Shown here: in pieces, positions 1-64,000 of the stretch | Numbering within the stretch: position 1 is the stretch's first letter | How the letters are laid out: each line of letters begins with the position of its first letter | From: Patescibacteria group bacterium | GTDB lineage: Bacteria; Patescibacteriota; Microgenomatia; UBA8517 | Assembly: GCA_035549555.1 (NCBI GenBank) | Contig: DASZQR010000010.1 | Location: 1-64,000 of the forward strand | Direction of reading: 5' to 3' | Length of the DNA stretch: 64,000 nucleotides | Program-made: the position numbers and the translations under genes | The notes under the pieces: generated by a model | The model's input: the letters and a program-made list of their open reading frames with translations, nothing else | What the model was told of the DNA's origin: nothing | The model's database searches: none

Positions 1-1899
<1,899 letters not shown>

Positions 1900-1911
1900 T
1901 CTTTAGATTTT

Positions 1912-1935
1912 AATGTGCAAGTAAAATTGCACATT
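1912..1935 (+). other. 23S-5S spacer hairpin
   Basis: A perfect 9-bp stem (1912-1920 with 1927-1935) closes a 6-nt A-rich loop directly between the 23S end and the first base of 5S. Its place suggests an rRNA processing signal, for example for a double-strand-specific RNase. No T-run follows, so it is not a terminator. Confidence 0.6.
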
Positions 1936-2057
1936 TGGCCTGGTGATTAAAGCGCCGTGGAACTACCTTTTTCCATTCCGAACAAAGAAGTAAAACGCGG
2001 CAGCGGGGACGATAGCTACGGAGCAATCTGTCGTGAAAATACCTCATTGCCAGGCCA
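1936..2057 (+). rRNA. rrf: 5S ribosomal RNA
   Basis: The ends 1936-1943 and 2050-2057 form a perfect 8-bp terminal stem. Between them lie the 5S hallmarks, a CCGTGGAACTACC-type left arm and a CATTCCGAAC loop. The length of 122 nt is normal. It follows 23S by about 36 nt in the usual 23S-5S order. Seven T residues (2058-2064) follow the terminal stem at once, which would suit termination of the rRNA transcript just after 5S. Confidence 0.95.
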
Positions 2058-2074
2058 TTTTTTTATTTAGTTTA

Positions 2075-2103
2075 TTGACTTCAATATAAATTATTGTTAT
2101 TTT
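2075..2103 (+). promoter_or_regulatory. Promoter of the DNPH1-like gene (leaderless type)
   Basis: TTGACT (2075-2080), a 17-nt spacer and TATTTT (2098-2103). The start codon at 2112 lies 8 nt after the -10 box, so the predicted transcript begins at or within a few bases of the ATG. No Shine-Dalgarno sequence is present. Confidence 0.55.
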
Positions 2104-2111
2104 AACTCCAC

Positions 2112-2660
2112 ATGTTACTTCAAGAAACTAAAAACCAATCAGAAAATTTATTTCAGGGTAAAGTTATTTATTATTCAGGAAGTATTAGAGGGCATGATGC
2201 CGATAAAGAGCTTGCATATAGAATAGTAGCCTTTATGCAAGAAAACGGTGCTAATGTTTTGGATCCTCATGTAACGGCAAGAAATGCAGAAGAAAGATCA
2301 AGATTGTTTTATGAAACTTCTGGAATTAATATCGCAGCAATTAAAAGTAGAACTAAAAGAGCAATGGTTGCAAGGAAACAAGATTTAGAGTGGGTAGATA
2401 AAGCCTCACACTTAGTTGCATTAGTTACAGATCCAAGTTTAGGTGTCGGCATTGAAATTGAACACACAATTACTAAGCCACGTCTGGGGTTAAATAAAAC
2501 TCCGATGCTGTTTTTAGTAAGTGAAGAAATTTACAAACAAGATAAATTTAGCAATATGATATTAGGTATCAATCCAAGAGAAGCCGATTATGCTGTTGGA
2601 GTCTATAAAACTGAAGAAGATATTCAATGGATGATTACCGAATTCCTAACTTCTCACTAA
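2112..2660 (+). CDS. DNPH1/RCL-like 2'-deoxynucleoside 5'-phosphate N-hydrolase
   Basis: Probably cleaves the N-glycosidic bond of deoxynucleoside monophosphates, a nucleotide-pool cleaning reaction of the nucleoside deoxyribosyltransferase superfamily. Seen: an N-terminal YYSGSIRG motif (residues about 20-27) matching the FCGSIRG phosphate/ribose loop of DNPH1, 'VLDPHV' where DNPH1 has 'VLTEHV', and the block DLEWVDKASHLVALVTDPSL followed by GVGIEIE, which carries the superfamily's catalytic Glu and matches the DLxWxxxADVVVAEVTxPSLGVGYE signature. At 182 residues it is close to the family length. The insert of Arg/Lys-rich residues around 65-90 is longer than in mammalian RCL. It stands alone between the rRNA operon and an S1-protein gene with its own promoter. 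A deoxyribosyltransferase activity cannot be excluded from sequence. Confidence 0.8.
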   Translation: MLLQETKNQSENLFQGKVIYYSGSIRGHDADKELAYRIVAFMQENGANVLDPHVTARNAEERSRLFYETSGINIAAIKSRTKRAMVARKQDLEWVDKASHLVALVTDPSLGVGIEIEHTITKPRLGLNKTPMLFLVSEEIYKQDKFSNMILGINPREADYAVGVYKTEEDIQWMITEFLTSH

Positions 2661-2662
2661 GA

Positions 2663-2691
2663 TTGTTTTAAGTTCAAATTTGGTATATAAT
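2663..2691 (+). promoter_or_regulatory. Promoter of the S1-domain protein gene
   Basis: TTGTTT (2663-2668), 17-nt spacer, perfect TATAAT (2686-2691). Predicted transcription start is near 2698, leaving a leader of about 27 nt that contains a good Shine-Dalgarno site AAAGGTGG (2708-2715). It begins 3 nt after the stop codon of the previous gene. Confidence 0.7.
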
Positions 2692-2724
2692 TCCCATACA
2701 CAACTAGAAAGGTGGAAATAATGA

Positions 2725-3786
2725 ATGGCAGAAATGACAATGGCCGAGCTTTTAAAAAAGCACGGAAGTAAAGTAAAAGGCTTCACAAAGTCTCAAAAAA
2801 TTGAAGTTACTGTAAAAGAAATCAGCAAAAAATTTGCAACATTTGATGTTGGCGGTAAGGGAGAAGGAATTCTAAAAGATCTTTACTTTGCCGAAGCCAG
2901 AGACTATATTAAAACCTTAAAACCAGGCGATAAAGTAAGCGCTGTTGTTATGGAGCCTGAAAATAAAGAAGGGAATGTTGTTTTATCACTTCGTCACGCT
3001 GCAAACGATTCTCTTTGGGAAAAGCTTGAAGAGCTTAAGAAAAAAGGTGAAGCTGTTACTGTAAATATCAAAAGTTCAAATCAGTCTGGAATTTCTGTAG
3101 AATACGAAAATATTTTCGGATTTATCCCAACTTCTCAAATTGGAAAAGAAACATTAAAGAAAATTGATAAATTAGGAAATGCTCTCAAGGTAAAAATCAT
3201 CGAAATTGATCGTGATCGTAAAAAAGCAGTTTTCTCAGAAAAAGAAGTTTCAGAAGAAAAAGAAATCAAAGCCCAAAAAGATTTGATGAAGAAAATAAAA
3301 GCAGATGAAGTTTATGATGGAGTTGTTACAACAGTCACAAATTTTGGAGTTTTTGTTGAAATCAAAGTTGAAAAAGCAAAAATTGAAGGATTGGTCCACA
3401 CTTCAGAAATTTCTTGGGAAAAAGGAGATAAGCCTGCTGATTTATTTAAAATAGGAGACAAAGTCAAAGTAAAAGTATTATCGGTTACTGAAGATAAATT
3501 AGCTTTATCAATCAAACAAGCCCAAGAAGATCCATGGGAAAAGGTTGCCAAAAATTATAAAGTCGACGACAAAATAAAAGGAAAAGTTGTCAGAAATTCT
3601 GATTTTGGAACATTTGTTCAAATCGAGCCAGGAATTGAAGGATTAATTCATATTACAAAAATTCCACCAGCAACAAAAATGGAAATTGGCACTGATGTTA
3701 ATTGTTATATTGAAGAAATCGACGAAAAGAATAAAAAAATTGCTCTTGGTTTAATTCTCTCCGCCAAACCTCTTAATTACAAGTAA
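2725..3786 (+). CDS. rpsA: Ribosomal protein S1-like RNA-binding protein (four S1 domains)
   Basis: Binds mRNA on the 30S subunit and helps load it. Seen: four S1 OB-fold repeats at about residues 18-90, 105-172, 192-265 and 280-345. The third and fourth are the best preserved, with 'GVVTTVTNFGVFVEI' and 'GKVVRNSDFGTFVQI' strands and 'IEGLVHTSEIS' / 'IEGLIHITKI' motifs. Domain 2 is degenerate. E. coli S1 has six domains; short forms of about 350-400 residues are usual in Gram-positives and CPR. The start at 2725 is chosen because AAAGGTGG (2708-2715) ends 9 nt upstream; the ATG at 2721 is in another frame. A strong Shine-Dalgarno site is the exception among first genes in this window. The following unknown gene starts 6 nt after the stop and may be co-transcribed. 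Confidence 0.88.
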   Translation: MAEMTMAELLKKHGSKVKGFTKSQKIEVTVKEISKKFATFDVGGKGEGILKDLYFAEARDYIKTLKPGDKVSAVVMEPENKEGNVVLSLRHAANDSLWEKLEELKKKGEAVTVNIKSSNQSGISVEYENIFGFIPTSQIGKETLKKIDKLGNALKVKIIEIDRDRKKAVFSEKEVSEEKEIKAQKDLMKKIKADEVYDGVVTTVTNFGVFVEIKVEKAKIEGLVHTSEISWEKGDKPADLFKIGDKVKVKVLSVTEDKLALSIKQAQEDPWEKVAKNYKVDDKIKGKVVRNSDFGTFVQIEPGIEGLIHITKIPPATKMEIGTDVNCYIEEIDEKNKKIALGLILSAKPLNYK

Positions 3787-3792
3787 ACTTCT

Positions 3793-4365
3793 ATGTTGGT
3801 TGAAAACGAAAGTTATCAAGAAGCATTGTCTAGTCTTTCAGATAAGATTGACAATCAGGCCATTGCGAGATTAAACAAGTACGGAGAAACATTAAATTAC
3901 CCCTCCGAATATATAGCAAGAGGTCTCGACTCTATCGTATTTAGAGAAGGAAAATATGCGATTAAACTTTATTGTCGACCTGCTTTAAAAATACCCATAG
4001 AAAAACAAGGAGATCATTTAACAGATTATATGGATATTACCAATCAGCTGGTTTCAATAACTGAAAATGAGGGTACGGTACTATCTTTGCCATATGAAAA
4101 ATTCAATATACGTGTAAATCCAATTTTATCAATAGACTATAACGAACATTTTCAATGTTTTGTAGGAATATCTCCTTTTATTCCTGGCGCAAGTTCTCCT
4201 ACAAGAACAGAGTCAAAAATAAATGAAATAGCATCATTGTGGATGAAAGAACTTTCCGTCACGGGTATCAGTATATTGTTAATAAACACAAAATATGTAA
4301 GTCCAACAAAAATTGTCATAACAGATCTTTGTACACATATAAAAAATTTAGCTCATACAAAATAA
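3793..4365 (+). CDS. Hypothetical protein, possible degenerate kinase-like N-lobe
   Basis: Not recognised with confidence. The 190-residue protein has no signal peptide or membrane segment. Residues about 41-58, 'ARGLDSIVFREGKYAIKLY', look like the glycine-loop strand and the VIK lysine strand of protein-kinase-like or aminoglycoside-phosphotransferase folds. Near the C-terminus 'IVITDLC' sits where a DFG-like metal-binding Asp could be. There is no HxD catalytic loop and the length is too short for a complete kinase, so if the relation is real the protein is truncated or inactive. It begins 6 nt after the S1-protein stop codon, on the same strand, and ends about 20 nt before a -10 box serving radA. 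No Shine-Dalgarno site is seen. The coding assignment rests on its open length and operon-like placement. Confidence 0.6.
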   Translation: MLVENESYQEALSSLSDKIDNQAIARLNKYGETLNYPSEYIARGLDSIVFREGKYAIKLYCRPALKIPIEKQGDHLTDYMDITNQLVSITENEGTVLSLPYEKFNIRVNPILSIDYNEHFQCFVGISPFIPGASSPTRTESKINEIASLWMKELSVTGISILLINTKYVSPTKIVITDLCTHIKNLAHTK

Positions 4366-4385
4366 ATTTCGTATTATCTTTGGTG

Positions 4386-4391
4386 TATAAT
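4386..4391 (+). promoter_or_regulatory. -10 box upstream of radA
   Basis: Perfect TATAAT at 4386-4391 with no convincing -35 box at 16-18 nt. Predicted start of transcription is near 4398, giving a leader of about 25 nt before the radA ATG at 4423. Confidence 0.45.
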
Positions 4392-4422
4392 GAATTCATC
4401 ACGAAAGTGACAAGCTTTGCTT

Positions 4423-5718
4423 ATGCCTAAATCTCATTCTCTTTTTGTTTGTCAGCAATGTGGATATGAATCAGCCAAATGGCTTGGAAAATGCCCAAAT
4501 TGCTCTTCTTGGAATTCTTTTGTAGAAACTGTAGAAAAAACTTCCATTAAATCAAGTCATGCATCAAGTAATGCAAAACCTGTTAATTTAAGTGAGTATT
4601 CAACAAAGGATATTGCCCGTGTTTCAACCAAAATCTCCGAGCTTGATCGTGCTCTTGGCGGCGGAATTGTGATTGGGCAGGTAATTTTACTTGCTGGAGT
4701 TCCGGGAATTGGTAAATCAACTTTGCTTCTCCAATTGGCAAATAATTTGCAAAATGTTTTATATGTTTCGGGCGAAGAATCCGTTAATCAGATAGCTCTT
4801 CGCGCTAAAAGATTAAAAATTAATAACAATAATTTACAAATCTTAGAAACCACAAATATAGATGATGTAATAGATTCAGGAAACTCTCTAAAAGATTTAG
4901 ATTTAATAATAGTAGATAGTATTCAAACAATGGCTACAAGCGATTTGTCTGGAATGGCAGGCTCTGTTGGCCAGGTCAGAGAATGCGCTTTTCGCTTAGT
5001 TAGGCTTGCTAAATCAAATAATATTCCAATTTTTATTGTAGGTCATGTCACAAAGCAGGGTTCGGTAGCTGGTCCTCAAGTTTTAGCTCATATTGTTGAT
5101 ACAGTTTTGTGGTTTGAGGGAGATAAAAGTCTAACTTTAAGGCTTATTCGTGCAACCAAAAATCGTTTTGGTCCGGCTGATGAAGTTGGTGTTTTTGAAA
5201 TGAAAGAAAGTGGTTTGATTTCTTTAGACAATCCCGAAAAATTATTTTTATCTGATGAAAATTTAAAAGCTCCAGGGATTGTTACAAGCGCGATTATTCA
5301 AGGCAGTCGCCCAATTCTAGTGGAAATAGAAAGTTTGGTGACTCCAAGCAAATTACCTTTCCCAAAAAGAATTGCAAGCGGAGTAGACGCTAAGCGTTTT
5401 GAAATTCTTCTGGCAGTTTTAATTAAAAATTTAAATATTCCTTTATATGAATACGATTGTTTTGTAAATGTCGGTGGAGGAATTTCTGCTAAGACTCCGT
5501 CAATTGACTTGGCAATTTGTCTATCGATTATTAGTTCTTTTTATAACAAACAAATTCCCAAAAATATTTTAGCAGTTGGAGAAGTTGGACTCCTGGGAGA
5601 TATTAGAAAAGTTTTAGGGGAAGAAAAAATTAATAAACTTTCAAAAAGTTTAGGCTTTAAAGAAACACCGAAAGTACGGACTATTAAAGAACTTATTAAG
5701 ACTATAGGAATGAAGTAA
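4423..5718 (+). CDS. radA: DNA repair protein RadA (Sms)
   Basis: A RecA-related ATPase that helps process recombination intermediates and branch migration. Seen in order: an N-terminal four-cysteine zinc finger (CQQCG and CPNCSSW, residues about 10-30), Walker A 'GVPGIGKSTLL', Walker B 'LDLIIVDSIQ', the RadA-specific KNRFG motif ('ATKNRFGPADEVG') and a C-terminal Lon-protease-like domain ('VNVGGGISAKTPSIDLAI', 'AVGEVGLLGDIR'). At 431 residues it is slightly shorter than the usual 450. The frame is open from a TTG at 4417, but the ATG at 4423 fits the family N-terminus better. The 20 bp just before and including the first base of the start codon (4404-4423) recur exactly at 12403-12422. Confidence 0.95.
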   Translation: MPKSHSLFVCQQCGYESAKWLGKCPNCSSWNSFVETVEKTSIKSSHASSNAKPVNLSEYSTKDIARVSTKISELDRALGGGIVIGQVILLAGVPGIGKSTLLLQLANNLQNVLYVSGEESVNQIALRAKRLKINNNNLQILETTNIDDVIDSGNSLKDLDLIIVDSIQTMATSDLSGMAGSVGQVRECAFRLVRLAKSNNIPIFIVGHVTKQGSVAGPQVLAHIVDTVLWFEGDKSLTLRLIRATKNRFGPADEVGVFEMKESGLISLDNPEKLFLSDENLKAPGIVTSAIIQGSRPILVEIESLVTPSKLPFPKRIASGVDAKRFEILLAVLIKNLNIPLYEYDCFVNVGGGISAKTPSIDLAICLSIISSFYNKQIPKNILAVGEVGLLGDIRKVLGEEKINKLSKSLGFKETPKVRTIKELIKTIGMK

Positions 5719-5732
5719 AAAAATTATGGGAT

Positions 5733-5761
5733 TTGACAAAAATAATCAGGAATGCTATTTT
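5733..5761 (+). promoter_or_regulatory. Orphan promoter in the 5719-6118 gap
   Basis: TTGACA (5733-5738), 17-nt spacer, TATTTT (5756-5761). No open frame with a credible start follows, so if active it would make a small RNA. The -10 box lies inside the loop and 5' arm of the inverted repeat at 5748-5789. Confidence 0.35.
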
Positions 5762-5789
5762 ATGGATGCAATAAAAAAAGAGCATTCCT
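5748..5789 (+). repeat. Inverted repeat, 9-bp arms with 24-nt loop
   Basis: AGGAATGCT (5748-5756) is repeated in inverted orientation at 5781-5789. A related string (GAATAGAAATGCCC, about 5842-5855) follows 50 nt later. The arms overlap a promoter-like sequence, so they could be an operator or part of a small structured RNA. No further function can be read. Confidence 0.4.
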
Positions 5790-5980
5790 ACCGTTGGATT
5801 TATCAAACTCGTATTTTACTAAAAGTCAGATTACTCCACGAATAGAAATGCCCTTTTAAAATGATTCACTTCGCCAAAAACATATAATTGGATTTGGTTT
5901 AAAAATAAAGTAAATCATATCAAGATATTTATTTTTTGGGTCAGTTGTCAAGTAGTATTTATTTTCACAAATAAATTTTT

Positions 5981-6058
5981 GCTTAATGGGATAGGTAAGG
6001 GGCGGGTGGCACGTAGGGCAGGCTTGCTACCCGCGCCTTACAAATCTCATTATTAAGC
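5981..6058. repeat. 78-nt long imperfect palindrome (structured element)
   Basis: A stepwise stem: 5981-5987 with 6052-6058 (7 bp), 5988-5992 with 6044-6048 (5 bp including one G-T), 5995-6000 with 6036-6041 (6 bp), a single G-G mismatch, then 6002-6007 with 6029-6034 (6 bp), and a 21-nt apex that can form an alternative GTAG/CTAC pairing. The inner part is clearly richer in G+C than its surroundings. It ends 11 nt before the perfect-consensus promoter at 6070. No T-run follows, so a simple intrinsic terminator is unlikely. A mobile REP/MITE-like palindrome, a structured small RNA or a protein-binding cruciform remain possible. The rest of 5719-6118 shows no gene. Confidence 0.7.
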
Positions 6059-6069
6059 GGCTCCTATAG

Positions 6070-6098
6070 TTGACAATCTATTTGATACCCCATATAAT
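6070..6098 (+). promoter_or_regulatory. Perfect-consensus sigma-70 promoter
   Basis: TTGACA (6070-6075), exactly 17 nt, TATAAT (6093-6098). Predicted transcription start is near 6105, only about 14 nt before the ATG at 6119. It is the only promoter in the window matching the consensus at all twelve positions, suggesting strong expression of the secreted-protein/sortase gene set that follows. Confidence 0.8.
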
Positions 6099-6118
6099 TG
6101 CGGCATAATTAAAAATTA

Positions 6119-7666
6119 ATGAAATTAGATAGAAAAGAAGTATTTAAAAGAACTATCATCCCGGCCTTGTTAATTGCTGGAGCAGCTGCTTGCACAAAAG
6201 AAGGCGATCAAAATATAAACATCACACCTTCTTTAACACCAACCAACACTTTAGAAACAACCAATCAAGGTTATTCAGAATTGGCAACAGCAATGTCAAT
6301 TATATCTACCCAAAATTCAGAATTAAATGCACAAGGAACCGAAATCGGTATTATAAATCACAATAGTTCAGTAACAGGAGGGGTCGAATCATCTAATCCT
6401 TCAAATCAAGAATCAAAACCGGGAATTGTTGTTATTAATCCAACAGCAACACCAGAACCAACTATGACATCAACTTCTATTGAAACAGCTTCAGATACAG
6501 AAAATCCAACAACCAACCCACAACAAGTTTACTCTGGAGAATTTGTCTATAATAATTTTGATAAAGTTTATGGCCAAACTGATCCTTTGATGGATGCAGT
6601 TGTAGGCGAACTTAATATGGAATACACAAACTTCCAGGCAATGACCGATGATCAGAAAAAAGACGCTTTAAGAACAAATTCAACTTTTAGTTCATTGGTA
6701 AATAAATTTGCTAAAGGTACTTCAAATGATCCAATAACAGAACCAGGCCTTGGTCAGACAGAAGATGATTTTAAGGCATATAAACCTGTAAGCGAAATAA
6801 TATCTCAAAAAGACACTCTTCAAGTTGGAAGTATTTTTCATCTAAATACCAATGGACTTATGACAGGTGGAGTCTGGGCTGATGCAAATGATAGAGATGC
6901 AGCCGCAGCAATAATTGCAACAGGATTAGCTGCAACCTACGGAAATATAAATCCTGCAGAAACAATTACTGAAGCTTGGTCAAATCCAAAAGATGTTGCA
7001 GTAATAAGAAGTTTTGAAACTCAAATCTTTAATCAAATTCAAAATCAAGAATATACAACATCCATCTCAGAACAAAAAAGAAGAAAAGATAATGATAAAA
7101 ATGATCAAAGCGTCCAATTACCATCAGTCTTAAGAGAATCGGACGATTGGGAAAGCTGCGATGTTTATAGACCGACTGCAAATACAAGAGTCGATCAATT
7201 ACAGTCTTTAAGACCTGTTGAACATATAAACCAAGATATGACCACCGCAAAAGTAGAAAATTTTGGAGTAGCAAATAGTGCAAACGAAAAAGATTTAATT
7301 GTCGGAGTTGTTGAACAATCGACAAAGATTTGGGATGCAGATGCATTTACTTTTAGATCCTACAACAACAACGTCGATGGAGAAATACAAAGTACAGTCG
7401 GAGAAGAAATGGAGCCATGTGGACAATCAGCTCCAGTTGAAAAGCCAACAACACAACCAACTCAAAACCATCCAGAAACTCCAATTCCAGGAAACACTCC
7501 TGAACATCAACCAACACCAACACAGCAGATAAATACACCAAAACCACCAACCCCAACTCAAGTATGGCCAACACCAATGCCAACAAATGCAGATTTATTT
7601 ACACAAGTTCCATCACCTGTAGCAACAACAGATAAAGATACAATTCCGCCAACTAGCGTACAATAA
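6119..7666 (+). CDS. Secreted lipoprotein-like protein with Thr/Pro-rich ends
   Basis: Function not recognised. Seen: a basic N-terminus (MKLDRKEVFKR), a hydrophobic segment and a cysteine at about residue 25 in 'IAGAAACTKEG'. This resembles a lipoprotein signal although the -3 residue is Ala instead of the usual Leu. Residues about 35-140 and 440-515 are rich in Thr, Pro, Asn and Gln, with 'PTPTQ'-like repeats typical of wall-spanning linkers. The middle part (about 145-430) looks folded, with 'VYGQTDPLMDAVVGELNME' and Asp/Asn-rich segments. It is likely an extracellular protein held at the membrane or wall. It has the strongest promoter of the window, a very short leader, and is followed after 5 nt by the LPNTG protein and then by a sortase. 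Together these suggest one cell-surface unit. Confidence 0.75.
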   Translation: MKLDRKEVFKRTIIPALLIAGAAACTKEGDQNINITPSLTPTNTLETTNQGYSELATAMSIISTQNSELNAQGTEIGIINHNSSVTGGVESSNPSNQESKPGIVVINPTATPEPTMTSTSIETASDTENPTTNPQQVYSGEFVYNNFDKVYGQTDPLMDAVVGELNMEYTNFQAMTDDQKKDALRTNSTFSSLVNKFAKGTSNDPITEPGLGQTEDDFKAYKPVSEIISQKDTLQVGSIFHLNTNGLMTGGVWADANDRDAAAAIIATGLAATYGNINPAETITEAWSNPKDVAVIRSFETQIFNQIQNQEYTTSISEQKRRKDNDKNDQSVQLPSVLRESDDWESCDVYRPTANTRVDQLQSLRPVEHINQDMTTAKVENFGVANSANEKDLIVGVVEQSTKIWDADAFTFRSYNNNVDGEIQSTVGEEMEPCGQSAPVEKPTTQPTQNHPETPIPGNTPEHQPTPTQQINTPKPPTPTQVWPTPMPTNADLFTQVPSPVATTDKDTIPPTSVQ

Positions 7667-7671
7667 CCTAT

Positions 7672-9195
7672 ATGAAATTAATCAATTTTAAAAATAAAAA
7701 TTTACTTTCAGTAATTTTAGCTATATTTACAGTTATCACTTTGAGTCTTGTAGTTTTTATTTCTAAAGCATCTGCAAATGTTACTTTTGAAACAGGAGAT
7801 ATCTTTAGAGGAAAAGACATTACAGCTGGCCAAACTGATTATTCAGATCCAGTTAACGCAGCTAACGGTCAAACAGTTCGTGCCAATCTTACTGTTTGGA
7901 ATCAGGGAACAGATCCTGCAACCAACACACGTGTAAATTTTGATTTCAGCAATCCAGAAAAGTTAGCAGCAACAATAGCTGCAGATGGCGGAGCTACGAT
8001 GTCAGATAACATAACAGTTACTCCTTCAGGAAGTAATGTTAGTTTGATATCAGGAACTGCACAAAAATTCGGACCAGGATGTTCTTCAGGTTGTGCAATT
8101 TCTGATTCAGAAATTGCAAATGGCATAAATTTAGGTACAGTACAACCAGGAAGCACAAATAGTTACCAGATAGTATTTAATTTATCAGTAACAGGTAACC
8201 CTAAAACAACCAATGCTTTTTTCAGAACTGGAAATATTGTTGATGGAGGAGACAGAACAACAAGACTTGTCGATTGGGAAGATCCAATTCAAGCAAACCC
8301 TGGAGATACAATCGAATTTCGTATTCAAGTTATAAACGATGGAACAAGTGCTGTAACAAATACAACAGTAAAAGGAGATCTTCCTACAAACTCGGGTTTA
8401 AATCTAAACATAACAGGTTCTGCTTCAGGAGATTCAGTCCAAACGGTTTCAGACATAGCAACAGTTCACGTTTCAGGAACTCAAGTTGAAAGCATCACTT
8501 ACCTTCCAGGACATGCTCGTATGTTTGGTCCAGGTTGTGATACTACAAATGGTTGTCCTCTTTCAGATAGCATAGTCACAAGCGGTATTAATATTGGAAC
8601 TGTTAATCCAGGTGTAACCAATAGTTATCAAGTTGCATTTAAGGCAGTTTTGTCAAACTATAATGTTCCAACTCCAACCCCAACTGTAACTCCAACCCCA
8701 ACACCTACAGCTACGCCAACTCCAACTCCTACAGTGACCCCAACCCCTACACCAACCAATTCACCAAGCCCAACAAGCTCTTGTTCAACTCTTAGCGCAA
8801 CGACAACTAGCGGAACAGCAGCCTTAACAATCACATTCACGGGTAGTGGATCAGATTCAAACGGAAGTATTCAACAATATCAATTTAATTTTGGTGACAA
8901 TTCAAATGGACAAAACCAAATTGTAACAAGCTCAAGTAATCAACAAAGCCACACTTATTACAATTCAGGAACATATAATGCAAACTTAATAGTTGAAGAC
9001 TCAAGAGGAAATTGGGTCGGAGGCGGAAGCTGCCAATTAAATATTAATGTAAGCAGTAAGCCTACAGTTTTAGGAGCAACCGCTCCGCCGAGTTTACCAA
9101 ACACAGGTTCAAATGATACATTCTATTTGGCAATAGCCGCGTTTCCAACTCTTCTTGGTGGATTCTACTTATACAGAAAGTTTAGATTAATCTGA
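7672..9195 (+). CDS. LPNTG wall-anchored surface protein with PKD domain
   Basis: Seen: a signal peptide (residues 1-36, ending 'SKASA'), two related repeats of about 130-140 residues, each carrying a cysteine pair ('FGPGCSSGC' and 'FGPGCDTTNGC') followed by 'SDS...INxGTVxPGxTNSYQ', a Pro-Thr linker (about 330-365), a PKD domain with 'YQFNFGDNS' and 'SHTYYNSGTYNANLIVED', and a C-terminal sorting signal: LPNTG, hydrophobic helix, basic tail 'YRKFR'. The repeats resemble the DUF11/conserved-repeat beta domains of surface proteins. The sortase encoded 41 nt downstream is the obvious processing enzyme. A TACAAT box (7659-7664) overlaps the preceding stop codon and lies 7 nt before this ATG, so a second, leaderless start of transcription is possible. 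Confidence 0.85.
   Translation: MKLINFKNKNLLSVILAIFTVITLSLVVFISKASANVTFETGDIFRGKDITAGQTDYSDPVNAANGQTVRANLTVWNQGTDPATNTRVNFDFSNPEKLAATIAADGGATMSDNITVTPSGSNVSLISGTAQKFGPGCSSGCAISDSEIANGINLGTVQPGSTNSYQIVFNLSVTGNPKTTNAFFRTGNIVDGGDRTTRLVDWEDPIQANPGDTIEFRIQVINDGTSAVTNTTVKGDLPTNSGLNLNITGSASGDSVQTVSDIATVHVSGTQVESITYLPGHARMFGPGCDTTNGCPLSDSIVTSGINIGTVNPGVTNSYQVAFKAVLSNYNVPTPTPTVTPTPTPTATPTPTPTVTPTPTPTNSPSPTSSCSTLSATTTSGTAALTITFTGSGSDSNGSIQQYQFNFGDNSNGQNQIVTSSSNQQSHTYYNSGTYNANLIVEDSRGNWVGGGSCQLNINVSSKPTVLGATAPPSLPNTGSNDTFYLAIAAFPTLLGGFYLYRKFRLI
8664..8768 (+). repeat. Pro-Thr coding microsatellite
   Basis: About 105 bp built of CCAACTCCAACC-like units coding for an alternating Pro-Thr linker between the surface repeats and the PKD domain. 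Its length may vary between strains by slippage. The linker probably spans the cell wall. Confidence 0.8.
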
Positions 9196-9230
9196 CATTC
9201 TAATGTCATCTTGAGCGTTAGTCGAAAGAT
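9193..9230. repeat. Double hairpin overlapping a stop codon
   Basis: TGACAT/ATGTCA (9193-9198 with 9203-9208, 4-nt loop) starts on the TGA stop of the LPNTG gene. A second weak stem ATCTT/AAGAT (9208-9212 with 9226-9230) adjoins it. The string TCATCTTGAGCG...AGTCGAAAGAT resembles, from memory, dispersed TCATxCTGAGCGxAGTCGAAxxAT intergenic repeats seen in many genomes. No T-run follows. Confidence 0.45.
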
Positions 9231-9236
9231 AATTAT

Positions 9237-9950
9237 ATGTACCCGTCTGGAATTATTTATCATATTTATAATTCAGAAAAGTCAGGTCCTCACGGATCTG
9301 CAAATTTACATGCAAGTCGCGCTACCAAAATTGCTTACACTTTTGCTCGAGGTTTTGGAGCAGGATTAATTGGTTTTATAATTATTGCTGCTATTTTTAC
9401 CTTTGGCCCATTAGTCAAAAACGAATTAGGTTACGACTTATCAATTCATCCTTCTCAAGTTGATTTAATAAATGCCCAAAATACAAGCGCAATTCAACAG
9501 GAGGCCCAAAACTTTGGAGTAAGTTCTTATTTTTCAATCGTTATTCCAAAAATTAATGCTCATGCAAATATTATTGCAAATGTCGATGCAGGGAATCAAA
9601 AAGAATACGACGAAGCTTTACAGGAAGGTGTTGCTCAGGCAAAAGGAACCTATTTTCCGGGCCAGGGAAAAACAATTTTTCTTTTTGCCCATTCAACCAA
9701 TTCTCCTTTAAACGTAGCAAAATACAATGCAGTTTTTTATTTGCTTGATAAAATGCAGACAGGCGATCAAATAATTGTTTACTTTGCAGACCAAAGATAT
9801 GTTTATAAAGTAAGTGAAACCAAAATCATTGGGCCAAATGACACTTCTTATTTAAGTTACAATGACGGCAGTGAAACTTTGATATTACAAACTTGTTATC
9901 CGCCAGGAACATCATGGAATAGGCTCTTAGTACTTGCAAAGCCAGTTTAA
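9237..9950 (+). CDS. Sortase
   Basis: A membrane transpeptidase that cleaves LPxTG-type signals and attaches the protein to a surface amine, here probably the LPNTG protein encoded just upstream. Seen: a membrane helix (about residues 42-62) followed by an extracellular sortase barrel, with the catalytic His in 'FLFAHST', the Cys in 'LQTCYPPG' and the Arg in 'SWNRLLVLA', all in standard order and spacing. At 237 residues it is normal for class D/E-like enzymes; the class cannot be fixed by eye. The first 40 residues are unusually polar before the helix. The frame and the ATG at 9237 are clear, but no Shine-Dalgarno site or convincing -10 spacing is seen, so translation may depend on the upstream gene. 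Confidence 0.88.
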   Translation: MYPSGIIYHIYNSEKSGPHGSANLHASRATKIAYTFARGFGAGLIGFIIIAAIFTFGPLVKNELGYDLSIHPSQVDLINAQNTSAIQQEAQNFGVSSYFSIVIPKINAHANIIANVDAGNQKEYDEALQEGVAQAKGTYFPGQGKTIFLFAHSTNSPLNVAKYNAVFYLLDKMQTGDQIIVYFADQRYVYKVSETKIIGPNDTSYLSYNDGSETLILQTCYPPGTSWNRLLVLAKPV

Positions 9951-10005
9951 TTTGATAAAATATATTTATCTTACGATTTGCCCTCCTAAATGTTAATTGA
10001 ATAAT

Positions 10006-11196
10006 ATGCCAGATACAGATACACCTATAGATAAACTTGTTGTAGATGATCGCGTCATTCCAGACTCCGATCTTCCAACAGAAAAAGTTTCAGGAATCCT
10101 TGATATTGCAAATGAAGGATCTGGATTATTACGTCCAAAAATTGCTCCTTCAAACAATGATATTTATATTTCCTCATCTCAAATAAGAAGATTTAATCTC
10201 CGAAATGGAGACTTGATAGAAGGACTTGCAAGACGTCCAAAAGAAAATGAAAGATACTGGGGATTATTAAAAGTTGACGCAGTCAATGGTGAGCCCGTCG
10301 AATCCATTAAAAATAGGCCTGAGTTTGAAGAATTAACAGCTATATATCCAGAAAAGCAAATTGAATTAGCAACAGACCAGGAAACTTTAACAACAAGATT
10401 GGTTGATTTGGTTGCTCCAATTGGCTTTGGGCAAAGAAGCTTAATAGTTTCTCCTCCAAAAGCAGGCAAAACCTGGTTACTAAAAGATATTATTGCAGGC
10501 ATTGCCAAAAATTATCCAAAAGTCCATTTAATGGCAGTTTTAATTGGTGAGCGTCCAGAAGAAGTTACAGATATTACTCGCCAAATGGCTGACGTTACCA
10601 AAGGCAAAGGAGAAGTAGTAGGAAGCAATTTTGACGATCCAGCAAGAAACCAAACAAGAATTGCAGAGCTTGCATTAGACCGTGCAAAAAGATTAGTTGA
10701 AACAGGCGTTGATGTAGTAATAGTTCTTGATTCAATCACAAGACTTGCAAGAGCTTACAATTTGGCATTGCCAAGTTCAGGAGGAACATTGTCTGGAGGT
10801 TTTAATCCTCAAGCTATTTTCCCGGCTAAAAAGTTTTTTGGAGCAGCAAGAAAACTTGAAAAAGGCGGATCTCTCACAATCATTGGTACTTGTTTAATTG
10901 AAACTGGAAGTCGTATGGACGATCTTATTTATGAAGAGTTTAAAGGTACTGGAAATATGGAATTACATTTAGTAAGAAAACTTGCAGAAAAAAGAATTTT
11001 TCCAGCAATTGACATAACAACTTCAGGAACAAGGCAGGAAGAATTGTTGTATGGTAAAGAAAATCTTACCAAAGTCCACACTTTAAGAAGAATGCTTGAT
11101 ATGATTCCAGAAGACGAAAGAACAGAAACTATTTTAGAAAAAGTAAGCAAAGCAAAAACAAACCAGGACTTCTTAGATAGCCTTCAGACTGCGTGA
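10006..11196 (+). CDS. rho: Transcription termination factor Rho
   Basis: A hexameric RNA-dependent ATPase that ends transcription. Seen: an OB-fold RNA-binding part (about residues 30-110), Walker A 'SPPKAGKTWLL', Walker B 'VVIVLDSITRLARAYN', and the Q- and R-loops with 'LIETGSRMDDLIYEEFKGTG' followed by 'NMELHLVRKLAEKRIFPAID', nearly identical to E. coli Rho. The usual N-terminal helical Rho_N bundle is missing or reduced to about 30 acidic residues, making it 396 residues against about 420. The ATG at 10006 is preferred over the in-frame TTG at 9997. A TGATAAAAT extended -10-like sequence (9953-9961) lies 45 nt upstream. Confidence 0.97.
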   Translation: MPDTDTPIDKLVVDDRVIPDSDLPTEKVSGILDIANEGSGLLRPKIAPSNNDIYISSSQIRRFNLRNGDLIEGLARRPKENERYWGLLKVDAVNGEPVESIKNRPEFEELTAIYPEKQIELATDQETLTTRLVDLVAPIGFGQRSLIVSPPKAGKTWLLKDIIAGIAKNYPKVHLMAVLIGERPEEVTDITRQMADVTKGKGEVVGSNFDDPARNQTRIAELALDRAKRLVETGVDVVIVLDSITRLARAYNLALPSSGGTLSGGFNPQAIFPAKKFFGAARKLEKGGSLTIIGTCLIETGSRMDDLIYEEFKGTGNMELHLVRKLAEKRIFPAIDITTSGTRQEELLYGKENLTKVHTLRRMLDMIPEDERTETILEKVSKAKTNQDFLDSLQTA

Positions 11197-11202
11197 TATA
11201 AT
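11194..11202 (+). promoter_or_regulatory. Extended -10 promoter embedded in the rho stop codon
   Basis: TGATATAAT: the TGA of the extended -10 is also the rho stop codon. Predicted start is near 11209, about 5 nt before the next ATG (11214). The same 9-mer precedes tRNA-Ala (12303), argS (46794) and uppS (57006). Confidence 0.6.
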
Positions 11203-11213
11203 TAGCTTTCAAT

Positions 11214-12293
11214 ATGCAAGAGTTTGCAAAAGAATTTCGTATATTTCTTATAGAGCTTTTCAAATTTACCAAATCCAAATCAATTTCTGTTTATCTTTCA
11301 GCACAAAAAACAGAAGATAAGTTTGTCGGTAAACTTTATAGGCAAAGAGGTAAAAATTCCAAAAGATTAATTCATATTGGGATGACAATTCTTGCAGTTC
11401 TTGGTATTTTAATAGGCCCATACGTCGCTAAAGAGTTTCCAGGCCGATCAGTTAATCCCTGGAGCATTACAAACCCTCCTGAAGTTTTATCAGCTTCAAC
11501 AGATACAAGCGTCACATCAACTAATATATCCTCAGCTCGCGAAGGTATAATTAGCTATACAGTTCAAGACGGTGACACGATAAGTTCTATTGCAGATAAA
11601 TTTGGCATCTCAGGTAACACAATCATTTGGCAAAATAAATTAACTTCAGCAGATGATATTAAAATAGGTGACACATTACAAATTCTTCCAGTTACAGGTA
11701 TTGCCCATACTGTTGTAAAAGGTGATACTGTTCAATCTATTGCAAAAAAATATGGACTTCCTTCAGCTGAAGCTATTGTAGAATTTCCCTTTAATACTTT
11801 TGCAGATGATGAAACCTTTTCATTAGCTATTGGTCAAATTGTTTACGTTCCAAATGGAGCAATGCCTTCATCTTCTGGAAGTGTTGTTGCAGTTCCAGTT
11901 CAGGTCACACCAAATGCTGGTACTGTTGTTGCCTCAGGGCAATTTGTCTGGCCGACTCAAGGAGTAATTACGCAAGGATTTTACTGGTATCATCCCGGAG
12001 TTGATATCGCCAATCCCGCCGAGCCAAATATCCTTGCTGCAGATAGTGGCACAATTATTCGCGAAGGCTGGGATAATACAGGTTATGGAAATATGATTAT
12101 GATTGATCATGGTAATGGTTATCAGACTTTATATGCTCATATGAGTGCTTTCTATGTAACTTTAGGTCAAACAGTCCACCGTGGTGACGTTATCGGAAGA
12201 ATGGGAAGTACAGGCAATTCCACGGGTCCTCATTTACATTTCGAAGTTCATCAGGCAGGAGTTCATTTGAATCCTCTTAATTTCCTTCAGTAA
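11214..12293 (+). CDS. LysM-domain M23 metallopeptidase (peptidoglycan hydrolase)
   Basis: Probably cuts peptidoglycan cross-links during growth or division. Seen: a cytoplasmic basic N-terminus of about 55 residues, one membrane helix (about 58-76, 'IGMTILAVLGILIGPYVA'), two LysM modules (about 115-158 'YTVQDGDTISSIADKFGIS' and 163-210 'HTVVKGDTVQSIAKKYGLP'), and a C-terminal M23 domain with the zinc ligands in 'HPGVDIAN' and 'HLHFEV' and the core 'GYGNMIMIDHGNGYQTLYAH'. All catalytic positions are intact. The long N-terminal tail before the helix is unusual and may bind cytoplasmic partners. It has its own extended -10 promoter inside the end of rho, with a leader of about 5 nt. Confidence 0.93.
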   Translation: MQEFAKEFRIFLIELFKFTKSKSISVYLSAQKTEDKFVGKLYRQRGKNSKRLIHIGMTILAVLGILIGPYVAKEFPGRSVNPWSITNPPEVLSASTDTSVTSTNISSAREGIISYTVQDGDTISSIADKFGISGNTIIWQNKLTSADDIKIGDTLQILPVTGIAHTVVKGDTVQSIAKKYGLPSAEAIVEFPFNTFADDETFSLAIGQIVYVPNGAMPSSSGSVVAVPVQVTPNAGTVVASGQFVWPTQGVITQGFYWYHPGVDIANPAEPNILAADSGTIIREGWDNTGYGNMIMIDHGNGYQTLYAHMSAFYVTLGQTVHRGDVIGRMGSTGNSTGPHLHFEVHQAGVHLNPLNFLQ

Positions 12294-12302
12294 ATATATT
12301 AT

Positions 12303-12311
12303 TGATATAAT
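12303..12311 (+). promoter_or_regulatory. Extended -10 promoter of tRNA-Ala
   Basis: TGATATAAT ends 13 nt before the first base of the tRNA; the predicted start near 12318 leaves a 7-nt 5' trailer for RNase P. No clear -35 box. Confidence 0.6.
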
Positions 12312-12324
12312 ACGAATGTTTATT

Positions 12325-12395
12325 GGGCCTGTAGTTAAACGGCAGAACACTGCATTCGCATTGCAGAAATAGCGGTTCAATTCCGCTCAGGTCCA
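12325..12395 (+). tRNA. tRNA-Ala (anticodon CGC)
   Basis: Cloverleaf read by eye: acceptor 12325-12331 with 12388-12394, including the G3-U70 wobble pair that is the alanine identity element, a short D-arm, anticodon stem CTGCA/TGCAG with loop TTCGCAT (anticodon CGC at 12357-12359, codon GCG), and T-stem AGCGG/CCGCT. The discriminator is A12395. CCA is not encoded. It lies between the M23 gene and the convergent Wzy-like gene. Confidence 0.93.
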
Positions 12396-12402
12396 CTTTA
12401 TC

Positions 12403-12422
12403 AAAGTGACAAGCTTTGCTTA
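12403..12422. repeat. Exact 20-bp repeat, second copy at 4404-4423
   Basis: The 20 bases at 12403-12422 are identical to 4404-4423. Here they fill the gap between tRNA-Ala and the minus-strand stop codon (12420-12422); there they end on the first base of the radA start codon. The core contains AAGCTT flanked by AAAG/CTTT. An exact 20-mer twice in 64 kb is unlikely by chance and suggests remnants of a dispersed element. Confidence 0.6.
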
Positions 12423-14465
12423 CGGAAGGGGAGTTGGTGAAGCTTCAGTTTGTCCGCCTTCATTTGTTGCTACAGGTGTTGCTGTCGCGCTTGGTATCTT
12501 TGGTGCAGCTGGAGGCGATGCTTCTTCAGGAAGAGTGATTTGTGGGTTAATTGCCGGTGTTTCTTTTTGTGGAGTTGTTAACGATGAATTACCATTATTT
12601 GTTGTTGCAGTCGTTTTTTGTTTATTTTGATAATCAGTCAAAGTCTCTTGTGCTGTTTTGTAATCATTTGAATTTTTTGGAACAAGGAGAATCACTTGAT
12701 TCATAGCAGCAACAGCATTTGTAAAATCGCTTTTAGCAGCATAACCGCTCGCTAAATTGTAATATGCATTAGCAAGATCTGGTTTTGCGTAAACTGCAAA
12801 TTGAAAAGAACCAATTGCGCTGTCATATTGGCCCAAGCTATAGTAAAGTCCTCCAAGAGCAATTCTTAAGTTTGGATCAATCGGGTCAAGAGTAATCGCC
12901 TGTGAATAAGATTGTAATGCAAATTGGTCAGCTTGTTGTGCATAAGGAATAATAAGTTGATAAATGTTTGCAAGTATTTGCCAGTTTTGTGATCTTGTGC
13001 TGTTTAATGTAACCGTATTTTGTCCTTCGCGAATTGCCTGCTGAATGAGTTGTAAAATTGTATTTTGTTGATCCTGTGTAAGGCTTTTTGGGTCGGCAAC
13101 ACTTGTTGCAATACTTCTTGCGATTGCCAAATTTACCTGCGCATATGAAGCATGATATCTGTCAACCATCGGATTTAAATTAATTGCACTTTGTAAATCT
13201 GTATAAGTTGTTTTTCCGTCATTTGCAGAAAGTGCATCATTTGCATTTTTAAATATAGCTTCAGCTTGAATTACTGGTTTTGCTTTTATTCCAAAATAAA
13301 AAACACATGCAATAATTGCAAGGCTTGCCAAAACTCTTCCTGTTGCCGAAGTACTTCCCTCAAAGAAACCTACTTCTTGTACTTTCGCTTGAGAAATTAA
13401 AGAAAAGAAAACAAAAATTAAAAATAACGAAACAGGAGTTGTTGGAAAAATAAAAAATATAATAAGCAGTCCAAGAAGTGTACCTGTTGAAACCATGTCA
13501 ACTACAACGCTCCTGCTTTCTTTATAAATTGTTAAATTGCGATTTATTTGTTTAATTAGATAAAAAATTAACAAAAAGACAGCAAACATTCCCAAAAGTC
13601 CGGTTTCAGTAAGAACTGTCAAATAAAAATCTCTTGCTGTAGAAAACCTTAATTGCCAAAGGTCTGTCGCGTTGTATGTAACCGGTCTAAACCTGTTAAA
13701 AGCAGTAATATAATTTCCAGGCCCAATTCCCAAAACTGGATTTTCTCCAATTGTTCCAACAGCAGTTGCCCAGCTTGTTGCAAATGAAGGCAGTGTTGGT
13801 GCAATCTTTTTATCTGATGAAACAAGTGTAAATAAAGAAATTCCTGCGGCAACTAATACAAAAACAAGCCCGAATGCAAAGACTGTCTTTTTGGTAAGAA
13901 TATTTTCTTTTACTACATAGTTAATTGCAAAAGGAACTACAGAAAGAAGTAATATTGCTCCTGTTAGATAATCTCCTGCAGGATTAAACGAAGCAAGTTT
14001 CATAAAGGAAGGCAAATTTGAAATCTTATCAAAAACTCCCAAAAAGCTTGCAAAAATAAGAATTGCAAAACATGTCACGCTTGCAAAAAGAGTTAGTTTG
14101 ATTTTATTTTTGTCCGCAATTGTATTAAGAAGAAAATAAAATATGGCAAAGCCGATAACTATACTTGCATTCCCTGGCAAAAAAAACGCTTCCATTTTAT
14201 TTGGCGTAACAAGAATTGCCGAAATAAGATAGGAAAATGCGATTAAAAATATTGGTAAATCAAACTTTCCAATTCCAATTTTAAATTTTCCTGTGAGGTA
14301 AATCTGAATCGCAACCACAATTAAAGAAAGACAAATTAACGTTCCCAAAACAATTAATTTTGGAATTGTAAATGAATCAATAAAGGTCCCTGCAAAAGTA
14401 AAAGGAAACAAAAATACAATTCCTAAAATCAAATATTCACGAATATTTTCTAACTGCCTTTGCAT
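12420..14465 (-). CDS. O-antigen ligase/Wzy-like membrane protein with C-terminal TPRs
   Basis: Probably polymerises or transfers surface glycans, or is a related glycan-handling membrane protein. Seen: about ten to twelve membrane helices in residues 1-390, including the O-antigen-ligase signature 'ENPVLGIGPGNY' followed by 'RFSTARDFYLTVLTETGLLG'. A C-terminal part (about 400-620) has tetratricopeptide repeats ('AYYNLASGYAAKSDFTNAVAAMNQ', with 'LALGGLYYSLGQYDSAIGSF'-like units), and a Pro/Thr-rich tail follows. The Wzy_C plus TPR arrangement is common in Gram-positive and CPR bacteria. It is the last of four minus-strand genes beginning with the giant fibre gene, 42 nt after the second LamG giant. 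A role in glycosylating these surface proteins is a reasonable inference from position only. Confidence 0.85.
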   Translation of the reverse strand: MQRQLENIREYLILGIVFLFPFTFAGTFIDSFTIPKLIVLGTLICLSLIVVAIQIYLTGKFKIGIGKFDLPIFLIAFSYLISAILVTPNKMEAFFLPGNASIVIGFAIFYFLLNTIADKNKIKLTLFASVTCFAILIFASFLGVFDKISNLPSFMKLASFNPAGDYLTGAILLLSVVPFAINYVVKENILTKKTVFAFGLVFVLVAAGISLFTLVSSDKKIAPTLPSFATSWATAVGTIGENPVLGIGPGNYITAFNRFRPVTYNATDLWQLRFSTARDFYLTVLTETGLLGMFAVFLLIFYLIKQINRNLTIYKESRSVVVDMVSTGTLLGLLIIFFIFPTTPVSLFLIFVFFSLISQAKVQEVGFFEGSTSATGRVLASLAIIACVFYFGIKAKPVIQAEAIFKNANDALSANDGKTTYTDLQSAINLNPMVDRYHASYAQVNLAIARSIATSVADPKSLTQDQQNTILQLIQQAIREGQNTVTLNSTRSQNWQILANIYQLIIPYAQQADQFALQSYSQAITLDPIDPNLRIALGGLYYSLGQYDSAIGSFQFAVYAKPDLANAYYNLASGYAAKSDFTNAVAAMNQVILLVPKNSNDYKTAQETLTDYQNKQKTTATTNNGNSSLTTPQKETPAINPQITLPEEASPPAAPKIPSATATPVATNEGGQTEASPTPLP

Positions 14466-14507
14466 GTATGTTTATTATTCCTTTCTTAGGAAGCTATGTC
14501 AACCCAA

Positions 14508-17500
14508 TTACGGATTTCCAGAAGTCGGTCCAAACCGCAAAGCCGCTCCTTGATTGTAAACTTCTTGCACCTGCGAACTCGAAAGGGCATAATTATAAAC
14601 TTTTACCTCATCAATTTGCCCTGGGAAGTAATTAATTAACCCTGACGTTCTGCCTTGGGCGCCAATAGTGATTCTGTTCGTGGTAGCCGTCCCGGCCGAG
14701 CCTGAAGTGGTATTAATTAATTTGCCATCAAAATAAACATACAAGGTGTTGCCATTTCGTTCACCAATCAAATTATGCCAATTTCCATCATTTGCACCCA
14801 AATTTCGTCCGCCGGTAAAATCATCTGTGTTCCCTGAATCATCTCGTTTATATGTCCCAACCCCCCCAATAGTGTTGCGATTAACCATAATCAGTACTGC
14901 GGGCGTATTAGTTGAGGAATTGGTTTCAGAGTAAAGCACCAAATCATTGGTAGTAGAAGTGGTCCTAAACCAGGCTGAGATAGAATATGAACTTAAAGCT
15001 CCCAATAAGACACCACTGGAAGGAGAAGCTTTATCAGCATAGTCGTCATTTCCGTCAAAGTTAAGCGATGAATTAAATTTCCCCGTTGCGCCATTTCCCC
15101 AGGCAGTCCCAGAAGTGTTGCATGTCCCAATAGCAGTCTGGGTCCCACTGCCACCAACACTAAGCGTTAGGGCATTTCCGTTTCCGCTTGAATCATTTAG
15201 TGTTGTTCCCTGGCATTCGTCCATTTTCCACCAGCCAACTGGTGCCCCCCGGTTATAGTCATATGCAATCTGAGCTTGAGTTCTAGCATAGTTATATACC
15301 TTGACTTCATCAATTACCCCCTTGAAAATTTCTAGCGAACTTATTGTGGATCGCGCCCCAATAACAGTGTCGCCAGTTGTTCCCTTATTAAAAGCAACGG
15401 CATTACTCGCACTTAAAGTTCCATTGATATAGATCTTTAAACCGGCTGAATCTCCAACAAAAGTTACATAAGTCCAAGTATTTAAAGGAATAGTAGCAGT
15501 TGTTGATACATTATTAGTTGGTCCTCGGTCCAAAAAGGTGAGTGTTAAGTCATTATTTACTCGCACTCTAAAACCGCTATTGTCATTATTTGAAAGAATG
15601 TTTCCGTAATCTGACCAGCTGCTGGAAGGATCAATCCAGGCAGAAATCGTTACAGTGCTGGGGCCCAAAGAAGATCCGCTTCCTACATCAATATAATCAT
15701 TGCTCCCATCAAACTTAACTGCTTTGCCTATCTTGCCGACAGTCCAAGTTGGACCGTTAGTCAAAGTCCCGTTATTCGCGTTTCCGCTTGCGTCGTGAGC
15801 AGTGGTACCGGTGCCTTCTTCAAAATTCCAGTATCCAACAGGAGGGTTCCCAGCGCCGCCCATAAGAAGAGACGCTTCGTTTGCAGCGGTTGTTCCGTTA
15901 TTTACAACCGAACTGGCGTTCATGTCAGCCTGAACTTGCTGCTGGGTAAGAGCAGTATTATAGACTTTGACTTCGTCAATAAGTCCGTCAAAATTATCGC
16001 TGCTGTTATCAGCAAAAGCTCCAAGAACAACTTTAGATCCAGTAGATGTATCTCTGCTGCCCGACGTGGTATTAGAAGAACCAATTTTGTTGCCATCTAC
16101 ATATAAAGTAAGCGTAGTAGTAGAAGCAGAAAAAGTACAGGTTATGTGATGAAATACCCCGTCATTAAGAGTTCTGGTCCCAGTAAACGATAAATAGGTA
16201 GATCCAGAACCATTCTGAAAAAGCTGACATTTGGGAAGTCCTGCAGCTAAATACATTGCATATTGCCAGTGGCTGTTAAATCCTTTTGAAATGATACCGT
16301 TAAAACTTTTATTATCGGTTGTTTTAAACCAGGCAGAGGTTGAGAAGTCACTTGCGCTGGTTCCCAGAGTATCACTATTATCGGTAATATTAACCAAATC
16401 ATTACTGCCGTCAAACGCCAGACAGCCATTAATCTTACAATTTCCGGACTGAGGCGTTTGCCAACCCGAGGTACTAGTAGCCGGCGAGGCCATATTCGTA
16501 AGTGTTCCGTTTAAAGCTGAGCCACCCAAACCTGAGTTATTGGCGGTGGTTCCATAGCCTTCGTTAAATTTCCAGTAACCAACCGGCTGAGGTAGAACGG
16601 TACTTTGAGAAATAGGACCTGCGCTTTGACCTCCACTCATATCATCCAAAATTTGAGTTTGATTTCTGGCGTAGTTATAGACTTTGATGTCATCCAGCTT
16701 CCCCGGCCAGAATTCTATATAAGTCCCTCCGGAATTCTTTTTTGAACCAGCAGTTAATTCTATCGATCCGGCAGCGCCGGTAGTTAGACTGGCATCAGTG
16801 GTGGTGGCTTCCAGATTCCCATTCACATACATTTTTAGACTGGTGGTTGAGGGATCGAAAACCCCCTCGACGTAATACCAAGTGTTGGCACTCGGTGTGG
16901 TCGTCGACTCTACAAAAAATTGTCCAGTGGAAGCGTCGCCGCCATCGGTATCAAAAAAGAAACCGAATTTGTTATCTGAATTAAGTTGCAAAATATAGTG
17001 TTGATCGCCTCCCACTTTCCATCTCCCAGCAATAGTGTGGTAGGCACTATCAACTACACTGGGATTCACCCAAGCGCCAACAGTCACGCCACTGGTCATT
17101 TCCACACTGGGGCTCGCGGGTCCGACAATGTATTGGCTACTGCCATTAAAATTTAACGCTTTACCAACTTTACCAGTGGTCCACGTTGGAGAACCAGTCA
17201 AAGTGCCGGTATTGGAGTTACCGGACACGTCAAAAGCGGTACTACCGGTGCCCTCATCAAGTTTCCAATACGCAACAGGCCCAGGAGCATAGCTGTAAAG
17301 TTGAGAAATTTCTGTGGGCGACAAAGCACGGTTATAAAGGCGGACATCATTAATCATCCCAGACCAAGGGAAAGTACCAGAAGTGTTTACGGAGCCTATG
17401 ACTGCACCAACTGATGTCAAATTTCCAGTCCACGTCCCCAATCCTGTTTGAGTAGAACCGTACTGACTACCATTAAAGTAGATTTTGACTTGATCACTTG

Positions 17501-20500
17501 TTTTGTCCCATGTTATTACAACCTGGAACCAATTAGTTGTAGAGGTAGAAATATTAACAGATTTTGTGGTTCCATTCGCAACATACTTAGCAGTTAGAGT
17601 ATTAGATCCACTTTTTTCAATGCCGACTGCATTTGAACCATTTGTCTGCATGATAGCAACATAGCGTTCAGCAGCTTCAGACCATGTACCAGTAAACTTC
17701 GCCCAAGCAACTAAAGTTCCTTGATCATTGTTAAAGATTGAATTCAAACTCCCTGAATAAATATTCACATTATCATTTGTGCCATCAAAAGAATATGCAT
17801 TGGTGAGGTGGCCATTTGCAGCTGCCCCCACAGTCACACCATTGGTGTTGAGACCAGAAAGGGGGGAAATTTCCTGAACTGTAATATCATCAAATTCTGC
17901 ATAATTTCCAGTTGTTCCTCCAGTAGCCGTTAAATACATACTTGCACCGGTAGAATTAATAAATGTTGTATCAATCTGCTGCCATGATGTGGAAGTTGTA
18001 CCAGTAAATCTTGCAGTAGCTGTTCCATCTAATACTCTTGGTATTGCAGTACCATCTCCTTTTGCCCAGCCGGTTAAGTGGTATGTTTTTCCTGCGACCA
18101 ACACAAGTTCAATAGCTTCAGGACTAGAAGATCCGCTATTTGCAACTTTCAAAGCATTCGTTCCTCCGTGAGGTGCAGAAGAATCCTTGGACAGTGTAGC
18201 TGCGTTTCCAACTGTCCAGTAACTCGTTCCACTCTGTTCCATATCTCCATCAAGAGTTGAAAGAATAGAGTCAGATCTTACTCCTGTATCAAGAGAAACA
18301 GTCACGTCATCAAATTCAACATAAGGTGTACCTGAGGACGCTTGATTAATTAATTGTATGAAATTACCCGTGGCTACAAAAACAGCATCAAACGGCTGCC
18401 AAGTTGTTGACGCAGTCCCAACAACAATATTGCTACCGCTTTGAGCAATTTGAGGTGTAGCTGTCCCATCGCTTCTCATATACCCATAGATTCTGTAGAC
18501 CTGCCCTGTTGTAAGTATTGTTTGAGAGGCATAAGCAAGGTTAGTTGTGCTTCTTGCAACTCTTAACAATTGACTTCCGCTGTGAGGATTTGTTGTTTGT
18601 TTGCTTAATGTGGCAGCATTGTTTGCAGTCCACGCCCCCGTGCCACTTGCTTCCATATTTCCATCAGTCAGGAGTTGGGTAGGGGTGGCAGTAGAGGCAG
18701 GAATGTTAATCTCTTGAACTGAAACATTATCAATGTCGCCAACAAATCCTGATGTCCAAACATTTATCCCTAGATAAGGATTAGTTGGAGCAATTAAAGT
18801 ATCAGTATATGTACCATTACCTGAATGAGGAGAGCTGGCGGCGCCTGAACCAACTTGTGAGTTGATAGATCCTGTGCCTCCATAATTTGAAATTGTATAA
18901 GTAATCTTATATGCTTTACCAGCTACCAAACTTGGAACTTCATACATAGGTGAGGCAGCACTTCCTGTACCATCTTGATGCGCAACTCCATTTGCAATAG
19001 TCCAGCCTGTGCCTAGTAACCAATTAGAAGTACTATCAAATCCTCCATTTAGAACGATATTTCTTCCTGTACCAGCTCCTGGCGTCACCGCTCTGGCATA
19101 ACTTTGGGTGCTGGTGGTGTCATCCAGCGGCCAAGAAGCAACTAAACTGTTCAAAGGAACAGTTGGATTTAGCTTAATCGCCGAAGCCCCCAGATTATAT
19201 CCAGATTGCACTTGAGCTGCAGTTCGCACATAATTATAAAATTGCACTTCGTCTACATACCCGCCTGCAAAAGTGACTCCATCAGTTCCCAGCGTAAAAC
19301 TGGAAGTTGAATTAAAACTGGTGCCAGTGGTAATCGTGACATAGTTCCATTGTCCTAAAGTCAGAGTTGGAGTGGTAGTAACCGTGCCGTTAATATAGTA
19401 AGTCGGTGAACTAAAACCAGTGGCGCTGATTACTCCAGACTCATTAGTGGAAACCTTATGTGTCCCGCCATCTAGATTAAGAATCCCTTGTTTGCCGATA
19501 TTACTTGGCCTGATCCAAAAAGAGATAGATTTGATTCCGGTAGCGACTTTACTACCCGTCACAATTGAGCTTTGGCCATCAAAGAATAAACAAGTGTTAC
19601 TAACACACTGATCTGAAGTTTGCCAGGATGGGGGAGTTGTCCCGCCAAGTGTCCCGTTATTTGCATTTGCTGTTGAATCGTTTGCTGTCGTTCCCATATT
19701 TTCATCAAACTTATAAGTTAGAATTGCTCCAGGAGTGACTTCTTCTGAGGCAAACGAAGTAGTCGGAGTTGTAACCGGCACAGTTGAACTGGCAATGGCG
19801 CACGCTAAGCCCCCGCAGCTTGTATTTGTATAATCAGCCGATATTTGAGCTGCGCTTCTTGCTGTATTATAAAGTTTAACATCATCAATTTTTCCGTTAA
19901 ATCCTCGTGTGGTTTGTAAAGACCAGCCTCCAATATTAAGCGCAGCTCCATTGCTTGAAGAAATTGTTGCGTTTGTTCCAGTACAGGTTGCACCTCCCTG
20001 AATTGCCCCATTTATATAAACAGTTCTTGTTGTTCCGCTTTTTGTAATCACAAGATGTTGCCATGTACTCGCACTTAAGCTAAAAGTGTTAGTGGTATAA
20101 CAATTATTAGTTGCTCCATTTTTCCATCCAGCGACATAAGTTAAATTACTTCCAGTGGCCTCAATACCAAATCCGTTATTCGTAGATTCTTTACGAAGAA
20201 TGTCGTTATTTGCATTCTGGCTAGAGCTTGCAGGATTAATCCACATCTCAATTGTAAAATCGCCAGTAATATTTATAAAATTATTATCAGGAATAAGAGC
20301 ATATTGCTCATTTGTTGTGCCGCTTGTTGCAAAGCTTGCGGCATTACCATATTCTCCAGTGGTTGTAGAAGGTATTGAGCATCCTGTTCCTGTACAGAGC
20401 CCACCGCCGTTTCCTCCCGTAACACTGGAATCTTTTACCTCTCCAGCAGTTCCGTTCCAGCTGGATTCGTTCATAGTCCAATAGCCCATCAAATGAACAA

Positions 20501-20981
20501 CATTATCAAAAAAAGTCGAACTTGATCCCGCAGTTGCTGTCGGATTTCCATAATACATATAAAGCGAATAAGTAGTGGTATTTTTAGGAACAAGATCAAC
20601 CATCACCCAAACTTTTGTGGTAGAAGTATTGCACCCTGAATCAATATAATAATGTAAAGAATCGCCATGTATGTTTGTAAACCGTAAATCTTGACACGAA
20701 CTTTGCAATTTGCCGGCAGAAACTAGGCTTGATGTGTTAATTGTCATCAAAGTTTCAAGATTCTTTACATCGCTTGAATTTGAAGAAACAGTTATATCAA
20801 CTCTTTGTCTGTAAGCCCAGTTGTTATCAAACCAGGCACCTTTTACCAGGCCTCCCGCCCAAAGTTTAATCCCCACCAAAAGTAAAATAGTGACAAGTAA
20901 AATCGTCCCAAAAAAAAGTTTAGGTCTTTGTCTGTAATATTTTGAAAATTTGAGTCGTAAAATTTTCAGCCCTTTTTTCAT
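14508..20981 (-). CDS. Giant surface protein, DUF2341 plus seven LamG-like domains
   Basis: A 2157-residue protein exported through an N-terminal membrane anchor (about residues 20-42, after a basic MKKGLKILRLKFSKYYRQR). In order: a DUF2341-type domain ('WAYRQRVDI...MYYGNPTA', about 50-160), LamG-like jelly rolls recognisable by 'YWxxxEGxGTTAxDxSGNxNxGTL' starts and 'DEVKVYNYARTQAQ' ends (seven such ends: DDVKLYNTARS, DEVQFYNYVRT, NDVRLYNRALS, DDIKVYNYARN, DEVKVYNTALT, DEVKVYNYART, DEVKVYNYALS), and between the second and third LamG three carbohydrate-binding-like modules beginning 'NGGFDSTSNW', 'DGNMEASGTGAW' and 'DGDMEQSGTSYW'. It is a paralogue of the next gene upstream. Both end in an 'RFGPTSGNP'-type tail. 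It probably binds glycans or other cells. Base composition is patchy: about 14,550-17,350 and 19,070-19,800 look richer in G+C than the rest. A TATATT box lies 6 nt before the ATG, so an internal leaderless start is possible. Confidence 0.9.
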   Translation of the reverse strand: MKKGLKILRLKFSKYYRQRPKLFFGTILLVTILLLVGIKLWAGGLVKGAWFDNNWAYRQRVDITVSSNSSDVKNLETLMTINTSSLVSAGKLQSSCQDLRFTNIHGDSLHYYIDSGCNTSTTKVWVMVDLVPKNTTTYSLYMYYGNPTATAGSSSTFFDNVVHLMGYWTMNESSWNGTAGEVKDSSVTGGNGGGLCTGTGCSIPSTTTGEYGNAASFATSGTTNEQYALIPDNNFINITGDFTIEMWINPASSSQNANNDILRKESTNNGFGIEATGSNLTYVAGWKNGATNNCYTTNTFSLSASTWQHLVITKSGTTRTVYINGAIQGGATCTGTNATISSSNGAALNIGGWSLQTTRGFNGKIDDVKLYNTARSAAQISADYTNTSCGGLACAIASSTVPVTTPTTSFASEEVTPGAILTYKFDENMGTTANDSTANANNGTLGGTTPPSWQTSDQCVSNTCLFFDGQSSIVTGSKVATGIKSISFWIRPSNIGKQGILNLDGGTHKVSTNESGVISATGFSSPTYYINGTVTTTPTLTLGQWNYVTITTGTSFNSTSSFTLGTDGVTFAGGYVDEVQFYNYVRTAAQVQSGYNLGASAIKLNPTVPLNSLVASWPLDDTTSTQSYARAVTPGAGTGRNIVLNGGFDSTSNWLLGTGWTIANGVAHQDGTGSAASPMYEVPSLVAGKAYKITYTISNYGGTGSINSQVGSGAASSPHSGNGTYTDTLIAPTNPYLGINVWTSGFVGDIDNVSVQEINIPASTATPTQLLTDGNMEASGTGAWTANNAATLSKQTTNPHSGSQLLRVARSTTNLAYASQTILTTGQVYRIYGYMRSDGTATPQIAQSGSNIVVGTASTTWQPFDAVFVATGNFIQLINQASSGTPYVEFDDVTVSLDTGVRSDSILSTLDGDMEQSGTSYWTVGNAATLSKDSSAPHGGTNALKVANSGSSSPEAIELVLVAGKTYHLTGWAKGDGTAIPRVLDGTATARFTGTTSTSWQQIDTTFINSTGASMYLTATGGTTGNYAEFDDITVQEISPLSGLNTNGVTVGAAANGHLTNAYSFDGTNDNVNIYSGSLNSIFNNDQGTLVAWAKFTGTWSEAAERYVAIMQTNGSNAVGIEKSGSNTLTAKYVANGTTKSVNISTSTTNWFQVVITWDKTSDQVKIYFNGSQYGSTQTGLGTWTGNLTSVGAVIGSVNTSGTFPWSGMINDVRLYNRALSPTEISQLYSYAPGPVAYWKLDEGTGSTAFDVSGNSNTGTLTGSPTWTTGKVGKALNFNGSSQYIVGPASPSVEMTSGVTVGAWVNPSVVDSAYHTIAGRWKVGGDQHYILQLNSDNKFGFFFDTDGGDASTGQFFVESTTTPSANTWYYVEGVFDPSTTSLKMYVNGNLEATTTDASLTTGAAGSIELTAGSKKNSGGTYIEFWPGKLDDIKVYNYARNQTQILDDMSGGQSAGPISQSTVLPQPVGYWKFNEGYGTTANNSGLGGSALNGTLTNMASPATSTSGWQTPQSGNCKINGCLAFDGSNDLVNITDNSDTLGTSASDFSTSAWFKTTDNKSFNGIISKGFNSHWQYAMYLAAGLPKCQLFQNGSGSTYLSFTGTRTLNDGVFHHITCTFSASTTTLTLYVDGNKIGSSNTTSGSRDTSTGSKVVLGAFADNSSDNFDGLIDEVKVYNTALTQQQVQADMNASSVVNNGTTAANEASLLMGGAGNPPVGYWNFEEGTGTTAHDASGNANNGTLTNGPTWTVGKIGKAVKFDGSNDYIDVGSGSSLGPSTVTISAWIDPSSSWSDYGNILSNNDNSGFRVRVNNDLTLTFLDRGPTNNVSTTATIPLNTWTYVTFVGDSAGLKIYINGTLSASNAVAFNKGTTGDTVIGARSTISSLEIFKGVIDEVKVYNYARTQAQIAYDYNRGAPVGWWKMDECQGTTLNDSSGNGNALTLSVGGSGTQTAIGTCNTSGTAWGNGATGKFNSSLNFDGNDDYADKASPSSGVLLGALSSYSISAWFRTTSTTNDLVLYSETNSSTNTPAVLIMVNRNTIGGVGTYKRDDSGNTDDFTGGRNLGANDGNWHNLIGERNGNTLYVYFDGKLINTTSGSAGTATTNRITIGAQGRTSGLINYFPGQIDEVKVYNYALSSSQVQEVYNQGAALRFGPTSGNP

Positions 20982-21006
20982 TTATTAAATATATTCATTC
21001 TATCTC

Positions 21007-24000
21007 TTATGGAGTACCTGTGCTAGGTCCGTAAAAAGTGCTAAATCCGTCATTATAAAGTTTTTGCACCTGTGTAAGTGATAGGGCATAGTTATAAATT
21101 CTGACATCATCAATTTGGCCACTAAAAAGTTGGCTAGCAGTTCCACTATCACGGGCTCCAAGGAATAGTTTATTAATAGCAGTATAACCAGAAAAAGTAA
21201 CACTAGCAGTACTTCCGTTATTTGTTGCATTTAATGTTGCAAGTTGTCCATTAATATAAATCAAAATTCCTCCAATACCATTGATTGTAGAATTGGCAAC
21301 AATTGTTACATGTGTCCAGTTTCCTTGTCCACTTGCAAAAATAGCATTATTTGTCTTTGCATCAGCAGTAGTAGCTCCCCCCGGTTGAAACTGAAATTCA
21401 ATTGTTCCATCACCGTTTAAGAACGATTTGACAATACATGGGTTTCCTCCACAACTTACACTTTCAGCATTCCCAAACATGCTTTGAATGCCTGCAGGAT
21501 GTCCATTACTTGGCTTCATCCAGAAGGAAATACTGTAACTGTTTTGGAAAATTGAACTAAAGGTAGAATTAGTGTTGACATAATCGTCAGTTCCATCAAA
21601 ATTAAGGGAAGAATCAAACTTTCCGACGACACCGTTTCCCCAGGCAGTTCCGCTTGTGTTGCAGGTTCCTGCAGAAGTTTGAGTTCCGCTTCCTCCAATT
21701 GTTATTGTTCCTGTGTTTCTGTTCCCGGATGAATCATTAGCTGTAGTTCCCTGGCATTCATCAAATTTCCACCATCCAACTGGCGCCCCACGGTTATAAT
21801 CATATGCAATTTGAGCTTGAGTTCGGGCGTAATTGTAGATTTTGACGTCGTCAATTTGACCTGTGAAATAACCATCCGAAGCTTGCGTCCAAGCTGTTAA
21901 CCTATAACTTCCAATACGCCACCAGCCTGAAAAACTTGATTCACCTGTGTCATTTGTGGTTCCTTGCGATACTCCGTCAATATAAAGAGCTATTGCCTTA
22001 GTAGAGCTCGTATAAGTTCCAACTGCAAAATGCCACTTGCCATCATTAAGAGTTGAGAGTGAATTTACTGTATAAATATTTGATCCACCGTCTGCAATTC
22101 CAAAATAAATTTTTCCGTCAGCACCCATGTATAAATCTCTCGAATGACTATTGTCTGTCCCTGTTTGAGTTCCACCAAGTGAAATTATATCGTGTCCAGA
22201 AGCAGTTCCTGTTTTAAACCAAGCCTCACTTGTAAAATTTGGCATAGTAGTGGTACTTGTAGAAGTGTTAGTGCTTACATAATTATCGCTTCCATTAAAA
22301 TTTCCTCCTTTACCATATTTGCCTGTTGCCCACTGATTTCCTAGTGTTCCTTGCCAAGTGCCTGTGTTAGAATTTCCGCTGGAATCATTGACGGTGGATC
22401 CAGTTCCTTCATCAAAATTCCAGTAAGCAACTGGTGGGTTTCCAGCAGTATCTGTTAATTGATTTGCTTCAGGCGCGCTTCTTGTTCCAAAGTCTTCAGC
22501 TTGTCCGCCGTTTTGATCTAATAATATTTGCGATTGTGATAGGGCAGTATTATAAATTTTAAGATCATCATAATATGCAAGAAGTGCAGTTGGCGTTGAA
22601 TCATCTCCCTGCCCAAGTTTCAAATTGCTTGTAGTTCCTGAAACTAAAGAAGAGGGAATAGTGCCGGTTACAGTACAGGTAATAGGATTTCCGTTTTTAT
22701 ATACAGTAATAGTAGGTCCAGTGCCATCATAAACAATTGCTAAATGCTGCCAAGTTCCAGTAGTTAGTCCAAGTCCAGTTGTTTTGCAGAAATTACTTGT
22801 ATCAGAAGCACTTGATGAAACAAATACTCTTATTTCACTATTAGTAGAGGGATCTGTCTCGATTGCGAAAACTCGCTGCGAACTAGTGTTCGCTTTTGAA
22901 AGTATCATCTTAGAAGTACCCAAAACCTGCGGATTTACCCAAAAGTCAGTTGAAAAACCAGTTAGAGAATCAATATAACTAACATCTCCAAAAGAAACAT
23001 TATTAGTACTTGCAGATATATTTACACAATTATTAGCTTTGCAATTATTATTAAGCAACCATGTTGCGCTATTTAATGTTCCAGTTTCCGTTGAGTTAAC
23101 TCCAGAGTTGTTTGCTGTTGTTCCATAACCTTCATTAAATTTCCAATAGTCCAAAGGTTTGGGCAAACTATTTCCTTGCGCAGACAAATTGTTTGCGTTT
23201 TGTCCGCCATTCATATCATCTAAAATTTGTTGAGGAGTTCTTGCATAATTATAAATTTTCACATCATCAATAACTGCTGGCAAATATCCAGAACTGGTAA
23301 AACGGCTACCTATTAAGAGATTTCCTGTATTTGTTCCTCCATAGGCTGTAGAATTGCTTCCAATCAATACCCCATTTAAATAAACTTTTAGGCCAGAAGA
23401 ATCACCAACCATTTCTATATGATTCCAAACTCCAGTAGTTAAGGTCGTGGATGGATTAACCTGATTGGTAGCTCCACGATCATCAAAAGCAACTGTTTTT
23501 CCCGCCGTGATTTGCATTCTGTAACCACTATTATCTCCTCTGTTTATTACATCACCATTTGAAGCAAAACCCGACGGTAATTTTACCCAAGCTGCCATAG
23601 TAATTGCAGTGGGACCCAAAGTATTTGAACTTGAGACAGAAACATAATTATCAGTCCCATTAAAGTTTCCTCCTTTTCCATATTTTCCACTAGCCCATTG
23701 ACTCCCTAAAGTTCCATTCCATGTTCCAGTATTCCCATTTCCTGATGAATCATTGACATTTGTTCCAGTGCCTTCATCCATCTTCCAGTAAGCAACAGGC
23801 CCTGGAGCATAGTTATAAAGCTGTGAAATTTCAGCAGGGGATAAAGCGCGGTTATAAAGACGGACGTCGTTGATGAGGCCAGACCATGGATTGGAACCTG
23901 AAGTCGTGTCGGCTCCAATAGTGACTCTGCTAGAAGTAAGGTTTCCTGCCCATGTACCCAAATTTGTCATCGTCGCCCCTTGTTGGGTGCCGTTAAGGTA

Positions 24001-27000
24001 ACCTTTTGCTTGATCGGTTGACTTACTCCAGGTAATAGCAATTTGAAACCAACCACTTGGGTCAGAACCGTTAGAGACATAAGAAGCTGTACCACCAGCA
24101 TAATATTGCATAATAAGCGTGTTATTTGCATTTGATTTTGCCAATGAAATGAGATTGCTGCCGTCAACTGACAAACTAACAATTCTCCTAACTGAGCCAT
24201 CTGTCCAAACTCCACTTCCATTCACTTTAGCCCACGCAATAAGTGTGCCCTCACTTGAATTAAAGGCGCTATTCAAACTTCCTGAATAAATATTTACAAA
24301 ATCATTTGTCCCATCAAAACTATATGCATTAGTTAAATGTCCGTTTGCAGCAGCTCCTACAGTTACTCCGTTTGTATTTATTCCAGAAAGAGGTGAAATT
24401 TCAGTTAATGTAAGATCGTCAAATTCCACAAATTTACCACTGCTAGAAGTAGCAGCGACAAGACTGATTAAATTAGAAGTTGCAATCCAACTTACATCAA
24501 AAAATTGCCACGAAGTCGAAGCTGTTCCAGTCCAAATTGCACCTGAAGCAACAACGACTGATGGGCCAACTGTACCATCGCCTTTTGCCCAGCCAGTCAA
24601 CCTGTAGGTTTTGCCAGTTAAAAGTGGCGTTTGCCTCGCAGCAGGATTTCCTGTGCCAGTACATAAGATTTCTAAAGCTTGAGTTCCACCATGAGAAGCA
24701 GATGAATCTTTTGAAAGCGTAGCAGCGTTTGCAGCTGTCCAGTAGCTCGTTCCACTTTGTTCCATATCTCCATCAAGAGTAGACAAAATAGAATCAGATC
24801 TTATTCCAGTATCAAGTGAAACTGTCACATCATCAAACTCAACATAGCCACTTGTGGTCTGATTTTGGAGAGCCAATAAGGATCCACTACTAGCTACTAA
24901 CACAACATCAAAAGGTTGCCAGGTTGTTGAATTTGTTCCAGAGCCCCAATATGTTACAGAGTTTCCTGCAATTTTGGGAATAGCGGTTCCATCACTTCTT
25001 GCATAACCATAAATACGATAGACATTTCCTACCGTAAGAATATTCTGACCCGCATACCCTTGAAGCGAGCCATTTGAAGCTACTCTTAATACTAGAGCAC
25101 CACTATGAGGGTTGTTTGTTTGTTTTGATAAAGTTGCTGAAAAACCTGCTGTCCATGCAGCAGTTCCAGAAGTTTCCATATTTCCATCAGTAAGTAGTTG
25201 AGCTGGTGTTGTTGCAGAAGAAGGAATATTAACTTCCTGAACTGTAATATCATCAAAATCGGCATATCCAGCAGAGCTAGTGTTGACACGAAAACGTAAA
25301 CCTGTGGTAGTGGCAACATAAGTAATATCAAAAGATTCCCAGGAACCTCCAGTAGTTGAAACAGCTAAAGGAGTGGAGTTGTCATAGACTCCAGAAGTAT
25401 GAGAACCGTCTGATTTAAACCATCCGCGAACTCGATATGATCTGCCAATTACTATTGGATTGCTAACTAACTGTGCCAAAGGATTAGATCCTGACACCCA
25501 AGTAATTCTCAAATCTCTAGATCCAGCATGAGGATTAGTTGTATCTTTGGTAAAAGCTGCTCCAGAACCTGCATTTGTCCACGCACTTGTATCTGAGGCT
25601 TCCATGTCTCCGTCAACAGCTATATTACGTCCAGTACTTTGTCCTGCATTGCTTACACTTGCATAACTTTGTGTAGAAGTTGTATCTTGTAGCCCCCAGT
25701 TTGCAATTAATCCGTTTGGTCCGTATTGTCTTGCAGCTCCAATCAAATTTCCGACAGAATTGTAATTCGCAAGTGCCTGTGCAGCACTTCTTGCATAATT
25801 ATAAAATTTTATTTCATCCAAATATCCTTGTGTAAAAGTGCTCCCGTCAGTCCCGACTGTAAAAGAGCTTGAAGTAGAGAAAGGTGTTGCTGTTGTAATT
25901 TCCACATACTGCCATTGATTTAAGGATAAAACAGGATTTGTTGTTGCAATACCATTTACATAATATGTTGGAGAAGACCAGCCTGTAGCAGTTACAATTC
26001 CAGACGAACTCAAAGATATTTTGTGAGTTCCGCCGTCTAAGTTCATAATCCCGCGGCTTGTTATATCAGTTGGATAAATCCAGAAAGCTACAGTTTGCAA
26101 ATTATTAGCTGCCTTTGTTCCAGTTATTTTTGAGCTCTGTCCGTCAAAAAGCAAACATTTACCAATTACACAATTATTTTCAGTTTGCCAGGATGGTGGA
26201 GTAGTGCCAGCTAAAGTTCCGTTATTTGCATTTGTGCTTGCATCGTTTGCAGTTGTTCCATTTCCTTCGTCCAAATGCCAGTTTAATATTGAAGCTTGCC
26301 CAACTTCTTCTGTTGCAGCCGCTCCAACTGTAATGTTTGTATTGTACTCTCGCACCAATTCGTGTCCTGTATCGTTTGCAGTTGTGTAGTTTTGTGTGTC
26401 ATAAGATGCGTTGTATTGTGCGGCAATCTGGGCCGGTGTTAATGCGTAATTATAAATTCGTACATCATTAATGAGCCCGCTCCATGGAAAACCGGGTGTT
26501 GTACTTGCATCTCCAATAACTGAGTTAACGCTTTGAAAATTTCCGCTCCATGTACCAACTCCTGTCAAAGTCGATCCTGATTGCGTGCCGTTTAAATAAA
26601 GTTTAACCTGGTCACTGCTCTTAGACCAGCTTAGTGTAACCATAAACCATCCGCTTGTTGAAGTAGTTGTATTAGCAGTTAAATTTGACCCTCCAGCAAC
26701 ATAAGAAGCCGTAAGTGTATTAGATGACGCGCTTTTGGAAATAGTTAAATTATTATTTCCATCCACACGGCCAATTCTCACAATCACTCTCTGAGTTCCA
26801 TCTGTCCACACTCCAGCTCCACTTACTTTTGCCCATGCCACAATTGTTCCTTCAGAAGGATTAAAGACAGAATTTAAGCTTCCTGAATAAATATTCACAT
26901 TATCATTTGTGCCATCAAAAGAATATGCATTAGTGAGATGGCCGTTTGCACTAGCTCCAAGAGTTACTCCGTTTGTAGGGATTCCAACTAGAGGATCGAC

Positions 27001-28755
27001 TTCGTTAATGATAATATCATCAAATTCAACATAATCGCCGTTAGGAGCAGTATTTTGAGGCCTTAAAATTGGAGATCCGTATGGAGAAGCAGCTACATAT
27101 ACATACGTTGCATCAAATGATTGCCAAGAACTTGAATTTGTTCCGGTCCACAAAGCAGCTCCGTTTGGTAAAAGAATTTGAGGAACAGCAGTTCCATCTC
27201 CTCTTGCGTACCCAGTAATTCGATAAGTTTTTCCTGCAACGCTAGATAGGTAAGTCTGGTATACATTCTGGCTTGAGGCGCCAGAGCTGACTATCTTTAA
27301 AGATTGAGTTCCGCCATGTGGACTGCTGGCATCTTTCGAGATCGTAGCGCCATTTAATGTGCTCCAGTAAGAAGTCCCAGACTGTTCCATATCTCCATCA
27401 AGTGTAGATAAAATAGAATCACTTCTTATGCCTGTATCAAGGGAAACTGTTACGTCGTCAAATTCTACATATTGGCCATTTATACTGCTTGATTGAAGCA
27501 GATAAAAAGTACTATTACCCGTAGAAGTTAAACCTACAAAGTCAAACGGTTGCCAGGTTGCCGATGTTGTTCCAGTCCACATAAGATTACTTCCCAAATA
27601 AACTTTAGGTGCAATATTCCCATCACTTCTTGCATATCCATAAACCCTGTAAACAGTATTGTTAGAAAGAATATTCTGAGAAGCATTAGGATTTGTACCA
27701 CCGGTTGCAGTGATTCTTAAAATTTGTGTTCCTCCATGGGAAGTCCCTGTTTGTTTCGAAAGTGTTGCGCTTCCGCCTGCTGTCCACGCCCCCGTCCCAC
27801 TTGCTTCCATATTTCCATCAGTAAGTAATTGTGTTGGTGTTGCAGTAGAAGAGGGAATGTTTACTTCAGTAACTGAAACGTTATCAATATTTAGGGTTGT
27901 TCCATTCACTGGAATTTGGAATCCCACATATAAAGCTCCGGCTGCAATAATATTTTCAGTGTATGTTCCATTTGCTGAGCGCATCGTTCCAAAGCCACCA
28001 TTTCCTGCGAGAACCCTGACACTTCCTGAGGTATAACCAGAAATGGTATAAGTGATTTGATAACTTCTTCCAGCTACCAAAGGAACATTTTGATAAGTAA
28101 GGTCAGTAGTTTGTGCGTTTGTAGCCACTCCCATCCCACCAGAAATAGTCCAACCTGTCCCATTAAAGTTCCAACTTGAGCTGCTATCAAAAGTTCCGTT
28201 TAAAACTAAATTTCTTCCTGTACTAGTCGCACCATTCACTGCTCTCGCATAACTTTGGGTAGTGGTTGTATCATCCAAAGGCCAACCCGCAACAGCTTGA
28301 TTCATATCTGTAATAAAAACTTGGTTAGTTGTATACCCTGCAGGGCTTGCAGATGGATTTCCATAATATAAATAAACATCAGCTCCTGTTGTTGGAATCG
28401 AATCAACATTTATCCAGATTAAAGTTGAAGCTGTATTGCATGTAGTTGGCTCTATCCAAAAAGGAAGTTGTTTTCCAGTTGCATTTGTAATTCGCAAATC
28501 GTTACAAGTCGAAAGCATTTTCCCTGCACTTATTAATGTTGAAGTGTCTAATGTTATTTGCGTCTGAAAATTTGTTTGTGTTGCACCGGAGGTATTGGAA
28601 ATAGGGAAGCGTTGTCGAAAAGCCCACTTGGTATCAAACCATGCTCCTTGTACTGGTTTACCCGCCCAAAGTTTTATTCCAACTAAAGATATAACTACTA
28701 TAAATAGTATAAGTCCGTAAAATAATTTTGGTTTTCTTTTGAAAAGTTTTTTCAT
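21007..28755 (-). CDS. Giant surface protein, DUF2341 plus LamG and CBM-like modules
   Basis: At 2582 residues, the largest gene here. N-terminal anchor (about residues 9-31), then DUF2341 ('WAFRQRFPI...LYYGNPSA'), three CBM-like modules, two LamG, three more CBM-like modules, then five LamG, judged from repeated 'DGxMExSGTxxW' starts and seven 'DDVKIYNYARTPQQ'-type ends. The block CBM-CBM-CBM-LamG therefore occurs twice within this protein and once in the paralogue at 14508-20981. Stretches of near-identical DNA (for example around 17,745-17,840 and 26,876-26,960) show recent duplication or gene conversion. It ends in 'FYGPSTGTP', matching the paralogue's tail. Its ATG overlaps the stop codon of the fibre gene in a TAATG junction, so translation is probably coupled. 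A likely role is adhesion to host or community glycans; substrate unknown. Confidence 0.9.
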   Translation of the reverse strand: MKKLFKRKPKLFYGLILFIVVISLVGIKLWAGKPVQGAWFDTKWAFRQRFPISNTSGATQTNFQTQITLDTSTLISAGKMLSTCNDLRITNATGKQLPFWIEPTTCNTASTLIWINVDSIPTTGADVYLYYGNPSASPAGYTTNQVFITDMNQAVAGWPLDDTTTTQSYARAVNGATSTGRNLVLNGTFDSSSSWNFNGTGWTISGGMGVATNAQTTDLTYQNVPLVAGRSYQITYTISGYTSGSVRVLAGNGGFGTMRSANGTYTENIIAAGALYVGFQIPVNGTTLNIDNVSVTEVNIPSSTATPTQLLTDGNMEASGTGAWTAGGSATLSKQTGTSHGGTQILRITATGGTNPNASQNILSNNTVYRVYGYARSDGNIAPKVYLGSNLMWTGTTSATWQPFDFVGLTSTGNSTFYLLQSSSINGQYVEFDDVTVSLDTGIRSDSILSTLDGDMEQSGTSYWSTLNGATISKDASSPHGGTQSLKIVSSGASSQNVYQTYLSSVAGKTYRITGYARGDGTAVPQILLPNGAALWTGTNSSSWQSFDATYVYVAASPYGSPILRPQNTAPNGDYVEFDDIIINEVDPLVGIPTNGVTLGASANGHLTNAYSFDGTNDNVNIYSGSLNSVFNPSEGTIVAWAKVSGAGVWTDGTQRVIVRIGRVDGNNNLTISKSASSNTLTASYVAGGSNLTANTTTSTSGWFMVTLSWSKSSDQVKLYLNGTQSGSTLTGVGTWSGNFQSVNSVIGDASTTPGFPWSGLINDVRIYNYALTPAQIAAQYNASYDTQNYTTANDTGHELVREYNTNITVGAAATEEVGQASILNWHLDEGNGTTANDASTNANNGTLAGTTPPSWQTENNCVIGKCLLFDGQSSKITGTKAANNLQTVAFWIYPTDITSRGIMNLDGGTHKISLSSSGIVTATGWSSPTYYVNGIATTNPVLSLNQWQYVEITTATPFSTSSSFTVGTDGSTFTQGYLDEIKFYNYARSAAQALANYNSVGNLIGAARQYGPNGLIANWGLQDTTSTQSYASVSNAGQSTGRNIAVDGDMEASDTSAWTNAGSGAAFTKDTTNPHAGSRDLRITWVSGSNPLAQLVSNPIVIGRSYRVRGWFKSDGSHTSGVYDNSTPLAVSTTGGSWESFDITYVATTTGLRFRVNTSSAGYADFDDITVQEVNIPSSATTPAQLLTDGNMETSGTAAWTAGFSATLSKQTNNPHSGALVLRVASNGSLQGYAGQNILTVGNVYRIYGYARSDGTAIPKIAGNSVTYWGSGTNSTTWQPFDVVLVASSGSLLALQNQTTSGYVEFDDVTVSLDTGIRSDSILSTLDGDMEQSGTSYWTAANAATLSKDSSASHGGTQALEILCTGTGNPAARQTPLLTGKTYRLTGWAKGDGTVGPSVVVASGAIWTGTASTSWQFFDVSWIATSNLISLVAATSSSGKFVEFDDLTLTEISPLSGINTNGVTVGAAANGHLTNAYSFDGTNDFVNIYSGSLNSAFNSSEGTLIAWAKVNGSGVWTDGSVRRIVSLSVDGSNLISLAKSNANNTLIMQYYAGGTASYVSNGSDPSGWFQIAITWSKSTDQAKGYLNGTQQGATMTNLGTWAGNLTSSRVTIGADTTSGSNPWSGLINDVRLYNRALSPAEISQLYNYAPGPVAYWKMDEGTGTNVNDSSGNGNTGTWNGTLGSQWASGKYGKGGNFNGTDNYVSVSSSNTLGPTAITMAAWVKLPSGFASNGDVINRGDNSGYRMQITAGKTVAFDDRGATNQVNPSTTLTTGVWNHIEMVGDSSGLKVYLNGVLIGSNSTAYGGTNTGNLLIGSRFTSSGYLPAVIDDVKIYNYARTPQQILDDMNGGQNANNLSAQGNSLPKPLDYWKFNEGYGTTANNSGVNSTETGTLNSATWLLNNNCKANNCVNISASTNNVSFGDVSYIDSLTGFSTDFWVNPQVLGTSKMILSKANTSSQRVFAIETDPSTNSEIRVFVSSSASDTSNFCKTTGLGLTTGTWQHLAIVYDGTGPTITVYKNGNPITCTVTGTIPSSLVSGTTSNLKLGQGDDSTPTALLAYYDDLKIYNTALSQSQILLDQNGGQAEDFGTRSAPEANQLTDTAGNPPVAYWNFDEGTGSTVNDSSGNSNTGTWQGTLGNQWATGKYGKGGNFNGSDNYVSTNTSTSTTTMPNFTSEAWFKTGTASGHDIISLGGTQTGTDNSHSRDLYMGADGKIYFGIADGGSNIYTVNSLSTLNDGKWHFAVGTYTSSTKAIALYIDGVSQGTTNDTGESSFSGWWRIGSYRLTAWTQASDGYFTGQIDDVKIYNYARTQAQIAYDYNRGAPVGWWKFDECQGTTANDSSGNRNTGTITIGGSGTQTSAGTCNTSGTAWGNGVVGKFDSSLNFDGTDDYVNTNSTFSSIFQNSYSISFWMKPSNGHPAGIQSMFGNAESVSCGGNPCIVKSFLNGDGTIEFQFQPGGATTADAKTNNAIFASGQGNWTHVTIVANSTINGIGGILIYINGQLATLNATNNGSTASVTFSGYTAINKLFLGARDSGTASQLFSGQIDDVRIYNYALSLTQVQKLYNDGFSTFYGPSTGTP

Positions 28756-31700
28756 TATTGTTTGTCAACAATCCACCAATTGAAATTAATATTATTGATG
28801 TCTGCTGTCGGAATCGAAACTGTAAAACTTGTTCCTTGAACCTTTGTTGTTACCGCTAAAACCTTGCTTGTTGCTGTGCTTGCGGTTACAAAGATTAAAG
28901 AGCTGTTGTTAACAGCATTAGTATTAATAATAACATTTGTTGCTCCAGCTGTAATTGTGCCTGTTCCAGCCGATGTTCCAGCAACATTATATTTATTAGC
29001 AGTAACAGATTGGAACTTTGCATTTCCGTTTGTATCAAAAGTTATCAGTCCGTTCATAAATTCAACATTTCCCAAAGCTAAGTCTTGAATTTTCAAAACG
29101 CCTATTGCATTTATTGATTGATTAGTATCATCAAATGTCAATCCGCCAACATTAAGCTTGCCGTTTACAACTGTATCTCCCAAAGTCGTATCTCCAAGTA
29201 CATTCAATTTTGCAGTATCAAGCTCGTGTAAGTTTGCAATAATTCCGCTATCGCTTGCTGTAAAGCTATCTTGAAGCATTAATGCAATGTTGTTTAGTTG
29301 TGCGCTTCCTGTTGCAGCGATTGCATCAGCGTTAGGATCGTACCAGGTATTATTTACAAAAACCAATACTGTATCTTTGCCGCTTGAAGAGCTCCAGTTT
29401 TCAAGTGCCATACCAATAACTCTTCCGGCTTGTGTAGCTTTAGTTGCGCGTCCAGGTTGATCGCTAGTTGTAAGATAATCTCCTGGAGCAATCTCAGGAG
29501 AATCTGTTGCAATTTTTACGGGAACACGTCCATTAAGAGCAACTGGCTTTGGATTATTTGAAGGATCAACTATATTGTATCCGGTTGATGTAAAGTCATT
29601 ATAGTTATTCGATACTATTCCGATCACATTTCCTTGATAAGCTAAACTAGACTTTGTTAAAACTGAAGTTTGCTGTGTTTGTCCGGTAATTATTCCTCCT
29701 TGACCGTCGCTTACTTTAGTTGTTACGGTTTGGCTGCTTGGAGCAACGATATCGCCATAATCAACGCTTCCGTCTGTTGGATAAAACTCAGCATAATCTG
29801 CAGCTGGAGTTCCAGAACAATCTGTTATTTCATCAAATCCTGCTCCGTTTGTAGTATGACAAAGTGCTGCAGTTCCTGTACTTCTTAGAGTTGTAAATGT
29901 GTTTCCAGCAGAATTTATCTTAAATCTTGTTGTTCCTGAATTGCTTGCTGTTAAAATATCTTGGCTTTCTGTTTGATTAAGAAGTACAAGAGATTGGCCG
30001 ATTGTCGACAATTCATTGGTATTATCAACTGTTAAAAGTGAAGTAGGAGATACTGAAGGGCCAATTCCAACAAGTCCGTTTCCACCCGTACTTGTTCCAC
30101 TATTTAATAATATATTTCCAAGATTATATGTAGTTAAAGTCAAATTAGAAGAATTAAATATTTCGCCAGCTGCAATAGTAAGCGGAGCAGAAGATTTTAT
30201 GTTGCTTGAAACTGGATTCGTAAATGAAAAGTCATATGCATCAACAATATCTCCAGGAGCATTAAATGAAACTGGTAAATTATTTGAAATTTGAGTTTGG
30301 CTTACTCCAAATATAGTTGAACCATTATTTTGTACATCAAGAATATTACCTAAAATTCCATTAGAACCAACATTAAGTTTTAATAAATCTCCAGTTGCAG
30401 TAGTAGAAGATCCTGGGTTCCAATAAATGCTTGCCAAATTACCTGAAGTGAAAGCAGTGGAGGTAGATGTGATATTTAGCAGATTGCCTGTTGTTATGCT
30501 AGACGAATTAAGATAAAGTCCATCGCCAGTTGTCAAAGAGTTTGCATTGAATGCAAATGCTCCAGAGGTTGTCGTGCCAGTTACAACACTTGATGCAAAT
30601 GTTTGAGCTCCTGTACCGCTTGTGAAATTCAGTGCTGTCGCGCCTGTTGAATTACCGATGTTTACTGTTTTTGCAGAAGCTCCTGTTCCAAGATTAAGTG
30701 TCTGTGTCCCGGAAGTTGCAATTCCTGATAAAATATTTACTGTTGAATTTGCCCCTGCTGCTCCAGCAGCGATATTAATCGTTTGCGCTCCTGTGTTAGC
30801 TCCATTTCCAATACCAATTGTATTGCCTCCGGTTCCACTTCCAAAGTTTATTGCAGTGTAGGCACTATTTCCATTGCCGATATTAAGTGCAGTTGTAGCA
30901 TTTCCCCCAAAATTAATAGTTGTTGGGGTTGAATTCAGTAGGTTAAACGAGCTTGAACTACTTGTGAAATTTGATCCGTTAACCGCCAGATCTGACGCGC
31001 TAGTTATAGTTCCTGACCCAGTTGTAGAAATATTTCCAGAAGTTGTCACAGCATCACCGCTTGTAGTAGGTGAGAGTGTAGTTCCTGTTCTAGTCCAATA
31101 TCCAAGAGCTCCAGAGCTTGGGGCTGATGTTGTTAAATTCTTGCTTCCATCAGTATATACAGCTGAGTTTGCTGTAAGTCCTGTGACATTTATTCCTGCT
31201 ATCGTTTCATTTCCTGCTGCTGTTACCACCCAATTTGTTCCATTTATATAGTTAGTTAAATTGCTTCCAAAATTAATACCATTAAATGTGTTATTACTTG
31301 CCGCAGCTGCAACACTTAAATTTACTAGATTGTTAGTGTTTGTTCCAGAAGTTGCAGTTCCTGTTGCAGTTATATTTTCTCCGCTTACTGTTATGCTTCC
31401 GCTTGATGCAGCATTTGTAAATGCCAGTGCCTGAAGATTTGCGCTTGTTGTATTAAGTGCTGTATTCGTGTAACTATAGCTGTTGCCGCTGGTATTTACC
31501 GCAGTTCCCGTTATATTTCCTTGATATCCAAGTGTCCATCTTGTTGTCCCTGAATTGCTGGCGGTCATAATATCTTGATTTTCAGTCTGATTAAATAAAG
31601 CTAATGATTGTCCTATGTTTGATAATTCATTTGCATTGTTTACTGTAAGTAAGGAAGTGGGGGTAACTGACGGCCCAATTCCAACTTTCCCGTTTCCTGT

Positions 31701-34700
31701 CGAGCTTGTACCTGTATTTAGTAAAATATTTCCGGCATTATATGTTGTCAAAGTCAGATCTGATGAATTAAATGTTTCGCCAGCAGCAATATTAAGATTA
31801 GAACTGGACTTGATATTACTTGCAACCGGATTTGTAAAATTAACATCGTATGCAAATCCAACATCTCCAGCTGCAGTGAACTGTGTTGGAAGAGCAGCTA
31901 TTATTTGAGTTTGGCTCACTCCAAATATAGTTGAACCATTATTTTGTACATCAAGAATATTACCTAAAATTCCATTAGAACCAACATTAAGTTTTAATAA
32001 ATCTCCAGTTGCAGTTGTTGAAGCACTTGGTGACCAGCTGAGGTTTGCAATTGCTCCAGATGTAAAAGCCGTTGAAGTAGAAGAAAGTGATAATAAATTA
32101 CCGCTTGTTATTGAGCTGCTTGATATGTCAACAGCGTTTCCACTTGTTAATGAGTTTGCTTGCAAATTAAATCCAGCGTTCACTCCAGTTCCGTTTGTTG
32201 TATTAGGAGCTAGATTGAATGTATCTGTTGCTGTTGCAGGTGATAAAACACCCCCTGATGTCCTACTCCAAAAACCCGAGCTTCCAGTCCCTCCAGAGCC
32301 TCCAACCCAGCTTGGGATTCCAGCTGAAACTGTTAATGTTTGTCCTGACGATCCAATCCCTAGTCTACTTAAGGTTCCACCGGAATTTCTGTAATAAATA
32401 TCTCCAGTTGCATCAGATCCCAGATTTAAAGCCACAGTTCCGCTTCCGTTGCCGATCGTTGTATTTCCGCTTCCTGTTGTATTAATATTTGTTGCCCCAA
32501 TTAAATTTGTAGTTGAGCTCAGGTTTCCTACGTTTACTGTTGTGGCGTTTGTTGTTCCGACGCCAAGAGTTCCGGAAGTTAATGTATCATATCTTGTTGA
32601 AGGAGAAACTAAAATGTTTCCAGAATTATCAAGAGTAAATTTAGTGCTTGATGTTGTTCCAGCATCAATTAAGTCACCGCTATTTTCAGCAATAGTAACT
32701 CCAGCTGTTGTTGAATTTGTTCCGATTCCGAGCTGTGTGGTTGCCGTATTCCAGAAAAAACTATTATTCCCTGTAATGCTACTTGCCCCGTTATAATATG
32801 CAATTTGTCCGCTTGCACCGCTTCCAGAAATACCGCCTGTTCCAGTAGTACATGTTACTAAATTGTTTGATCCATCTAAACACAAAGCACTTCCAGTGCC
32901 AAGTGATAAATTAGTAAGACTAATGTTGCCTGCAAGTGTAGTGGTGTCTTTTGCGCTTGCAATATTAATTGCATCAGCGGTTGTATCATTTGTTCCTATA
33001 TTAATAATATTGCCAGCATTTCCTGTTCCAATGTTTATGGTTTTTGCGTTATTTCCCGTCCCAAGATTGAGAGCGTTTGCTGTTCCTGAATCAATTGTTC
33101 CAGCTCCTGCAAATGTTAAGGCAGTAGATGAAACGTTGATTGTATCTAAGCTTGGAACTCCTGTTATATTTCCTGAAGTATCAAGGTTAAAAGCGTTAGA
33201 AGATAAAGCAAGCGTTCCACTTGTATTACCAACAGTAGTATTTGCAACTCCTGTACTATTTATATTTGTTGTCCCAGTTAAAGTTAGTCCACCTGTGCCT
33301 TGAAGAAGTCCGCTTTGGGCATTTACTCCAACTGCAACCAAAGAAGAATTAAGGGTCTCTGCTCCAGCGGCAGTGACAATGAAATTTGTACTATTTATAT
33401 AGTTTGATAAACCTGAACCAAAATTTATTCCATTAAAAGTATTACTTCCAGCAGTTATTGCTGAAAGATTAATAAGGTTATTCGTATTAGTTCCGCTCGC
33501 TGGAATAGACCCGGTTGCAGATACGTTTATACCGTTTGTAATGATTCCAGCTCCGGTATTTGAATTTGATAAAGCAAAGTTGGCAAGAATACCGTTGTTG
33601 GCTGAAATTGGGTTTTGTATATCAAGCTGGTAGCTTGGTGTTGTTGTTCCTGCTCCAATTTGTCCGGTAGTTGCTATTGTGTCTCCTTCAGTAGCTGGTG
33701 TTAATATTGTTCCAGTTCTTGTCCAAAAACCGATTGTTCCACTGCCACTTCCGCTAACCCAACTGAGATTTCCCGAACCGTCATTAGTTAACGTAGATCC
33801 GCCTGCTCCTTGAGTTGTAGGAAATGAATAAGTCACTCCATTAACTTTAGTAATATTGCCAAATGTTGCGTTTCCTGCCGCTGAGAGGTCTGATGCAAGT
33901 GTCGTCACTCCAGAAACATTTAAAGCTCCAGACAATACGCTTGCTCCCGAAATTGCTAAATCTCCGCTTCCTGTAATCTTACCACCGACATTAAGAGCAC
34001 CAGAAAGAGCGGTGGCACCTTTAACATTTAAATCATTATTAATAGTAGTAGTACCGGTTGTTGCTGAAATACTTGTTGTAGTTGAGGTAAGTCCGATATT
34101 AAGAGATGTTACGTTTTTTGGTAATAAATTAAATGTTGCACTTGATGAAGTCAAATCGCCTGATATATCAACATTTTTTGCAAAAGTTGCATTGTCTGAT
34201 GCTTCCAGCGTTCCAGTTGAAACATCGGTTGATGTTAAACCCTTTACAAAATCCGCAACTTGTTTAAAAGAAGACTCAATGTTTACATTAAAAACCGGGA
34301 CATTAGCTTTTGTCTCTGCTGCCAAAACTTGGACATTTTGTCCAAATTTTGAGGCCACATCTTTATTATCCGCAAAATTATTATTCCTGGAGCTTAAAAA
34401 ACTTTTAACAGCACCAGGCATACCTGGAAAGTAATTTACCGCAATATTATCCGCATTAGCTTTGAATAAGTTCGTTGCGGAGATTACTGCGGGAGAAATT
34501 TTAAATACTCCTGCAATCAAAATAAAACCAAAAAAAGAAAAACCAACTATTTTTAGAATATTTTTTTGCTGAGGTGCAAGCGTTGGGGCATTATATATAT
34601 CTATTGGAGTAGGTAATGCTTCAGTGATGATATTAGGGTTTATTTTAAGAGGTTCTACTATATTATCTATCTTAATTATTTTCGGGGTATCACTAACAGT

Positions 34701-34925
34701 TTGATTAACAACAATTTTCTTTATATATTCTTTTCTTGGCGTCTTAAAACCATTTATCTTTAACTCTGTAAGTTTTGAAATTTCATATCTTCTGTGGCCG
34801 CCATTAGTTCTTACTGCAATAAGTTTTCCAGCAACTTCCCATCTTCTTAAGGTTTTAGTAGATACTCCAAGTTTTATTGCAGCTTCATTAATGGAGATAT
34901 ATTTATTTCGGGGCAGTTTACTCAT
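28755..34925 (-). CDS. Giant membrane-tethered fibre with cytoplasmic MerR-type HTH
   Basis: A 2056-residue protein with three parts. Residues 9-56 form a MerR/excisionase helix-turn-helix ('ISINEAAIKLGVSTKTLRRW' and 'GGHRRY'). After a 65-residue linker comes one membrane helix (about 123-141). Then follow about 1,550 residues of Gly/Ser/Thr/Asn-rich beta repeats such as 'KTVNIGNSTGATALNFTSG' and 'LNIGTGNNAKTINIG', typical of trimeric fibre or tail-fibre proteins. Residues about 1715-1862 form a folded domain ('DYAEFYPTDG', 'NGRVPVKI', 'PGDYLTTSDQPGRA', 'GRVIGMALE') shared with the pseudo-c protein at 35089; a last beta region follows. By topology the HTH is inside and the fibre outside, as in a one-component membrane transcription regulator or an anchor that uses DNA-binding folds structurally. 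It heads the 22-kb giant operon, and its ATG is 163 bp from the divergent ATPase operon. Confidence 0.88.
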   Translation of the reverse strand: MSKLPRNKYISINEAAIKLGVSTKTLRRWEVAGKLIAVRTNGGHRRYEISKLTELKINGFKTPRKEYIKKIVVNQTVSDTPKIIKIDNIVEPLKINPNIITEALPTPIDIYNAPTLAPQQKNILKIVGFSFFGFILIAGVFKISPAVISATNLFKANADNIAVNYFPGMPGAVKSFLSSRNNNFADNKDVASKFGQNVQVLAAETKANVPVFNVNIESSFKQVADFVKGLTSTDVSTGTLEASDNATFAKNVDISGDLTSSSATFNLLPKNVTSLNIGLTSTTTSISATTGTTTINNDLNVKGATALSGALNVGGKITGSGDLAISGASVLSGALNVSGVTTLASDLSAAGNATFGNITKVNGVTYSFPTTQGAGGSTLTNDGSGNLSWVSGSGSGTIGFWTRTGTILTPATEGDTIATTGQIGAGTTTPSYQLDIQNPISANNGILANFALSNSNTGAGIITNGINVSATGSIPASGTNTNNLINLSAITAGSNTFNGINFGSGLSNYINSTNFIVTAAGAETLNSSLVAVGVNAQSGLLQGTGGLTLTGTTNINSTGVANTTVGNTSGTLALSSNAFNLDTSGNITGVPSLDTINVSSTALTFAGAGTIDSGTANALNLGTGNNAKTINIGTGNAGNIINIGTNDTTADAINIASAKDTTTLAGNISLTNLSLGTGSALCLDGSNNLVTCTTGTGGISGSGASGQIAYYNGASSITGNNSFFWNTATTQLGIGTNSTTAGVTIAENSGDLIDAGTTSSTKFTLDNSGNILVSPSTRYDTLTSGTLGVGTTNATTVNVGNLSSTTNLIGATNINTTGSGNTTIGNGSGTVALNLGSDATGDIYYRNSGGTLSRLGIGSSGQTLTVSAGIPSWVGGSGGTGSSGFWSRTSGGVLSPATATDTFNLAPNTTNGTGVNAGFNLQANSLTSGNAVDISSSSITSGNLLSLSSTSTAFTSGAIANLSWSPSASTTATGDLLKLNVGSNGILGNILDVQNNGSTIFGVSQTQIIAALPTQFTAAGDVGFAYDVNFTNPVASNIKSSSNLNIAAGETFNSSDLTLTTYNAGNILLNTGTSSTGNGKVGIGPSVTPTSLLTVNNANELSNIGQSLALFNQTENQDIMTASNSGTTRWTLGYQGNITGTAVNTSGNSYSYTNTALNTTSANLQALAFTNAASSGSITVSGENITATGTATSGTNTNNLVNLSVAAAASNNTFNGINFGSNLTNYINGTNWVVTAAGNETIAGINVTGLTANSAVYTDGSKNLTTSAPSSGALGYWTRTGTTLSPTTSGDAVTTSGNISTTGSGTITSASDLAVNGSNFTSSSSSFNLLNSTPTTINFGGNATTALNIGNGNSAYTAINFGSGTGGNTIGIGNGANTGAQTINIAAGAAGANSTVNILSGIATSGTQTLNLGTGASAKTVNIGNSTGATALNFTSGTGAQTFASSVVTGTTTSGAFAFNANSLTTGDGLYLNSSSITTGNLLNITSTSTAFTSGNLASIYWNPGSSTTATGDLLKLNVGSNGILGNILDVQNNGSTIFGVSQTQISNNLPVSFNAPGDIVDAYDFSFTNPVSSNIKSSAPLTIAAGEIFNSSNLTLTTYNLGNILLNSGTSTGGNGLVGIGPSVSPTSLLTVDNTNELSTIGQSLVLLNQTESQDILTASNSGTTRFKINSAGNTFTTLRSTGTAALCHTTNGAGFDEITDCSGTPAADYAEFYPTDGSVDYGDIVAPSSQTVTTKVSDGQGGIITGQTQQTSVLTKSSLAYQGNVIGIVSNNYNDFTSTGYNIVDPSNNPKPVALNGRVPVKIATDSPEIAPGDYLTTSDQPGRATKATQAGRVIGMALENWSSSSGKDTVLVFVNNTWYDPNADAIAATGSAQLNNIALMLQDSFTASDSGIIANLHELDTAKLNVLGDTTLGDTVVNGKLNVGGLTFDDTNQSINAIGVLKIQDLALGNVEFMNGLITFDTNGNAKFQSVTANKYNVAGTSAGTGTITAGATNVIINTNAVNNSSLIFVTASTATSKVLAVTTKVQGTSFTVSIPTADINNINFNWWIVDKQ
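30307..30401 (-). repeat. 95-bp exact intragenic repeat, copy A
   Basis: Identical to 31921-32015 (offset 1,614 bp), with similarity extending about 15 bp further with one mismatch. It codes for the fibre segment 'LKLNVGSNGILGNILDVQN' and following residues. Such identity between otherwise diverged repeats points to recent duplication or gene conversion within the fibre gene. Confidence 0.85.
31921..32015 (-). repeat. 95-bp exact intragenic repeat, copy B
   Basis: Second copy of the repeat at 30307-30401. Recombination between the two would delete 538 codons in frame (1,614 bp is divisible by three), giving a shorter but intact fibre. Confidence 0.85.
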
Positions 34926-35046
34926 AGTATTTAAATATTTTTATATTAGCTTCAAAAATTTAGACATTGTCCAAGATTTTGTATATACATTAAGACATTT
35001 ATTAAAGTAGCTTGTCAATAAGCAACTTATTTTTTTCGATAGGGTA

Positions 35047-35085
35047 TTGACCAGTGTTTTGGTAATAAGTAGTATTACTTAATAC
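35047..35085 (+). promoter_or_regulatory. Promoter and nested palindromes before the pseudo-c/F1 operon
   Basis: TTGACC (35047-35052), 17-nt spacer, TAGTAT (35070-35075), start near 35082. Over the -10 lie nested inverted repeats: GTAATA/TATTAC (35062-35067 with 35073-35078), AAGTA/TACTT (35067-35071 with 35076-35080) and GTATTA/TAATAC (35072-35077 with 35080-35085). They look like an operator and end 3 nt before the ATG. The shared intergenic region also serves the divergent fibre gene, whose own promoter could not be placed. Confidence 0.5.
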
Positions 35086-35088
35086 GCC

Positions 35089-35859
35089 ATGCCCAAAAAA
35101 ATTTTATTAGTAATATTTATATTAGGAATTTTAAGTACAAATAATGTTTTTGCTCAGACACAATCTTTTACAGATGTGGGTTCTTCAATTTCTGTTAGTG
35201 GTAATAATATCCAAGACGGAGACATAATTTGTTCGGGATCATCAGGCTATATTCTCTGTCAAAATGAATACGACTCTTCTATGTATGGGGTTGTAGACTC
35301 CAATCCTTCAGCAGATGTACAAATAGTAGACTTAACTAATTCTCAAACAGTAGTTTCAAGAGGTGAAGTTCCTCTTCGAGTTTCTTCTATAAATGGAGAA
35401 ATTAAAAAGGGAGATTTCTTAACAAGCTCTAAAATTCCGGGAGTGGCAGAGTTATCAATTAATCCTGGTTTTGTGATTGGAACAGCTCTTCAGGATTACA
35501 ATTCTACTGACAAAAATGCGATTGGAACCATTCAAGCAAGTTTAAATATCCATCCGCGAACAGATTTAAATTTAAATGCAAGAACAAATTTAGTTTCTCT
35601 TTTACAAAACGGCCTTGCAGGTTTGGGTATAAGTCCTATTTCTGCCCTTCGTTACATTCTCGCCTCAATTCTTGTTATTTCATCATTTGTCATAGGATTT
35701 GTCTACTTTGGCCGTATTGCAAAAACGGGAGTTGAAGCAATCGGAAGAAATCCTTTGGCAGGAATCCGTATTCAGGCAAGCGTTATTATAAACGTCGCAG
35801 TCATGATTGCGATTGTTCTTGTAGGCCTAGTTGCAGCTTATCTAGTTTTAATTATTTAA
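35089..35859 (+). CDS. Surface domain fused to an F0 c-subunit-like hairpin lacking the carboxylate
   Basis: 256 residues. Residues 1-22 are a signal peptide ending 'NNVFA'. Residues about 25-155 form an extracellular domain related to the fibre's C-terminal domain ('QDGDIICS', 'RGEVPLRV', 'KKGDFLTSSKIPGVA', 'GFVIGTALQ'). Residues about 185-256 form two membrane helices joined by the loop 'AKTGVEAIGRNPLAGIRI', closely matching the polar loop of ATP synthase subunit c. In E. coli c the ion-binding Asp61 lies 20 residues after the loop Arg41; here the equivalent residue (20 after Arg220) is Ile240, and neither helix has an acidic residue. Topology predicts the loop inside and both termini outside, as in a real c ring, so a ring would be decorated on its outer face. 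It is first in an operon with gpmI and the F1 genes. A proton-carrying role is unlikely. Confidence 0.85.
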   Translation: MPKKILLVIFILGILSTNNVFAQTQSFTDVGSSISVSGNNIQDGDIICSGSSGYILCQNEYDSSMYGVVDSNPSADVQIVDLTNSQTVVSRGEVPLRVSSINGEIKKGDFLTSSKIPGVAELSINPGFVIGTALQDYNSTDKNAIGTIQASLNIHPRTDLNLNARTNLVSLLQNGLAGLGISPISALRYILASILVISSFVIGFVYFGRIAKTGVEAIGRNPLAGIRIQASVIINVAVMIAIVLVGLVAAYLVLII

Positions 35860-35862
35860 TAA

Positions 35863-37560
35863 ATGTTTTTTAGTCTTTTTTCAAAACCAAAAGTAAAAGT
35901 AAATGCCGGAAAAACAAATCCGGTTGTTCTAGTCATACTTGACGGATGGGGAATAGCTCCGGCATCAGATGGAAATGCAATTACTCTTGCAAATCCAGAT
36001 AACTATAACAATCTACTTGCAAACTACCCGCATTCAGAACTTTTAGCATCAGGAGAATCTGTTGGTTTACCGGCAAATGAAGTGGGAAATACTGAAGTAG
36101 GTCATTTAAATATCGGAGCTGGGCGTGTAATCTTACAAGATCTTCCAAAAATAAATAAAGCAATTCAGGATGGTTCTTTTTTTGAGAACAGAGCTTTTTA
36201 TCATGCCGGATTCCACGCACAAAAAAATAATTCCAAAATTCATATCATGGGGCTTGTAAGTACAGGAAAAGTTCATTCATCTATAGATCATTTATATGCA
36301 CTACTAGAATTTTTCCAAAAAACAAATAACACAAGACCTATTTATATTCACTTATTCACAGATGGTCGTGATGCACCTCCACAGGAGGGAATTAATGTCG
36401 TTACAAAACTCGAAGATTATCTTAATAAGACAAAATCTGCCCAAATCGCAACAATATCTGGAAGATATTATGCAATGGACCGCGATAAAAGGTGGGATCG
36501 TACTAAAAAAACTTATGAGGCAATGGTAAAAGCAATCGGTCCAACAGCAACTTCAGCAAGCGAAGCCTTAAAGGCTAGCTACGCTGCAGGTATTACTGAT
36601 GAATTTATCGTACCAACAATTATTAACAAAAACGGTTTGGTTGAAAATAACGACGCTGCGGTCTTCTTTAATTTTAGAATTGATAGACCAAGACAGCTTA
36701 CGATGTCTTTTGTTATAAAAGATTTTACAAAATCAAATTTAACATGGGAATTTGACCCTTACGCTGTTGATTACGAACATAAACACGAAGGAGATAAAGA
36801 AGTTGTTTTAGATAAAGAGCCATTTGCAAGAGGAGGGGTATTATCAAACCTTTATTTTGTAACAATGACACAATATCAAAAAAATATCCCAGTAAATGAC
36901 ATCGGCTTTCCGCCTGAAATAGTTTCTGATTGTTTGTCTGTTATTCTTTCAAAAAATAATATTGAACAAATGCATATGGCAGAAAGCGAAAAAGAGCGTT
37001 TTGTAACTTATTACTTTGACGGCCTTCGGGAAGAGAAGCAGGAAGGAGAAGACGTCGCAATTGTTCCTTCTCCCCATGTACCAACATATGACAAAAAGCC
37101 GGAAATGTCAGTTTATTCTTTAACCGAAGAATTTAAAAAAGTTTTAAACAAAGACATGTATAAATTTATTGTTATGAACATAGCAAATGCTGATATGGTT
37201 GGGCATACTGGAAATATACAAGCAACTATTAAAGCCATTAAAGCAGTCGATGCATGCCTTAAAGAAATCGCCGAAAGTGTTATGGTTTGTAATGGTACGT
37301 TATTGATTACAGCAGATCATGGAAATGCTGAACAAAAACTTAGATATGACTCAAGCAGTTTCTTTTTTACGTCAGACAAAGGGAAAATGAGCACAGATCA
37401 CACCACAAATCCAGTGCCTTTCATCGCTGTAAGTAAAAATTTATTTAGATCTAATAAACAAATTCCAAAAGGAATCCTTGCTGATATATCTCCAACAATT
37501 TTAAAATTATTAGGTTTAGAAATTCCACCTGTCATGACAGGCAAAAATCTATTAAGCTGA
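35863..37560 (+). CDS. gpmI: 2,3-bisphosphoglycerate-independent phosphoglycerate mutase
   Basis: Interconverts 3- and 2-phosphoglycerate in glycolysis in a two-metal, alkaline-phosphatase-superfamily mechanism. Seen: 'LVILDGWGIAP' (metal-binding Asp), 'GNTEVGHLNIGAGR', 'HLFTDGRDAPP', 'ISGRYYAMDRDKRW', 'NIANADMVGHTGN' and 'LITADHGNAE', all in family order. At 565 residues it is slightly longer than the usual 510-550 and has about 20 extra N-terminal residues. Oddity: the nucleophile motif, normally GNSEVGH, reads GNTEVGH, replacing the phosphorylated Ser by Thr. Threonine serves as nucleophile elsewhere in the superfamily, so activity is plausible. It starts 3 nt after the pseudo-c gene and ends 4 nt before the b-like subunit, placing a glycolytic enzyme inside the F1 operon. 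Confidence 0.95.
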   Translation: MFFSLFSKPKVKVNAGKTNPVVLVILDGWGIAPASDGNAITLANPDNYNNLLANYPHSELLASGESVGLPANEVGNTEVGHLNIGAGRVILQDLPKINKAIQDGSFFENRAFYHAGFHAQKNNSKIHIMGLVSTGKVHSSIDHLYALLEFFQKTNNTRPIYIHLFTDGRDAPPQEGINVVTKLEDYLNKTKSAQIATISGRYYAMDRDKRWDRTKKTYEAMVKAIGPTATSASEALKASYAAGITDEFIVPTIINKNGLVENNDAAVFFNFRIDRPRQLTMSFVIKDFTKSNLTWEFDPYAVDYEHKHEGDKEVVLDKEPFARGGVLSNLYFVTMTQYQKNIPVNDIGFPPEIVSDCLSVILSKNNIEQMHMAESEKERFVTYYFDGLREEKQEGEDVAIVPSPHVPTYDKKPEMSVYSLTEEFKKVLNKDMYKFIVMNIANADMVGHTGNIQATIKAIKAVDACLKEIAESVMVCNGTLLITADHGNAEQKLRYDSSSFFFTSDKGKMSTDHTTNPVPFIAVSKNLFRSNKQIPKGILADISPTILKLLGLEIPPVMTGKNLLS

Positions 37561-37564
37561 AAAT

Positions 37565-38086
37565 ATGAGTATTTTGTCAATTATATTTATAGTTTTTATG
37601 TTAATAACTGCAGTCCTTTTAGGTTGTGTTTTGTATCTAGTTTTCCTATATAAAAAAACGCTTGATAAGTACACAAATCTTAAATTAAATATTGAAAAAA
37701 ATGAAATAAAACGAAAAATAAACCTTGATACAAGCCGTATTACAAGTGAGAAATTAGACGATGCAATTCAAAAAGCAAGTTTAGAAGCAGTAGAACTTAT
37801 AGAAAAGAATGCTAAAAATATTGCAAACTCAATAAAAAGGAAAACCGTCGAAGATCTAATAGAAGAAAAAAGGGGAGAAGATAAAGCTGTTTCTGCAGAA
37901 TACGATATCGCAAAAGACGAAATTGAAAAATATAAAGCAAGTGAATTTCAAAGAATTAGAAAAACTGCAAACGATCTCTTAAAAAGCAAATTTACAGATA
38001 TAGTTTCAAGCTCTATTGATGACAATAAACAAGACGAACTTATTTTAAAGGCTTTAGAAAATGCAAAACGATCAAATTTATTCTGA
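37565..38086 (+). CDS. ATP synthase b-subunit-like stalk protein
   Basis: 173 residues: one N-terminal membrane helix (about 4-28) followed by a long charged, coiled-coil-forming region rich in Lys, Glu and Ile, and a short C-terminal part. This is the layout of the F0 b subunit, which holds F1 to the membrane as peripheral stalk. Sequence identity to b is too low to be judged by eye; the assignment rests on architecture and on its position directly before delta, alpha, gamma, beta and epsilon. It overlaps the delta-like gene by 26 nt. In a complex without subunit a its membrane partner would have to be something else, such as the pseudo-c protein. Confidence 0.75.
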   Translation: MSILSIIFIVFMLITAVLLGCVLYLVFLYKKTLDKYTNLKLNIEKNEIKRKINLDTSRITSEKLDDAIQKASLEAVELIEKNAKNIANSIKRKTVEDLIEEKRGEDKAVSAEYDIAKDEIEKYKASEFQRIRKTANDLLKSKFTDIVSSSIDDNKQDELILKALENAKRSNLF

Positions 38087-38510
38087 AATTATTAATTTTG
38101 TATCAACTCGTGATGACGTTTTAAATATTGAAAACGATTTAGATCTTCTCGAGAAGTCGATTTATGAAGAAAAAGAAAATTTTGATTTTGTTCTTAAAAA
38201 TAAAATCAAAAAAACATTTGCAGATACAATTTCAAAATTAACAGAAGGTCAAAACAAAGAAGAAGTGATAAAAAAAATAAAAGAATTTCTTGAAAAAATT
38301 GAATTTTTAGAAATAACAATTCCAAAAGAACCGTCAGAAATTTTAATTGAAAAAATAACTAATTGGCTACAAAAAAATACAGATCATAAGATTGCTTTAG
38401 ATATAAAAGTGGATCCCAAAATTATCGCTGGAGCAACCTTTTCCTATAAAGGAAAATTTTTTGATGGCTCCATAAATAAATTAATAAACGAAACTTTAAA
38501 CTCTTTCTAA
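38061..38510 (+). CDS. atpH: ATP synthase delta-subunit-like protein
   Basis: 149 residues. The C-terminal segment 'LDIKVDPKIIAGATFSYKGK' followed by 'FFDGSINKLI' matches the end of delta (VDpxLiGGxxxxxGdxxxDgSvxxxL), which binds the top of alpha and joins F1 to b. The N-terminal helical part is present but shorter than the usual 105-residue domain (family length about 175-180). Starts inside the b-like gene and ends 1 nt before atpA. No acidic surprises or frameshifts are seen. Confidence 0.75.
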   Translation: MQNDQIYSEIINFVSTRDDVLNIENDLDLLEKSIYEEKENFDFVLKNKIKKTFADTISKLTEGQNKEEVIKKIKEFLEKIEFLEITIPKEPSEILIEKITNWLQKNTDHKIALDIKVDPKIIAGATFSYKGKFFDGSINKLINETLNSF

Positions 38511-38511
38511 T

Positions 38512-39957
38512 ATGCCAAAATACCAAGATTATCTAAATGAAACAGGTGAAATCGGAGAAGTAAAAGAAGTGTTGCATTCAATAGTCTACGTAAGCGGCCT
38601 TCCTTCTTTAAAGCCAAACGAAGTTGTTGTTTTTGATAATGGAGAGACAGGCCAGACAATTTCTATCTCAAATGAACATTCGGAAGTTCTTGTTTTGTCC
38701 CATGTTCCAATTAAAGTTGGGCAAAAAGTTGCTCGCACAAATAAATCTTTATCAATTGATATTTCAAATGCAATTTTAGGAAAAACAGTGGATCCTCTCG
38801 GGCATTGTTTAGATAATCAAAACTGCCCTGCAGGAACAATAAGAGAAATCGATACAACACCTCCAAATTTACTTTCAAGAACTCCAATAAAAGAATCTCT
38901 TGAAACTGGAGTCTCGCTTGTTGATCTTGTTATCCCAATCGGTAAAGGCCAAAGAGAGTTAGTGATCGGAGATCGCAAAACTGGAAAAACTCAATTTTTT
39001 ATTAAGACAATTGTCAATCAAACTCAGAAAGAAAATATTTGTATTTACGCTTCGGTCGGAAAAAGAATTGTTGAAATAAAAGAAATTTTAAACACGCTTA
39101 AGAAAAAAGGGGTGCTACAAAATACAATCATTGTTGCCTCAGCTTCTTCAGATGCTCCAGGGTTAATTTATTTGACTCCTTATACAGCTATGACCATTGC
39201 AGAACATTTCCGAGATCAGGGCAAAGATGTAGTCGTTATTCTTGATGATCTCACAACTCACGCAAAATATTATCGTCAGATCTCGCTTCTTGCAGGCCGT
39301 TTTCCAGGCCGCAATTCTTATCCAGGAGACATTTTTTATCTTCATTCAAAGTTATTAGAACGTGCTGGAAATTTTAAAACAGGTTCAATTACATGTTTTC
39401 CTGTAGCAGAATCAATCCTGGGAGATTTATCTGGATATATTCAAACTAATCTTATGTCTATCACAGACGGTCATATTTTCTTTGACTCAGAGTTGGCAAA
39501 CTTAGGACGCCGCCCGCCAATTAATCCGTTTTTATCAGTTACCCGTGTAGGAGGACAGGCCCAAACTCCATTACTTCGCGATATTACCCGTGATTTAAGT
39601 TCATTTCTTGTTAGTCTTGAAAAATTAAGAGACTTCGTACATTTTGGAGCAGAATTATCAGAAGACGTTTTGCAAAAGCTTAAGTTGGGGGATAGGATTC
39701 TTGAATTTTTTAATCAGCCAGTTGATGTGATGCCTATAAATATAAGTATTTTATGTATTGCAATGCTTTGGACAGGTTCTTGGAGAAACCAGGCTCCTCT
39801 CCAAATGAAAGAAAAAATCAAAACTATGGTAAGCGATTATGAAAAAGACGCAAATTTCAAAAATAAGATCGATTCTTTAATCAAATCAACATCCGCTTAT
39901 TCAGACTTCCTGAACAAGCTTAGAGAAGGAAATTATGGACAAGAAAAATACTACTAA
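38512..39957 (+). CDS. atpA: F1 ATPase alpha-subunit-like protein
   Basis: Non-catalytic nucleotide-binding subunit. Seen: P-loop 'GDRKTGKTQ' (family GDRQTGKT), 'VVVILDDLTTHAKYYRQISL', 'YPGDIFYLHSKLLERAG', 'MSITDGHIFFDSEL' and the arginine-finger motif 'SVTRVGGQAQ', all intact. At 481 residues it is about 20-30 shorter than typical alpha because the N-terminal helix that contacts delta is missing. The start at 38512 lies 1 nt after atpH. It overlaps gamma by 23 nt. Divergent but apparently functional. Confidence 0.93.
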   Translation: MPKYQDYLNETGEIGEVKEVLHSIVYVSGLPSLKPNEVVVFDNGETGQTISISNEHSEVLVLSHVPIKVGQKVARTNKSLSIDISNAILGKTVDPLGHCLDNQNCPAGTIREIDTTPPNLLSRTPIKESLETGVSLVDLVIPIGKGQRELVIGDRKTGKTQFFIKTIVNQTQKENICIYASVGKRIVEIKEILNTLKKKGVLQNTIIVASASSDAPGLIYLTPYTAMTIAEHFRDQGKDVVVILDDLTTHAKYYRQISLLAGRFPGRNSYPGDIFYLHSKLLERAGNFKTGSITCFPVAESILGDLSGYIQTNLMSITDGHIFFDSELANLGRRPPINPFLSVTRVGGQAQTPLLRDITRDLSSFLVSLEKLRDFVHFGAELSEDVLQKLKLGDRILEFFNQPVDVMPINISILCIAMLWTGSWRNQAPLQMKEKIKTMVSDYEKDANFKNKIDSLIKSTSAYSDFLNKLREGNYGQEKYY

Positions 39958-40810
39958 ACAAGTTACTGATCTTGAAATATTAGGTGTATTAGCAGATGCT
40001 TATGCACAAATCTCCTCAAGCCGCATGAAAGCTACAAGAGGTTCAGTTCTTTCTTCTAGAGAATTCTTGGAAGATATGCAGCAAATATTTAAAGAATTAC
40101 AAGCATCATACACTGATGAATTTCAAAAATTATTAAAGAAAAAAGGTATCAAAAACGGTCAAAAACTAAAGTTAATAAGTCATAACGGTAAAACTGTAGC
40201 AGTATTTATTTCTGCAAATACAGGCTTTTATGGCGATTTAACTCGAAAAGTTTTTAATAAATTTATTCAGGAAGTTAGAGAAAGAGATTACGAAGCTACA
40301 ATTGTGGGTACTCTTGGTTTAGAAATGTTTCGTCAATCTTTCCCGGATAAATCTTATTCATATTTTGATCTTCCTGATTTCGGATTTGATAGAGAAAAGA
40401 TGGGAGATCTTGTTCGTCACTTGGTCGAATACGAAGAGATCCATATTTTTTATGGAAAGTTTAAAAGCATAATCAATCAAGATCCAGAAGAAGTAGTTAT
40501 ATCTGCAGAAACTCCAGTAAATAAAGACGAGAAGGGAAGGAAAATAAAATATTTATTCGAACCAAGTCTGGAAGAAATTTTAATGTTTTTCGAAAAAGAA
40601 ATGTTCTCTTCAATTTTTGAACAGACAATTACAGAATCTCAGCTGGCCAAATTTGCCTCACGTATGCTTGCTATGGATCAGGCAGGAGAAAAGGTTAGAA
40701 AAAATCTTGAGATAGCAAAAACACAAAATTTGAAACTTGCTCATGCAAGAACAAATAAAAAACAATTAGAATATTTATCGACAGTGGTTTCTCAAAGGAG
40801 ATTTATTTAA
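39935..40810 (+). CDS. atpG: F1 ATPase gamma-subunit-like protein
   Basis: Central rotor shaft. N-terminal helix with 'AYAQISSSRMKATRGSVLSS' (family: ITxAMxMVAxxKlrkA) and C-terminal helix with 'ASRMLAMDQAGEKVRKNLEI' (family: ERMxAMdxAtxNA), which together form the coiled coil inside F1. The Rossmann-like middle domain shows 'AVFISANTGFYGDLTRKVF' in place of the usual SDRGLCGGxN loop, a notable divergence in the part facing the c ring and epsilon. Length 291 is normal. Overlaps atpA and abuts atpD with no spacer. Confidence 0.88.
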   Translation: MDKKNTTKQVTDLEILGVLADAYAQISSSRMKATRGSVLSSREFLEDMQQIFKELQASYTDEFQKLLKKKGIKNGQKLKLISHNGKTVAVFISANTGFYGDLTRKVFNKFIQEVRERDYEATIVGTLGLEMFRQSFPDKSYSYFDLPDFGFDREKMGDLVRHLVEYEEIHIFYGKFKSIINQDPEEVVISAETPVNKDEKGRKIKYLFEPSLEEILMFFEKEMFSSIFEQTITESQLAKFASRMLAMDQAGEKVRKNLEIAKTQNLKLAHARTNKKQLEYLSTVVSQRRFI

Positions 40811-42192
<1,382 letters not shown>

Positions 42193-42193
<1 letters not shown>

Positions 42194-42435
42194 TGCTAAG
42201 TTTATTAGTTAAAAACAGAGATAAAATAGTCTTTCAGGGAGAAGTTGACAATATAACTTCCTACAATAAAAGTGGTATTTTTGATATCTTAGACGATCAT
42301 TCTAATTTTATATCTATTATTGAAAAACAAATTATTTTTAGGCAAAGAGGTTATGAACAGCAGATAGTTGTTGACACAAATGCTCTTATTAAGGTCAGAG
42401 AGAATAGAGTTTGGATTTATTTAGGTATTAAATAA
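42193..42435 (+). CDS. atpC: F1 ATPase epsilon-subunit-like protein, short form
   Basis: 80 residues covering only the N-terminal beta-sandwich of epsilon ('VKNRDKIVFQGEVDNITSYN' and 'SGIFDILDDHSNFISII', cf. family PxxxvfxgexxxvxxpgxxGxxGilpxHxp). The C-terminal helical hairpin that regulates rotation in the usual 130-140-residue protein is absent. The beta-sandwich is the part that sits on the c ring, so docking to a c-like ring may be kept while ATP-dependent inhibition is lost. Last gene of the operon. Confidence 0.8.
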
Positions 42436-42726
42436 ATTTCACAAAACCTGTAGTTTAATAAACGCAGTTAAAATCAAATCTAATTACAATATAAAACATA
42501 AAAATTAAATACTTTTAGTTTTATAGATAAAGAACAATATTCGTATTTTATTTGATATATATTTAATAATAATACGGAAAATAGCGGAGAATATATAATT
42601 AACGCTTGCAACAAGTAAATATTATAGGAAATATACAGTTTAGCTACAAAAGTTGGACATTTAATTAATTAGCAAACTAAATACAAGGCTGCTACTATAT
42701 ATACTGTAATAATTTATCTCAACAAA
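42436..42726. other. Gene-free AT-rich spacer after the F1 operon
   Basis: About 290 bp, more than 75% A+T. No credible gene, RNA fold or strong terminator hairpin was found. It separates the end of the F1 operon from the leuS promoter. An unwinding region or protein-binding array cannot be excluded, but no repeated motif was seen. Confidence 0.6.
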
Positions 42727-42755
42727 TTGACACTTAAAGCTAATTCAAATACAAT
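42727..42755 (+). promoter_or_regulatory. leuS promoter (leaderless type)
   Basis: TTGACA (42727-42732), 17-nt spacer, TACAAT (42750-42755), then 7 nt to the ATG at 42763. The -35 box coincides with an in-frame TTG that would otherwise be taken as start codon, so this promoter decides for the downstream ATG. Confidence 0.75.
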
Positions 42756-42762
42756 AAATCAA

Positions 42763-45336
42763 ATGACAAGTAAGATTAAATACGATCATAAAAATATCGA
42801 AGCAAAATGGCAAAATAGATGGGAAGAAAGTAAAATTTATTCTCCGGACATTCAAAAAGCGCAAAATCCTTTTTACAATTTGTTTATGTTTCCTTACCCT
42901 TCAGCAGAAGGGCTTCACGCAGGTCATGCAATGAGCTCAACTGGAAGCGACATTTATGGAAGATTCCAAAGAATGAATGGAAAAAATGTATTGCAGCCAA
43001 TGGGTTACGATTCATTTGGAATTCATTCAGAAAATTATGCGCTTAAAATAGGTGAGTCTCCGCAAGTAATGCTAAATAGATCAATTAAGCACTTTGAGGA
43101 ACAATTTAAAAGTTTTGGCCATGGTTATGATTGGACGCATACTGTAACAACCTCAGATGTTAATTATTATCACTGGACCGAGTGGGTTTTTAAAGAATTA
43201 TTTAAAGCAGGTTTGGCGTATAGAAAAAAAGCATTAGTAAATTTTTGTCCAAAAGATAAAACAGTTTTATCCGACGAGCAGGTTATGACGCCAAAGCAAG
43301 CAGGTAAAGATCCAATTGATGCAAAAGGTAATCCAGTTGCAAACACAGAGGGATTAATGGTTTGCGAACGCTGCGGCACAGTTGTTGAGAAAAAAGAATT
43401 AGAAGTTTGGTTTTTTAGGATTACCGATTATGCAGAAAGATTATTAGAAAACCTACCTAAAATAAACTGGTCAGAACGTGTTATCGTAGCTCAACGGGAA
43501 TGGATCGGGAAAAAAGAAGGTATTGAAATAGATTTCAAAATAATAAATCATAATGAAAAAATAACAGTTTTTACAACAACTCCTATTAATTTTGGAGCTA
43601 CATTCTTAGTCGTAGCCCCGGAATATGCACGGGATAATTTATTAGAGATTATTCCCGAAAGCAACAAAGAAGATGTAAAAAAGTATATCAAAAGATCTCT
43701 AAGTAAAACAAAACAACAAAGAGAAGCTGAAGGCAAGGATAAAACTGGCGTTTTTACTGGTTTGTATGTTGAAAATCATTTAACTAAAAAACAAATTCCT
43801 GTTTGGGTAACAGATTTTGTTCTGATGGACTTCGGGACTGGAGCTGTTCAAGGCTGTCCAGGTCACGATAAAAGAGATTTTGAGTTCGCCAAAAAATTTG
43901 GACTACCAATCACTCGGGTAGTTGAAGGTAAAAATGGAGAAGCAGGGGAAATTAAAGAAGTAGAACAACTTCATGCAGGAGAAGAAGCAGGAAAAATGAT
44001 CAATTCAGACTTTTTAAACGGTATTGAATTTACCAAAGCAATGGAAAAAACTAAAAATTATTTTGAAGAAAAAGGTTGGGGTAAAAGAGTTTTTACTTAT
44101 CATCTTCGTGATTGGGGAATTGGCCGACAGCGATATTGGGGATGCCCGTTACCAATGATTTTCTGTGAAGAATGTGCCAAAAAAGGCGATGGTTATTTAA
44201 AAACAAACAATAATCTTTTACATCAAAATCAATCAGATTGGGACTGGCAAGGGTGGTGGCCTGAAGAAAACTTACCAGTTAAACTTCCAGTAATAGAAGA
44301 TTACAAACCTGAAGGAAACGGCCGTGGACCTTTGGCAAACCATCCAGAGTTTTATGAAGTAAAATGCCCGCATTGTGGAAGCAATGCTAAAAGAGAAACA
44401 GACGTAGCTGATACATTTTTAGATAGTTCATGGTATTTTTTACGATATCCTTCAACAAACTTTGATAAAGTTCCTTTTGATAAGGAAATTACTAAGAAAT
44501 GGCTTCCTGTTAACCAATACTTTGGCGGAGCGGAGCATGCAGTGCTACATCTTATGTATGCAAGATTTGTGACAATGGTTCTTCATGATCTTGATTATTT
44601 AAATTTTGAAGAACCTTTTCCAAACTTCTTTGCGCACGGGTTGATGATTAAAGATGGTGCAAAGATGAGTAAATCTCGAGGGAACGTTGTCAATCCTGAT
44701 GAATACATCAAAAAATTTGGTGCAGACACATTAAGAATGTATGTGGTATTTATTGGTCCAATGGACGGCTCACCAGACTTTAGAGATACAGGCATAGAGG
44801 GAATGCAAAAGTTTATTAGAAGAGTTTGGAATTTATATTTCGAAAACAAAAAACCAAAAGATGAAAAGAAATTACAGTCAAAATTACACCAAACCATTCA
44901 AAAGGTTACAAAAGATATAGAAATATTTCATTACAATACAGCGATTGCAACAATCATGGAATTTGTTAACTATTTATATGACAACGGAACTAGCAAAGAA
45001 TCGTTAATTGCCTTATGTCAGCTTCTTGCTCCTTTTGCACCGCACGTTACAGAAGAATTATGGAATGAAGTATTGCAAGAAAAATATTCGGTTCATAATT
45101 CAAATTGGCCTAAATATAATTCAAAATATATTAAAGTAGATCAGTTAACAATAATTGTTCAAGTAAATGGTAAATTCAGATCCCAGGTTCAAGTTGAAAC
45201 AAGCGAAGGAAAAGATAAGAAAAAAATAACAGCTCTTGCATTAAAAGACGAAAAAGTTGAAAAATGGATCAGTGGAAAAGACTACAAAGTCATTTTTGTC
45301 GCAGGCAAAATTATTAATTTTGTCGTCTCCATATAA
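42763..45336 (+). CDS. leuS: Leucyl-tRNA synthetase
   Basis: Charges tRNA-Leu. Seen: 'FPYPSAEGLHAGHAMS' (HIGH-type motif), zinc-binding CERCG and CPHCG pairs, editing domain with 'GTGAVQGCPGHDKRDFEFA', 'HLRDWGIGRQRYWGCPLPMI', 'ADTFLDSSWYFLRY' and KMSKS in 'DGAKMSKSRGN'. Length 857 is normal. In the editing pocket the threonine-rich loop reads 'FTTTPINFGATF' where the family has FTTRPDTxxGxTY, so the Arg and the Asp-Thr pair are lost and proofreading may be altered. Start ATG 42763 is chosen from the promoter position and because the family N-terminus 'KYDHKNIEAKWQNRW' follows directly; the in-frame TTG at 42727 lies in the -35 box. Confidence 0.96.
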   Translation: MTSKIKYDHKNIEAKWQNRWEESKIYSPDIQKAQNPFYNLFMFPYPSAEGLHAGHAMSSTGSDIYGRFQRMNGKNVLQPMGYDSFGIHSENYALKIGESPQVMLNRSIKHFEEQFKSFGHGYDWTHTVTTSDVNYYHWTEWVFKELFKAGLAYRKKALVNFCPKDKTVLSDEQVMTPKQAGKDPIDAKGNPVANTEGLMVCERCGTVVEKKELEVWFFRITDYAERLLENLPKINWSERVIVAQREWIGKKEGIEIDFKIINHNEKITVFTTTPINFGATFLVVAPEYARDNLLEIIPESNKEDVKKYIKRSLSKTKQQREAEGKDKTGVFTGLYVENHLTKKQIPVWVTDFVLMDFGTGAVQGCPGHDKRDFEFAKKFGLPITRVVEGKNGEAGEIKEVEQLHAGEEAGKMINSDFLNGIEFTKAMEKTKNYFEEKGWGKRVFTYHLRDWGIGRQRYWGCPLPMIFCEECAKKGDGYLKTNNNLLHQNQSDWDWQGWWPEENLPVKLPVIEDYKPEGNGRGPLANHPEFYEVKCPHCGSNAKRETDVADTFLDSSWYFLRYPSTNFDKVPFDKEITKKWLPVNQYFGGAEHAVLHLMYARFVTMVLHDLDYLNFEEPFPNFFAHGLMIKDGAKMSKSRGNVVNPDEYIKKFGADTLRMYVVFIGPMDGSPDFRDTGIEGMQKFIRRVWNLYFENKKPKDEKKLQSKLHQTIQKVTKDIEIFHYNTAIATIMEFVNYLYDNGTSKESLIALCQLLAPFAPHVTEELWNEVLQEKYSVHNSNWPKYNSKYIKVDQLTIIVQVNGKFRSQVQVETSEGKDKKKITALALKDEKVEKWISGKDYKVIFVAGKIINFVVSI

Positions 45337-45925
45337 ACTTCAGATCATTTTCTTAAGCTTAGGCATAATCCTTGTTATTCTAGGTTTAATATTGAGAGGC
45401 AATAATCATTCTACAAGCAATCAGAGTCAAGAAGTGCTAGGAAATTCTACAGTTGAAAATAGTCCAGAAAGTAGCGCTTCATTAAAAATAGAAATTGATG
45501 TCTCAGGTGAGGTTGTAAACCCTGGAGTTTATGAGTTGGATTTTGGCAGTAGAGTAGAAGATGCATTACAAAAAGCCGGAGGAATTACTGACAATGCTGA
45601 TAAAAACTGGGTTGATAAAAATATTAATAAGGCGGCAAAATTAACAGACGGCCAAAAGATCTATATACCTTCTCTTCAGCAATCAAACAATGACATTGCT
45701 AGCTCAAATGAACAAAATTCAAGTGTCGCACAATCAGAAAGTGGGCAAATAAATATTAACACTGCAAGTCTTGGAGAACTGGAAAGTTTAGAAGGAATAG
45801 GCCAAGTATACGGTCAAAAAATAATTGATAACAGACCGTACTCGGCTGTTGAAGAGTTGCTTTCCAAAAGTGTTTTAAAACAAAGCGAATATAACAAAAT
45901 AAAAGACCGACTGATTGTTTATTAA
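45320..45925 (+). CDS. comEA: ComEA-like DNA-uptake protein
   Basis: Binds double-stranded DNA at the membrane during natural uptake. Seen: a membrane helix ('IIFLSLGIILVILGLIL'), an SLBB domain ('IDVSGEVVNPGVYELDFGSR', 'AGGITDNAD', 'LTDGQKIYIP') and a C-terminal helix-hairpin-helix ('ININTASLGELESLEGIGQV', 'KIIDNRPY'). No ATG lies in frame before the membrane helix; TTG at 45320, overlapping the end of leuS by 17 nt, is the most economical start, although the frame is open back to a TTG at 45257. Followed by a ComEC-like channel gene, as in classic com operons. Confidence 0.85.
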   Translation: MSSPYKLQIIFLSLGIILVILGLILRGNNHSTSNQSQEVLGNSTVENSPESSASLKIEIDVSGEVVNPGVYELDFGSRVEDALQKAGGITDNADKNWVDKNINKAAKLTDGQKIYIPSLQQSNNDIASSNEQNSSVAQSESGQININTASLGELESLEGIGQVYGQKIIDNRPYSAVEELLSKSVLKQSEYNKIKDRLIVY

Positions 45926-45932
45926 TTTTAAA

Positions 45933-46790
45933 ATGAAATATTCCTTGTGGTTTTTGTTGATCTGTCTTCTTCTTTTTCGTCTCCTGACAACTAATTTGCA
46001 AAAGCCTGTTCAAGACATTAACGAAAATTTTATTAGTAAATCTTTAGAAAATTTTTTTGATACATCAATACCAGGGGATAAAGGAGAAATTTTGTCAAGT
46101 ATTGTTTTGGGTACAAAAAATAATTTAACTTATTTTTTGGGAAACAAAATTAAAAATTTAGGAATAACTTTCTTAACAGAAACATCTGGAATAAAAATAA
46201 CAATTCTTGCAGGATTCTTAATGACTATTTTTATAAATAAAATTAAAAGGCAAAAATCTGCAATATTAATAATTCTTATTATATGGATTTATATATTTAT
46301 TACTGGCTCTCAGACATCATCGATTAAATCAGGTTTAATTACTACAATTGCATTCATCGGTTTAATTTTTGGGCGTGTGACAAATACTCTTAAAATTAGT
46401 TTAATTGTGTTTCTGTTAATGCTAATTATTTGGCCCTTTTTAATACTAGACTTGGGCTTCATTTTATCTTTTACAGCCACATTCTCAATCGTTTTGTTCA
46501 ACTCAAAAATAAAAAATTCATTAAAATTTATTCCAGAAATCTTAAAGGAGGATCTATCAATAGCCCTTAGTACAAATCTGGGAATTTTTCCAATAATCTT
46601 TTTTCTTTTTGGCAATTTTAATTTCTTGGGAGCAATTCTATCTCTACTCCTGGTTTGGACAATTTCTCCAATTTTAATTTTAGGCCTGGCTGGAGGGTTA
46701 ATAAGCTTCATTTCGCCTGTTTTAGGGAAATTAATTTTATTACCTGTGATACCTCTTTTAAGTTACTTTATTTCAATATTAGGCTTATAG
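45933..46790 (+). CDS. ComEC-like DNA channel, membrane part only
   Basis: 285 residues with about seven to eight membrane helices and the Competence-domain motifs 'GSQTSSIKSGLITTIAFIG' and 'LDLGFILSFTATFSIVLF' (cf. GfxLSFxAvxgi). The N-terminal OB domain and the C-terminal metallo-beta-lactamase domain of full ComEC (700-800 residues) are missing. Reduced ComEC proteins like this would leave the nuclease function to another protein. The ATG at 45933 is preferred to the in-frame TTG at 45915, which overlaps the comEA end. The gene lies 7 nt after comEA. Confidence 0.82.
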   Translation: MKYSLWFLLICLLLFRLLTTNLQKPVQDINENFISKSLENFFDTSIPGDKGEILSSIVLGTKNNLTYFLGNKIKNLGITFLTETSGIKITILAGFLMTIFINKIKRQKSAILIILIIWIYIFITGSQTSSIKSGLITTIAFIGLIFGRVTNTLKISLIVFLLMLIIWPFLILDLGFILSFTATFSIVLFNSKIKNSLKFIPEILKEDLSIALSTNLGIFPIIFFLFGNFNFLGAILSLLLVWTISPILILGLAGGLISFISPVLGKLILLPVIPLLSYFISILGL

Positions 46791-46793
46791 TCA

Positions 46794-46802
46794 TGATATA
46801 AT
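46794..46802 (+). promoter_or_regulatory. argS extended -10 promoter (leaderless)
   Basis: TGATATAAT at 46794-46802, then exactly 6 nt, then the ATG of argS at 46809. No clear -35 box. Confidence 0.7.
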
Positions 46803-46808
46803 TTATTA

Positions 46809-48512
46809 ATGAACATTAAACAAGAAATCCAAAAATCACTAGAAAAAGCTTCTGGGATCAAGAACCCTCATGTAGAATTTTCATCAAAAACTGAATTTGG
46901 AGATTACACAACTAATATCGCTATTCAAAATAAATTAAACGCAAAAGAATTGATTTCTAAATTAAACGACGATAACGATTTAAAAAAAATTGTCTCAAAA
47001 ATAGAAATTGCAGGCCCAGGATTTATAAATTTTCACTTGAACACTAAAGTACTTACTAACAATTTATCTCAAATTATTGAGCAAAAAGGTAAGTATGGAA
47101 ATAGTGAAAAAAACAAAGGTAAAACTTGGCTTATTGAGCATACATCTCCAAATCCGAACAAAGCTATGCATTTAGGACATCTTAGAAACAATATTCTCGG
47201 TATGGCTATCGCTAATATTTGGCAGACAACTGGAGTAAGAGTAATTAGAGACGATATTGATAATAATAGAGGAATTGCAATTGCTAAGCTTATGTGGGGT
47301 TATCTTAAATTTGCAAATAAAAATAAAAAAGAAATTACTGATATAAACTATTGGTACGAGCATCAAGACGAATGGAGTGAGCCAAGTGATTCAAATATTC
47401 GCCCCGACAGGTTTGTTGATGAACTATACGCAAGAGCTTCAATTGATTTTGAGAATGAAGAAAATGAAAAGAAAATAAGACAAATCGTTATTAATTGGGA
47501 GAAAGACGACAAAATCACATGGGAACTTTGGAAAAAAGTTTTGGAATATTCATATCGAGGTCAACAATTAACTCTCAAAAGATTAGGAAATATTCATGAC
47601 AAGGTTTGGCACGAGCATGAACATTATAAAAAAGGTAAAGAAATAGTCGAAGATGGTTTAAAAAAGGGAATTTTCAAAAATGGAAAAGGTGGAGCAATAG
47701 TTACAGACCTTAAAAAATATAACTTACCAGACACAGTCGTAATTAAATCAGATGGAACTGCTTTGTATATTACTCAAGATCTTGCCCTAACCAAACTTAA
47801 AATAGAAACCTTTCATCCAAATCATTTATTTTGGGTAATTGGTCCTGAGCAATCTCTTGCCTTAAAACAATTATTTGCAGTTTGTGAACAATTGGGAATT
47901 GGTAAACTTGATATGTTTACACATATTGCGTTTGGATTCATGAGTATTAAAGGCCAAGGAAAAATGAGCTCGAGAAAAGGAAATGTTGTTTATATTGACG
48001 ATCTTATTGATGAAGCTAAAGAAAAAATAATAAAAATGCATTCTATAAATAATAATTTAGCAGAAGAAATTGCTCTCGGTGCAATAAAATACAGTATTTT
48101 AAAAGTTGGCAGAATGCAAGATATTGCATTCGATTTTAACGAATCTCTCAGCTTTGAAGGCAACTCTGGCCCATATATTCAATACACATATGCAAGAGCT
48201 CAAAGTATTTTAAATAAATCAAACAAGAAACCTAAACTTAGTGATGTAATTATGAATGAAGAAGAAAACCTAATTGAAAGATTATTATCAAGATTCCCAG
48301 AAATAATTGAATTAGCAGCCACTTCTTATTCCCCAAATATTTTATGTGAGTATTTATATAATGTTGCATCTTTATTTAATACATATTATAACAAAGTACA
48401 AATAATTGGATCAGAAAACGAAGAATTTAAGCTTGCATTAACTTTCTCAGTGGGACAAATTTTAAAAAATGGATTAAATTTGCTTGGAATTGAAGCACCA
48501 GGTAAAATGTAA
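46809..48512 (+). CDS. argS: Arginyl-tRNA synthetase
   Basis: Charges tRNA-Arg. Seen: an N-terminal Arg-tRNA-synthetase-specific domain ('DYTTNIAI', 'IEIAGPGFINF'), the class I signature 'HTSPNPNKAMHLGHLRNNI', 'DIDNNRGIAIAKLMWGY', 'VKSDGTALYITQDLAL'-like block (here VIKSDGTALY), KMSKS variant 'GKMSSRKGNVVYIDD', and a C-terminal DALR anticodon-binding domain ('GPYIQYTYARAQSIL', 'LCEYLYNVASLFNTYY'). Length 567 is normal. The start is fixed by a -10 box ending 6 nt upstream. Confidence 0.97.
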   Translation: MNIKQEIQKSLEKASGIKNPHVEFSSKTEFGDYTTNIAIQNKLNAKELISKLNDDNDLKKIVSKIEIAGPGFINFHLNTKVLTNNLSQIIEQKGKYGNSEKNKGKTWLIEHTSPNPNKAMHLGHLRNNILGMAIANIWQTTGVRVIRDDIDNNRGIAIAKLMWGYLKFANKNKKEITDINYWYEHQDEWSEPSDSNIRPDRFVDELYARASIDFENEENEKKIRQIVINWEKDDKITWELWKKVLEYSYRGQQLTLKRLGNIHDKVWHEHEHYKKGKEIVEDGLKKGIFKNGKGGAIVTDLKKYNLPDTVVIKSDGTALYITQDLALTKLKIETFHPNHLFWVIGPEQSLALKQLFAVCEQLGIGKLDMFTHIAFGFMSIKGQGKMSSRKGNVVYIDDLIDEAKEKIIKMHSINNNLAEEIALGAIKYSILKVGRMQDIAFDFNESLSFEGNSGPYIQYTYARAQSILNKSNKKPKLSDVIMNEEENLIERLLSRFPEIIELAATSYSPNILCEYLYNVASLFNTYYNKVQIIGSENEEFKLALTFSVGQILKNGLNLLGIEAPGKM

Positions 48513-48515
48513 ATC

Positions 48516-49790
48516 ATGAATTTTAATAAAACAACTTTACCATCAGGCCTTCGTGTTCTAACTATTCCTATGTCTGGAGCAGAATCAGTTACTGTTACTG
48601 TCTGGGCAAATGTCGGTAGCAGGTATGAAGAAGAGCAAGTTGCAGGAATTTCTCATTTTACAGAACACATTGTATTTAAAGGTAGCAAAAAGTATCCGAC
48701 TACAAAAGATTTATCTTCGTTTGTAGATTCTTTTGGCGGGGAATTTAACGCAGGAACTACAAAAGAATGGACTAATTTCTACATTAAATCTTCTAAAAAT
48801 CATCTGGAAAAAGCATTTGACGTTTTATCTGATATGATTTTAAATCCTTTGATAGACAAAGATGAACTTGAAAAAGAAAAAGGAGTAATTTTAGAAGAGA
48901 AAGCAATGTACGAAGACACTCCCACTTCAGATATTGGTGATGTATTTGAAGAACTTATTTTTCAAGGAAACCCTCTTGGGAGAAACATAGTAGGTACTGA
49001 AAAAGCGATTAAAAATATTACAAGAAATGATTTTATTGAGTTTAGAAAGAAATATTACTTTCCTGAAAACCTACTTATTACAGTTGCAGGCGGAGTAACA
49101 GAAAAAGAAGCGATAGATTTAGTAAATAAATATTTTATTAATCTTCCAGAAAACGAACCAAAAGAAAATTTTCCAAAATTTGTTGCGAAACAAAATGAGC
49201 CCTGGGTTAAATTAAAATATAAAAAAATCGAGCAGGCTCATTTAATTTTGGGCTTCCGAGGTTTCAAATTAGGAGATCAAACCCGTTTTGCTGAAAATAT
49301 TTTGGCAACTATTTTAGGTAAAGGAATGTCTTCCAGATTATTTATTGAAGTAAGAGAAAAAAGAGGACTAGCTTATTCTGTTCATACAAGCGCAGATCAT
49401 TTAATTGATACTGGTTATTTCTCAACTTATGTCGGTGTGGATCCAAAAAATGCAGAGGAAGCCATTAAAATCATTTTAGAAGAGCACTATGCAATAAAAG
49501 ATAAAGTTAAGTTAATTGAAGTTTCAGAGTTTCAAAAAGCGAAAGAATACCTCAAAGGCCATATTGCTTTAAGTCTTGAAGATACAAGTGCAGTTAATCA
49601 ATTCTTTGGCGAAAAAGAATTATTAATCGAATCTCCTCAGACTCCAGAAGAAATCTTTGAAAGTCTAGATAAAGTAACCATAGATCAGGTTTATGATGTT
49701 GCAAAGCAAATTTTCTTAAAACAGAACTTGAATTTAAGCATAATTGGGCCATATAATGGTCAAGATAAGTTCAAAAAAATACTTGTATGA
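48516..49790 (+). CDS. M16-family zinc peptidase
   Basis: A pitrilysin/processing-peptidase-type protease. Seen: the inverted zinc motif 'HFTEHIVFKGSKKYPT' (HxxEH, residues about 46-50) with the downstream Glu in the following helix ('TKEWTNFYIK...EKEKGVILEEKAMYED'), and the C-terminal inactive half with 'GKGMSSRLFIEVREKRGLAY' typical of bacterial YmxG/PqqL-like proteins. Length 424 is normal. Starts 3 nt after argS and overlaps ndk by 4 nt (ATGA), so it is in that operon. Substrate unknown; small peptides or exported proteins are likely. Confidence 0.93.
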   Translation: MNFNKTTLPSGLRVLTIPMSGAESVTVTVWANVGSRYEEEQVAGISHFTEHIVFKGSKKYPTTKDLSSFVDSFGGEFNAGTTKEWTNFYIKSSKNHLEKAFDVLSDMILNPLIDKDELEKEKGVILEEKAMYEDTPTSDIGDVFEELIFQGNPLGRNIVGTEKAIKNITRNDFIEFRKKYYFPENLLITVAGGVTEKEAIDLVNKYFINLPENEPKENFPKFVAKQNEPWVKLKYKKIEQAHLILGFRGFKLGDQTRFAENILATILGKGMSSRLFIEVREKRGLAYSVHTSADHLIDTGYFSTYVGVDPKNAEEAIKIILEEHYAIKDKVKLIEVSEFQKAKEYLKGHIALSLEDTSAVNQFFGEKELLIESPQTPEEIFESLDKVTIDQVYDVAKQIFLKQNLNLSIIGPYNGQDKFKKILV

Positions 49791-50296
49791 TAGAGCAAAC
49801 GTTAATTATTTTTAAGCCTCATGCAGTTCAACGTGGAGTTGTTGGAGAAATTTTAAGTAGATTCGAAAAAGTAGGACTGAAAATTGTAGCAGCTAAAATG
49901 GTTTTCCCTTCAGAAGAACATTATCATACTCATTATGAAGAAATAGGAAAAATGATCACAAGGCGTGGCGAACAAACTTTTAAAGTTGCTTTGGAAATGA
50001 TGCAACAAGGTCCAGTGATTGCCATGGTACTTGAAGGAGTAGAAGCAGTTTCACAAGTTCGTAAAATGGTAGGAGCAACAGAACCAAAGTCGGCAAACCC
50101 AGGAACTATAAGAGGCGATTATGCTCATATGAGTTTCGCTTATGCAGATAAAAAGAATTCTGACGTATACAATTTAATTCATGCCTCGGGCGATCCAGAA
50201 GAAGCTAAAAAAGAAATTGCTCATTGGTTTTCAAAGTCAGAAATTTTTGATTATCCAACAGTCCACGAAGTCTTCACTCAAGCAAAGAAGAAATAA
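49787..50296 (+). CDS. ndk: Nucleoside diphosphate kinase
   Basis: Balances nucleoside triphosphate pools by phosphotransfer through a His. Seen: 'EQTLIIFKPHAVQRGVVGEI', 'GPVIAMVLEGVEAVSQVRKM', 'GATEPKSANPGTIRGDY' and the catalytic His in 'NLIHASGDPEEAKKEIAHWF'. Length 169 exceeds the standard 140-150 because of an insertion of about 15-20 residues before the catalytic His. Translationally coupled to the M16 peptidase gene. Confidence 0.96.
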   Translation: MIEQTLIIFKPHAVQRGVVGEILSRFEKVGLKIVAAKMVFPSEEHYHTHYEEIGKMITRRGEQTFKVALEMMQQGPVIAMVLEGVEAVSQVRKMVGATEPKSANPGTIRGDYAHMSFAYADKKNSDVYNLIHASGDPEEAKKEIAHWFSKSEIFDYPTVHEVFTQAKKK

Positions 50297-50309
50297 TTTC
50301 ATCATCAGT

Positions 50310-50379
50310 CGGGGTGCCCAGATTTGAACTGGGAACCTCTCGCACCCGAAGCGAGCGCTCTACCATTGAGCCACACCCC
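50310..50379 (-). tRNA. tRNA-Pro (anticodon CGG)
   Basis: On the minus strand: acceptor GGGGTGT/GCACCCC (last pair U-G), D-arm, anticodon stem CTCGC/GCGAG with loop TTCGGGT (anticodon CGG followed by G37, as usual for proline tRNAs), T-arm CCCAG/CTGGG. CCA is not encoded. The discriminator is G instead of the A usual in bacterial tRNA-Pro. It lies 1 nt after the stop codon of the endonuclease-like gene on the same strand. Confidence 0.9.
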
Positions 50380-50380
50380 G

Positions 50381-50773
50381 TTAAATTTCAAACTCCTCTG
50401 CAAAATGCATAGATTTAGTTTTTTTACCTTTCGGCTTATCAACTCTAATCCAAAACTCTCTTGTTGTCTTAATTATATGTAATGGTATCAAATAAAACTT
50501 ATTAGATAATGGATTATACAAACCCATGGCATCAACTTCACGATTGAAATATTGAAAATTAGGCTTTTTAGGTCTATATAACTCTACTCTCAAGACTCCC
50601 TTTACTGGAACTCTGTATTTTACTTGTATTCTGATAAACTTTCCATTTTTTTCAATTACTAAATCGTAACTTGAATTATGGTTAATAGGATTAAGAACAG
50701 TAAAACCCTTTTCAATTAGGTGATAAGTAAAAGCTAATTCACCAAGAATACCTTTATAATGTGTTGAGTACAT
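50381..50773 (-). CDS. PD-(D/E)XK homing-endonuclease-like protein
   Basis: 130 residues with the layout of the group I intron-associated PD-(D/E)XK nucleases (I-SspI type): 'KGILGELAFTYHLIEKGFTV' (catalytic Glu), 'SSYDLVIEKNGKFIRIQVKY' (catalytic Asp and QxK), and a basic C-terminal part. I-SspI is known from a tRNA intron. Here the gene is free-standing and ends 1 nt before tRNA-Pro, with which it is probably co-transcribed. The tRNA itself has no intron. ATG 50773 is preferred to the in-frame TTG at 50797 because the -10 box (50801-50806) leaves too little room for the latter. It may act on a tRNA gene or be domesticated. Confidence 0.78.
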   Translation of the reverse strand: MYSTHYKGILGELAFTYHLIEKGFTVLNPINHNSSYDLVIEKNGKFIRIQVKYRVPVKGVLRVELYRPKKPNFQYFNREVDAMGLYNPLSNKFYLIPLHIIKTTREFWIRVDKPKGKKTKSMHFAEEFEI

Positions 50774-50800
50774 ATCTCTACGTTTATTACCGGGCAATCA

Positions 50801-50806
50801 ATTATA
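50801..50806 (-). promoter_or_regulatory. -10 box for endonuclease-tRNA-Pro unit
   Basis: TATAAT on the minus strand; start near 50794, about 20 nt before the ATG at 50773. Confidence 0.45.
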
Positions 50807-50898
50807 TTAATATAATTTAAGCTAAATCAAGATACTAAATCTGCTTTAAAACAAAAAACTTTCCATATTAAGACTCATAGTATTAGTTGCACACATAA

Positions 50899-50907
50899 TT
50901 ATCCACA
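50899..50907 (+). other. Perfect DnaA-box sequence
   Basis: TTATCCACA, with partial matches nearby (AAATCCACA about 50922-50930, TTGCACACA about 50887-50895, and GTGTACACA-like on the other strand about 50913-50922) in an AT-rich 160-bp gap. It could be a DnaA-binding regulatory site of rsmI; an origin is possible but no dnaA or dnaN lies near. Confidence 0.4.
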
Positions 50908-50950
50908 AAATCTGTGTACACAAATCCACATCTCATAGTAATATATATAG

Positions 50951-50956
50951 TATAAT
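50951..50956 (+). promoter_or_regulatory. rsmI -10 box (leaderless)
   Basis: TATAAT, then exactly 6 nt, then the ATG at 50963. No clear -35 box. Confidence 0.7.
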
Positions 50957-50962
50957 ATTCTC

Positions 50963-51643
50963 ATGTTAGGAAATTTGTATCTGGTTGCAACGCCAATAGG
51001 AAATCTTGAAGACATTACTTTCCGTGCAATTAAAACGCTCAAAGAAGTTGACTTAATTCTTTGTGAAGATACCCGTGTTACTCAAAAGCTTTTAGATCAT
51101 TTTGATATACAAAATAATACTTTGAGTTATCACCAGCAAAGTAATCCTGCAAAAATGCATGAAATTTTTAAACTTCTTCAGGAAGGTAAAAATTTAGCTC
51201 TTGTTACAGATGCAGGTACGCCGGGTATTTCAGATCCTGGAAATGAACTAATTAATTTTCTAAATCAATTCAATATTAAGACTATATCTATTCCAGGAGC
51301 TTCAAGTTTAACCTCAGCTTTATCAATTTCAGGTTTTAATATAAGCACTTTTATGTTTATTGGCTTCTGGCCCAAGAAAAAAGCTCATAAAACTATAGAA
51401 AAAATAAAATCGCTAGATTGCCCGGTTGTTTTCTTTGAATCTCCATTTCGCATTTCAAAAACATTAAATTTACTTATAACTGAATTTGGAGAAGACAAAA
51501 GAATATTTATAGGTCAGGAATTAACTAAAATGCACGAGAGGACTTTAAGAACAAGTTTACTAAACGCCAAGCTTGAGCTCGAAAAAGAACAAAAAGAATT
51601 GGGTAGGGTGAAAGGTGAATTGGTTTGCATTCTTGAAGGCTAA
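50963..51643 (+). CDS. rsmI: 16S rRNA (cytidine1402-2'-O)-methyltransferase
   Basis: Methylates the ribose of C1402 in 16S rRNA using S-adenosylmethionine. Seen: 'LYLVATPIGNLEDITFRAI', 'ILCEDTRVTQKLLDHF', 'LVTDAGTPGISDPGNELI', 'PGASSLTSALSISG', 'FESPFRISKTL' and 'GQELTKMHERTL', a full tetrapyrrole-methylase-fold signature set. Length 226 is slightly short of the usual 270-290 because the C-terminal helix bundle is missing, common in small genomes. Single gene with a leaderless-type promoter. Confidence 0.95.
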   Translation: MLGNLYLVATPIGNLEDITFRAIKTLKEVDLILCEDTRVTQKLLDHFDIQNNTLSYHQQSNPAKMHEIFKLLQEGKNLALVTDAGTPGISDPGNELINFLNQFNIKTISIPGASSLTSALSISGFNISTFMFIGFWPKKKAHKTIEKIKSLDCPVVFFESPFRISKTLNLLITEFGEDKRIFIGQELTKMHERTLRTSLLNAKLELEKEQKELGRVKGELVCILEG

Positions 51644-51644
51644 T

Positions 51645-51805
51645 ATGCGATTTATCGAAGAATTATTTTCAAAATTTGATAAGCTTGTTGAAGAGTCTGA
51701 TCAATTGTAAAATTCTATCGTGATTTAGAAATTCCAGGGAATATTTATATTAAAAACTGGGATCACTATCTTCTCTTAAATCAACCAATTTTTCCATCAA
51801 AATAG
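51645..51805 (+). pseudogene. Possible frameshifted small gene remnant
   Basis: An ATG directly after the rsmI stop opens 21 codons (MRFIEELFSKFDKLVEESDQ...) to a TAA at 51708. Deleting one base near 51703 would join it to a second open frame (reading 'IVKFYRDLEIPGNIYIKNWD' and on to TAG at 51803), giving about 53 residues. The second part overlaps the 3' end of tgt on the other strand. No family recognised; it may also be chance. Confidence 0.25.
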
Positions 51806-52853
51806 AATAAAACCTCAAATTATGAATTGTCGCTAGTCTCCCTGCAGTCATTTCGTTATTTCGAAATAAATGAGCAAGGTAAGCTCGAGAGTAATTAGTA
51901 CATAGCAAACAATCGCAGGCAGTGCTAACGGCTCTTGTGTCATGATAATATTTCTCTTTATCAGGCACAAAATATGAATAAAAGTCTGGCAGAATCACAT
52001 CGATATTGCTAAGCTTTTCACTGTTATAAACATAAAGTCTTTTATGTCTGGCATCTCGAGTAGGGAGTACACAGTCAAAAATATTAAATCCCATTTTATA
52101 TAAATTAACTATTTCGTGTGGTTTGCCAACTCCAAGTCCATACAAAAAATAATTGTCAGGTGCATTTTCTGCAATAGTTTTTGGAGTTTCATAATCAAAT
52201 TCTCCAGTCTCTGTAATCGGCCAGCCTCCATATCCAAGCCCATCAAATCCAATTTTTACAAGTTCTTGGGTGCAATATTTACGAAGATCTTGGTAAAATC
52301 CACCCTGAACAACTCCAAGCAAATATGGCTTCTGTTTCATGTTTTTTGTTAACTTATCAAAATGAGCTCTACATCTTTTTGCCCAGTATAAAGTTCTTTC
52401 AACAGTCTCTTCTGCTTCTTTGTGCGTTGCAGTAGGTAGCGTGAAGTCATCCAGGACCACGACCATATCTGTTTTTAAAGCTAATTGAAATTCAATTGAA
52501 TCCTCAGGGGTAAGTGTTACTTTAGGTTCTCCTGCAGGCTTAAAAGTCACGCCACTGTCTGTAATTTTCCCTCCCAGTGTTTTTGCAAGGCTCATCACTT
52601 GAAATCCTCCTGAGTCAGAAATCACTGCGCCGTGGAAATTCATAAAGCCTCTTATTCCTTTGTGTTCTTTAATTACCGATTTTCCAAGATCTTTATACAA
52701 ATGATATGTATTCACTAATATACCTTTTGTTTTAGTTTGTTCGATATCAACGCTGTCTAAAGTTTTAAGAACTGCGCGCGTTGCATCAGGAAAAAATACA
52801 GGTAGGGGAATCCTTTCCCCAGTTAAAGTTTTAAAATATTTTGGTTTAGACAT
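51750..52853 (-). CDS. tgt: tRNA-guanine transglycosylase
   Basis: Exchanges guanine 34 of certain tRNAs for a queuine precursor. Seen: catalytic Asp region 'ISDSGGFQVMSLAKTLGGKI', 'LGVVQGGFYQDLRK', 'GYGGWPITETGEF', 'YFLYGLGVGKPHEIV', nucleophile region 'FDCVLPTRDARHKRLY' and the zinc site 'CDCLLCTNYSRAYLAHLF' (CxCxxC...H). Length 367 is normal. The start ATG lies 5 nt after the 3' end of tRNA-Arg on the same strand, so processing of the tRNA would leave a nearly leaderless tgt message. Confidence 0.95.
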   Translation of the reverse strand: MSKPKYFKTLTGERIPLPVFFPDATRAVLKTLDSVDIEQTKTKGILVNTYHLYKDLGKSVIKEHKGIRGFMNFHGAVISDSGGFQVMSLAKTLGGKITDSGVTFKPAGEPKVTLTPEDSIEFQLALKTDMVVVLDDFTLPTATHKEAEETVERTLYWAKRCRAHFDKLTKNMKQKPYLLGVVQGGFYQDLRKYCTQELVKIGFDGLGYGGWPITETGEFDYETPKTIAENAPDNYFLYGLGVGKPHEIVNLYKMGFNIFDCVLPTRDARHKRLYVYNSEKLSNIDVILPDFYSYFVPDKEKYYHDTRAVSTACDCLLCTNYSRAYLAHLFRNNEMTAGRLATIHNLRFYSILMEKLVDLREDSDPSF

Positions 52854-52858
52854 ATGAG

Positions 52859-52930
52859 TGTCCTCGCCGAGAATCGAACTTGGATCAAAGGTTTAGGAAA
52901 CCTCTATTCTATCCATTGAACTACGAGGAC
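52859..52930 (-). tRNA. tRNA-Arg (anticodon CCT)
   Basis: On the minus strand: perfect 7-bp acceptor GTCCTCG/CGAGGAC, D-arm GTTC/GAAT, anticodon stem GAGGT/ACCTT with loop TTCCTAA (anticodon CCT, codon AGG), T-arm CCAAG/CTCGG with one A-C mismatch in the stem. Discriminator A, CCA not encoded. The mismatch could be repaired by editing or tolerated. Confidence 0.9.
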
Positions 52931-52950
52931 TTGGAAGTATTATACAATTT

Positions 52951-54093
52951 TCACCTCAAGTTAAGCGAATAAAGATTAGGAGTTCCGTTTGTTGCTCCCA
53001 AATTAGTTAATATAAAAACTCTGTTAGTGTTTGGAGTCGGGAATGCATTTGGATACACATAACTTCCTCCATAAACGGTTTGTTTATTTGTATTGTCATA
53101 ATCTTCAATCACGAGTTTATCTTTCTCTGGGATTATTAAATTGCGGCTGGACGCAAACCAATATATAGGCCCTGTCACATCAGTTATTTCAAAATTACGA
53201 TCTTCTTTCAAATCATAGACATAAATATGATTTTTAACTAAACTTCTGGTTTGTTTTTGGGTTGAGCTTCCTGGAAGCGGAGGAACTAATCCGTCAGGAA
53301 TTATTGCGCTACTTGTTGCCGTATATAAAACTTTTGTCTGGTCGGGCGAGAATAAAACATTACTTGTATCATTTGTAAAAATTCCTTGAAGTCCATCTGG
53401 AAGTTTTGAAATTAAAGATTGCAATTGTTTATCCTGTGTTGTCTGCCATTCAGCTTTTGTCTTCGCTAGTGTGGCAGTTAGATCAACTAATTGGCTAACA
53501 GTAGTTGTACTTGATATGTTTAGTAAGTAATTTGATGTCTTTGTCTTCACTAAGATCTGTCTTGAATCAGGAGACCAGGACCATGTTGTATTTGCATCAG
53601 GTACTAAATCTGTGATTTCTGTTGGTGCACTATTAAATCCAAGCGGCAAATTAATTGTTTCTACAACCCAAATTCCAGTTGCGTCTCCATAAACAATCTT
53701 CGAATAGTCAGGAGAAATTACAGGATTAATTGCTCCTGCAAACGTAATTGGATTAAGAGAAACCGCCTGAGGGAATAAAGAAGCATCAACTTCAGTCACA
53801 ATTCCGTTTTGGATCTGAATTTGTTTATTCCAGTCAAGATAACCTTCCTTTTTAATATCGACGCTATAACTTCCAGGAGAAAGTGTAATCGTGGCATTGG
53901 TTGCAGAATTTAGTTTTCCGTCAATTAAAATCTGAGCTCCGTTTGGATCAGAATTAGCAACCAATAAACCGTTTGCAACTAATTTATTATCTTTATTTAA
54001 TCTATAACCGTTTGCGTAAAGAATAAGTGCATATCCGGCAAATCCAACAACAAAAATCGTCAAAAGAAGTATGAGTATACGAATCTTAGTCAT
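52951..54093 (-). CDS. PEGA-domain surface protein with beta-propeller-like region
   Basis: 380 residues: an N-terminal membrane helix (MTKIRILILLLTIFVVGF, about 5-26), a PEGA domain ('GLLVANSDPNGAQILIDGKL', 'LSPGSYSVDIKKEGYLDWNK') and a C-terminal region with WD40/TolB-like strands ('NPVISPDYSKIVYGD', 'TWSWSPDSRQILVKT', 'NVLFSPDQTKVLYTA'). It is probably anchored outside the cell and may read or brace the envelope. The frame is open much further upstream, but that part overlaps mreB in antisense. The ATG at 54093 is chosen because a -10 box ends 6 nt before it. Divergent from mreB with only 22 bp between the two start codons. Confidence 0.85.
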   Translation of the reverse strand: MTKIRILILLLTIFVVGFAGYALILYANGYRLNKDNKLVANGLLVANSDPNGAQILIDGKLNSATNATITLSPGSYSVDIKKEGYLDWNKQIQIQNGIVTEVDASLFPQAVSLNPITFAGAINPVISPDYSKIVYGDATGIWVVETINLPLGFNSAPTEITDLVPDANTTWSWSPDSRQILVKTKTSNYLLNISSTTTVSQLVDLTATLAKTKAEWQTTQDKQLQSLISKLPDGLQGIFTNDTSNVLFSPDQTKVLYTATSSAIIPDGLVPPLPGSSTQKQTRSLVKNHIYVYDLKEDRNFEITDVTGPIYWFASSRNLIIPEKDKLVIEDYDNTNKQTVYGGSYVYPNAFPTPNTNRVFILTNLGATNGTPNLYSLNLR

Positions 54094-54099
54094 AAGAGT

Positions 54100-54109
54100 A
54101 TTATATAAT
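54100..54109. promoter_or_regulatory. Symmetric bidirectional -10 box (mreB / PEGA gene)
   Basis: ATTATATAAT, a perfect 10-bp palindrome, contains TATAAT on both strands (plus 54104-54109, minus 54105-54100). On each side exactly 6 nt separate the box from an ATG (54116 plus; 54093 minus). One element can therefore start leaderless messages both ways, but not at the same moment. Confidence 0.8.
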
Positions 54110-54115
54110 GTTTCA

Positions 54116-55126
54116 ATGGCTTTACGAAAGAGAATAGCAATCGATTTAGGAACTGCAAATACTTTAGTTTGGACTCCTGAAGCGGGAATAATCACAAACG
54201 AACCAACGGTTGTTGCAGTAACTACTGATTCTAATAAAGTTGTTGCAGTTGGTATTGAAGCAAAAAAAATGCTCGGTCGCACTCCTGAAAACTTAACCGC
54301 AGTCCGCCCTATGGCAGCAGGTGTTATTGCAGATTATAGTTTAACCAAATCAATGCTGGAATTTTTTATAAATAAAACTGCTGGTCGTGTTTTACTTTTT
54401 AAGCCGGATGTTATGCTTTGCGTTCCAGCAGGCTGTACCCAAGTCGAGCGCCGCGCGGCGCTTGATGCTGCAATGGGCGCAGGAGCAGGGCATGCATATT
54501 TAATTGATGAACCGTTAGCTGCAGCTATCGGTGCAGGCATTCCCGTTTCAGCTCCGTCAGGCCACATGATACTTGATATGGGAGGAGGAGCTGCAGAGGC
54601 TGCTGTTATTGCATTAGGTGGAACTGTGATTCACAAATCAGTCCGAGTTGCTGGAAATAAAATTGATGAAGCAATTCAATCTTTTCTCAAGAAAAAATAT
54701 AATTTAATTGTTGGAGACCAAACAGCAGAAGATATAAAAATTAAAATAGGTTCTGCAACTCCTCTTGTGAAAGAAGAACGAATGGAAATCTCCGGCCGAG
54801 ATTTAGTTTTTGGTCTTCCTCGAAGTGTTGTAGTGACTTCAGTAGATATCACAGAAGCAATTCAGCCTGCACTAAACCAAATCATTGGAGCTGTAAAAGG
54901 AGTATTGGAAGACACTCCTCCTGAGCTTGCAGCTGATATTATTGATAAAGGTATTGTTATGAGCGGGGGAACTGCGCTTCTTCGCAACTTCGATAAGCTC
55001 CTTACCCAGGAAACTGGGGTTCCAGCGCATGTTGCAGAAGATGCATTATTCTGTGTTGTTAAGGGAACTGGGATTGTTTTGGAGAATATAGAGCTTTGGA
55101 GAAGGAATATAGTAACTAAAAGATAA
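54116..55126 (+). CDS. mreB: Rod-shape protein MreB
   Basis: An actin-like filament that directs lateral wall synthesis. Seen: 'IAIDLGTANTLVW' (phosphate 1), 'IITNEPTVVAV', 'LIDEPLAAAIGAGIPV', 'MILDMGGGAAEAAVIALGG' (phosphate 2) and 'GIVMSGGTALLRNFDKLL' (adenosine). Length 336 is normal. The start at 54116 is supported by the -10 box 6 nt upstream and by the family N-terminus; the frame is open to an ATG at 54071, which lies upstream of the -10 box. Confidence 0.97.
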   Translation: MALRKRIAIDLGTANTLVWTPEAGIITNEPTVVAVTTDSNKVVAVGIEAKKMLGRTPENLTAVRPMAAGVIADYSLTKSMLEFFINKTAGRVLLFKPDVMLCVPAGCTQVERRAALDAAMGAGAGHAYLIDEPLAAAIGAGIPVSAPSGHMILDMGGGAAEAAVIALGGTVIHKSVRVAGNKIDEAIQSFLKKKYNLIVGDQTAEDIKIKIGSATPLVKEERMEISGRDLVFGLPRSVVVTSVDITEAIQPALNQIIGAVKGVLEDTPPELAADIIDKGIVMSGGTALLRNFDKLLTQETGVPAHVAEDALFCVVKGTGIVLENIELWRRNIVTKR

Positions 55127-55203
55127 TATCAAGATTTTGTTTATAGTTTGTGCATAAATAGTAAAAAGCGAACGTAAATTACGAGCAATATTTATACACA
55201 AAA

Positions 55204-55212
55204 TGTTATAAT
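55204..55212 (+). promoter_or_regulatory. Extended -10 box of the WecG/TagA gene
   Basis: TGTTATAAT at 55204-55212; the start near 55219 leaves a leader of about 6 nt before the ATG at 55225. Confidence 0.6.
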
Positions 55213-55224
55213 TACAACATCACT

Positions 55225-55965
55225 ATGAAAAACACTAAAACTTATAGTAAATTTACCAAAATATTAGGAATAAAGGTGAATAGCAATCAAAAAAACGAAT
55301 TGCTGGAAGAAATATCATTAAAATTAAAATCTAAATCCAAATTCACCATTTTTACTCCTAACCCGGAAATAATCTTGGAAGCTTGCAACGATTTAAAGCT
55401 CAAAGAAATTTTGAACAAGTCTGATTTCAATCTTCCTGATGGAAATGGTTTAAAAATTGCAGACCCAAAGCTGGAGATTATAAAAGGTAGAGAATTTATG
55501 CTTGATCTTTTCAAATTAGGAAATGATAAAAAACTAAAAATTTACTTGTTGGGATCAACAAAAGATGTGAATACTAAAAGTTTAAATAAAATTAAAAAAG
55601 AATTTCCAAACATAAAAGCAAAAGGGGAAAGTAATATTTCTGTTACAAAAGGTAATATTAATTTACCTTTTGATATATTAAAAAACATAAATTTATTTAA
55701 ACCAGATATATTGTTTGTTGCCTTAGGTGCTCCAAAACAAGAGTACTTGATCAATAAATATAGAAATGAAATTAATGCAAAATGTTTTATGGCAATAGGC
55801 GGAAGTCTCGATTATTTTAGCGGACAAGTCAGGCAAGTGCCAGATTTTTTTACTAAATTTAGCCTCGAATGGTTATGGAGATTGATCCAGGAGCCGAAGC
55901 GCGCAGGAAGAATTTTTAATGCAGTAATTGTTTTTCCGTTGAAAGTAATTCTTTCGGATAGCTAA
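55225..55965 (+). CDS. WecG/TagA/CpsF family glycosyltransferase
   Basis: Transfers a sugar such as N-acetylmannosamine(uronic acid) onto a lipid-linked intermediate in wall or surface glycan synthesis. Seen: 'FTIFTPNPEIILEACNDLKL' with 'FNLPDGNGLKIA', 'IYLLGSTKDV', 'PDILFVALGAPKQEYLINKY', 'MAIGGSLDYFSGQVRQVPDF' and 'LEWLWRLIQEPKRAGRI', all family hallmarks. Length 246 is normal. Substrate cannot be told from sequence. Its 3' end overlaps the convergent HAD gene by 50 nt. Confidence 0.93.
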   Translation: MKNTKTYSKFTKILGIKVNSNQKNELLEEISLKLKSKSKFTIFTPNPEIILEACNDLKLKEILNKSDFNLPDGNGLKIADPKLEIIKGREFMLDLFKLGNDKKLKIYLLGSTKDVNTKSLNKIKKEFPNIKAKGESNISVTKGNINLPFDILKNINLFKPDILFVALGAPKQEYLINKYRNEINAKCFMAIGGSLDYFSGQVRQVPDFFTKFSLEWLWRLIQEPKRAGRIFNAVIVFPLKVILSDS

Positions 55966-56536
55966 TCAAGAAGTTTGGAGCGTATTCGCGAAGCAATTTC
56001 TTACTCTCAAAACCCCAGGAAACTGAAATACAATTTAAATTTATATCATGCGCAGCTTTAATATCTCGAATTTCATCTCCTATATAAACAGTTTCACTAG
56101 CCTTTAAATCATATTTTTGCATTGCAGATTTAATTTTTTTGGATTTATCAAACAGGGAAGTGGAAGAGTAAATAAATTTAAAATATGAGGCCAAATTATT
56201 ATTTTTTAAGAATCTTTCAATGTTTTTTGATGAATTTGAACTAACTATTCCAAGATTATTTTTTTCAGACAGCTTCTTCAAAACCTCAGGCAAGCCTTCA
56301 TAACTTTTCATTTCATTTATGTGTTTTGATAATTCCTGTCTACCTTTTAAAACATAAAGTAATACCTGCAACTTATTAAAATGGTATTCATTAATTAATG
56401 CTTCGATACCTTTTGTTCTAAAATTTTCTTTAGTTATTTGTGGCCTATTTAACTTTTTTGCGTATGCGTTTAATATGCCAATTGTAATATCTAGCGAATC
56501 ACAAATTGTCCCATCAAAATCAAAAATGAAGTTCAT
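55916..56536 (-). CDS. HAD-superfamily phosphatase
   Basis: Phosphoglycolate-phosphatase-like hydrolase of 206 residues: 'FIFDFDGTICDS' (nucleophile Asp and acid Asp), 'GIVSSNSSKNI' (motif II), Lys in 'FDKSKKIKSAM', and 'VYIGDEIRDIKAAHDINLNC' (motif IV) are present, with a helical cap between about residues 15 and 85. Small phosphorylated metabolites are the likely substrate. Starts 2 nt after the NUDIX gene on the same strand, so both form a possible nucleotide-housekeeping pair. Confidence 0.92.
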   Translation of the reverse strand: MNFIFDFDGTICDSLDITIGILNAYAKKLNRPQITKENFRTKGIEALINEYHFNKLQVLLYVLKGRQELSKHINEMKSYEGLPEVLKKLSEKNNLGIVSSNSSKNIERFLKNNNLASYFKFIYSSTSLFDKSKKIKSAMQKYDLKASETVYIGDEIRDIKAAHDINLNCISVSWGFESKKLLREYAPNFLISYPKELLSTEKQLLH

Positions 56537-56538
56537 AA

Positions 56539-56979
56539 CTATTTTACAGTATATATTTTAAATAAATTGTTTTTCGAAGGTTTTTGTTCGAATGAAAGTA
56601 AAATTGGTTCTTTTAAAAACTCTTTTCTAAACTCATATTTATTTTTCAATAAATCTTGTTTACTTGCCCAAATGTATTCAGATACCTCTTCTTTCTGTAG
56701 ATTTATTTTGGATAAATCTTTGGCTTTAGCTAAATAAAAAACATATAAATAATCTTTTGCATGATAGTTAAAATATCCAACTTGTATAATTCCTAAAAGT
56801 TCCACATCTAGATTTGTTTCTTCTTTAGCTTCACGAATAGCTGTTTCTTCTGTTGTTTCGTTTGCTTCACCGTGTCCAGCTGGTGGACCCCATTTATCAT
56901 TTTGATCGCCGCCGCCTACGTTTTTTAAGAGTAAAACCTTATTATTTTTAAATATGGCAACACCAGCTAAAAGTTGCAT
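56539..56979 (-). CDS. NUDIX hydrolase
   Basis: 146 residues with the NUDIX box GHGEANETTEETAIREAKEE (G-x5-E-x7-R-E-x2-E-E) and a preceding 'GPPAGHGE'. It probably hydrolyses damaged or excess nucleoside di- or triphosphates. The glycine late in the box is Asn. A leaderless-type -10 box lies 6 nt before the ATG, and the gene is divergent from uppS. Confidence 0.93.
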   Translation of the reverse strand: MQLLAGVAIFKNNKVLLLKNVGGGDQNDKWGPPAGHGEANETTEETAIREAKEETNLDVELLGIIQVGYFNYHAKDYLYVFYLAKAKDLSKINLQKEEVSEYIWASKQDLLKNKYEFRKEFLKEPILLSFEQKPSKNNLFKIYTVK

Positions 56980-56985
56980 TTTAAA

Positions 56986-56994
56986 ATTATAACA
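56986..56994 (-). promoter_or_regulatory. Extended -10 box of the NUDIX gene (leaderless)
   Basis: TGTTATAAT on the minus strand (TATAAT at 56991-56986), then exactly 6 nt (TTTAAA), then ATG at 56979. Confidence 0.7.
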
Positions 56995-57005
56995 TGGACA
57001 TGCTG

Positions 57006-57014
57006 TGATATAAT
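57006..57014 (+). promoter_or_regulatory. Extended -10 box of uppS (leaderless)
   Basis: TGATATAAT, then 7 nt, then ATG at 57022. It lies 11 nt from the opposing NUDIX box, so polymerases at the two sites would collide or exclude each other. Confidence 0.7.
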
Positions 57015-57021
57015 TATTTCC

Positions 57022-58260
57022 ATGCCCAAGAAGATGGCTGATTCAAGAATCAATCTCCCAAAAGGAACTTTAGTTCCAAACCACATTGCCATTGTTCCAG
57101 ACGGCAATCGTCGCTGGGCTCGCGCTCGGGGATTGTACACTCTTGAAGGTCATAAAAAAGGTTTTGATACTGTTTTAAAGCTTGCTCGAGCTTCGCGCCA
57201 GCTGGGAGTTCACACTTTTACTATTTGGGGTTTTTCAACAGAAAATTGGGATCGCACTCCAAAAGAAATTGCTTATTTAATGAAGCTTTATGAAAGATTG
57301 ATAGACCAATATTTAAAAGAAGCAATGGAGGAAGACGTTAGAATAATTCATTTAGGAAGAAAAGACCGTTTACCAAAGCCTTTAGTTAAAAAAATAGTGC
57401 AGGCGGAAGAAATAACCAAAGATAACAAAACTTTTATTGGCAATATAGCTCTTGATCATGGAGGATATGATGACATTATTCGTGCAACCCAAAATATGAT
57501 TAAAGATAATCTCAAACCTGAAGATATATCTAAAGAAACATTTGAAAAATACTTAGATACAAAAGGACAGCCCTATCCTTACGTTGATCTATTAATTAGA
57601 ACTTCAGGAGAACAAAGAACAAGCGGTTTGCTTTTGTGGCAATCCGCATATGCAGAAACTTATTGGGAAGCAGATCATTTGCCAGACTTTACTCCAGAAA
57701 AACTTCGCGATGCAATTTTAGATTATTCAAGGCGTCGAAGAAGGTTTGGGGGGAACGATAAAGAAGATCATTTAAGATTTCGTCCTGAAGTTGCAGCCAA
57801 ATTCGAAATCAATTGGTGGAGATTAAAAAATATTCCAGAAGGAAAAAAGTTTAGTGAATATGCTTATGAACATATTAAAGAACAATTTGGATTATCAACT
57901 AAGCTTGCAAAAGAAGCAGCAATTTACATGATCGGAGCAGTTGCAGAAGGAGATCAAAAAGATTGGAAAAAGGCAGGAATTAAATTAGCAAAATTCTATA
58001 AACTCATAAAAGATGAAGTCAAATTAGCTTTTGAGCCAACAATTGTTGCATCTCTTGAAATAAAATCCTGGCAGAATAAAGCAGATGAAGAAGCACAAAC
58101 TGATTTATTGGCAGAAACATATCGCATTTCGGAATTTCAGGCCAAAAAAGCTGCACATCTGCGTGTATTAGCTGAAAACCAAAGACAAGTCGGCAACTGG
58201 GATCTTGCCCAAGAATATTTAGTTAAATATTATAAGGCACTCAAAGACCGCGTTGCATAA
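57022..58260 (+). CDS. uppS: Undecaprenyl diphosphate synthase with C-terminal helical extension
   Basis: Makes the C55 lipid carrier for wall and glycan synthesis. Seen: 'HIAIVPDGNRRWARARG' (catalytic Asp), 'FTIWGFSTENWDRTPKEI', 'DLLIRTSGEQRTSGLLLWQS' and 'AYAETYWEADHLPDFTPEKL'. The enzyme part ends near residue 245 with 'YSRRRRRFGGND'. A further 165 residues follow, predicted helical and highly charged, in two related parts ('FGLSTKLAKEAAIYMIGAVA...DQKDWKKAGIKLAKFYK' and 'YRISEFQAKKAAHLRVLAEN...GNWDLAQEYLVKYYK'), of unknown role. Total 412 residues against about 250 for the family. The start is fixed by the promoter; an in-frame ATG at 56974 lies upstream of the -10 box. Confidence 0.93.
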   Translation: MPKKMADSRINLPKGTLVPNHIAIVPDGNRRWARARGLYTLEGHKKGFDTVLKLARASRQLGVHTFTIWGFSTENWDRTPKEIAYLMKLYERLIDQYLKEAMEEDVRIIHLGRKDRLPKPLVKKIVQAEEITKDNKTFIGNIALDHGGYDDIIRATQNMIKDNLKPEDISKETFEKYLDTKGQPYPYVDLLIRTSGEQRTSGLLLWQSAYAETYWEADHLPDFTPEKLRDAILDYSRRRRRFGGNDKEDHLRFRPEVAAKFEINWWRLKNIPEGKKFSEYAYEHIKEQFGLSTKLAKEAAIYMIGAVAEGDQKDWKKAGIKLAKFYKLIKDEVKLAFEPTIVASLEIKSWQNKADEEAQTDLLAETYRISEFQAKKAAHLRVLAENQRQVGNWDLAQEYLVKYYKALKDRVA

Positions 58261-58264
58261 ACTG

Positions 58265-59101
58265 CTAAGCTTTCGTATAAAAAACACCTCTTCCTTTTCC
58301 ATGAGCCAAAAGAAGTCCCAATTTATATAATCTTGCCATATCGCGCGAAGCCGTAACTTGTGAGATTTTGAAGATTTTTTGTATCTCTTTATTCCTCAAT
58401 CTTTTATTTGGCTCTTCGAAAAGTTCCAGTATTTTCTGCTGTCTTACACTTAGCCTCCAAAAGTCATGAAAACTATTAATGTTATCGGTCATCTTTTTAG
58501 TTTCGTCATATTTTTTCTCTAAAGATTTCATTAAAGCATATGCAAAATATTCCAAAAATGCAGTCCTGTTGTTTTGTGACATTCTCAGAAATTTTCTGTA
58601 TGTGACTAGATCTGCATTGTAAAAATCCTCTATATTAACTAAACCGCGTATGTCATAACCGTATTTATAAAGCATGAAATAAGACATCATTCTTGCCACT
58701 TTCTCGCTGACATCCCCAAAAGGGTTAAGATTAATAATTTCAGCTTGTATGAGTGCTGCCTGAATAACCGGATGATCGTTTGAACTTTCAAAATACTTTA
58801 AAAATTCATTTAGCTTCTTTTCTGTGAATTCTATCATGCCCGATGTTGGACCGAATCTTTTTTCGGAAACAAGTTCGTATACTTTTTTAACGGTGACAAT
58901 ATCAATATTTTTTGCAGTTACATACCAATTTTGTTTTATATAATCAAATATCTCTTTGTCGCCTCGAGCTTCTGCGGTTTTCCATCTAAGAATTATTTCA
59001 TCGTTTACTGGCAGGGGATAAATAAGTATTTTAACGCGCAAATCATGAATTGTTTTTAAATAACCTTTTAAATTGTCAGTTATTGCATAAGACAATATCA
59101 T
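58265..59101 (-). CDS. Fic-like protein with degenerate active site and winged helix
   Basis: 278 residues. Residues about 60-200 follow the Fic fold, but the AMP-transfer motif HPFxxGNGRxxR reads 'LNPFGDVSEKVARMMSYF': the catalytic His is Asn and the GNGR anion hole is lost. Residues about 215-278 form a winged helix ('RQQKILELFEEPNKRLRNKE', 'SQVTASRDMARLYKLGLL', 'GKGRGVFYTKA'), as in many Fic proteins with a regulator domain. It is therefore probably a non-enzymatic, DNA-binding descendant of Fic proteins. A GATAAT sequence lies 9 nt upstream of the ATG. Its 3' end is 4 nt from the convergent uppS end. Confidence 0.82.
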   Translation of the reverse strand: MILSYAITDNLKGYLKTIHDLRVKILIYPLPVNDEIILRWKTAEARGDKEIFDYIKQNWYVTAKNIDIVTVKKVYELVSEKRFGPTSGMIEFTEKKLNEFLKYFESSNDHPVIQAALIQAEIINLNPFGDVSEKVARMMSYFMLYKYGYDIRGLVNIEDFYNADLVTYRKFLRMSQNNRTAFLEYFAYALMKSLEKKYDETKKMTDNINSFHDFWRLSVRQQKILELFEEPNKRLRNKEIQKIFKISQVTASRDMARLYKLGLLLAHGKGRGVFYTKA

Positions 59102-59220
59102 TAATTAATTATTATCTTTACTTTTTTCTCTGTCAAATACAAAAAAGTCATTTTTGATAAGATTAAGATAAGATTATTTATACCCTTGACAAACAAAATT
59201 AAATATAATCATACTGTTAT

Positions 59221-59457
59221 ATGAGGGGAAAAAGAAAGGCTGCTCTACCGGTATAAAGACATAACGCGAAAAAGTTCCTGTATCTGGAAAACTTGATACA
59301 AGAGGCAAATTTATCTTTGCTTAAAGAAAAATATAATATACGTCAGATGTATTTAGTTTATTCCAGATATAAGGAAAATTATTTTTTACGTCTTAACACC
59401 CAGAGAGTTGTAAGCATTCCAACTCCTCCTAGTAGTATTACAAACAAAAATACGTAA
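59221..59457 (+). pseudogene. Possible small gene broken by an in-frame stop
   Basis: ATG 59221 opens MRGKRKAALPV and meets TAA at 59254. The same frame then stays open for 66 codons ('RHNAKKFLYLENLIQEANLS', 'KEKYNIRQMYLVYSRYKEN') to TAA at 59455, the last third being antisense to the VTT gene. TATAAT (59204-59209) lies 11 nt upstream. One base change would restore it. No family recognised. The rest of 59102-59378 shows no other feature. Confidence 0.3.
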
Positions 59458-60053
59458 GAGATTCTAAATCTAGATGTTTGTAACGCATTTCCTATAAAAG
59501 TAAAAAGTATTACTTCTGGGATGCAACCGAGTAGAGTAGCAATTAGAAAACTCTTGAAGTTCATTTCAGTGAGCCCAGCTAAAAAACTCACCATATTAAA
59601 TGGTGCACCAATTGTTGCCCGCAATGTCAGAACTGCCACGGAGCCGTTTTTGTTAATATATTTTTTATAAGACGTGAAAATCTTGTTATCCAAAATTTTT
59701 CTAAAAAACTTTCTTCCTAAAATTCTCGCTAAATAAAAGGCAATTGAAGAAGAAATAATTTGTGCCAAATAATTAATAATCATTCCGGGAATAAAACCAA
59801 AAATCAGTCCGCAAACAATTTCCACAAGCGGTACTGGTATGGGAAGGGGAGGAACAAGTGTACTAATTAGAACTAAAACAATAATTGCCACTGCAGAAAA
59901 GCTTCCATAAGATTTGATATTATTTTGCAACTCTCGCAATTCTCTTCGATTAAACACATGATGCCTGTTCAAATACCAAATAGAAATAGTTGTGAATATT
60001 AAAATAGCCACAATAATAATTGCTTTCTTGTGTTTTTGTAAAAATTGCAACAT
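59379..60053 (-). CDS. VTT-domain (TVP38/TMEM64, DedA-like) membrane protein
   Basis: 225 residues with about six membrane segments and the VTT core 'LVEIVCGLIFGFIPGMIINY', 'YLARILGRKFFRK', 'LRATIGAPFNMVSFLAGLT' and 'IPEVILFTFIGNAL'. The family moves lipids or is linked to lipid scrambling; in bacteria DedA-like members recycle undecaprenyl phosphate, which would suit the uppS gene close by. ATG 60053 is chosen because TGTTACAAT ends 6 nt upstream; the frame is open to 60098. Confidence 0.9.
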   Translation of the reverse strand: MLQFLQKHKKAIIIVAILIFTTISIWYLNRHHVFNRRELRELQNNIKSYGSFSAVAIIVLVLISTLVPPLPIPVPLVEIVCGLIFGFIPGMIINYLAQIISSSIAFYLARILGRKFFRKILDNKIFTSYKKYINKNGSVAVLTLRATIGAPFNMVSFLAGLTEMNFKSFLIATLLGCIPEVILFTFIGNALQTSRFRISYVFLFVILLGGVGMLTTLWVLRRKK

Positions 60054-60059
60054 AAATTG

Positions 60060-60068
60060 ATTGTAACA
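60060..60068 (-). promoter_or_regulatory. Extended -10 box of the VTT gene (leaderless)
   Basis: TGTTACAAT on the minus strand (TACAAT at 60065-60060), exactly 6 nt before the ATG at 60053. Confidence 0.65.
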
Positions 60069-60082
60069 ATTAAATTTGCCCA

Positions 60083-60112
60083 TTGACAGTCCTTGCACTC
60101 CTTAGTTATAGT
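60083..60112 (+). promoter_or_regulatory. Promoter of the small HTH gene
   Basis: TTGACA (60083-60088), 18-nt spacer, TATAGT (60107-60112); the start near 60119 gives a leader of about 36 nt with an AGGGA sequence (60140-60144). Confidence 0.5.
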
Positions 60113-60154
60113 CTGATTAACTAAGATAATACTTAGGCAGGGAATACTATAAAA

Positions 60155-60370
60155 ATGGATCAAACTACAAAGAAGAAAATCAAGTTAGAAGACCTTCCAG
60201 ATCTTTTAACAGTAAGAGAAGTTGCAGATCTACTAAGAGTTTCAGTTTTAACCATCAAAAGATGGGGAAAACGCGGCAAATTAACACCAATCCGAATAAA
60301 TTCTCGCGGTGATCGTCGCTATAAAAAAGAAGCAGTCCTCTGGATGCTAGGAATGACAAATAAAGAATAG
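60155..60370 (+). CDS. Small MerR/excisionase-type HTH protein
   Basis: 71 residues, almost only a winged HTH: 'LLTVREVADLLRVSVLTIKR' followed by 'WGKRGKLTPIRINSRGDRRY'. It belongs to the same superfamily as the HTH at the N-terminus of the giant fibre but lacks the dimerisation or effector part of true MerR. It is likely a DNA-binding regulator or nucleoid accessory factor. The stop codon (TAG at 60368-60370) abuts the -10 box of the next gene. Confidence 0.88.
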   Translation: MDQTTKKKIKLEDLPDLLTVREVADLLRVSVLTIKRWGKRGKLTPIRINSRGDRRYKKEAVLWMLGMTNKE

Positions 60371-60376
60371 TATAAT
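60371..60376 (+). promoter_or_regulatory. -10 box of the 7TM gene (leaderless)
   Basis: TATAAT directly after the stop codon of the HTH gene, then exactly 6 nt, then ATG at 60383. Confidence 0.7.
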
Positions 60377-60382
60377 ATATGC

Positions 60383-61192
60383 ATGAAGAATTTCCTGCTA
60401 ATTCTTGTTGCAGCAACTTTTCTTGGTTTCCTTTTGGGCCTTTTTGTTTTTGATTTTCCTGCAATTCAATCCTTTCAATCGCAAAATGTTAATCTTGATT
60501 CCGTTCTAAAAAGTCAGCAGCTTGGTAATGTTTGGCTTAATCCAATTAAATATGTAATTCACGGCGCTGTTGTAAGCGGAGTTTCGGCAAAAACAGTTTC
60601 TCTTCTTCTATTATTAACTGTTGTCACCGCTTTTATTGCTGGTGTTAGACATCTTCTTGGAGTTCGTTCCTTTGGAATTTTCTTACCAGCAGCTTTATCG
60701 GTTGTGTTCGTAACTATTGGCCCTCTTTTTGGAATTGGTTTATTTTTATTAATAATTGGTATCGCAAGTATTGTTCGTTTTGCTCTTCGCAAATTAAAAA
60801 TTCATCTTCAGTATCTTCCTCGTATGTCTTTTATTCTATGGGGAGTTGTTGTTTGTGTGCTTCTTGTTTTATTTTTAGCTCCAGTTTTTGGAGGCATTGA
60901 TTTTGAGAATATCTCCGTTTTGCCTCTTTTTATTTTGATTTTGCTTGCAGAAGATTTTATAAGAGTTCAGCTTGGAAAGTCAGTCAAAACAGCTATCAAT
61001 TTAACTACAGAAACTTTGATTTTGGCTTTTGTAAGTTTTTTAATTTTATCTTTTGCCCCTTTTGAAAGATTTGCAATTCTAAATCCGGAAATTCTTCTTG
61101 TAGGTGTTGCAATTTTTGATTTTATTTTAGGAAAATATGTCGGTCTTCGTTTTATAGAATTCTGGAGATTTAGAAAATTAATCAGAAGCTAA
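60383..61192 (+). CDS. 7TM membrane protein of the transglutaminase-like/ATP-grasp cluster
   Basis: 269 residues: a signal-anchor-like N-terminus (about 5-25), a short extracellular segment, then about seven membrane helices ('TVSLLLLLTVVTAFIAGVRH', 'GVRSFGIFLPAALSVVF', 'ILLAEDFIRVQLGKSVKTAI'). The motif RHLLGVRSFGIFLPAAL resembles the 7TM proteins usually fused to an inactive transglutaminase domain, known to occur beside alpha-L-glutamate-ligase-like ATP-grasp genes and RimB-like proteases. Here the periplasmic transglutaminase part is reduced to a short loop. The next gene starts at its stop codon. Confidence 0.8.
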   Translation: MKNFLLILVAATFLGFLLGLFVFDFPAIQSFQSQNVNLDSVLKSQQLGNVWLNPIKYVIHGAVVSGVSAKTVSLLLLLTVVTAFIAGVRHLLGVRSFGIFLPAALSVVFVTIGPLFGIGLFLLIIGIASIVRFALRKLKIHLQYLPRMSFILWGVVVCVLLVLFLAPVFGGIDFENISVLPLFILILLAEDFIRVQLGKSVKTAINLTTETLILAFVSFLILSFAPFERFAILNPEILLVGVAIFDFILGKYVGLRFIEFWRFRKLIRS

Positions 61193-62484
61193 TGAAAGTC
61201 TCATCAATTTTAGGGCTAAATGCCCGTTCTCAATTATATTTAACTCCGCTTAATTCACCAAAAGCGAGAAGAATTGCTGACTCAAAACTGCAAATGGCAA
61301 AGACTCTTAAAAAAGCAGATATTCCGACCCCGGATGTTTACAAAAAATTTCGTGATGCAAAGGAAGTTTTTGATTTCGATTGGAAAACTCTTCCAGATAG
61401 TTTTGCATTAAAGCCCAGCCGCGGCTTTGGAGGTGAGGGAATTATTGTTGTTAAAAAAAGAATAAAGCCAGACGTTTGGCTTACAACTCAGCGTGAAGAA
61501 ATTACAGATGCGGATTTAAAACTTCATACGCTTGATATTTTAGAGGGCGCATATAGTTTAAAAAACGAGCCTGATGTTGCTTTTGTTCAGGAATATGTCG
61601 GAAGAAATAAAAGTTTCAGAAGATTTTCATATCGCGGAACTCCTGATATTCGCGTAATTGTCTTTAATAAAATTCCTGTAATGGCAATGCTCCGTCTTCC
61701 CACAAAAGAGTCTGGGGGTCATGCAAATCTTCACCAAGGAGCAATTGGAGTAGGAGTTGATATAGCAACAGGAATTACTACAAAAGCAATTTGGCATGGA
61801 GAATTAATAAAATTTAAACCGGAAACAAATCACAAGCTTCACGGAATAAAAATTCCCGACTGGACAAAAGTTTTGGAAATAGCTGTAAAAACTGCAATTG
61901 TTTCAGGATTAGGCTTTGCAGGAGTTGATATGGTTATTGATCCTGAAAAAGGCCCAATGGTTTTGGAATTAAACGCCCGGCCTGGTCTTCAAATTCAGTT
62001 AGCCAATATGGCAGGCCTCAAAAAAAGATTAGATAGAGTAGAAGATTTGGATGTTCGCGACGAAAAGCATGGTGTAAATATAGCCAAAGCTCTTTTTGCT
62101 GAAAGGTTTGCAGATCGCGTTGCCGCAAAAGATGGTATTTTAACGATTGGGGCGTCTGAGGAAATTAAAGTAAGAGATGCAAATGGCCACTGGATTAAAG
62201 TTTTAGCGAAAGTAGATACTGGAGCATGGAGTAGTTCAATTGACAGAGAATTTGCCAAAAAATTAGGACTTTTAGAGAAAGAAAAAATCTTATTTTATCG
62301 AAGAAAATTAAGTGCTTTAGGAGAAAACAATTGGCCTGTTATTAATGTATCATTAAGATTGGCAGGAAAAAGAATAAAAACAACAATGGGGGTTTCCGAT
62401 CGCAGCAAATTGACTTTTAAAGTTTTAATTGGTAGAACAGATCTGCAGGGCTTTTTAGTAAAACCATGGATTGAAAAAAGATGA
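61192..62484 (+). CDS. ATP-grasp ligase fused to a RimB-like retropepsin domain
   Basis: 430 residues. Residues about 1-310: ATP-grasp ligase of the alpha-L-glutamate-ligase-like (sugar-transfer-associated) type: 'LKPSRGFGGEGIIVVKK', 'VAFVQEYVG', 'IRVIVFNKIPVMAMLRLPTK', 'GFAGVDMVIDPEKGPMVLEL' and 'NARPGLQIQLANMAGLKKR'. Residues about 325-430: retropepsin-like aspartate protease (PF05618-type, formerly called ATP-dependent zinc protease) with the catalytic 'AKVDTGAWSSSI' and 'FKVLIGRTDLQGFLVKP'. The two activities are usually separate genes; the fusion implies that joining and cutting of amino acid tails are coupled. Overlaps both neighbours by 1-4 nt. Confidence 0.88.
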   Translation: MKVSSILGLNARSQLYLTPLNSPKARRIADSKLQMAKTLKKADIPTPDVYKKFRDAKEVFDFDWKTLPDSFALKPSRGFGGEGIIVVKKRIKPDVWLTTQREEITDADLKLHTLDILEGAYSLKNEPDVAFVQEYVGRNKSFRRFSYRGTPDIRVIVFNKIPVMAMLRLPTKESGGHANLHQGAIGVGVDIATGITTKAIWHGELIKFKPETNHKLHGIKIPDWTKVLEIAVKTAIVSGLGFAGVDMVIDPEKGPMVLELNARPGLQIQLANMAGLKKRLDRVEDLDVRDEKHGVNIAKALFAERFADRVAAKDGILTIGASEEIKVRDANGHWIKVLAKVDTGAWSSSIDREFAKKLGLLEKEKILFYRRKLSALGENNWPVINVSLRLAGKRIKTTMGVSDRSKLTFKVLIGRTDLQGFLVKPWIEKR

Positions 62485-63350
62485 AAATAACTTTAATTAC
62501 ATCAGCGGCAAGTTTGGATGAAGTAAGAAGGATCAAAGAAGAATCGCTTGCTCTTGGTCACGAATTTAAATTAATCGATTTTAGTTCTTTCAAATTTTTT
62601 AAAAAAGGTCACGAATTTTCCTTTAGTCCGGAAATTCCGGATTCAGATCTTGTAATTATTCGCGGGCTATTCTCTACAATGAAATCTCTTGAATCTTTAA
62701 AAGACTATCTTGGCTATAGAAGAGCAAAAATATTTGACAATAATCTTTTTGCTCAAAAATACTCAATGAATAAGTCATATGATATTTTGAAATTAATACT
62801 TCATAAAATTCCTGTCCCAGACACATTCAGTACTCGCGAATACAAAGATTTATATAGATTGGGTGATAAATTGGGTTTTCCGCTTGTTATGAAATCCTCA
62901 AGAGCTGGCAAAGGTGGAAAGGTGTGGCTTGTAAAAGACAATAGCGAATTTGTAAATTTTATAAATAAATTTGACCGCGAAAATTATCCTGCAAAAAATA
63001 TTCTTGTTCAAGGTTTTATTGACTATAAATACGATTTAAGAATTTTAGTAATTGGAGAAAAAATGTATTGTATGAGAAGAATTCCAAGAGCAGGGGATTT
63101 TAGAGCAAACTTTTCCTTGGGCGGCTCTGTTGAGCTGTTCCCTCTAACTCCTGAATTAAAGAAACTAGCAAAAGATGCAATGGATGCAATTGGCCTTGAA
63201 GTAGCGGGAGTTGATGTATTAATAGATAAAGACAATAAAAACTATATTTTGGAGGTCAATCACACTCCTGGGATGGTTGGAATGGAAAAGGCAACTGGAG
63301 AAAATATAACCAAAATATATTTAAATTATGCAATTAAAAACGCCCGCTAA
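62481..63350 (+). CDS. RimK-like ATP-grasp ligase
   Basis: 289 residues: 'LVIIRGLFSTMKSLESL' N-terminal preATP-grasp, 'GFPLVMKSSRAGKGGKVWLV' (glycine loop), 'YDLRILVIGEKMYCMRR', 'DFRANFSLGGSVELFPLTPE' and 'LEVAGVDVLIDKDNKNYILE' followed by VNHTPG (metal ligands). It adds amino acids, often Glu, to a carboxylate on a protein or small molecule; acceptor unknown. Overlaps the fusion gene by 4 nt (ATGA). Confidence 0.92.
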   Translation: MKITLITSAASLDEVRRIKEESLALGHEFKLIDFSSFKFFKKGHEFSFSPEIPDSDLVIIRGLFSTMKSLESLKDYLGYRRAKIFDNNLFAQKYSMNKSYDILKLILHKIPVPDTFSTREYKDLYRLGDKLGFPLVMKSSRAGKGGKVWLVKDNSEFVNFINKFDRENYPAKNILVQGFIDYKYDLRILVIGEKMYCMRRIPRAGDFRANFSLGGSVELFPLTPELKKLAKDAMDAIGLEVAGVDVLIDKDNKNYILEVNHTPGMVGMEKATGENITKIYLNYAIKNAR

Positions 63351-63353
63351 CTT

Positions 63354-64000
63354 ATGAAAATTCTAATTGTAGGTTTAATTAAAGGAAGTCAAATAACTAG
63401 ATTTCAGGAAGAAGCACAAAAATTAGGCCATCAAGTAACAGGATGTCATTCAAAAGATTTAATTATAGAAACTAACGGTGAAGTTTTTAATCCTACAATA
63501 AACGGCAAATCTCTTTCTGATTTTGATTTGATTTATCTTTGTGCCGGAGTCGAGTCGAAAATGCGCCTCGAGTGGTTCGTTGCATGCCAGTTTTTATTAA
63601 AAAACACCAAAACAAAAATTGTAAACAGTGTTGTTGCAAATCCAAATTTTAATTATTATCCGATCCAGAGTTGGTTTTACTTAAAACAGTTTGAAAATAA
63701 AATTCGCTCTCCAAAAACATATTCAATTTATTCGGAAGAAAATCTTGAATTAATGTTAAAAAACTTTAAATTACCTGCAATCATGAAAATTTCTGAGATG
63801 CATCAAGGAAAAGGTGTGTTTTTAATAAATAATTTTCAGGAAGGAAAAGATATTATGATCAAAAATCCAATGAAGACATATCTACTTCGTGAATTTATTC
63901 CAAATGACGGTGATGTGAGAATTTTTACAGTTGGTTTTAAAGCTGTTGCTGCAATGAAAAGAAAGTCTGCGGAAGGCGATTTCAGAAATAATATTTCCCA
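63354..64000 (+). CDS. Second RimK-like ATP-grasp ligase, cut by window end
   Basis: At least 215 residues, open to the window edge. 'MKILIVGLIKGSQITRFQEE' N-terminus, 'FDLIYLCAGVESKMRLEWF', 'LPAIMKISEMHQGKGVFLIN' (ATP loop) and 'LREFIPNDGDVRIFTVGFKA' with 'AMKRKSAEGDFRNNIS' match RimK-type enzymes. It follows the previous ligase by 3 nt, making three ATP-grasp enzymes in a row. The C-terminal metal-binding part lies outside the window. Confidence 0.88.
   Translation, partial: MKILIVGLIKGSQITRFQEEAQKLGHQVTGCHSKDLIIETNGEVFNPTINGKSLSDFDLIYLCAGVESKMRLEWFVACQFLLKNTKTKIVNSVVANPNFNYYPIQSWFYLKQFENKIRSPKTYSIYSEENLELMLKNFKLPAIMKISEMHQGKGVFLINNFQEGKDIMIKNPMKTYLLREFIPNDGDVRIFTVGFKAVAAMKRKSAEGDFRNNIS

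Follow-up and report, generated by a model that had tools for sequence, protein, structure and literature searches.

A subunit c-like protein without an ion-binding carboxylate heads F1-type ATPase operons lacking subunit a in Patescibacteria

The locus and its F1 operon

The window analysed here is a stretch of 64,000 nucleotides from a Patescibacteria group bacterium (GCA_035549555.1, contig DASZQR010000010.1). Its forward strand carries an operon that begins with a gene for a c-like protein, called the rotor protein below, and continues with a phosphoglycerate mutase (iPGM) gene and then genes for b, delta, alpha, gamma, beta and epsilon subunits; no gene for subunit a is included. By the ORF map, the rotor gene (35089-35859) encodes 256 amino acids comprising a signal peptide, an external domain (domain X) and a c-type hairpin. 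The b-like peripheral stalk subunit (37565-38086), with one transmembrane (TM) helix and a coiled coil, has no significant match in a Pfam search and is assigned by its position and by a family profile that applies in most loci. The remaining subunits are recognised by Pfam models: delta/OSCP (38061-38510, PF00213, E=2e-8), alpha with intact Walker A and Arg finger (38512-39957, PF00006, E=3e-71), gamma, the central shaft (39935-40810, PF00231, E=7e-25), beta with intact catalytic residues (40811-42193, PF00006, E=2e-60), and epsilon (42193-42435, PF02823, E=3.5e-7), whose 80 residues, by length comparison, amount to the N-terminal beta-sandwich only. The iPGM gene (35863-37560, PF06415/PF01676) is found in the operon only in the window's family and in other Woesebacteria-type loci, at this same place. 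Lying between rotor and stator genes, it makes a glycolytic gene apparently co-transcribed with what is proposed below to be an ATP-consuming motor.

Of 41 loci in the class, nearly all repeat this gene order, as do, contig-end cuts aside, 80 loci from as many species genomes (Woesebacteria, Levybacteria, Amesbacteria, Roizmanbacteria, Shapirobacteria, Daviesbacteria, WWE3 and a few others), with iPGM as a variable element. Both b and delta are absent from seven of the 80 (L086, L105, L108, L113, L132, L155 and L158), all of which keep the c-like protein, alpha, gamma, beta and epsilon; such loci need another means of holding the F1 head. The beta Walker A motif, the beta catalytic Glu and the alpha Arg finger are kept in 66 out of 66. 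Epsilon lacks its C-terminal helices, measuring mostly 79-105 amino acids versus 135-153 in canonical operons of the class. The C-terminal part of epsilon inhibits ATP hydrolysis, so with reduction to the N-terminal domain the hydrolysis-inhibiting part is gone.

The window's beta subunit scores above the NCBIfam atpD cut-off (464.7 vs 462.85). An identity with the alternate F1F0 enzymes (N-ATPases) was considered and rejected, the window's alpha and beta falling short of the cut-offs of both alternate models (380.8 vs 750.5 for TIGR03324, 403.9 vs 752 for TIGR03305). Canonical alpha has Gly after the Arg-finger motif SVTRVG, as does the window's own alpha, but most relatives have Arg, His or Lys there. 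The substituted residue is a possible marker of the family.

A hairpin homologous to subunit c

The first-pass annotation had placed a two-helix hairpin with the layout of subunit c at the end of the rotor ORF, and the ORF map, a PF00137 match and the predicted fold agree on it. The hairpin (residues 183-256, 35635-35856) makes up the C-terminal third of the ORF. When the profile search that the annotation had proposed was run on the isolated hairpin, PF00137 was matched at E=3.5e-4 with 21.2 bits, slightly below the gathering score of 24. An AlphaFold2 model of the rotor protein, predicted as a monomer from an alignment of 80 sequences, has a mean pLDDT of 90.8 and folds the hairpin into two long helices (183-220 and 222-255), which align with F-type c subunits of known structure across 69-78 residues (1.3-2.5 A in most cases, Z about 10-11). 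A profile made from family hairpins only picks up the phylum's canonical c subunits with E values of 1e-5 to 4e-11. Because of the PF00137 match, the superposition of the fold and the reach of the hairpin profile to canonical c subunits, the hairpin is a homologue of subunit c and no chance hairpin.

The most conserved part of the rotor protein is the loop GRNPLA (residues 219-224, 35743-35760), which is identical in 81 of 81 core members, with R220, N221, P222, L223 and A224 invariant. GRNP is common to the c-like proteins and canonical c. Invariance of its Arg-Asn-Pro is as expected for continued docking on gamma and epsilon, which the first-pass annotation had proposed, the docking itself being inferred. 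Three positions, numbered from the loop Arg, are characteristic of the family: Leu at +3, where canonical c has Glu or Asp, Asn or His at +15, and Gly at +26. Ring geometry may differ from that of ordinary c rings, because in the main group bulky residues have mostly taken the place of the inner-helix Gly motif found in those rings.

Loss of the ion-binding carboxylate

Residue Ile240 (35806-35808), at position +20 from loop Arg220, aligns without a gap to the canonical ion-binding Glu. Among 81 c-like proteins this column holds I29 L15 V13 F12 A8 G3 T1, that is, a hydrophobic residue or Gly in 80 and Thr in one, and none (0/81) is acidic. Canonical c subunits invariably have Glu in this column: 20/20 from the class, and another 20 of which almost all belong to different families of the phylum (40/40 together); a subunit-a gene is detected beside nearly all of these. 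The c-like proteins were retrieved with a loop-only pattern, so the missing carboxylate was not selected for. The first-pass annotation had put Ile at the ion-binding position, and the gap-free register bears this out; its proposed check, whether the loss is conserved among homologues, comes out in its favour. Relatives with an in-register Glu or Asp in helix 2, which would have refuted it, were looked for and are absent from the 81 and from 20 more distant hairpin members. Its further claim that neither helix contains an acidic residue needs narrowing: the membrane-spanning parts are acid-free, but Glu216 sits at the cytoplasmic end of helix 1, just ahead of the loop. This loop-side acid is present in canonical c too and is not an ion-binding residue.

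That the hairpin could not carry protons or sodium had also been claimed in the first-pass annotation, and the family-wide loss of the carboxylate, together with the lack of subunit a, supports it. To the extent that an alignment can establish function, the rotor hairpin cannot carry ions, a conclusion reinforced by the lack of subunit a both in all such operons and in the entire genome of the window.

Absence of subunit a and the genomes that carry the operon

A PF00119 search of the window's genome, which is 96% complete, found no subunit a, and no credible canonical c was found there either; the sole PF00137 match in that genome (G000:C10:128972-129097) is interrupted by stops and was rejected as spurious. 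A CPR-specific subunit-a profile, built from 20 canonical CPR a subunits and recovering all 20 of its own source loci, gave 0 matches in all the a-less loci, and subunit a was not found in the rotor operon of any locus examined. No conserved neighbour that might replace subunit a was found among the operon neighbours, and no conserved membrane protein accompanies the operon except a surface protein with a helix-turn-helix and a TM helix (HTH-TM, described below).

It might still be supposed that the complex translocates ions, with residue 235 and an unrecognised stator protein standing in for the carboxylate and subunit a. Asn235 (35791-35793; loop Arg +15) is a family signature, Asn in 71 and His in 10 of the 81, so helix 2 does contain a nearly invariant polar candidate, and the b-delta stator is usually retained. 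Asn, however, is not protonatable and lies five residues, over one turn, from the site; distant members lack an in-register Asn or His at 235; and apart from the HTH-TM surface protein no membrane protein is conserved alongside. We consider continued ion translocation very improbable.

Among 281 genomes of the class, about 90 encode a full-length homologue of the rotor protein; with carriers defined by a full-length c-like protein at E of at most 1e-20, the count is 89/281. Subunit a is also encoded by 60 of the 89, elsewhere in the genome in the cases inspected, and 29 carriers, among them the single-contig genomes G033, G214 and G226, have no subunit a of any kind. In a quick, unrooted tree of 63 beta subunits, a single branch with full support separates all 28 sequences from a-less loci from all 35 canonical sequences. 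As a statement about sequences, the split is compatible with one ancient paralogous lineage.

The 60 carriers with subunit a, which hence probably have a canonical F1Fo, leave room for the c-like protein to join the canonical c ring as a regulatory subunit. This has next to no credibility, given that the window's genome is itself among the 29 carriers without subunit a and has no credible canonical c, that the c-like gene sits in an operon with its own F1, and that the beta subunits keep to their own side of the tree. The hybrid ring and the ordinary ATP synthase are both rejected as readings of the system, by the absence of subunit a from 29 carriers and of a credible canonical c from the window's genome.

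Signal peptide and external domain

The rotor protein begins with a signal peptide (residues 1-22, 35089-35154), of which residues 2-15 are helical in the predicted model. An Ala-Gln pair is conserved in A1/A2 at the putative cleavage site, and cleavage ahead of the conserved Gln (after VFA) is inferred to be likely. From the signal peptide we infer that the N terminus lies outside and the loop inside, as in ordinary c.

Domain X (residues 25-157, 35161-35559) is a beta domain identified by structure comparison of the predicted model; a Pfam search gave no match and a PHROGs search no significant match. Its fold is that of the phi29 gp12 C-terminal domain and of phage capsid decoration proteins (VIA Z 14.0 to 3suc, phi29 gp12, over 117 residues, and 13.5 to 3gqh). 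Those phage proteins are trimeric. Unlike them, domain X is attached to a c-type hairpin or forms part of giant surface proteins, and the likeness of fold comes without a significant sequence match.

A divergently encoded giant surface protein

Head-to-head with the rotor gene, across an intergenic region (34926-35088) common to both, lies a gene on the reverse strand (28755-34925) for a giant surface protein of 2056 amino acids. It consists of a MerR-type HTH (PF00376, E=6e-10), a TM helix, a beta-rich fibre and, near the C terminus, a copy of domain X (residues 1742-1857, 29355-29702 on the reverse strand) that the rotor domain X profile detects at E=3e-20. An HTH-TM ORF, often giant, stands head-to-head with the rotor gene in 48 of the 72 loci having upstream sequence, many of these being cut by contig ends. 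Where the neighbour is sufficiently long within the locus DNA (L088, L097 and L140) it can have domain X near its C terminus. The window's genome contains no second copy of the HTH-TM start, apart from a weak HTH match of 40 residues. In a Parcubacteria locus, HTH, linker, TM, domain X and c-like hairpin are all fused in one protein of 536 amino acids (L159:9032-10639). Because of the head-to-head linkage, the common domain X and this fusion, the giant protein is functionally tied to the rotor; the tie is one of linkage and common domain only, and contact between the two is inferred.

The giant proteins (28755-34925 on the reverse strand and those of L082-L161) combine one TM helix with a MerR-type HTH on the cytoplasmic side; the HTH may bind DNA, F1 or, as in RodZ, a cytoskeletal protein. 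Two more giant proteins are encoded beside the system, also on the reverse strand (14508-20981 and 21007-28755), each with DUF2341 and about eight laminin-G/concanavalin-like domains; these are likely adhesins. Beside the giant surface proteins there is also an ORF (12420-14465, reverse strand) with TPR repeats and a weak match to O-antigen ligase (Wzy_C).

The linkage to a giant surface protein allows another account of the operon, in which an F1-like ATPase powers the export or assembly of that protein as its substrate and the c-like ring serves as a gate or dock. Alpha and beta are homologous to FliI and SctN, which serve export, and some loci do without b and delta, as noted. Yet alpha, beta, gamma and epsilon are all of the F1 type and not of the FliI/FliJ type (beta exceeds the atpD cut-off), no export-apparatus genes occur among the conserved neighbours, and the giant proteins have an N-terminal TM helix of their own that suits them to the ordinary Sec route. 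Export remains an unlikely explanation, though one to be kept in mind.

Members across the phylum

Applied to 380 genomes of the phylum, the hairpin profile finds further members in large ORFs. The 20 distant members examined all end in the hairpin, never have an acidic residue at the ion site, and mostly precede b, delta, alpha, gamma, beta and epsilon genes; four (L215-L217 and L219) exceed the PF00137 cut-off. The external parts found among the 20 are domain X, Big_1/Invasin D3 Ig-like domains, or NHL propellers (up to 2589 amino acids), so that hairpin and F1 stay constant while the external domain varies. Four genomes (G286, G414, G494 and G618) each encode a hairpin fusion plus a canonical operon with Glu, and in L220, L225, L226, L229 and L231 the hairpin protein lies away from F1 genes within the locus DNA examined. 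Two b-like subunits (L221:7510-9060 and L222:10165-11619) are 485-517 amino acids long, with long coiled coils and Pro/Ala-rich tails, and adjoin NHL-propeller hairpin proteins. The secreted domain fused to the hairpin, the a-less F1 operon, the linked giant protein and this phylum-wide spread had all been overlooked in the first-pass annotation.

Free variation of the external domains would also suit a static scaffold for surface display, in which the hairpin only anchors domain X and the F1 genes are uncoupled from it, and coupling is without direct evidence. Against such a scaffold, the gene heads an F1 operon across the phylum, and the part conserved best is the loop that in c rings faces gamma and epsilon, which a mere anchor would not retain. 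We think a purely static role improbable.

Comparison with known systems

Compared with subunit c (PF00137), the rotor family has in common the two-helix fold, the R-N-P loop, the topology and detectable sequence homology; it differs in having no carboxylate and no subunit a partner, in carrying Leu in place of Glu/Asp at loop Arg +3, and in its fusion to a secreted part, about 130 to 2500 amino acids long. Measured against a complete F1Fo ATP synthase, the operon has intact F1 catalytic residues and fails on subunit a.

The closest known systems are the F1-like-X0 ATPases of mycoplasmas, of which Type 2 (G1-ATPase) drives gliding and Type 3 is needed for the MIB-MIP immunoglobulin system (PMC3369863, PMC11864180, PMC12994834). 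The mycoplasma Protein 5 (MSC_0620/MMOB1650) has a signal peptide, an external part and, at the C terminus, two TM helices without charges that a short loop connects, and this two-helix protein was reported to be unlike any F0 subunit (PMC3369863, PMC11864180, PMC12994834). Both systems comprise an F1-like ATPase without an ion-carrying Fo, coupled to surface proteins (by proposal, in the present case) and occurring beside or instead of the canonical enzyme, and Protein 5 has its layout in common with the rotor protein, a likeness of layout only, with no homology data. There are also differences: the mycoplasma clusters include a 12-TM protein, of which no counterpart was found as a conserved neighbour in rotor loci, and no recognised c homologue, whereas the rotor hairpin can still be identified as a subunit c; and those clusters lack b and delta, unless GliD is the b-delta fusion that it has been proposed to be, whereas the rotor operon usually keeps them. 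The window's alpha and beta are matched better by ordinary atpA/atpD models and PDB entries than by MMOB1660/1670 and MSC_0618/0619. A specific kinship with the mycoplasma motors is thus unsupported: by PDB and NCBIfam scores, the window's subunits are no closer to them than to ordinary F1.

The ProAD survey noted c/K subunits without Glu/Asp, 20 of F/N-type and 41 of A-type, and its functional set requires both a and c, which puts a-less operons outside its scope (PMC11738941). In the parts of that survey available to us, no surface-domain fusion or system is described for these non-catalytic c/K subunits (PMC11738941). In openly licensed papers, the only literature covered, no description of such a CPR system was found.

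A proposed rotary machine

We consider it likely that the operon encodes an ATP-driven rotary machine that translocates no ions and turns surface domains. Torque transmission is the simplest reading because an active-looking F1 and an invariant loop are combined with the lack of an ion site and of subunit a. ATP hydrolysis in alpha3beta3 would turn gamma-epsilon, which would hold on to the conserved loop at the cytoplasmic face of a membrane ring, the assembly of which from c-like hairpins is inferred. Without ion site or subunit a, that ring would be a torque-transmitting bearing across the membrane. Each rotor subunit would bear an external domain, so that the turning ring, its rotation being again an inference, would turn a crown of surface domains. 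That crown would in turn work on a partner at the surface. The giant protein, which is membrane-anchored, divergently encoded and equipped with a domain X of its own, is the likeliest candidate, and b and delta, where present, would hold F1 at the membrane as stator. The biological output is inferred with much less confidence than the machine itself: it may be surface motion or motility, attachment or cyclic binding to another cell, or the handling of fibres.

A bolder proposal can be built on this. Patescibacteria may possess, phylum-wide, an undescribed class of force-generating machines in which F1 spins an ion-free c ring with interchangeable domains, so as to move, twist or cycle giant fibres, the mycoplasma motors being a parallel or a further-diverged form. 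We offer this tentatively, as a possibility with somewhat less than an even chance of being right. Should it hold, the unexplained two-helix protein of mycoplasmas may also be a converted subunit c.

Implications

The accepted view is that rotary ATPases couple ATP to ions, and the best-studied exception, that of the mycoplasmas, has an unexplained membrane part. The rotor family provides a c subunit visibly without an ion site and with surface cargo, and so a candidate route by which F1 torque could pass through a membrane without ions. There are consequences for annotation also. Papers on CPR score genomes as possessing or having lost ATP synthase; because the beta subunit passes the atpD cut-off, annotation pipelines would call an F0F1 ATP synthase here and over-count the enzyme in CPR. 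Genomes like the window's would count as carriers of an F-type ATP synthase, yet would be unable to make ATP with it. For a large bacterial group thought to live on other cells, in which a review expects unrecognised motility machinery (PMC11852755), the rotor operon would represent a proposed surface machine.
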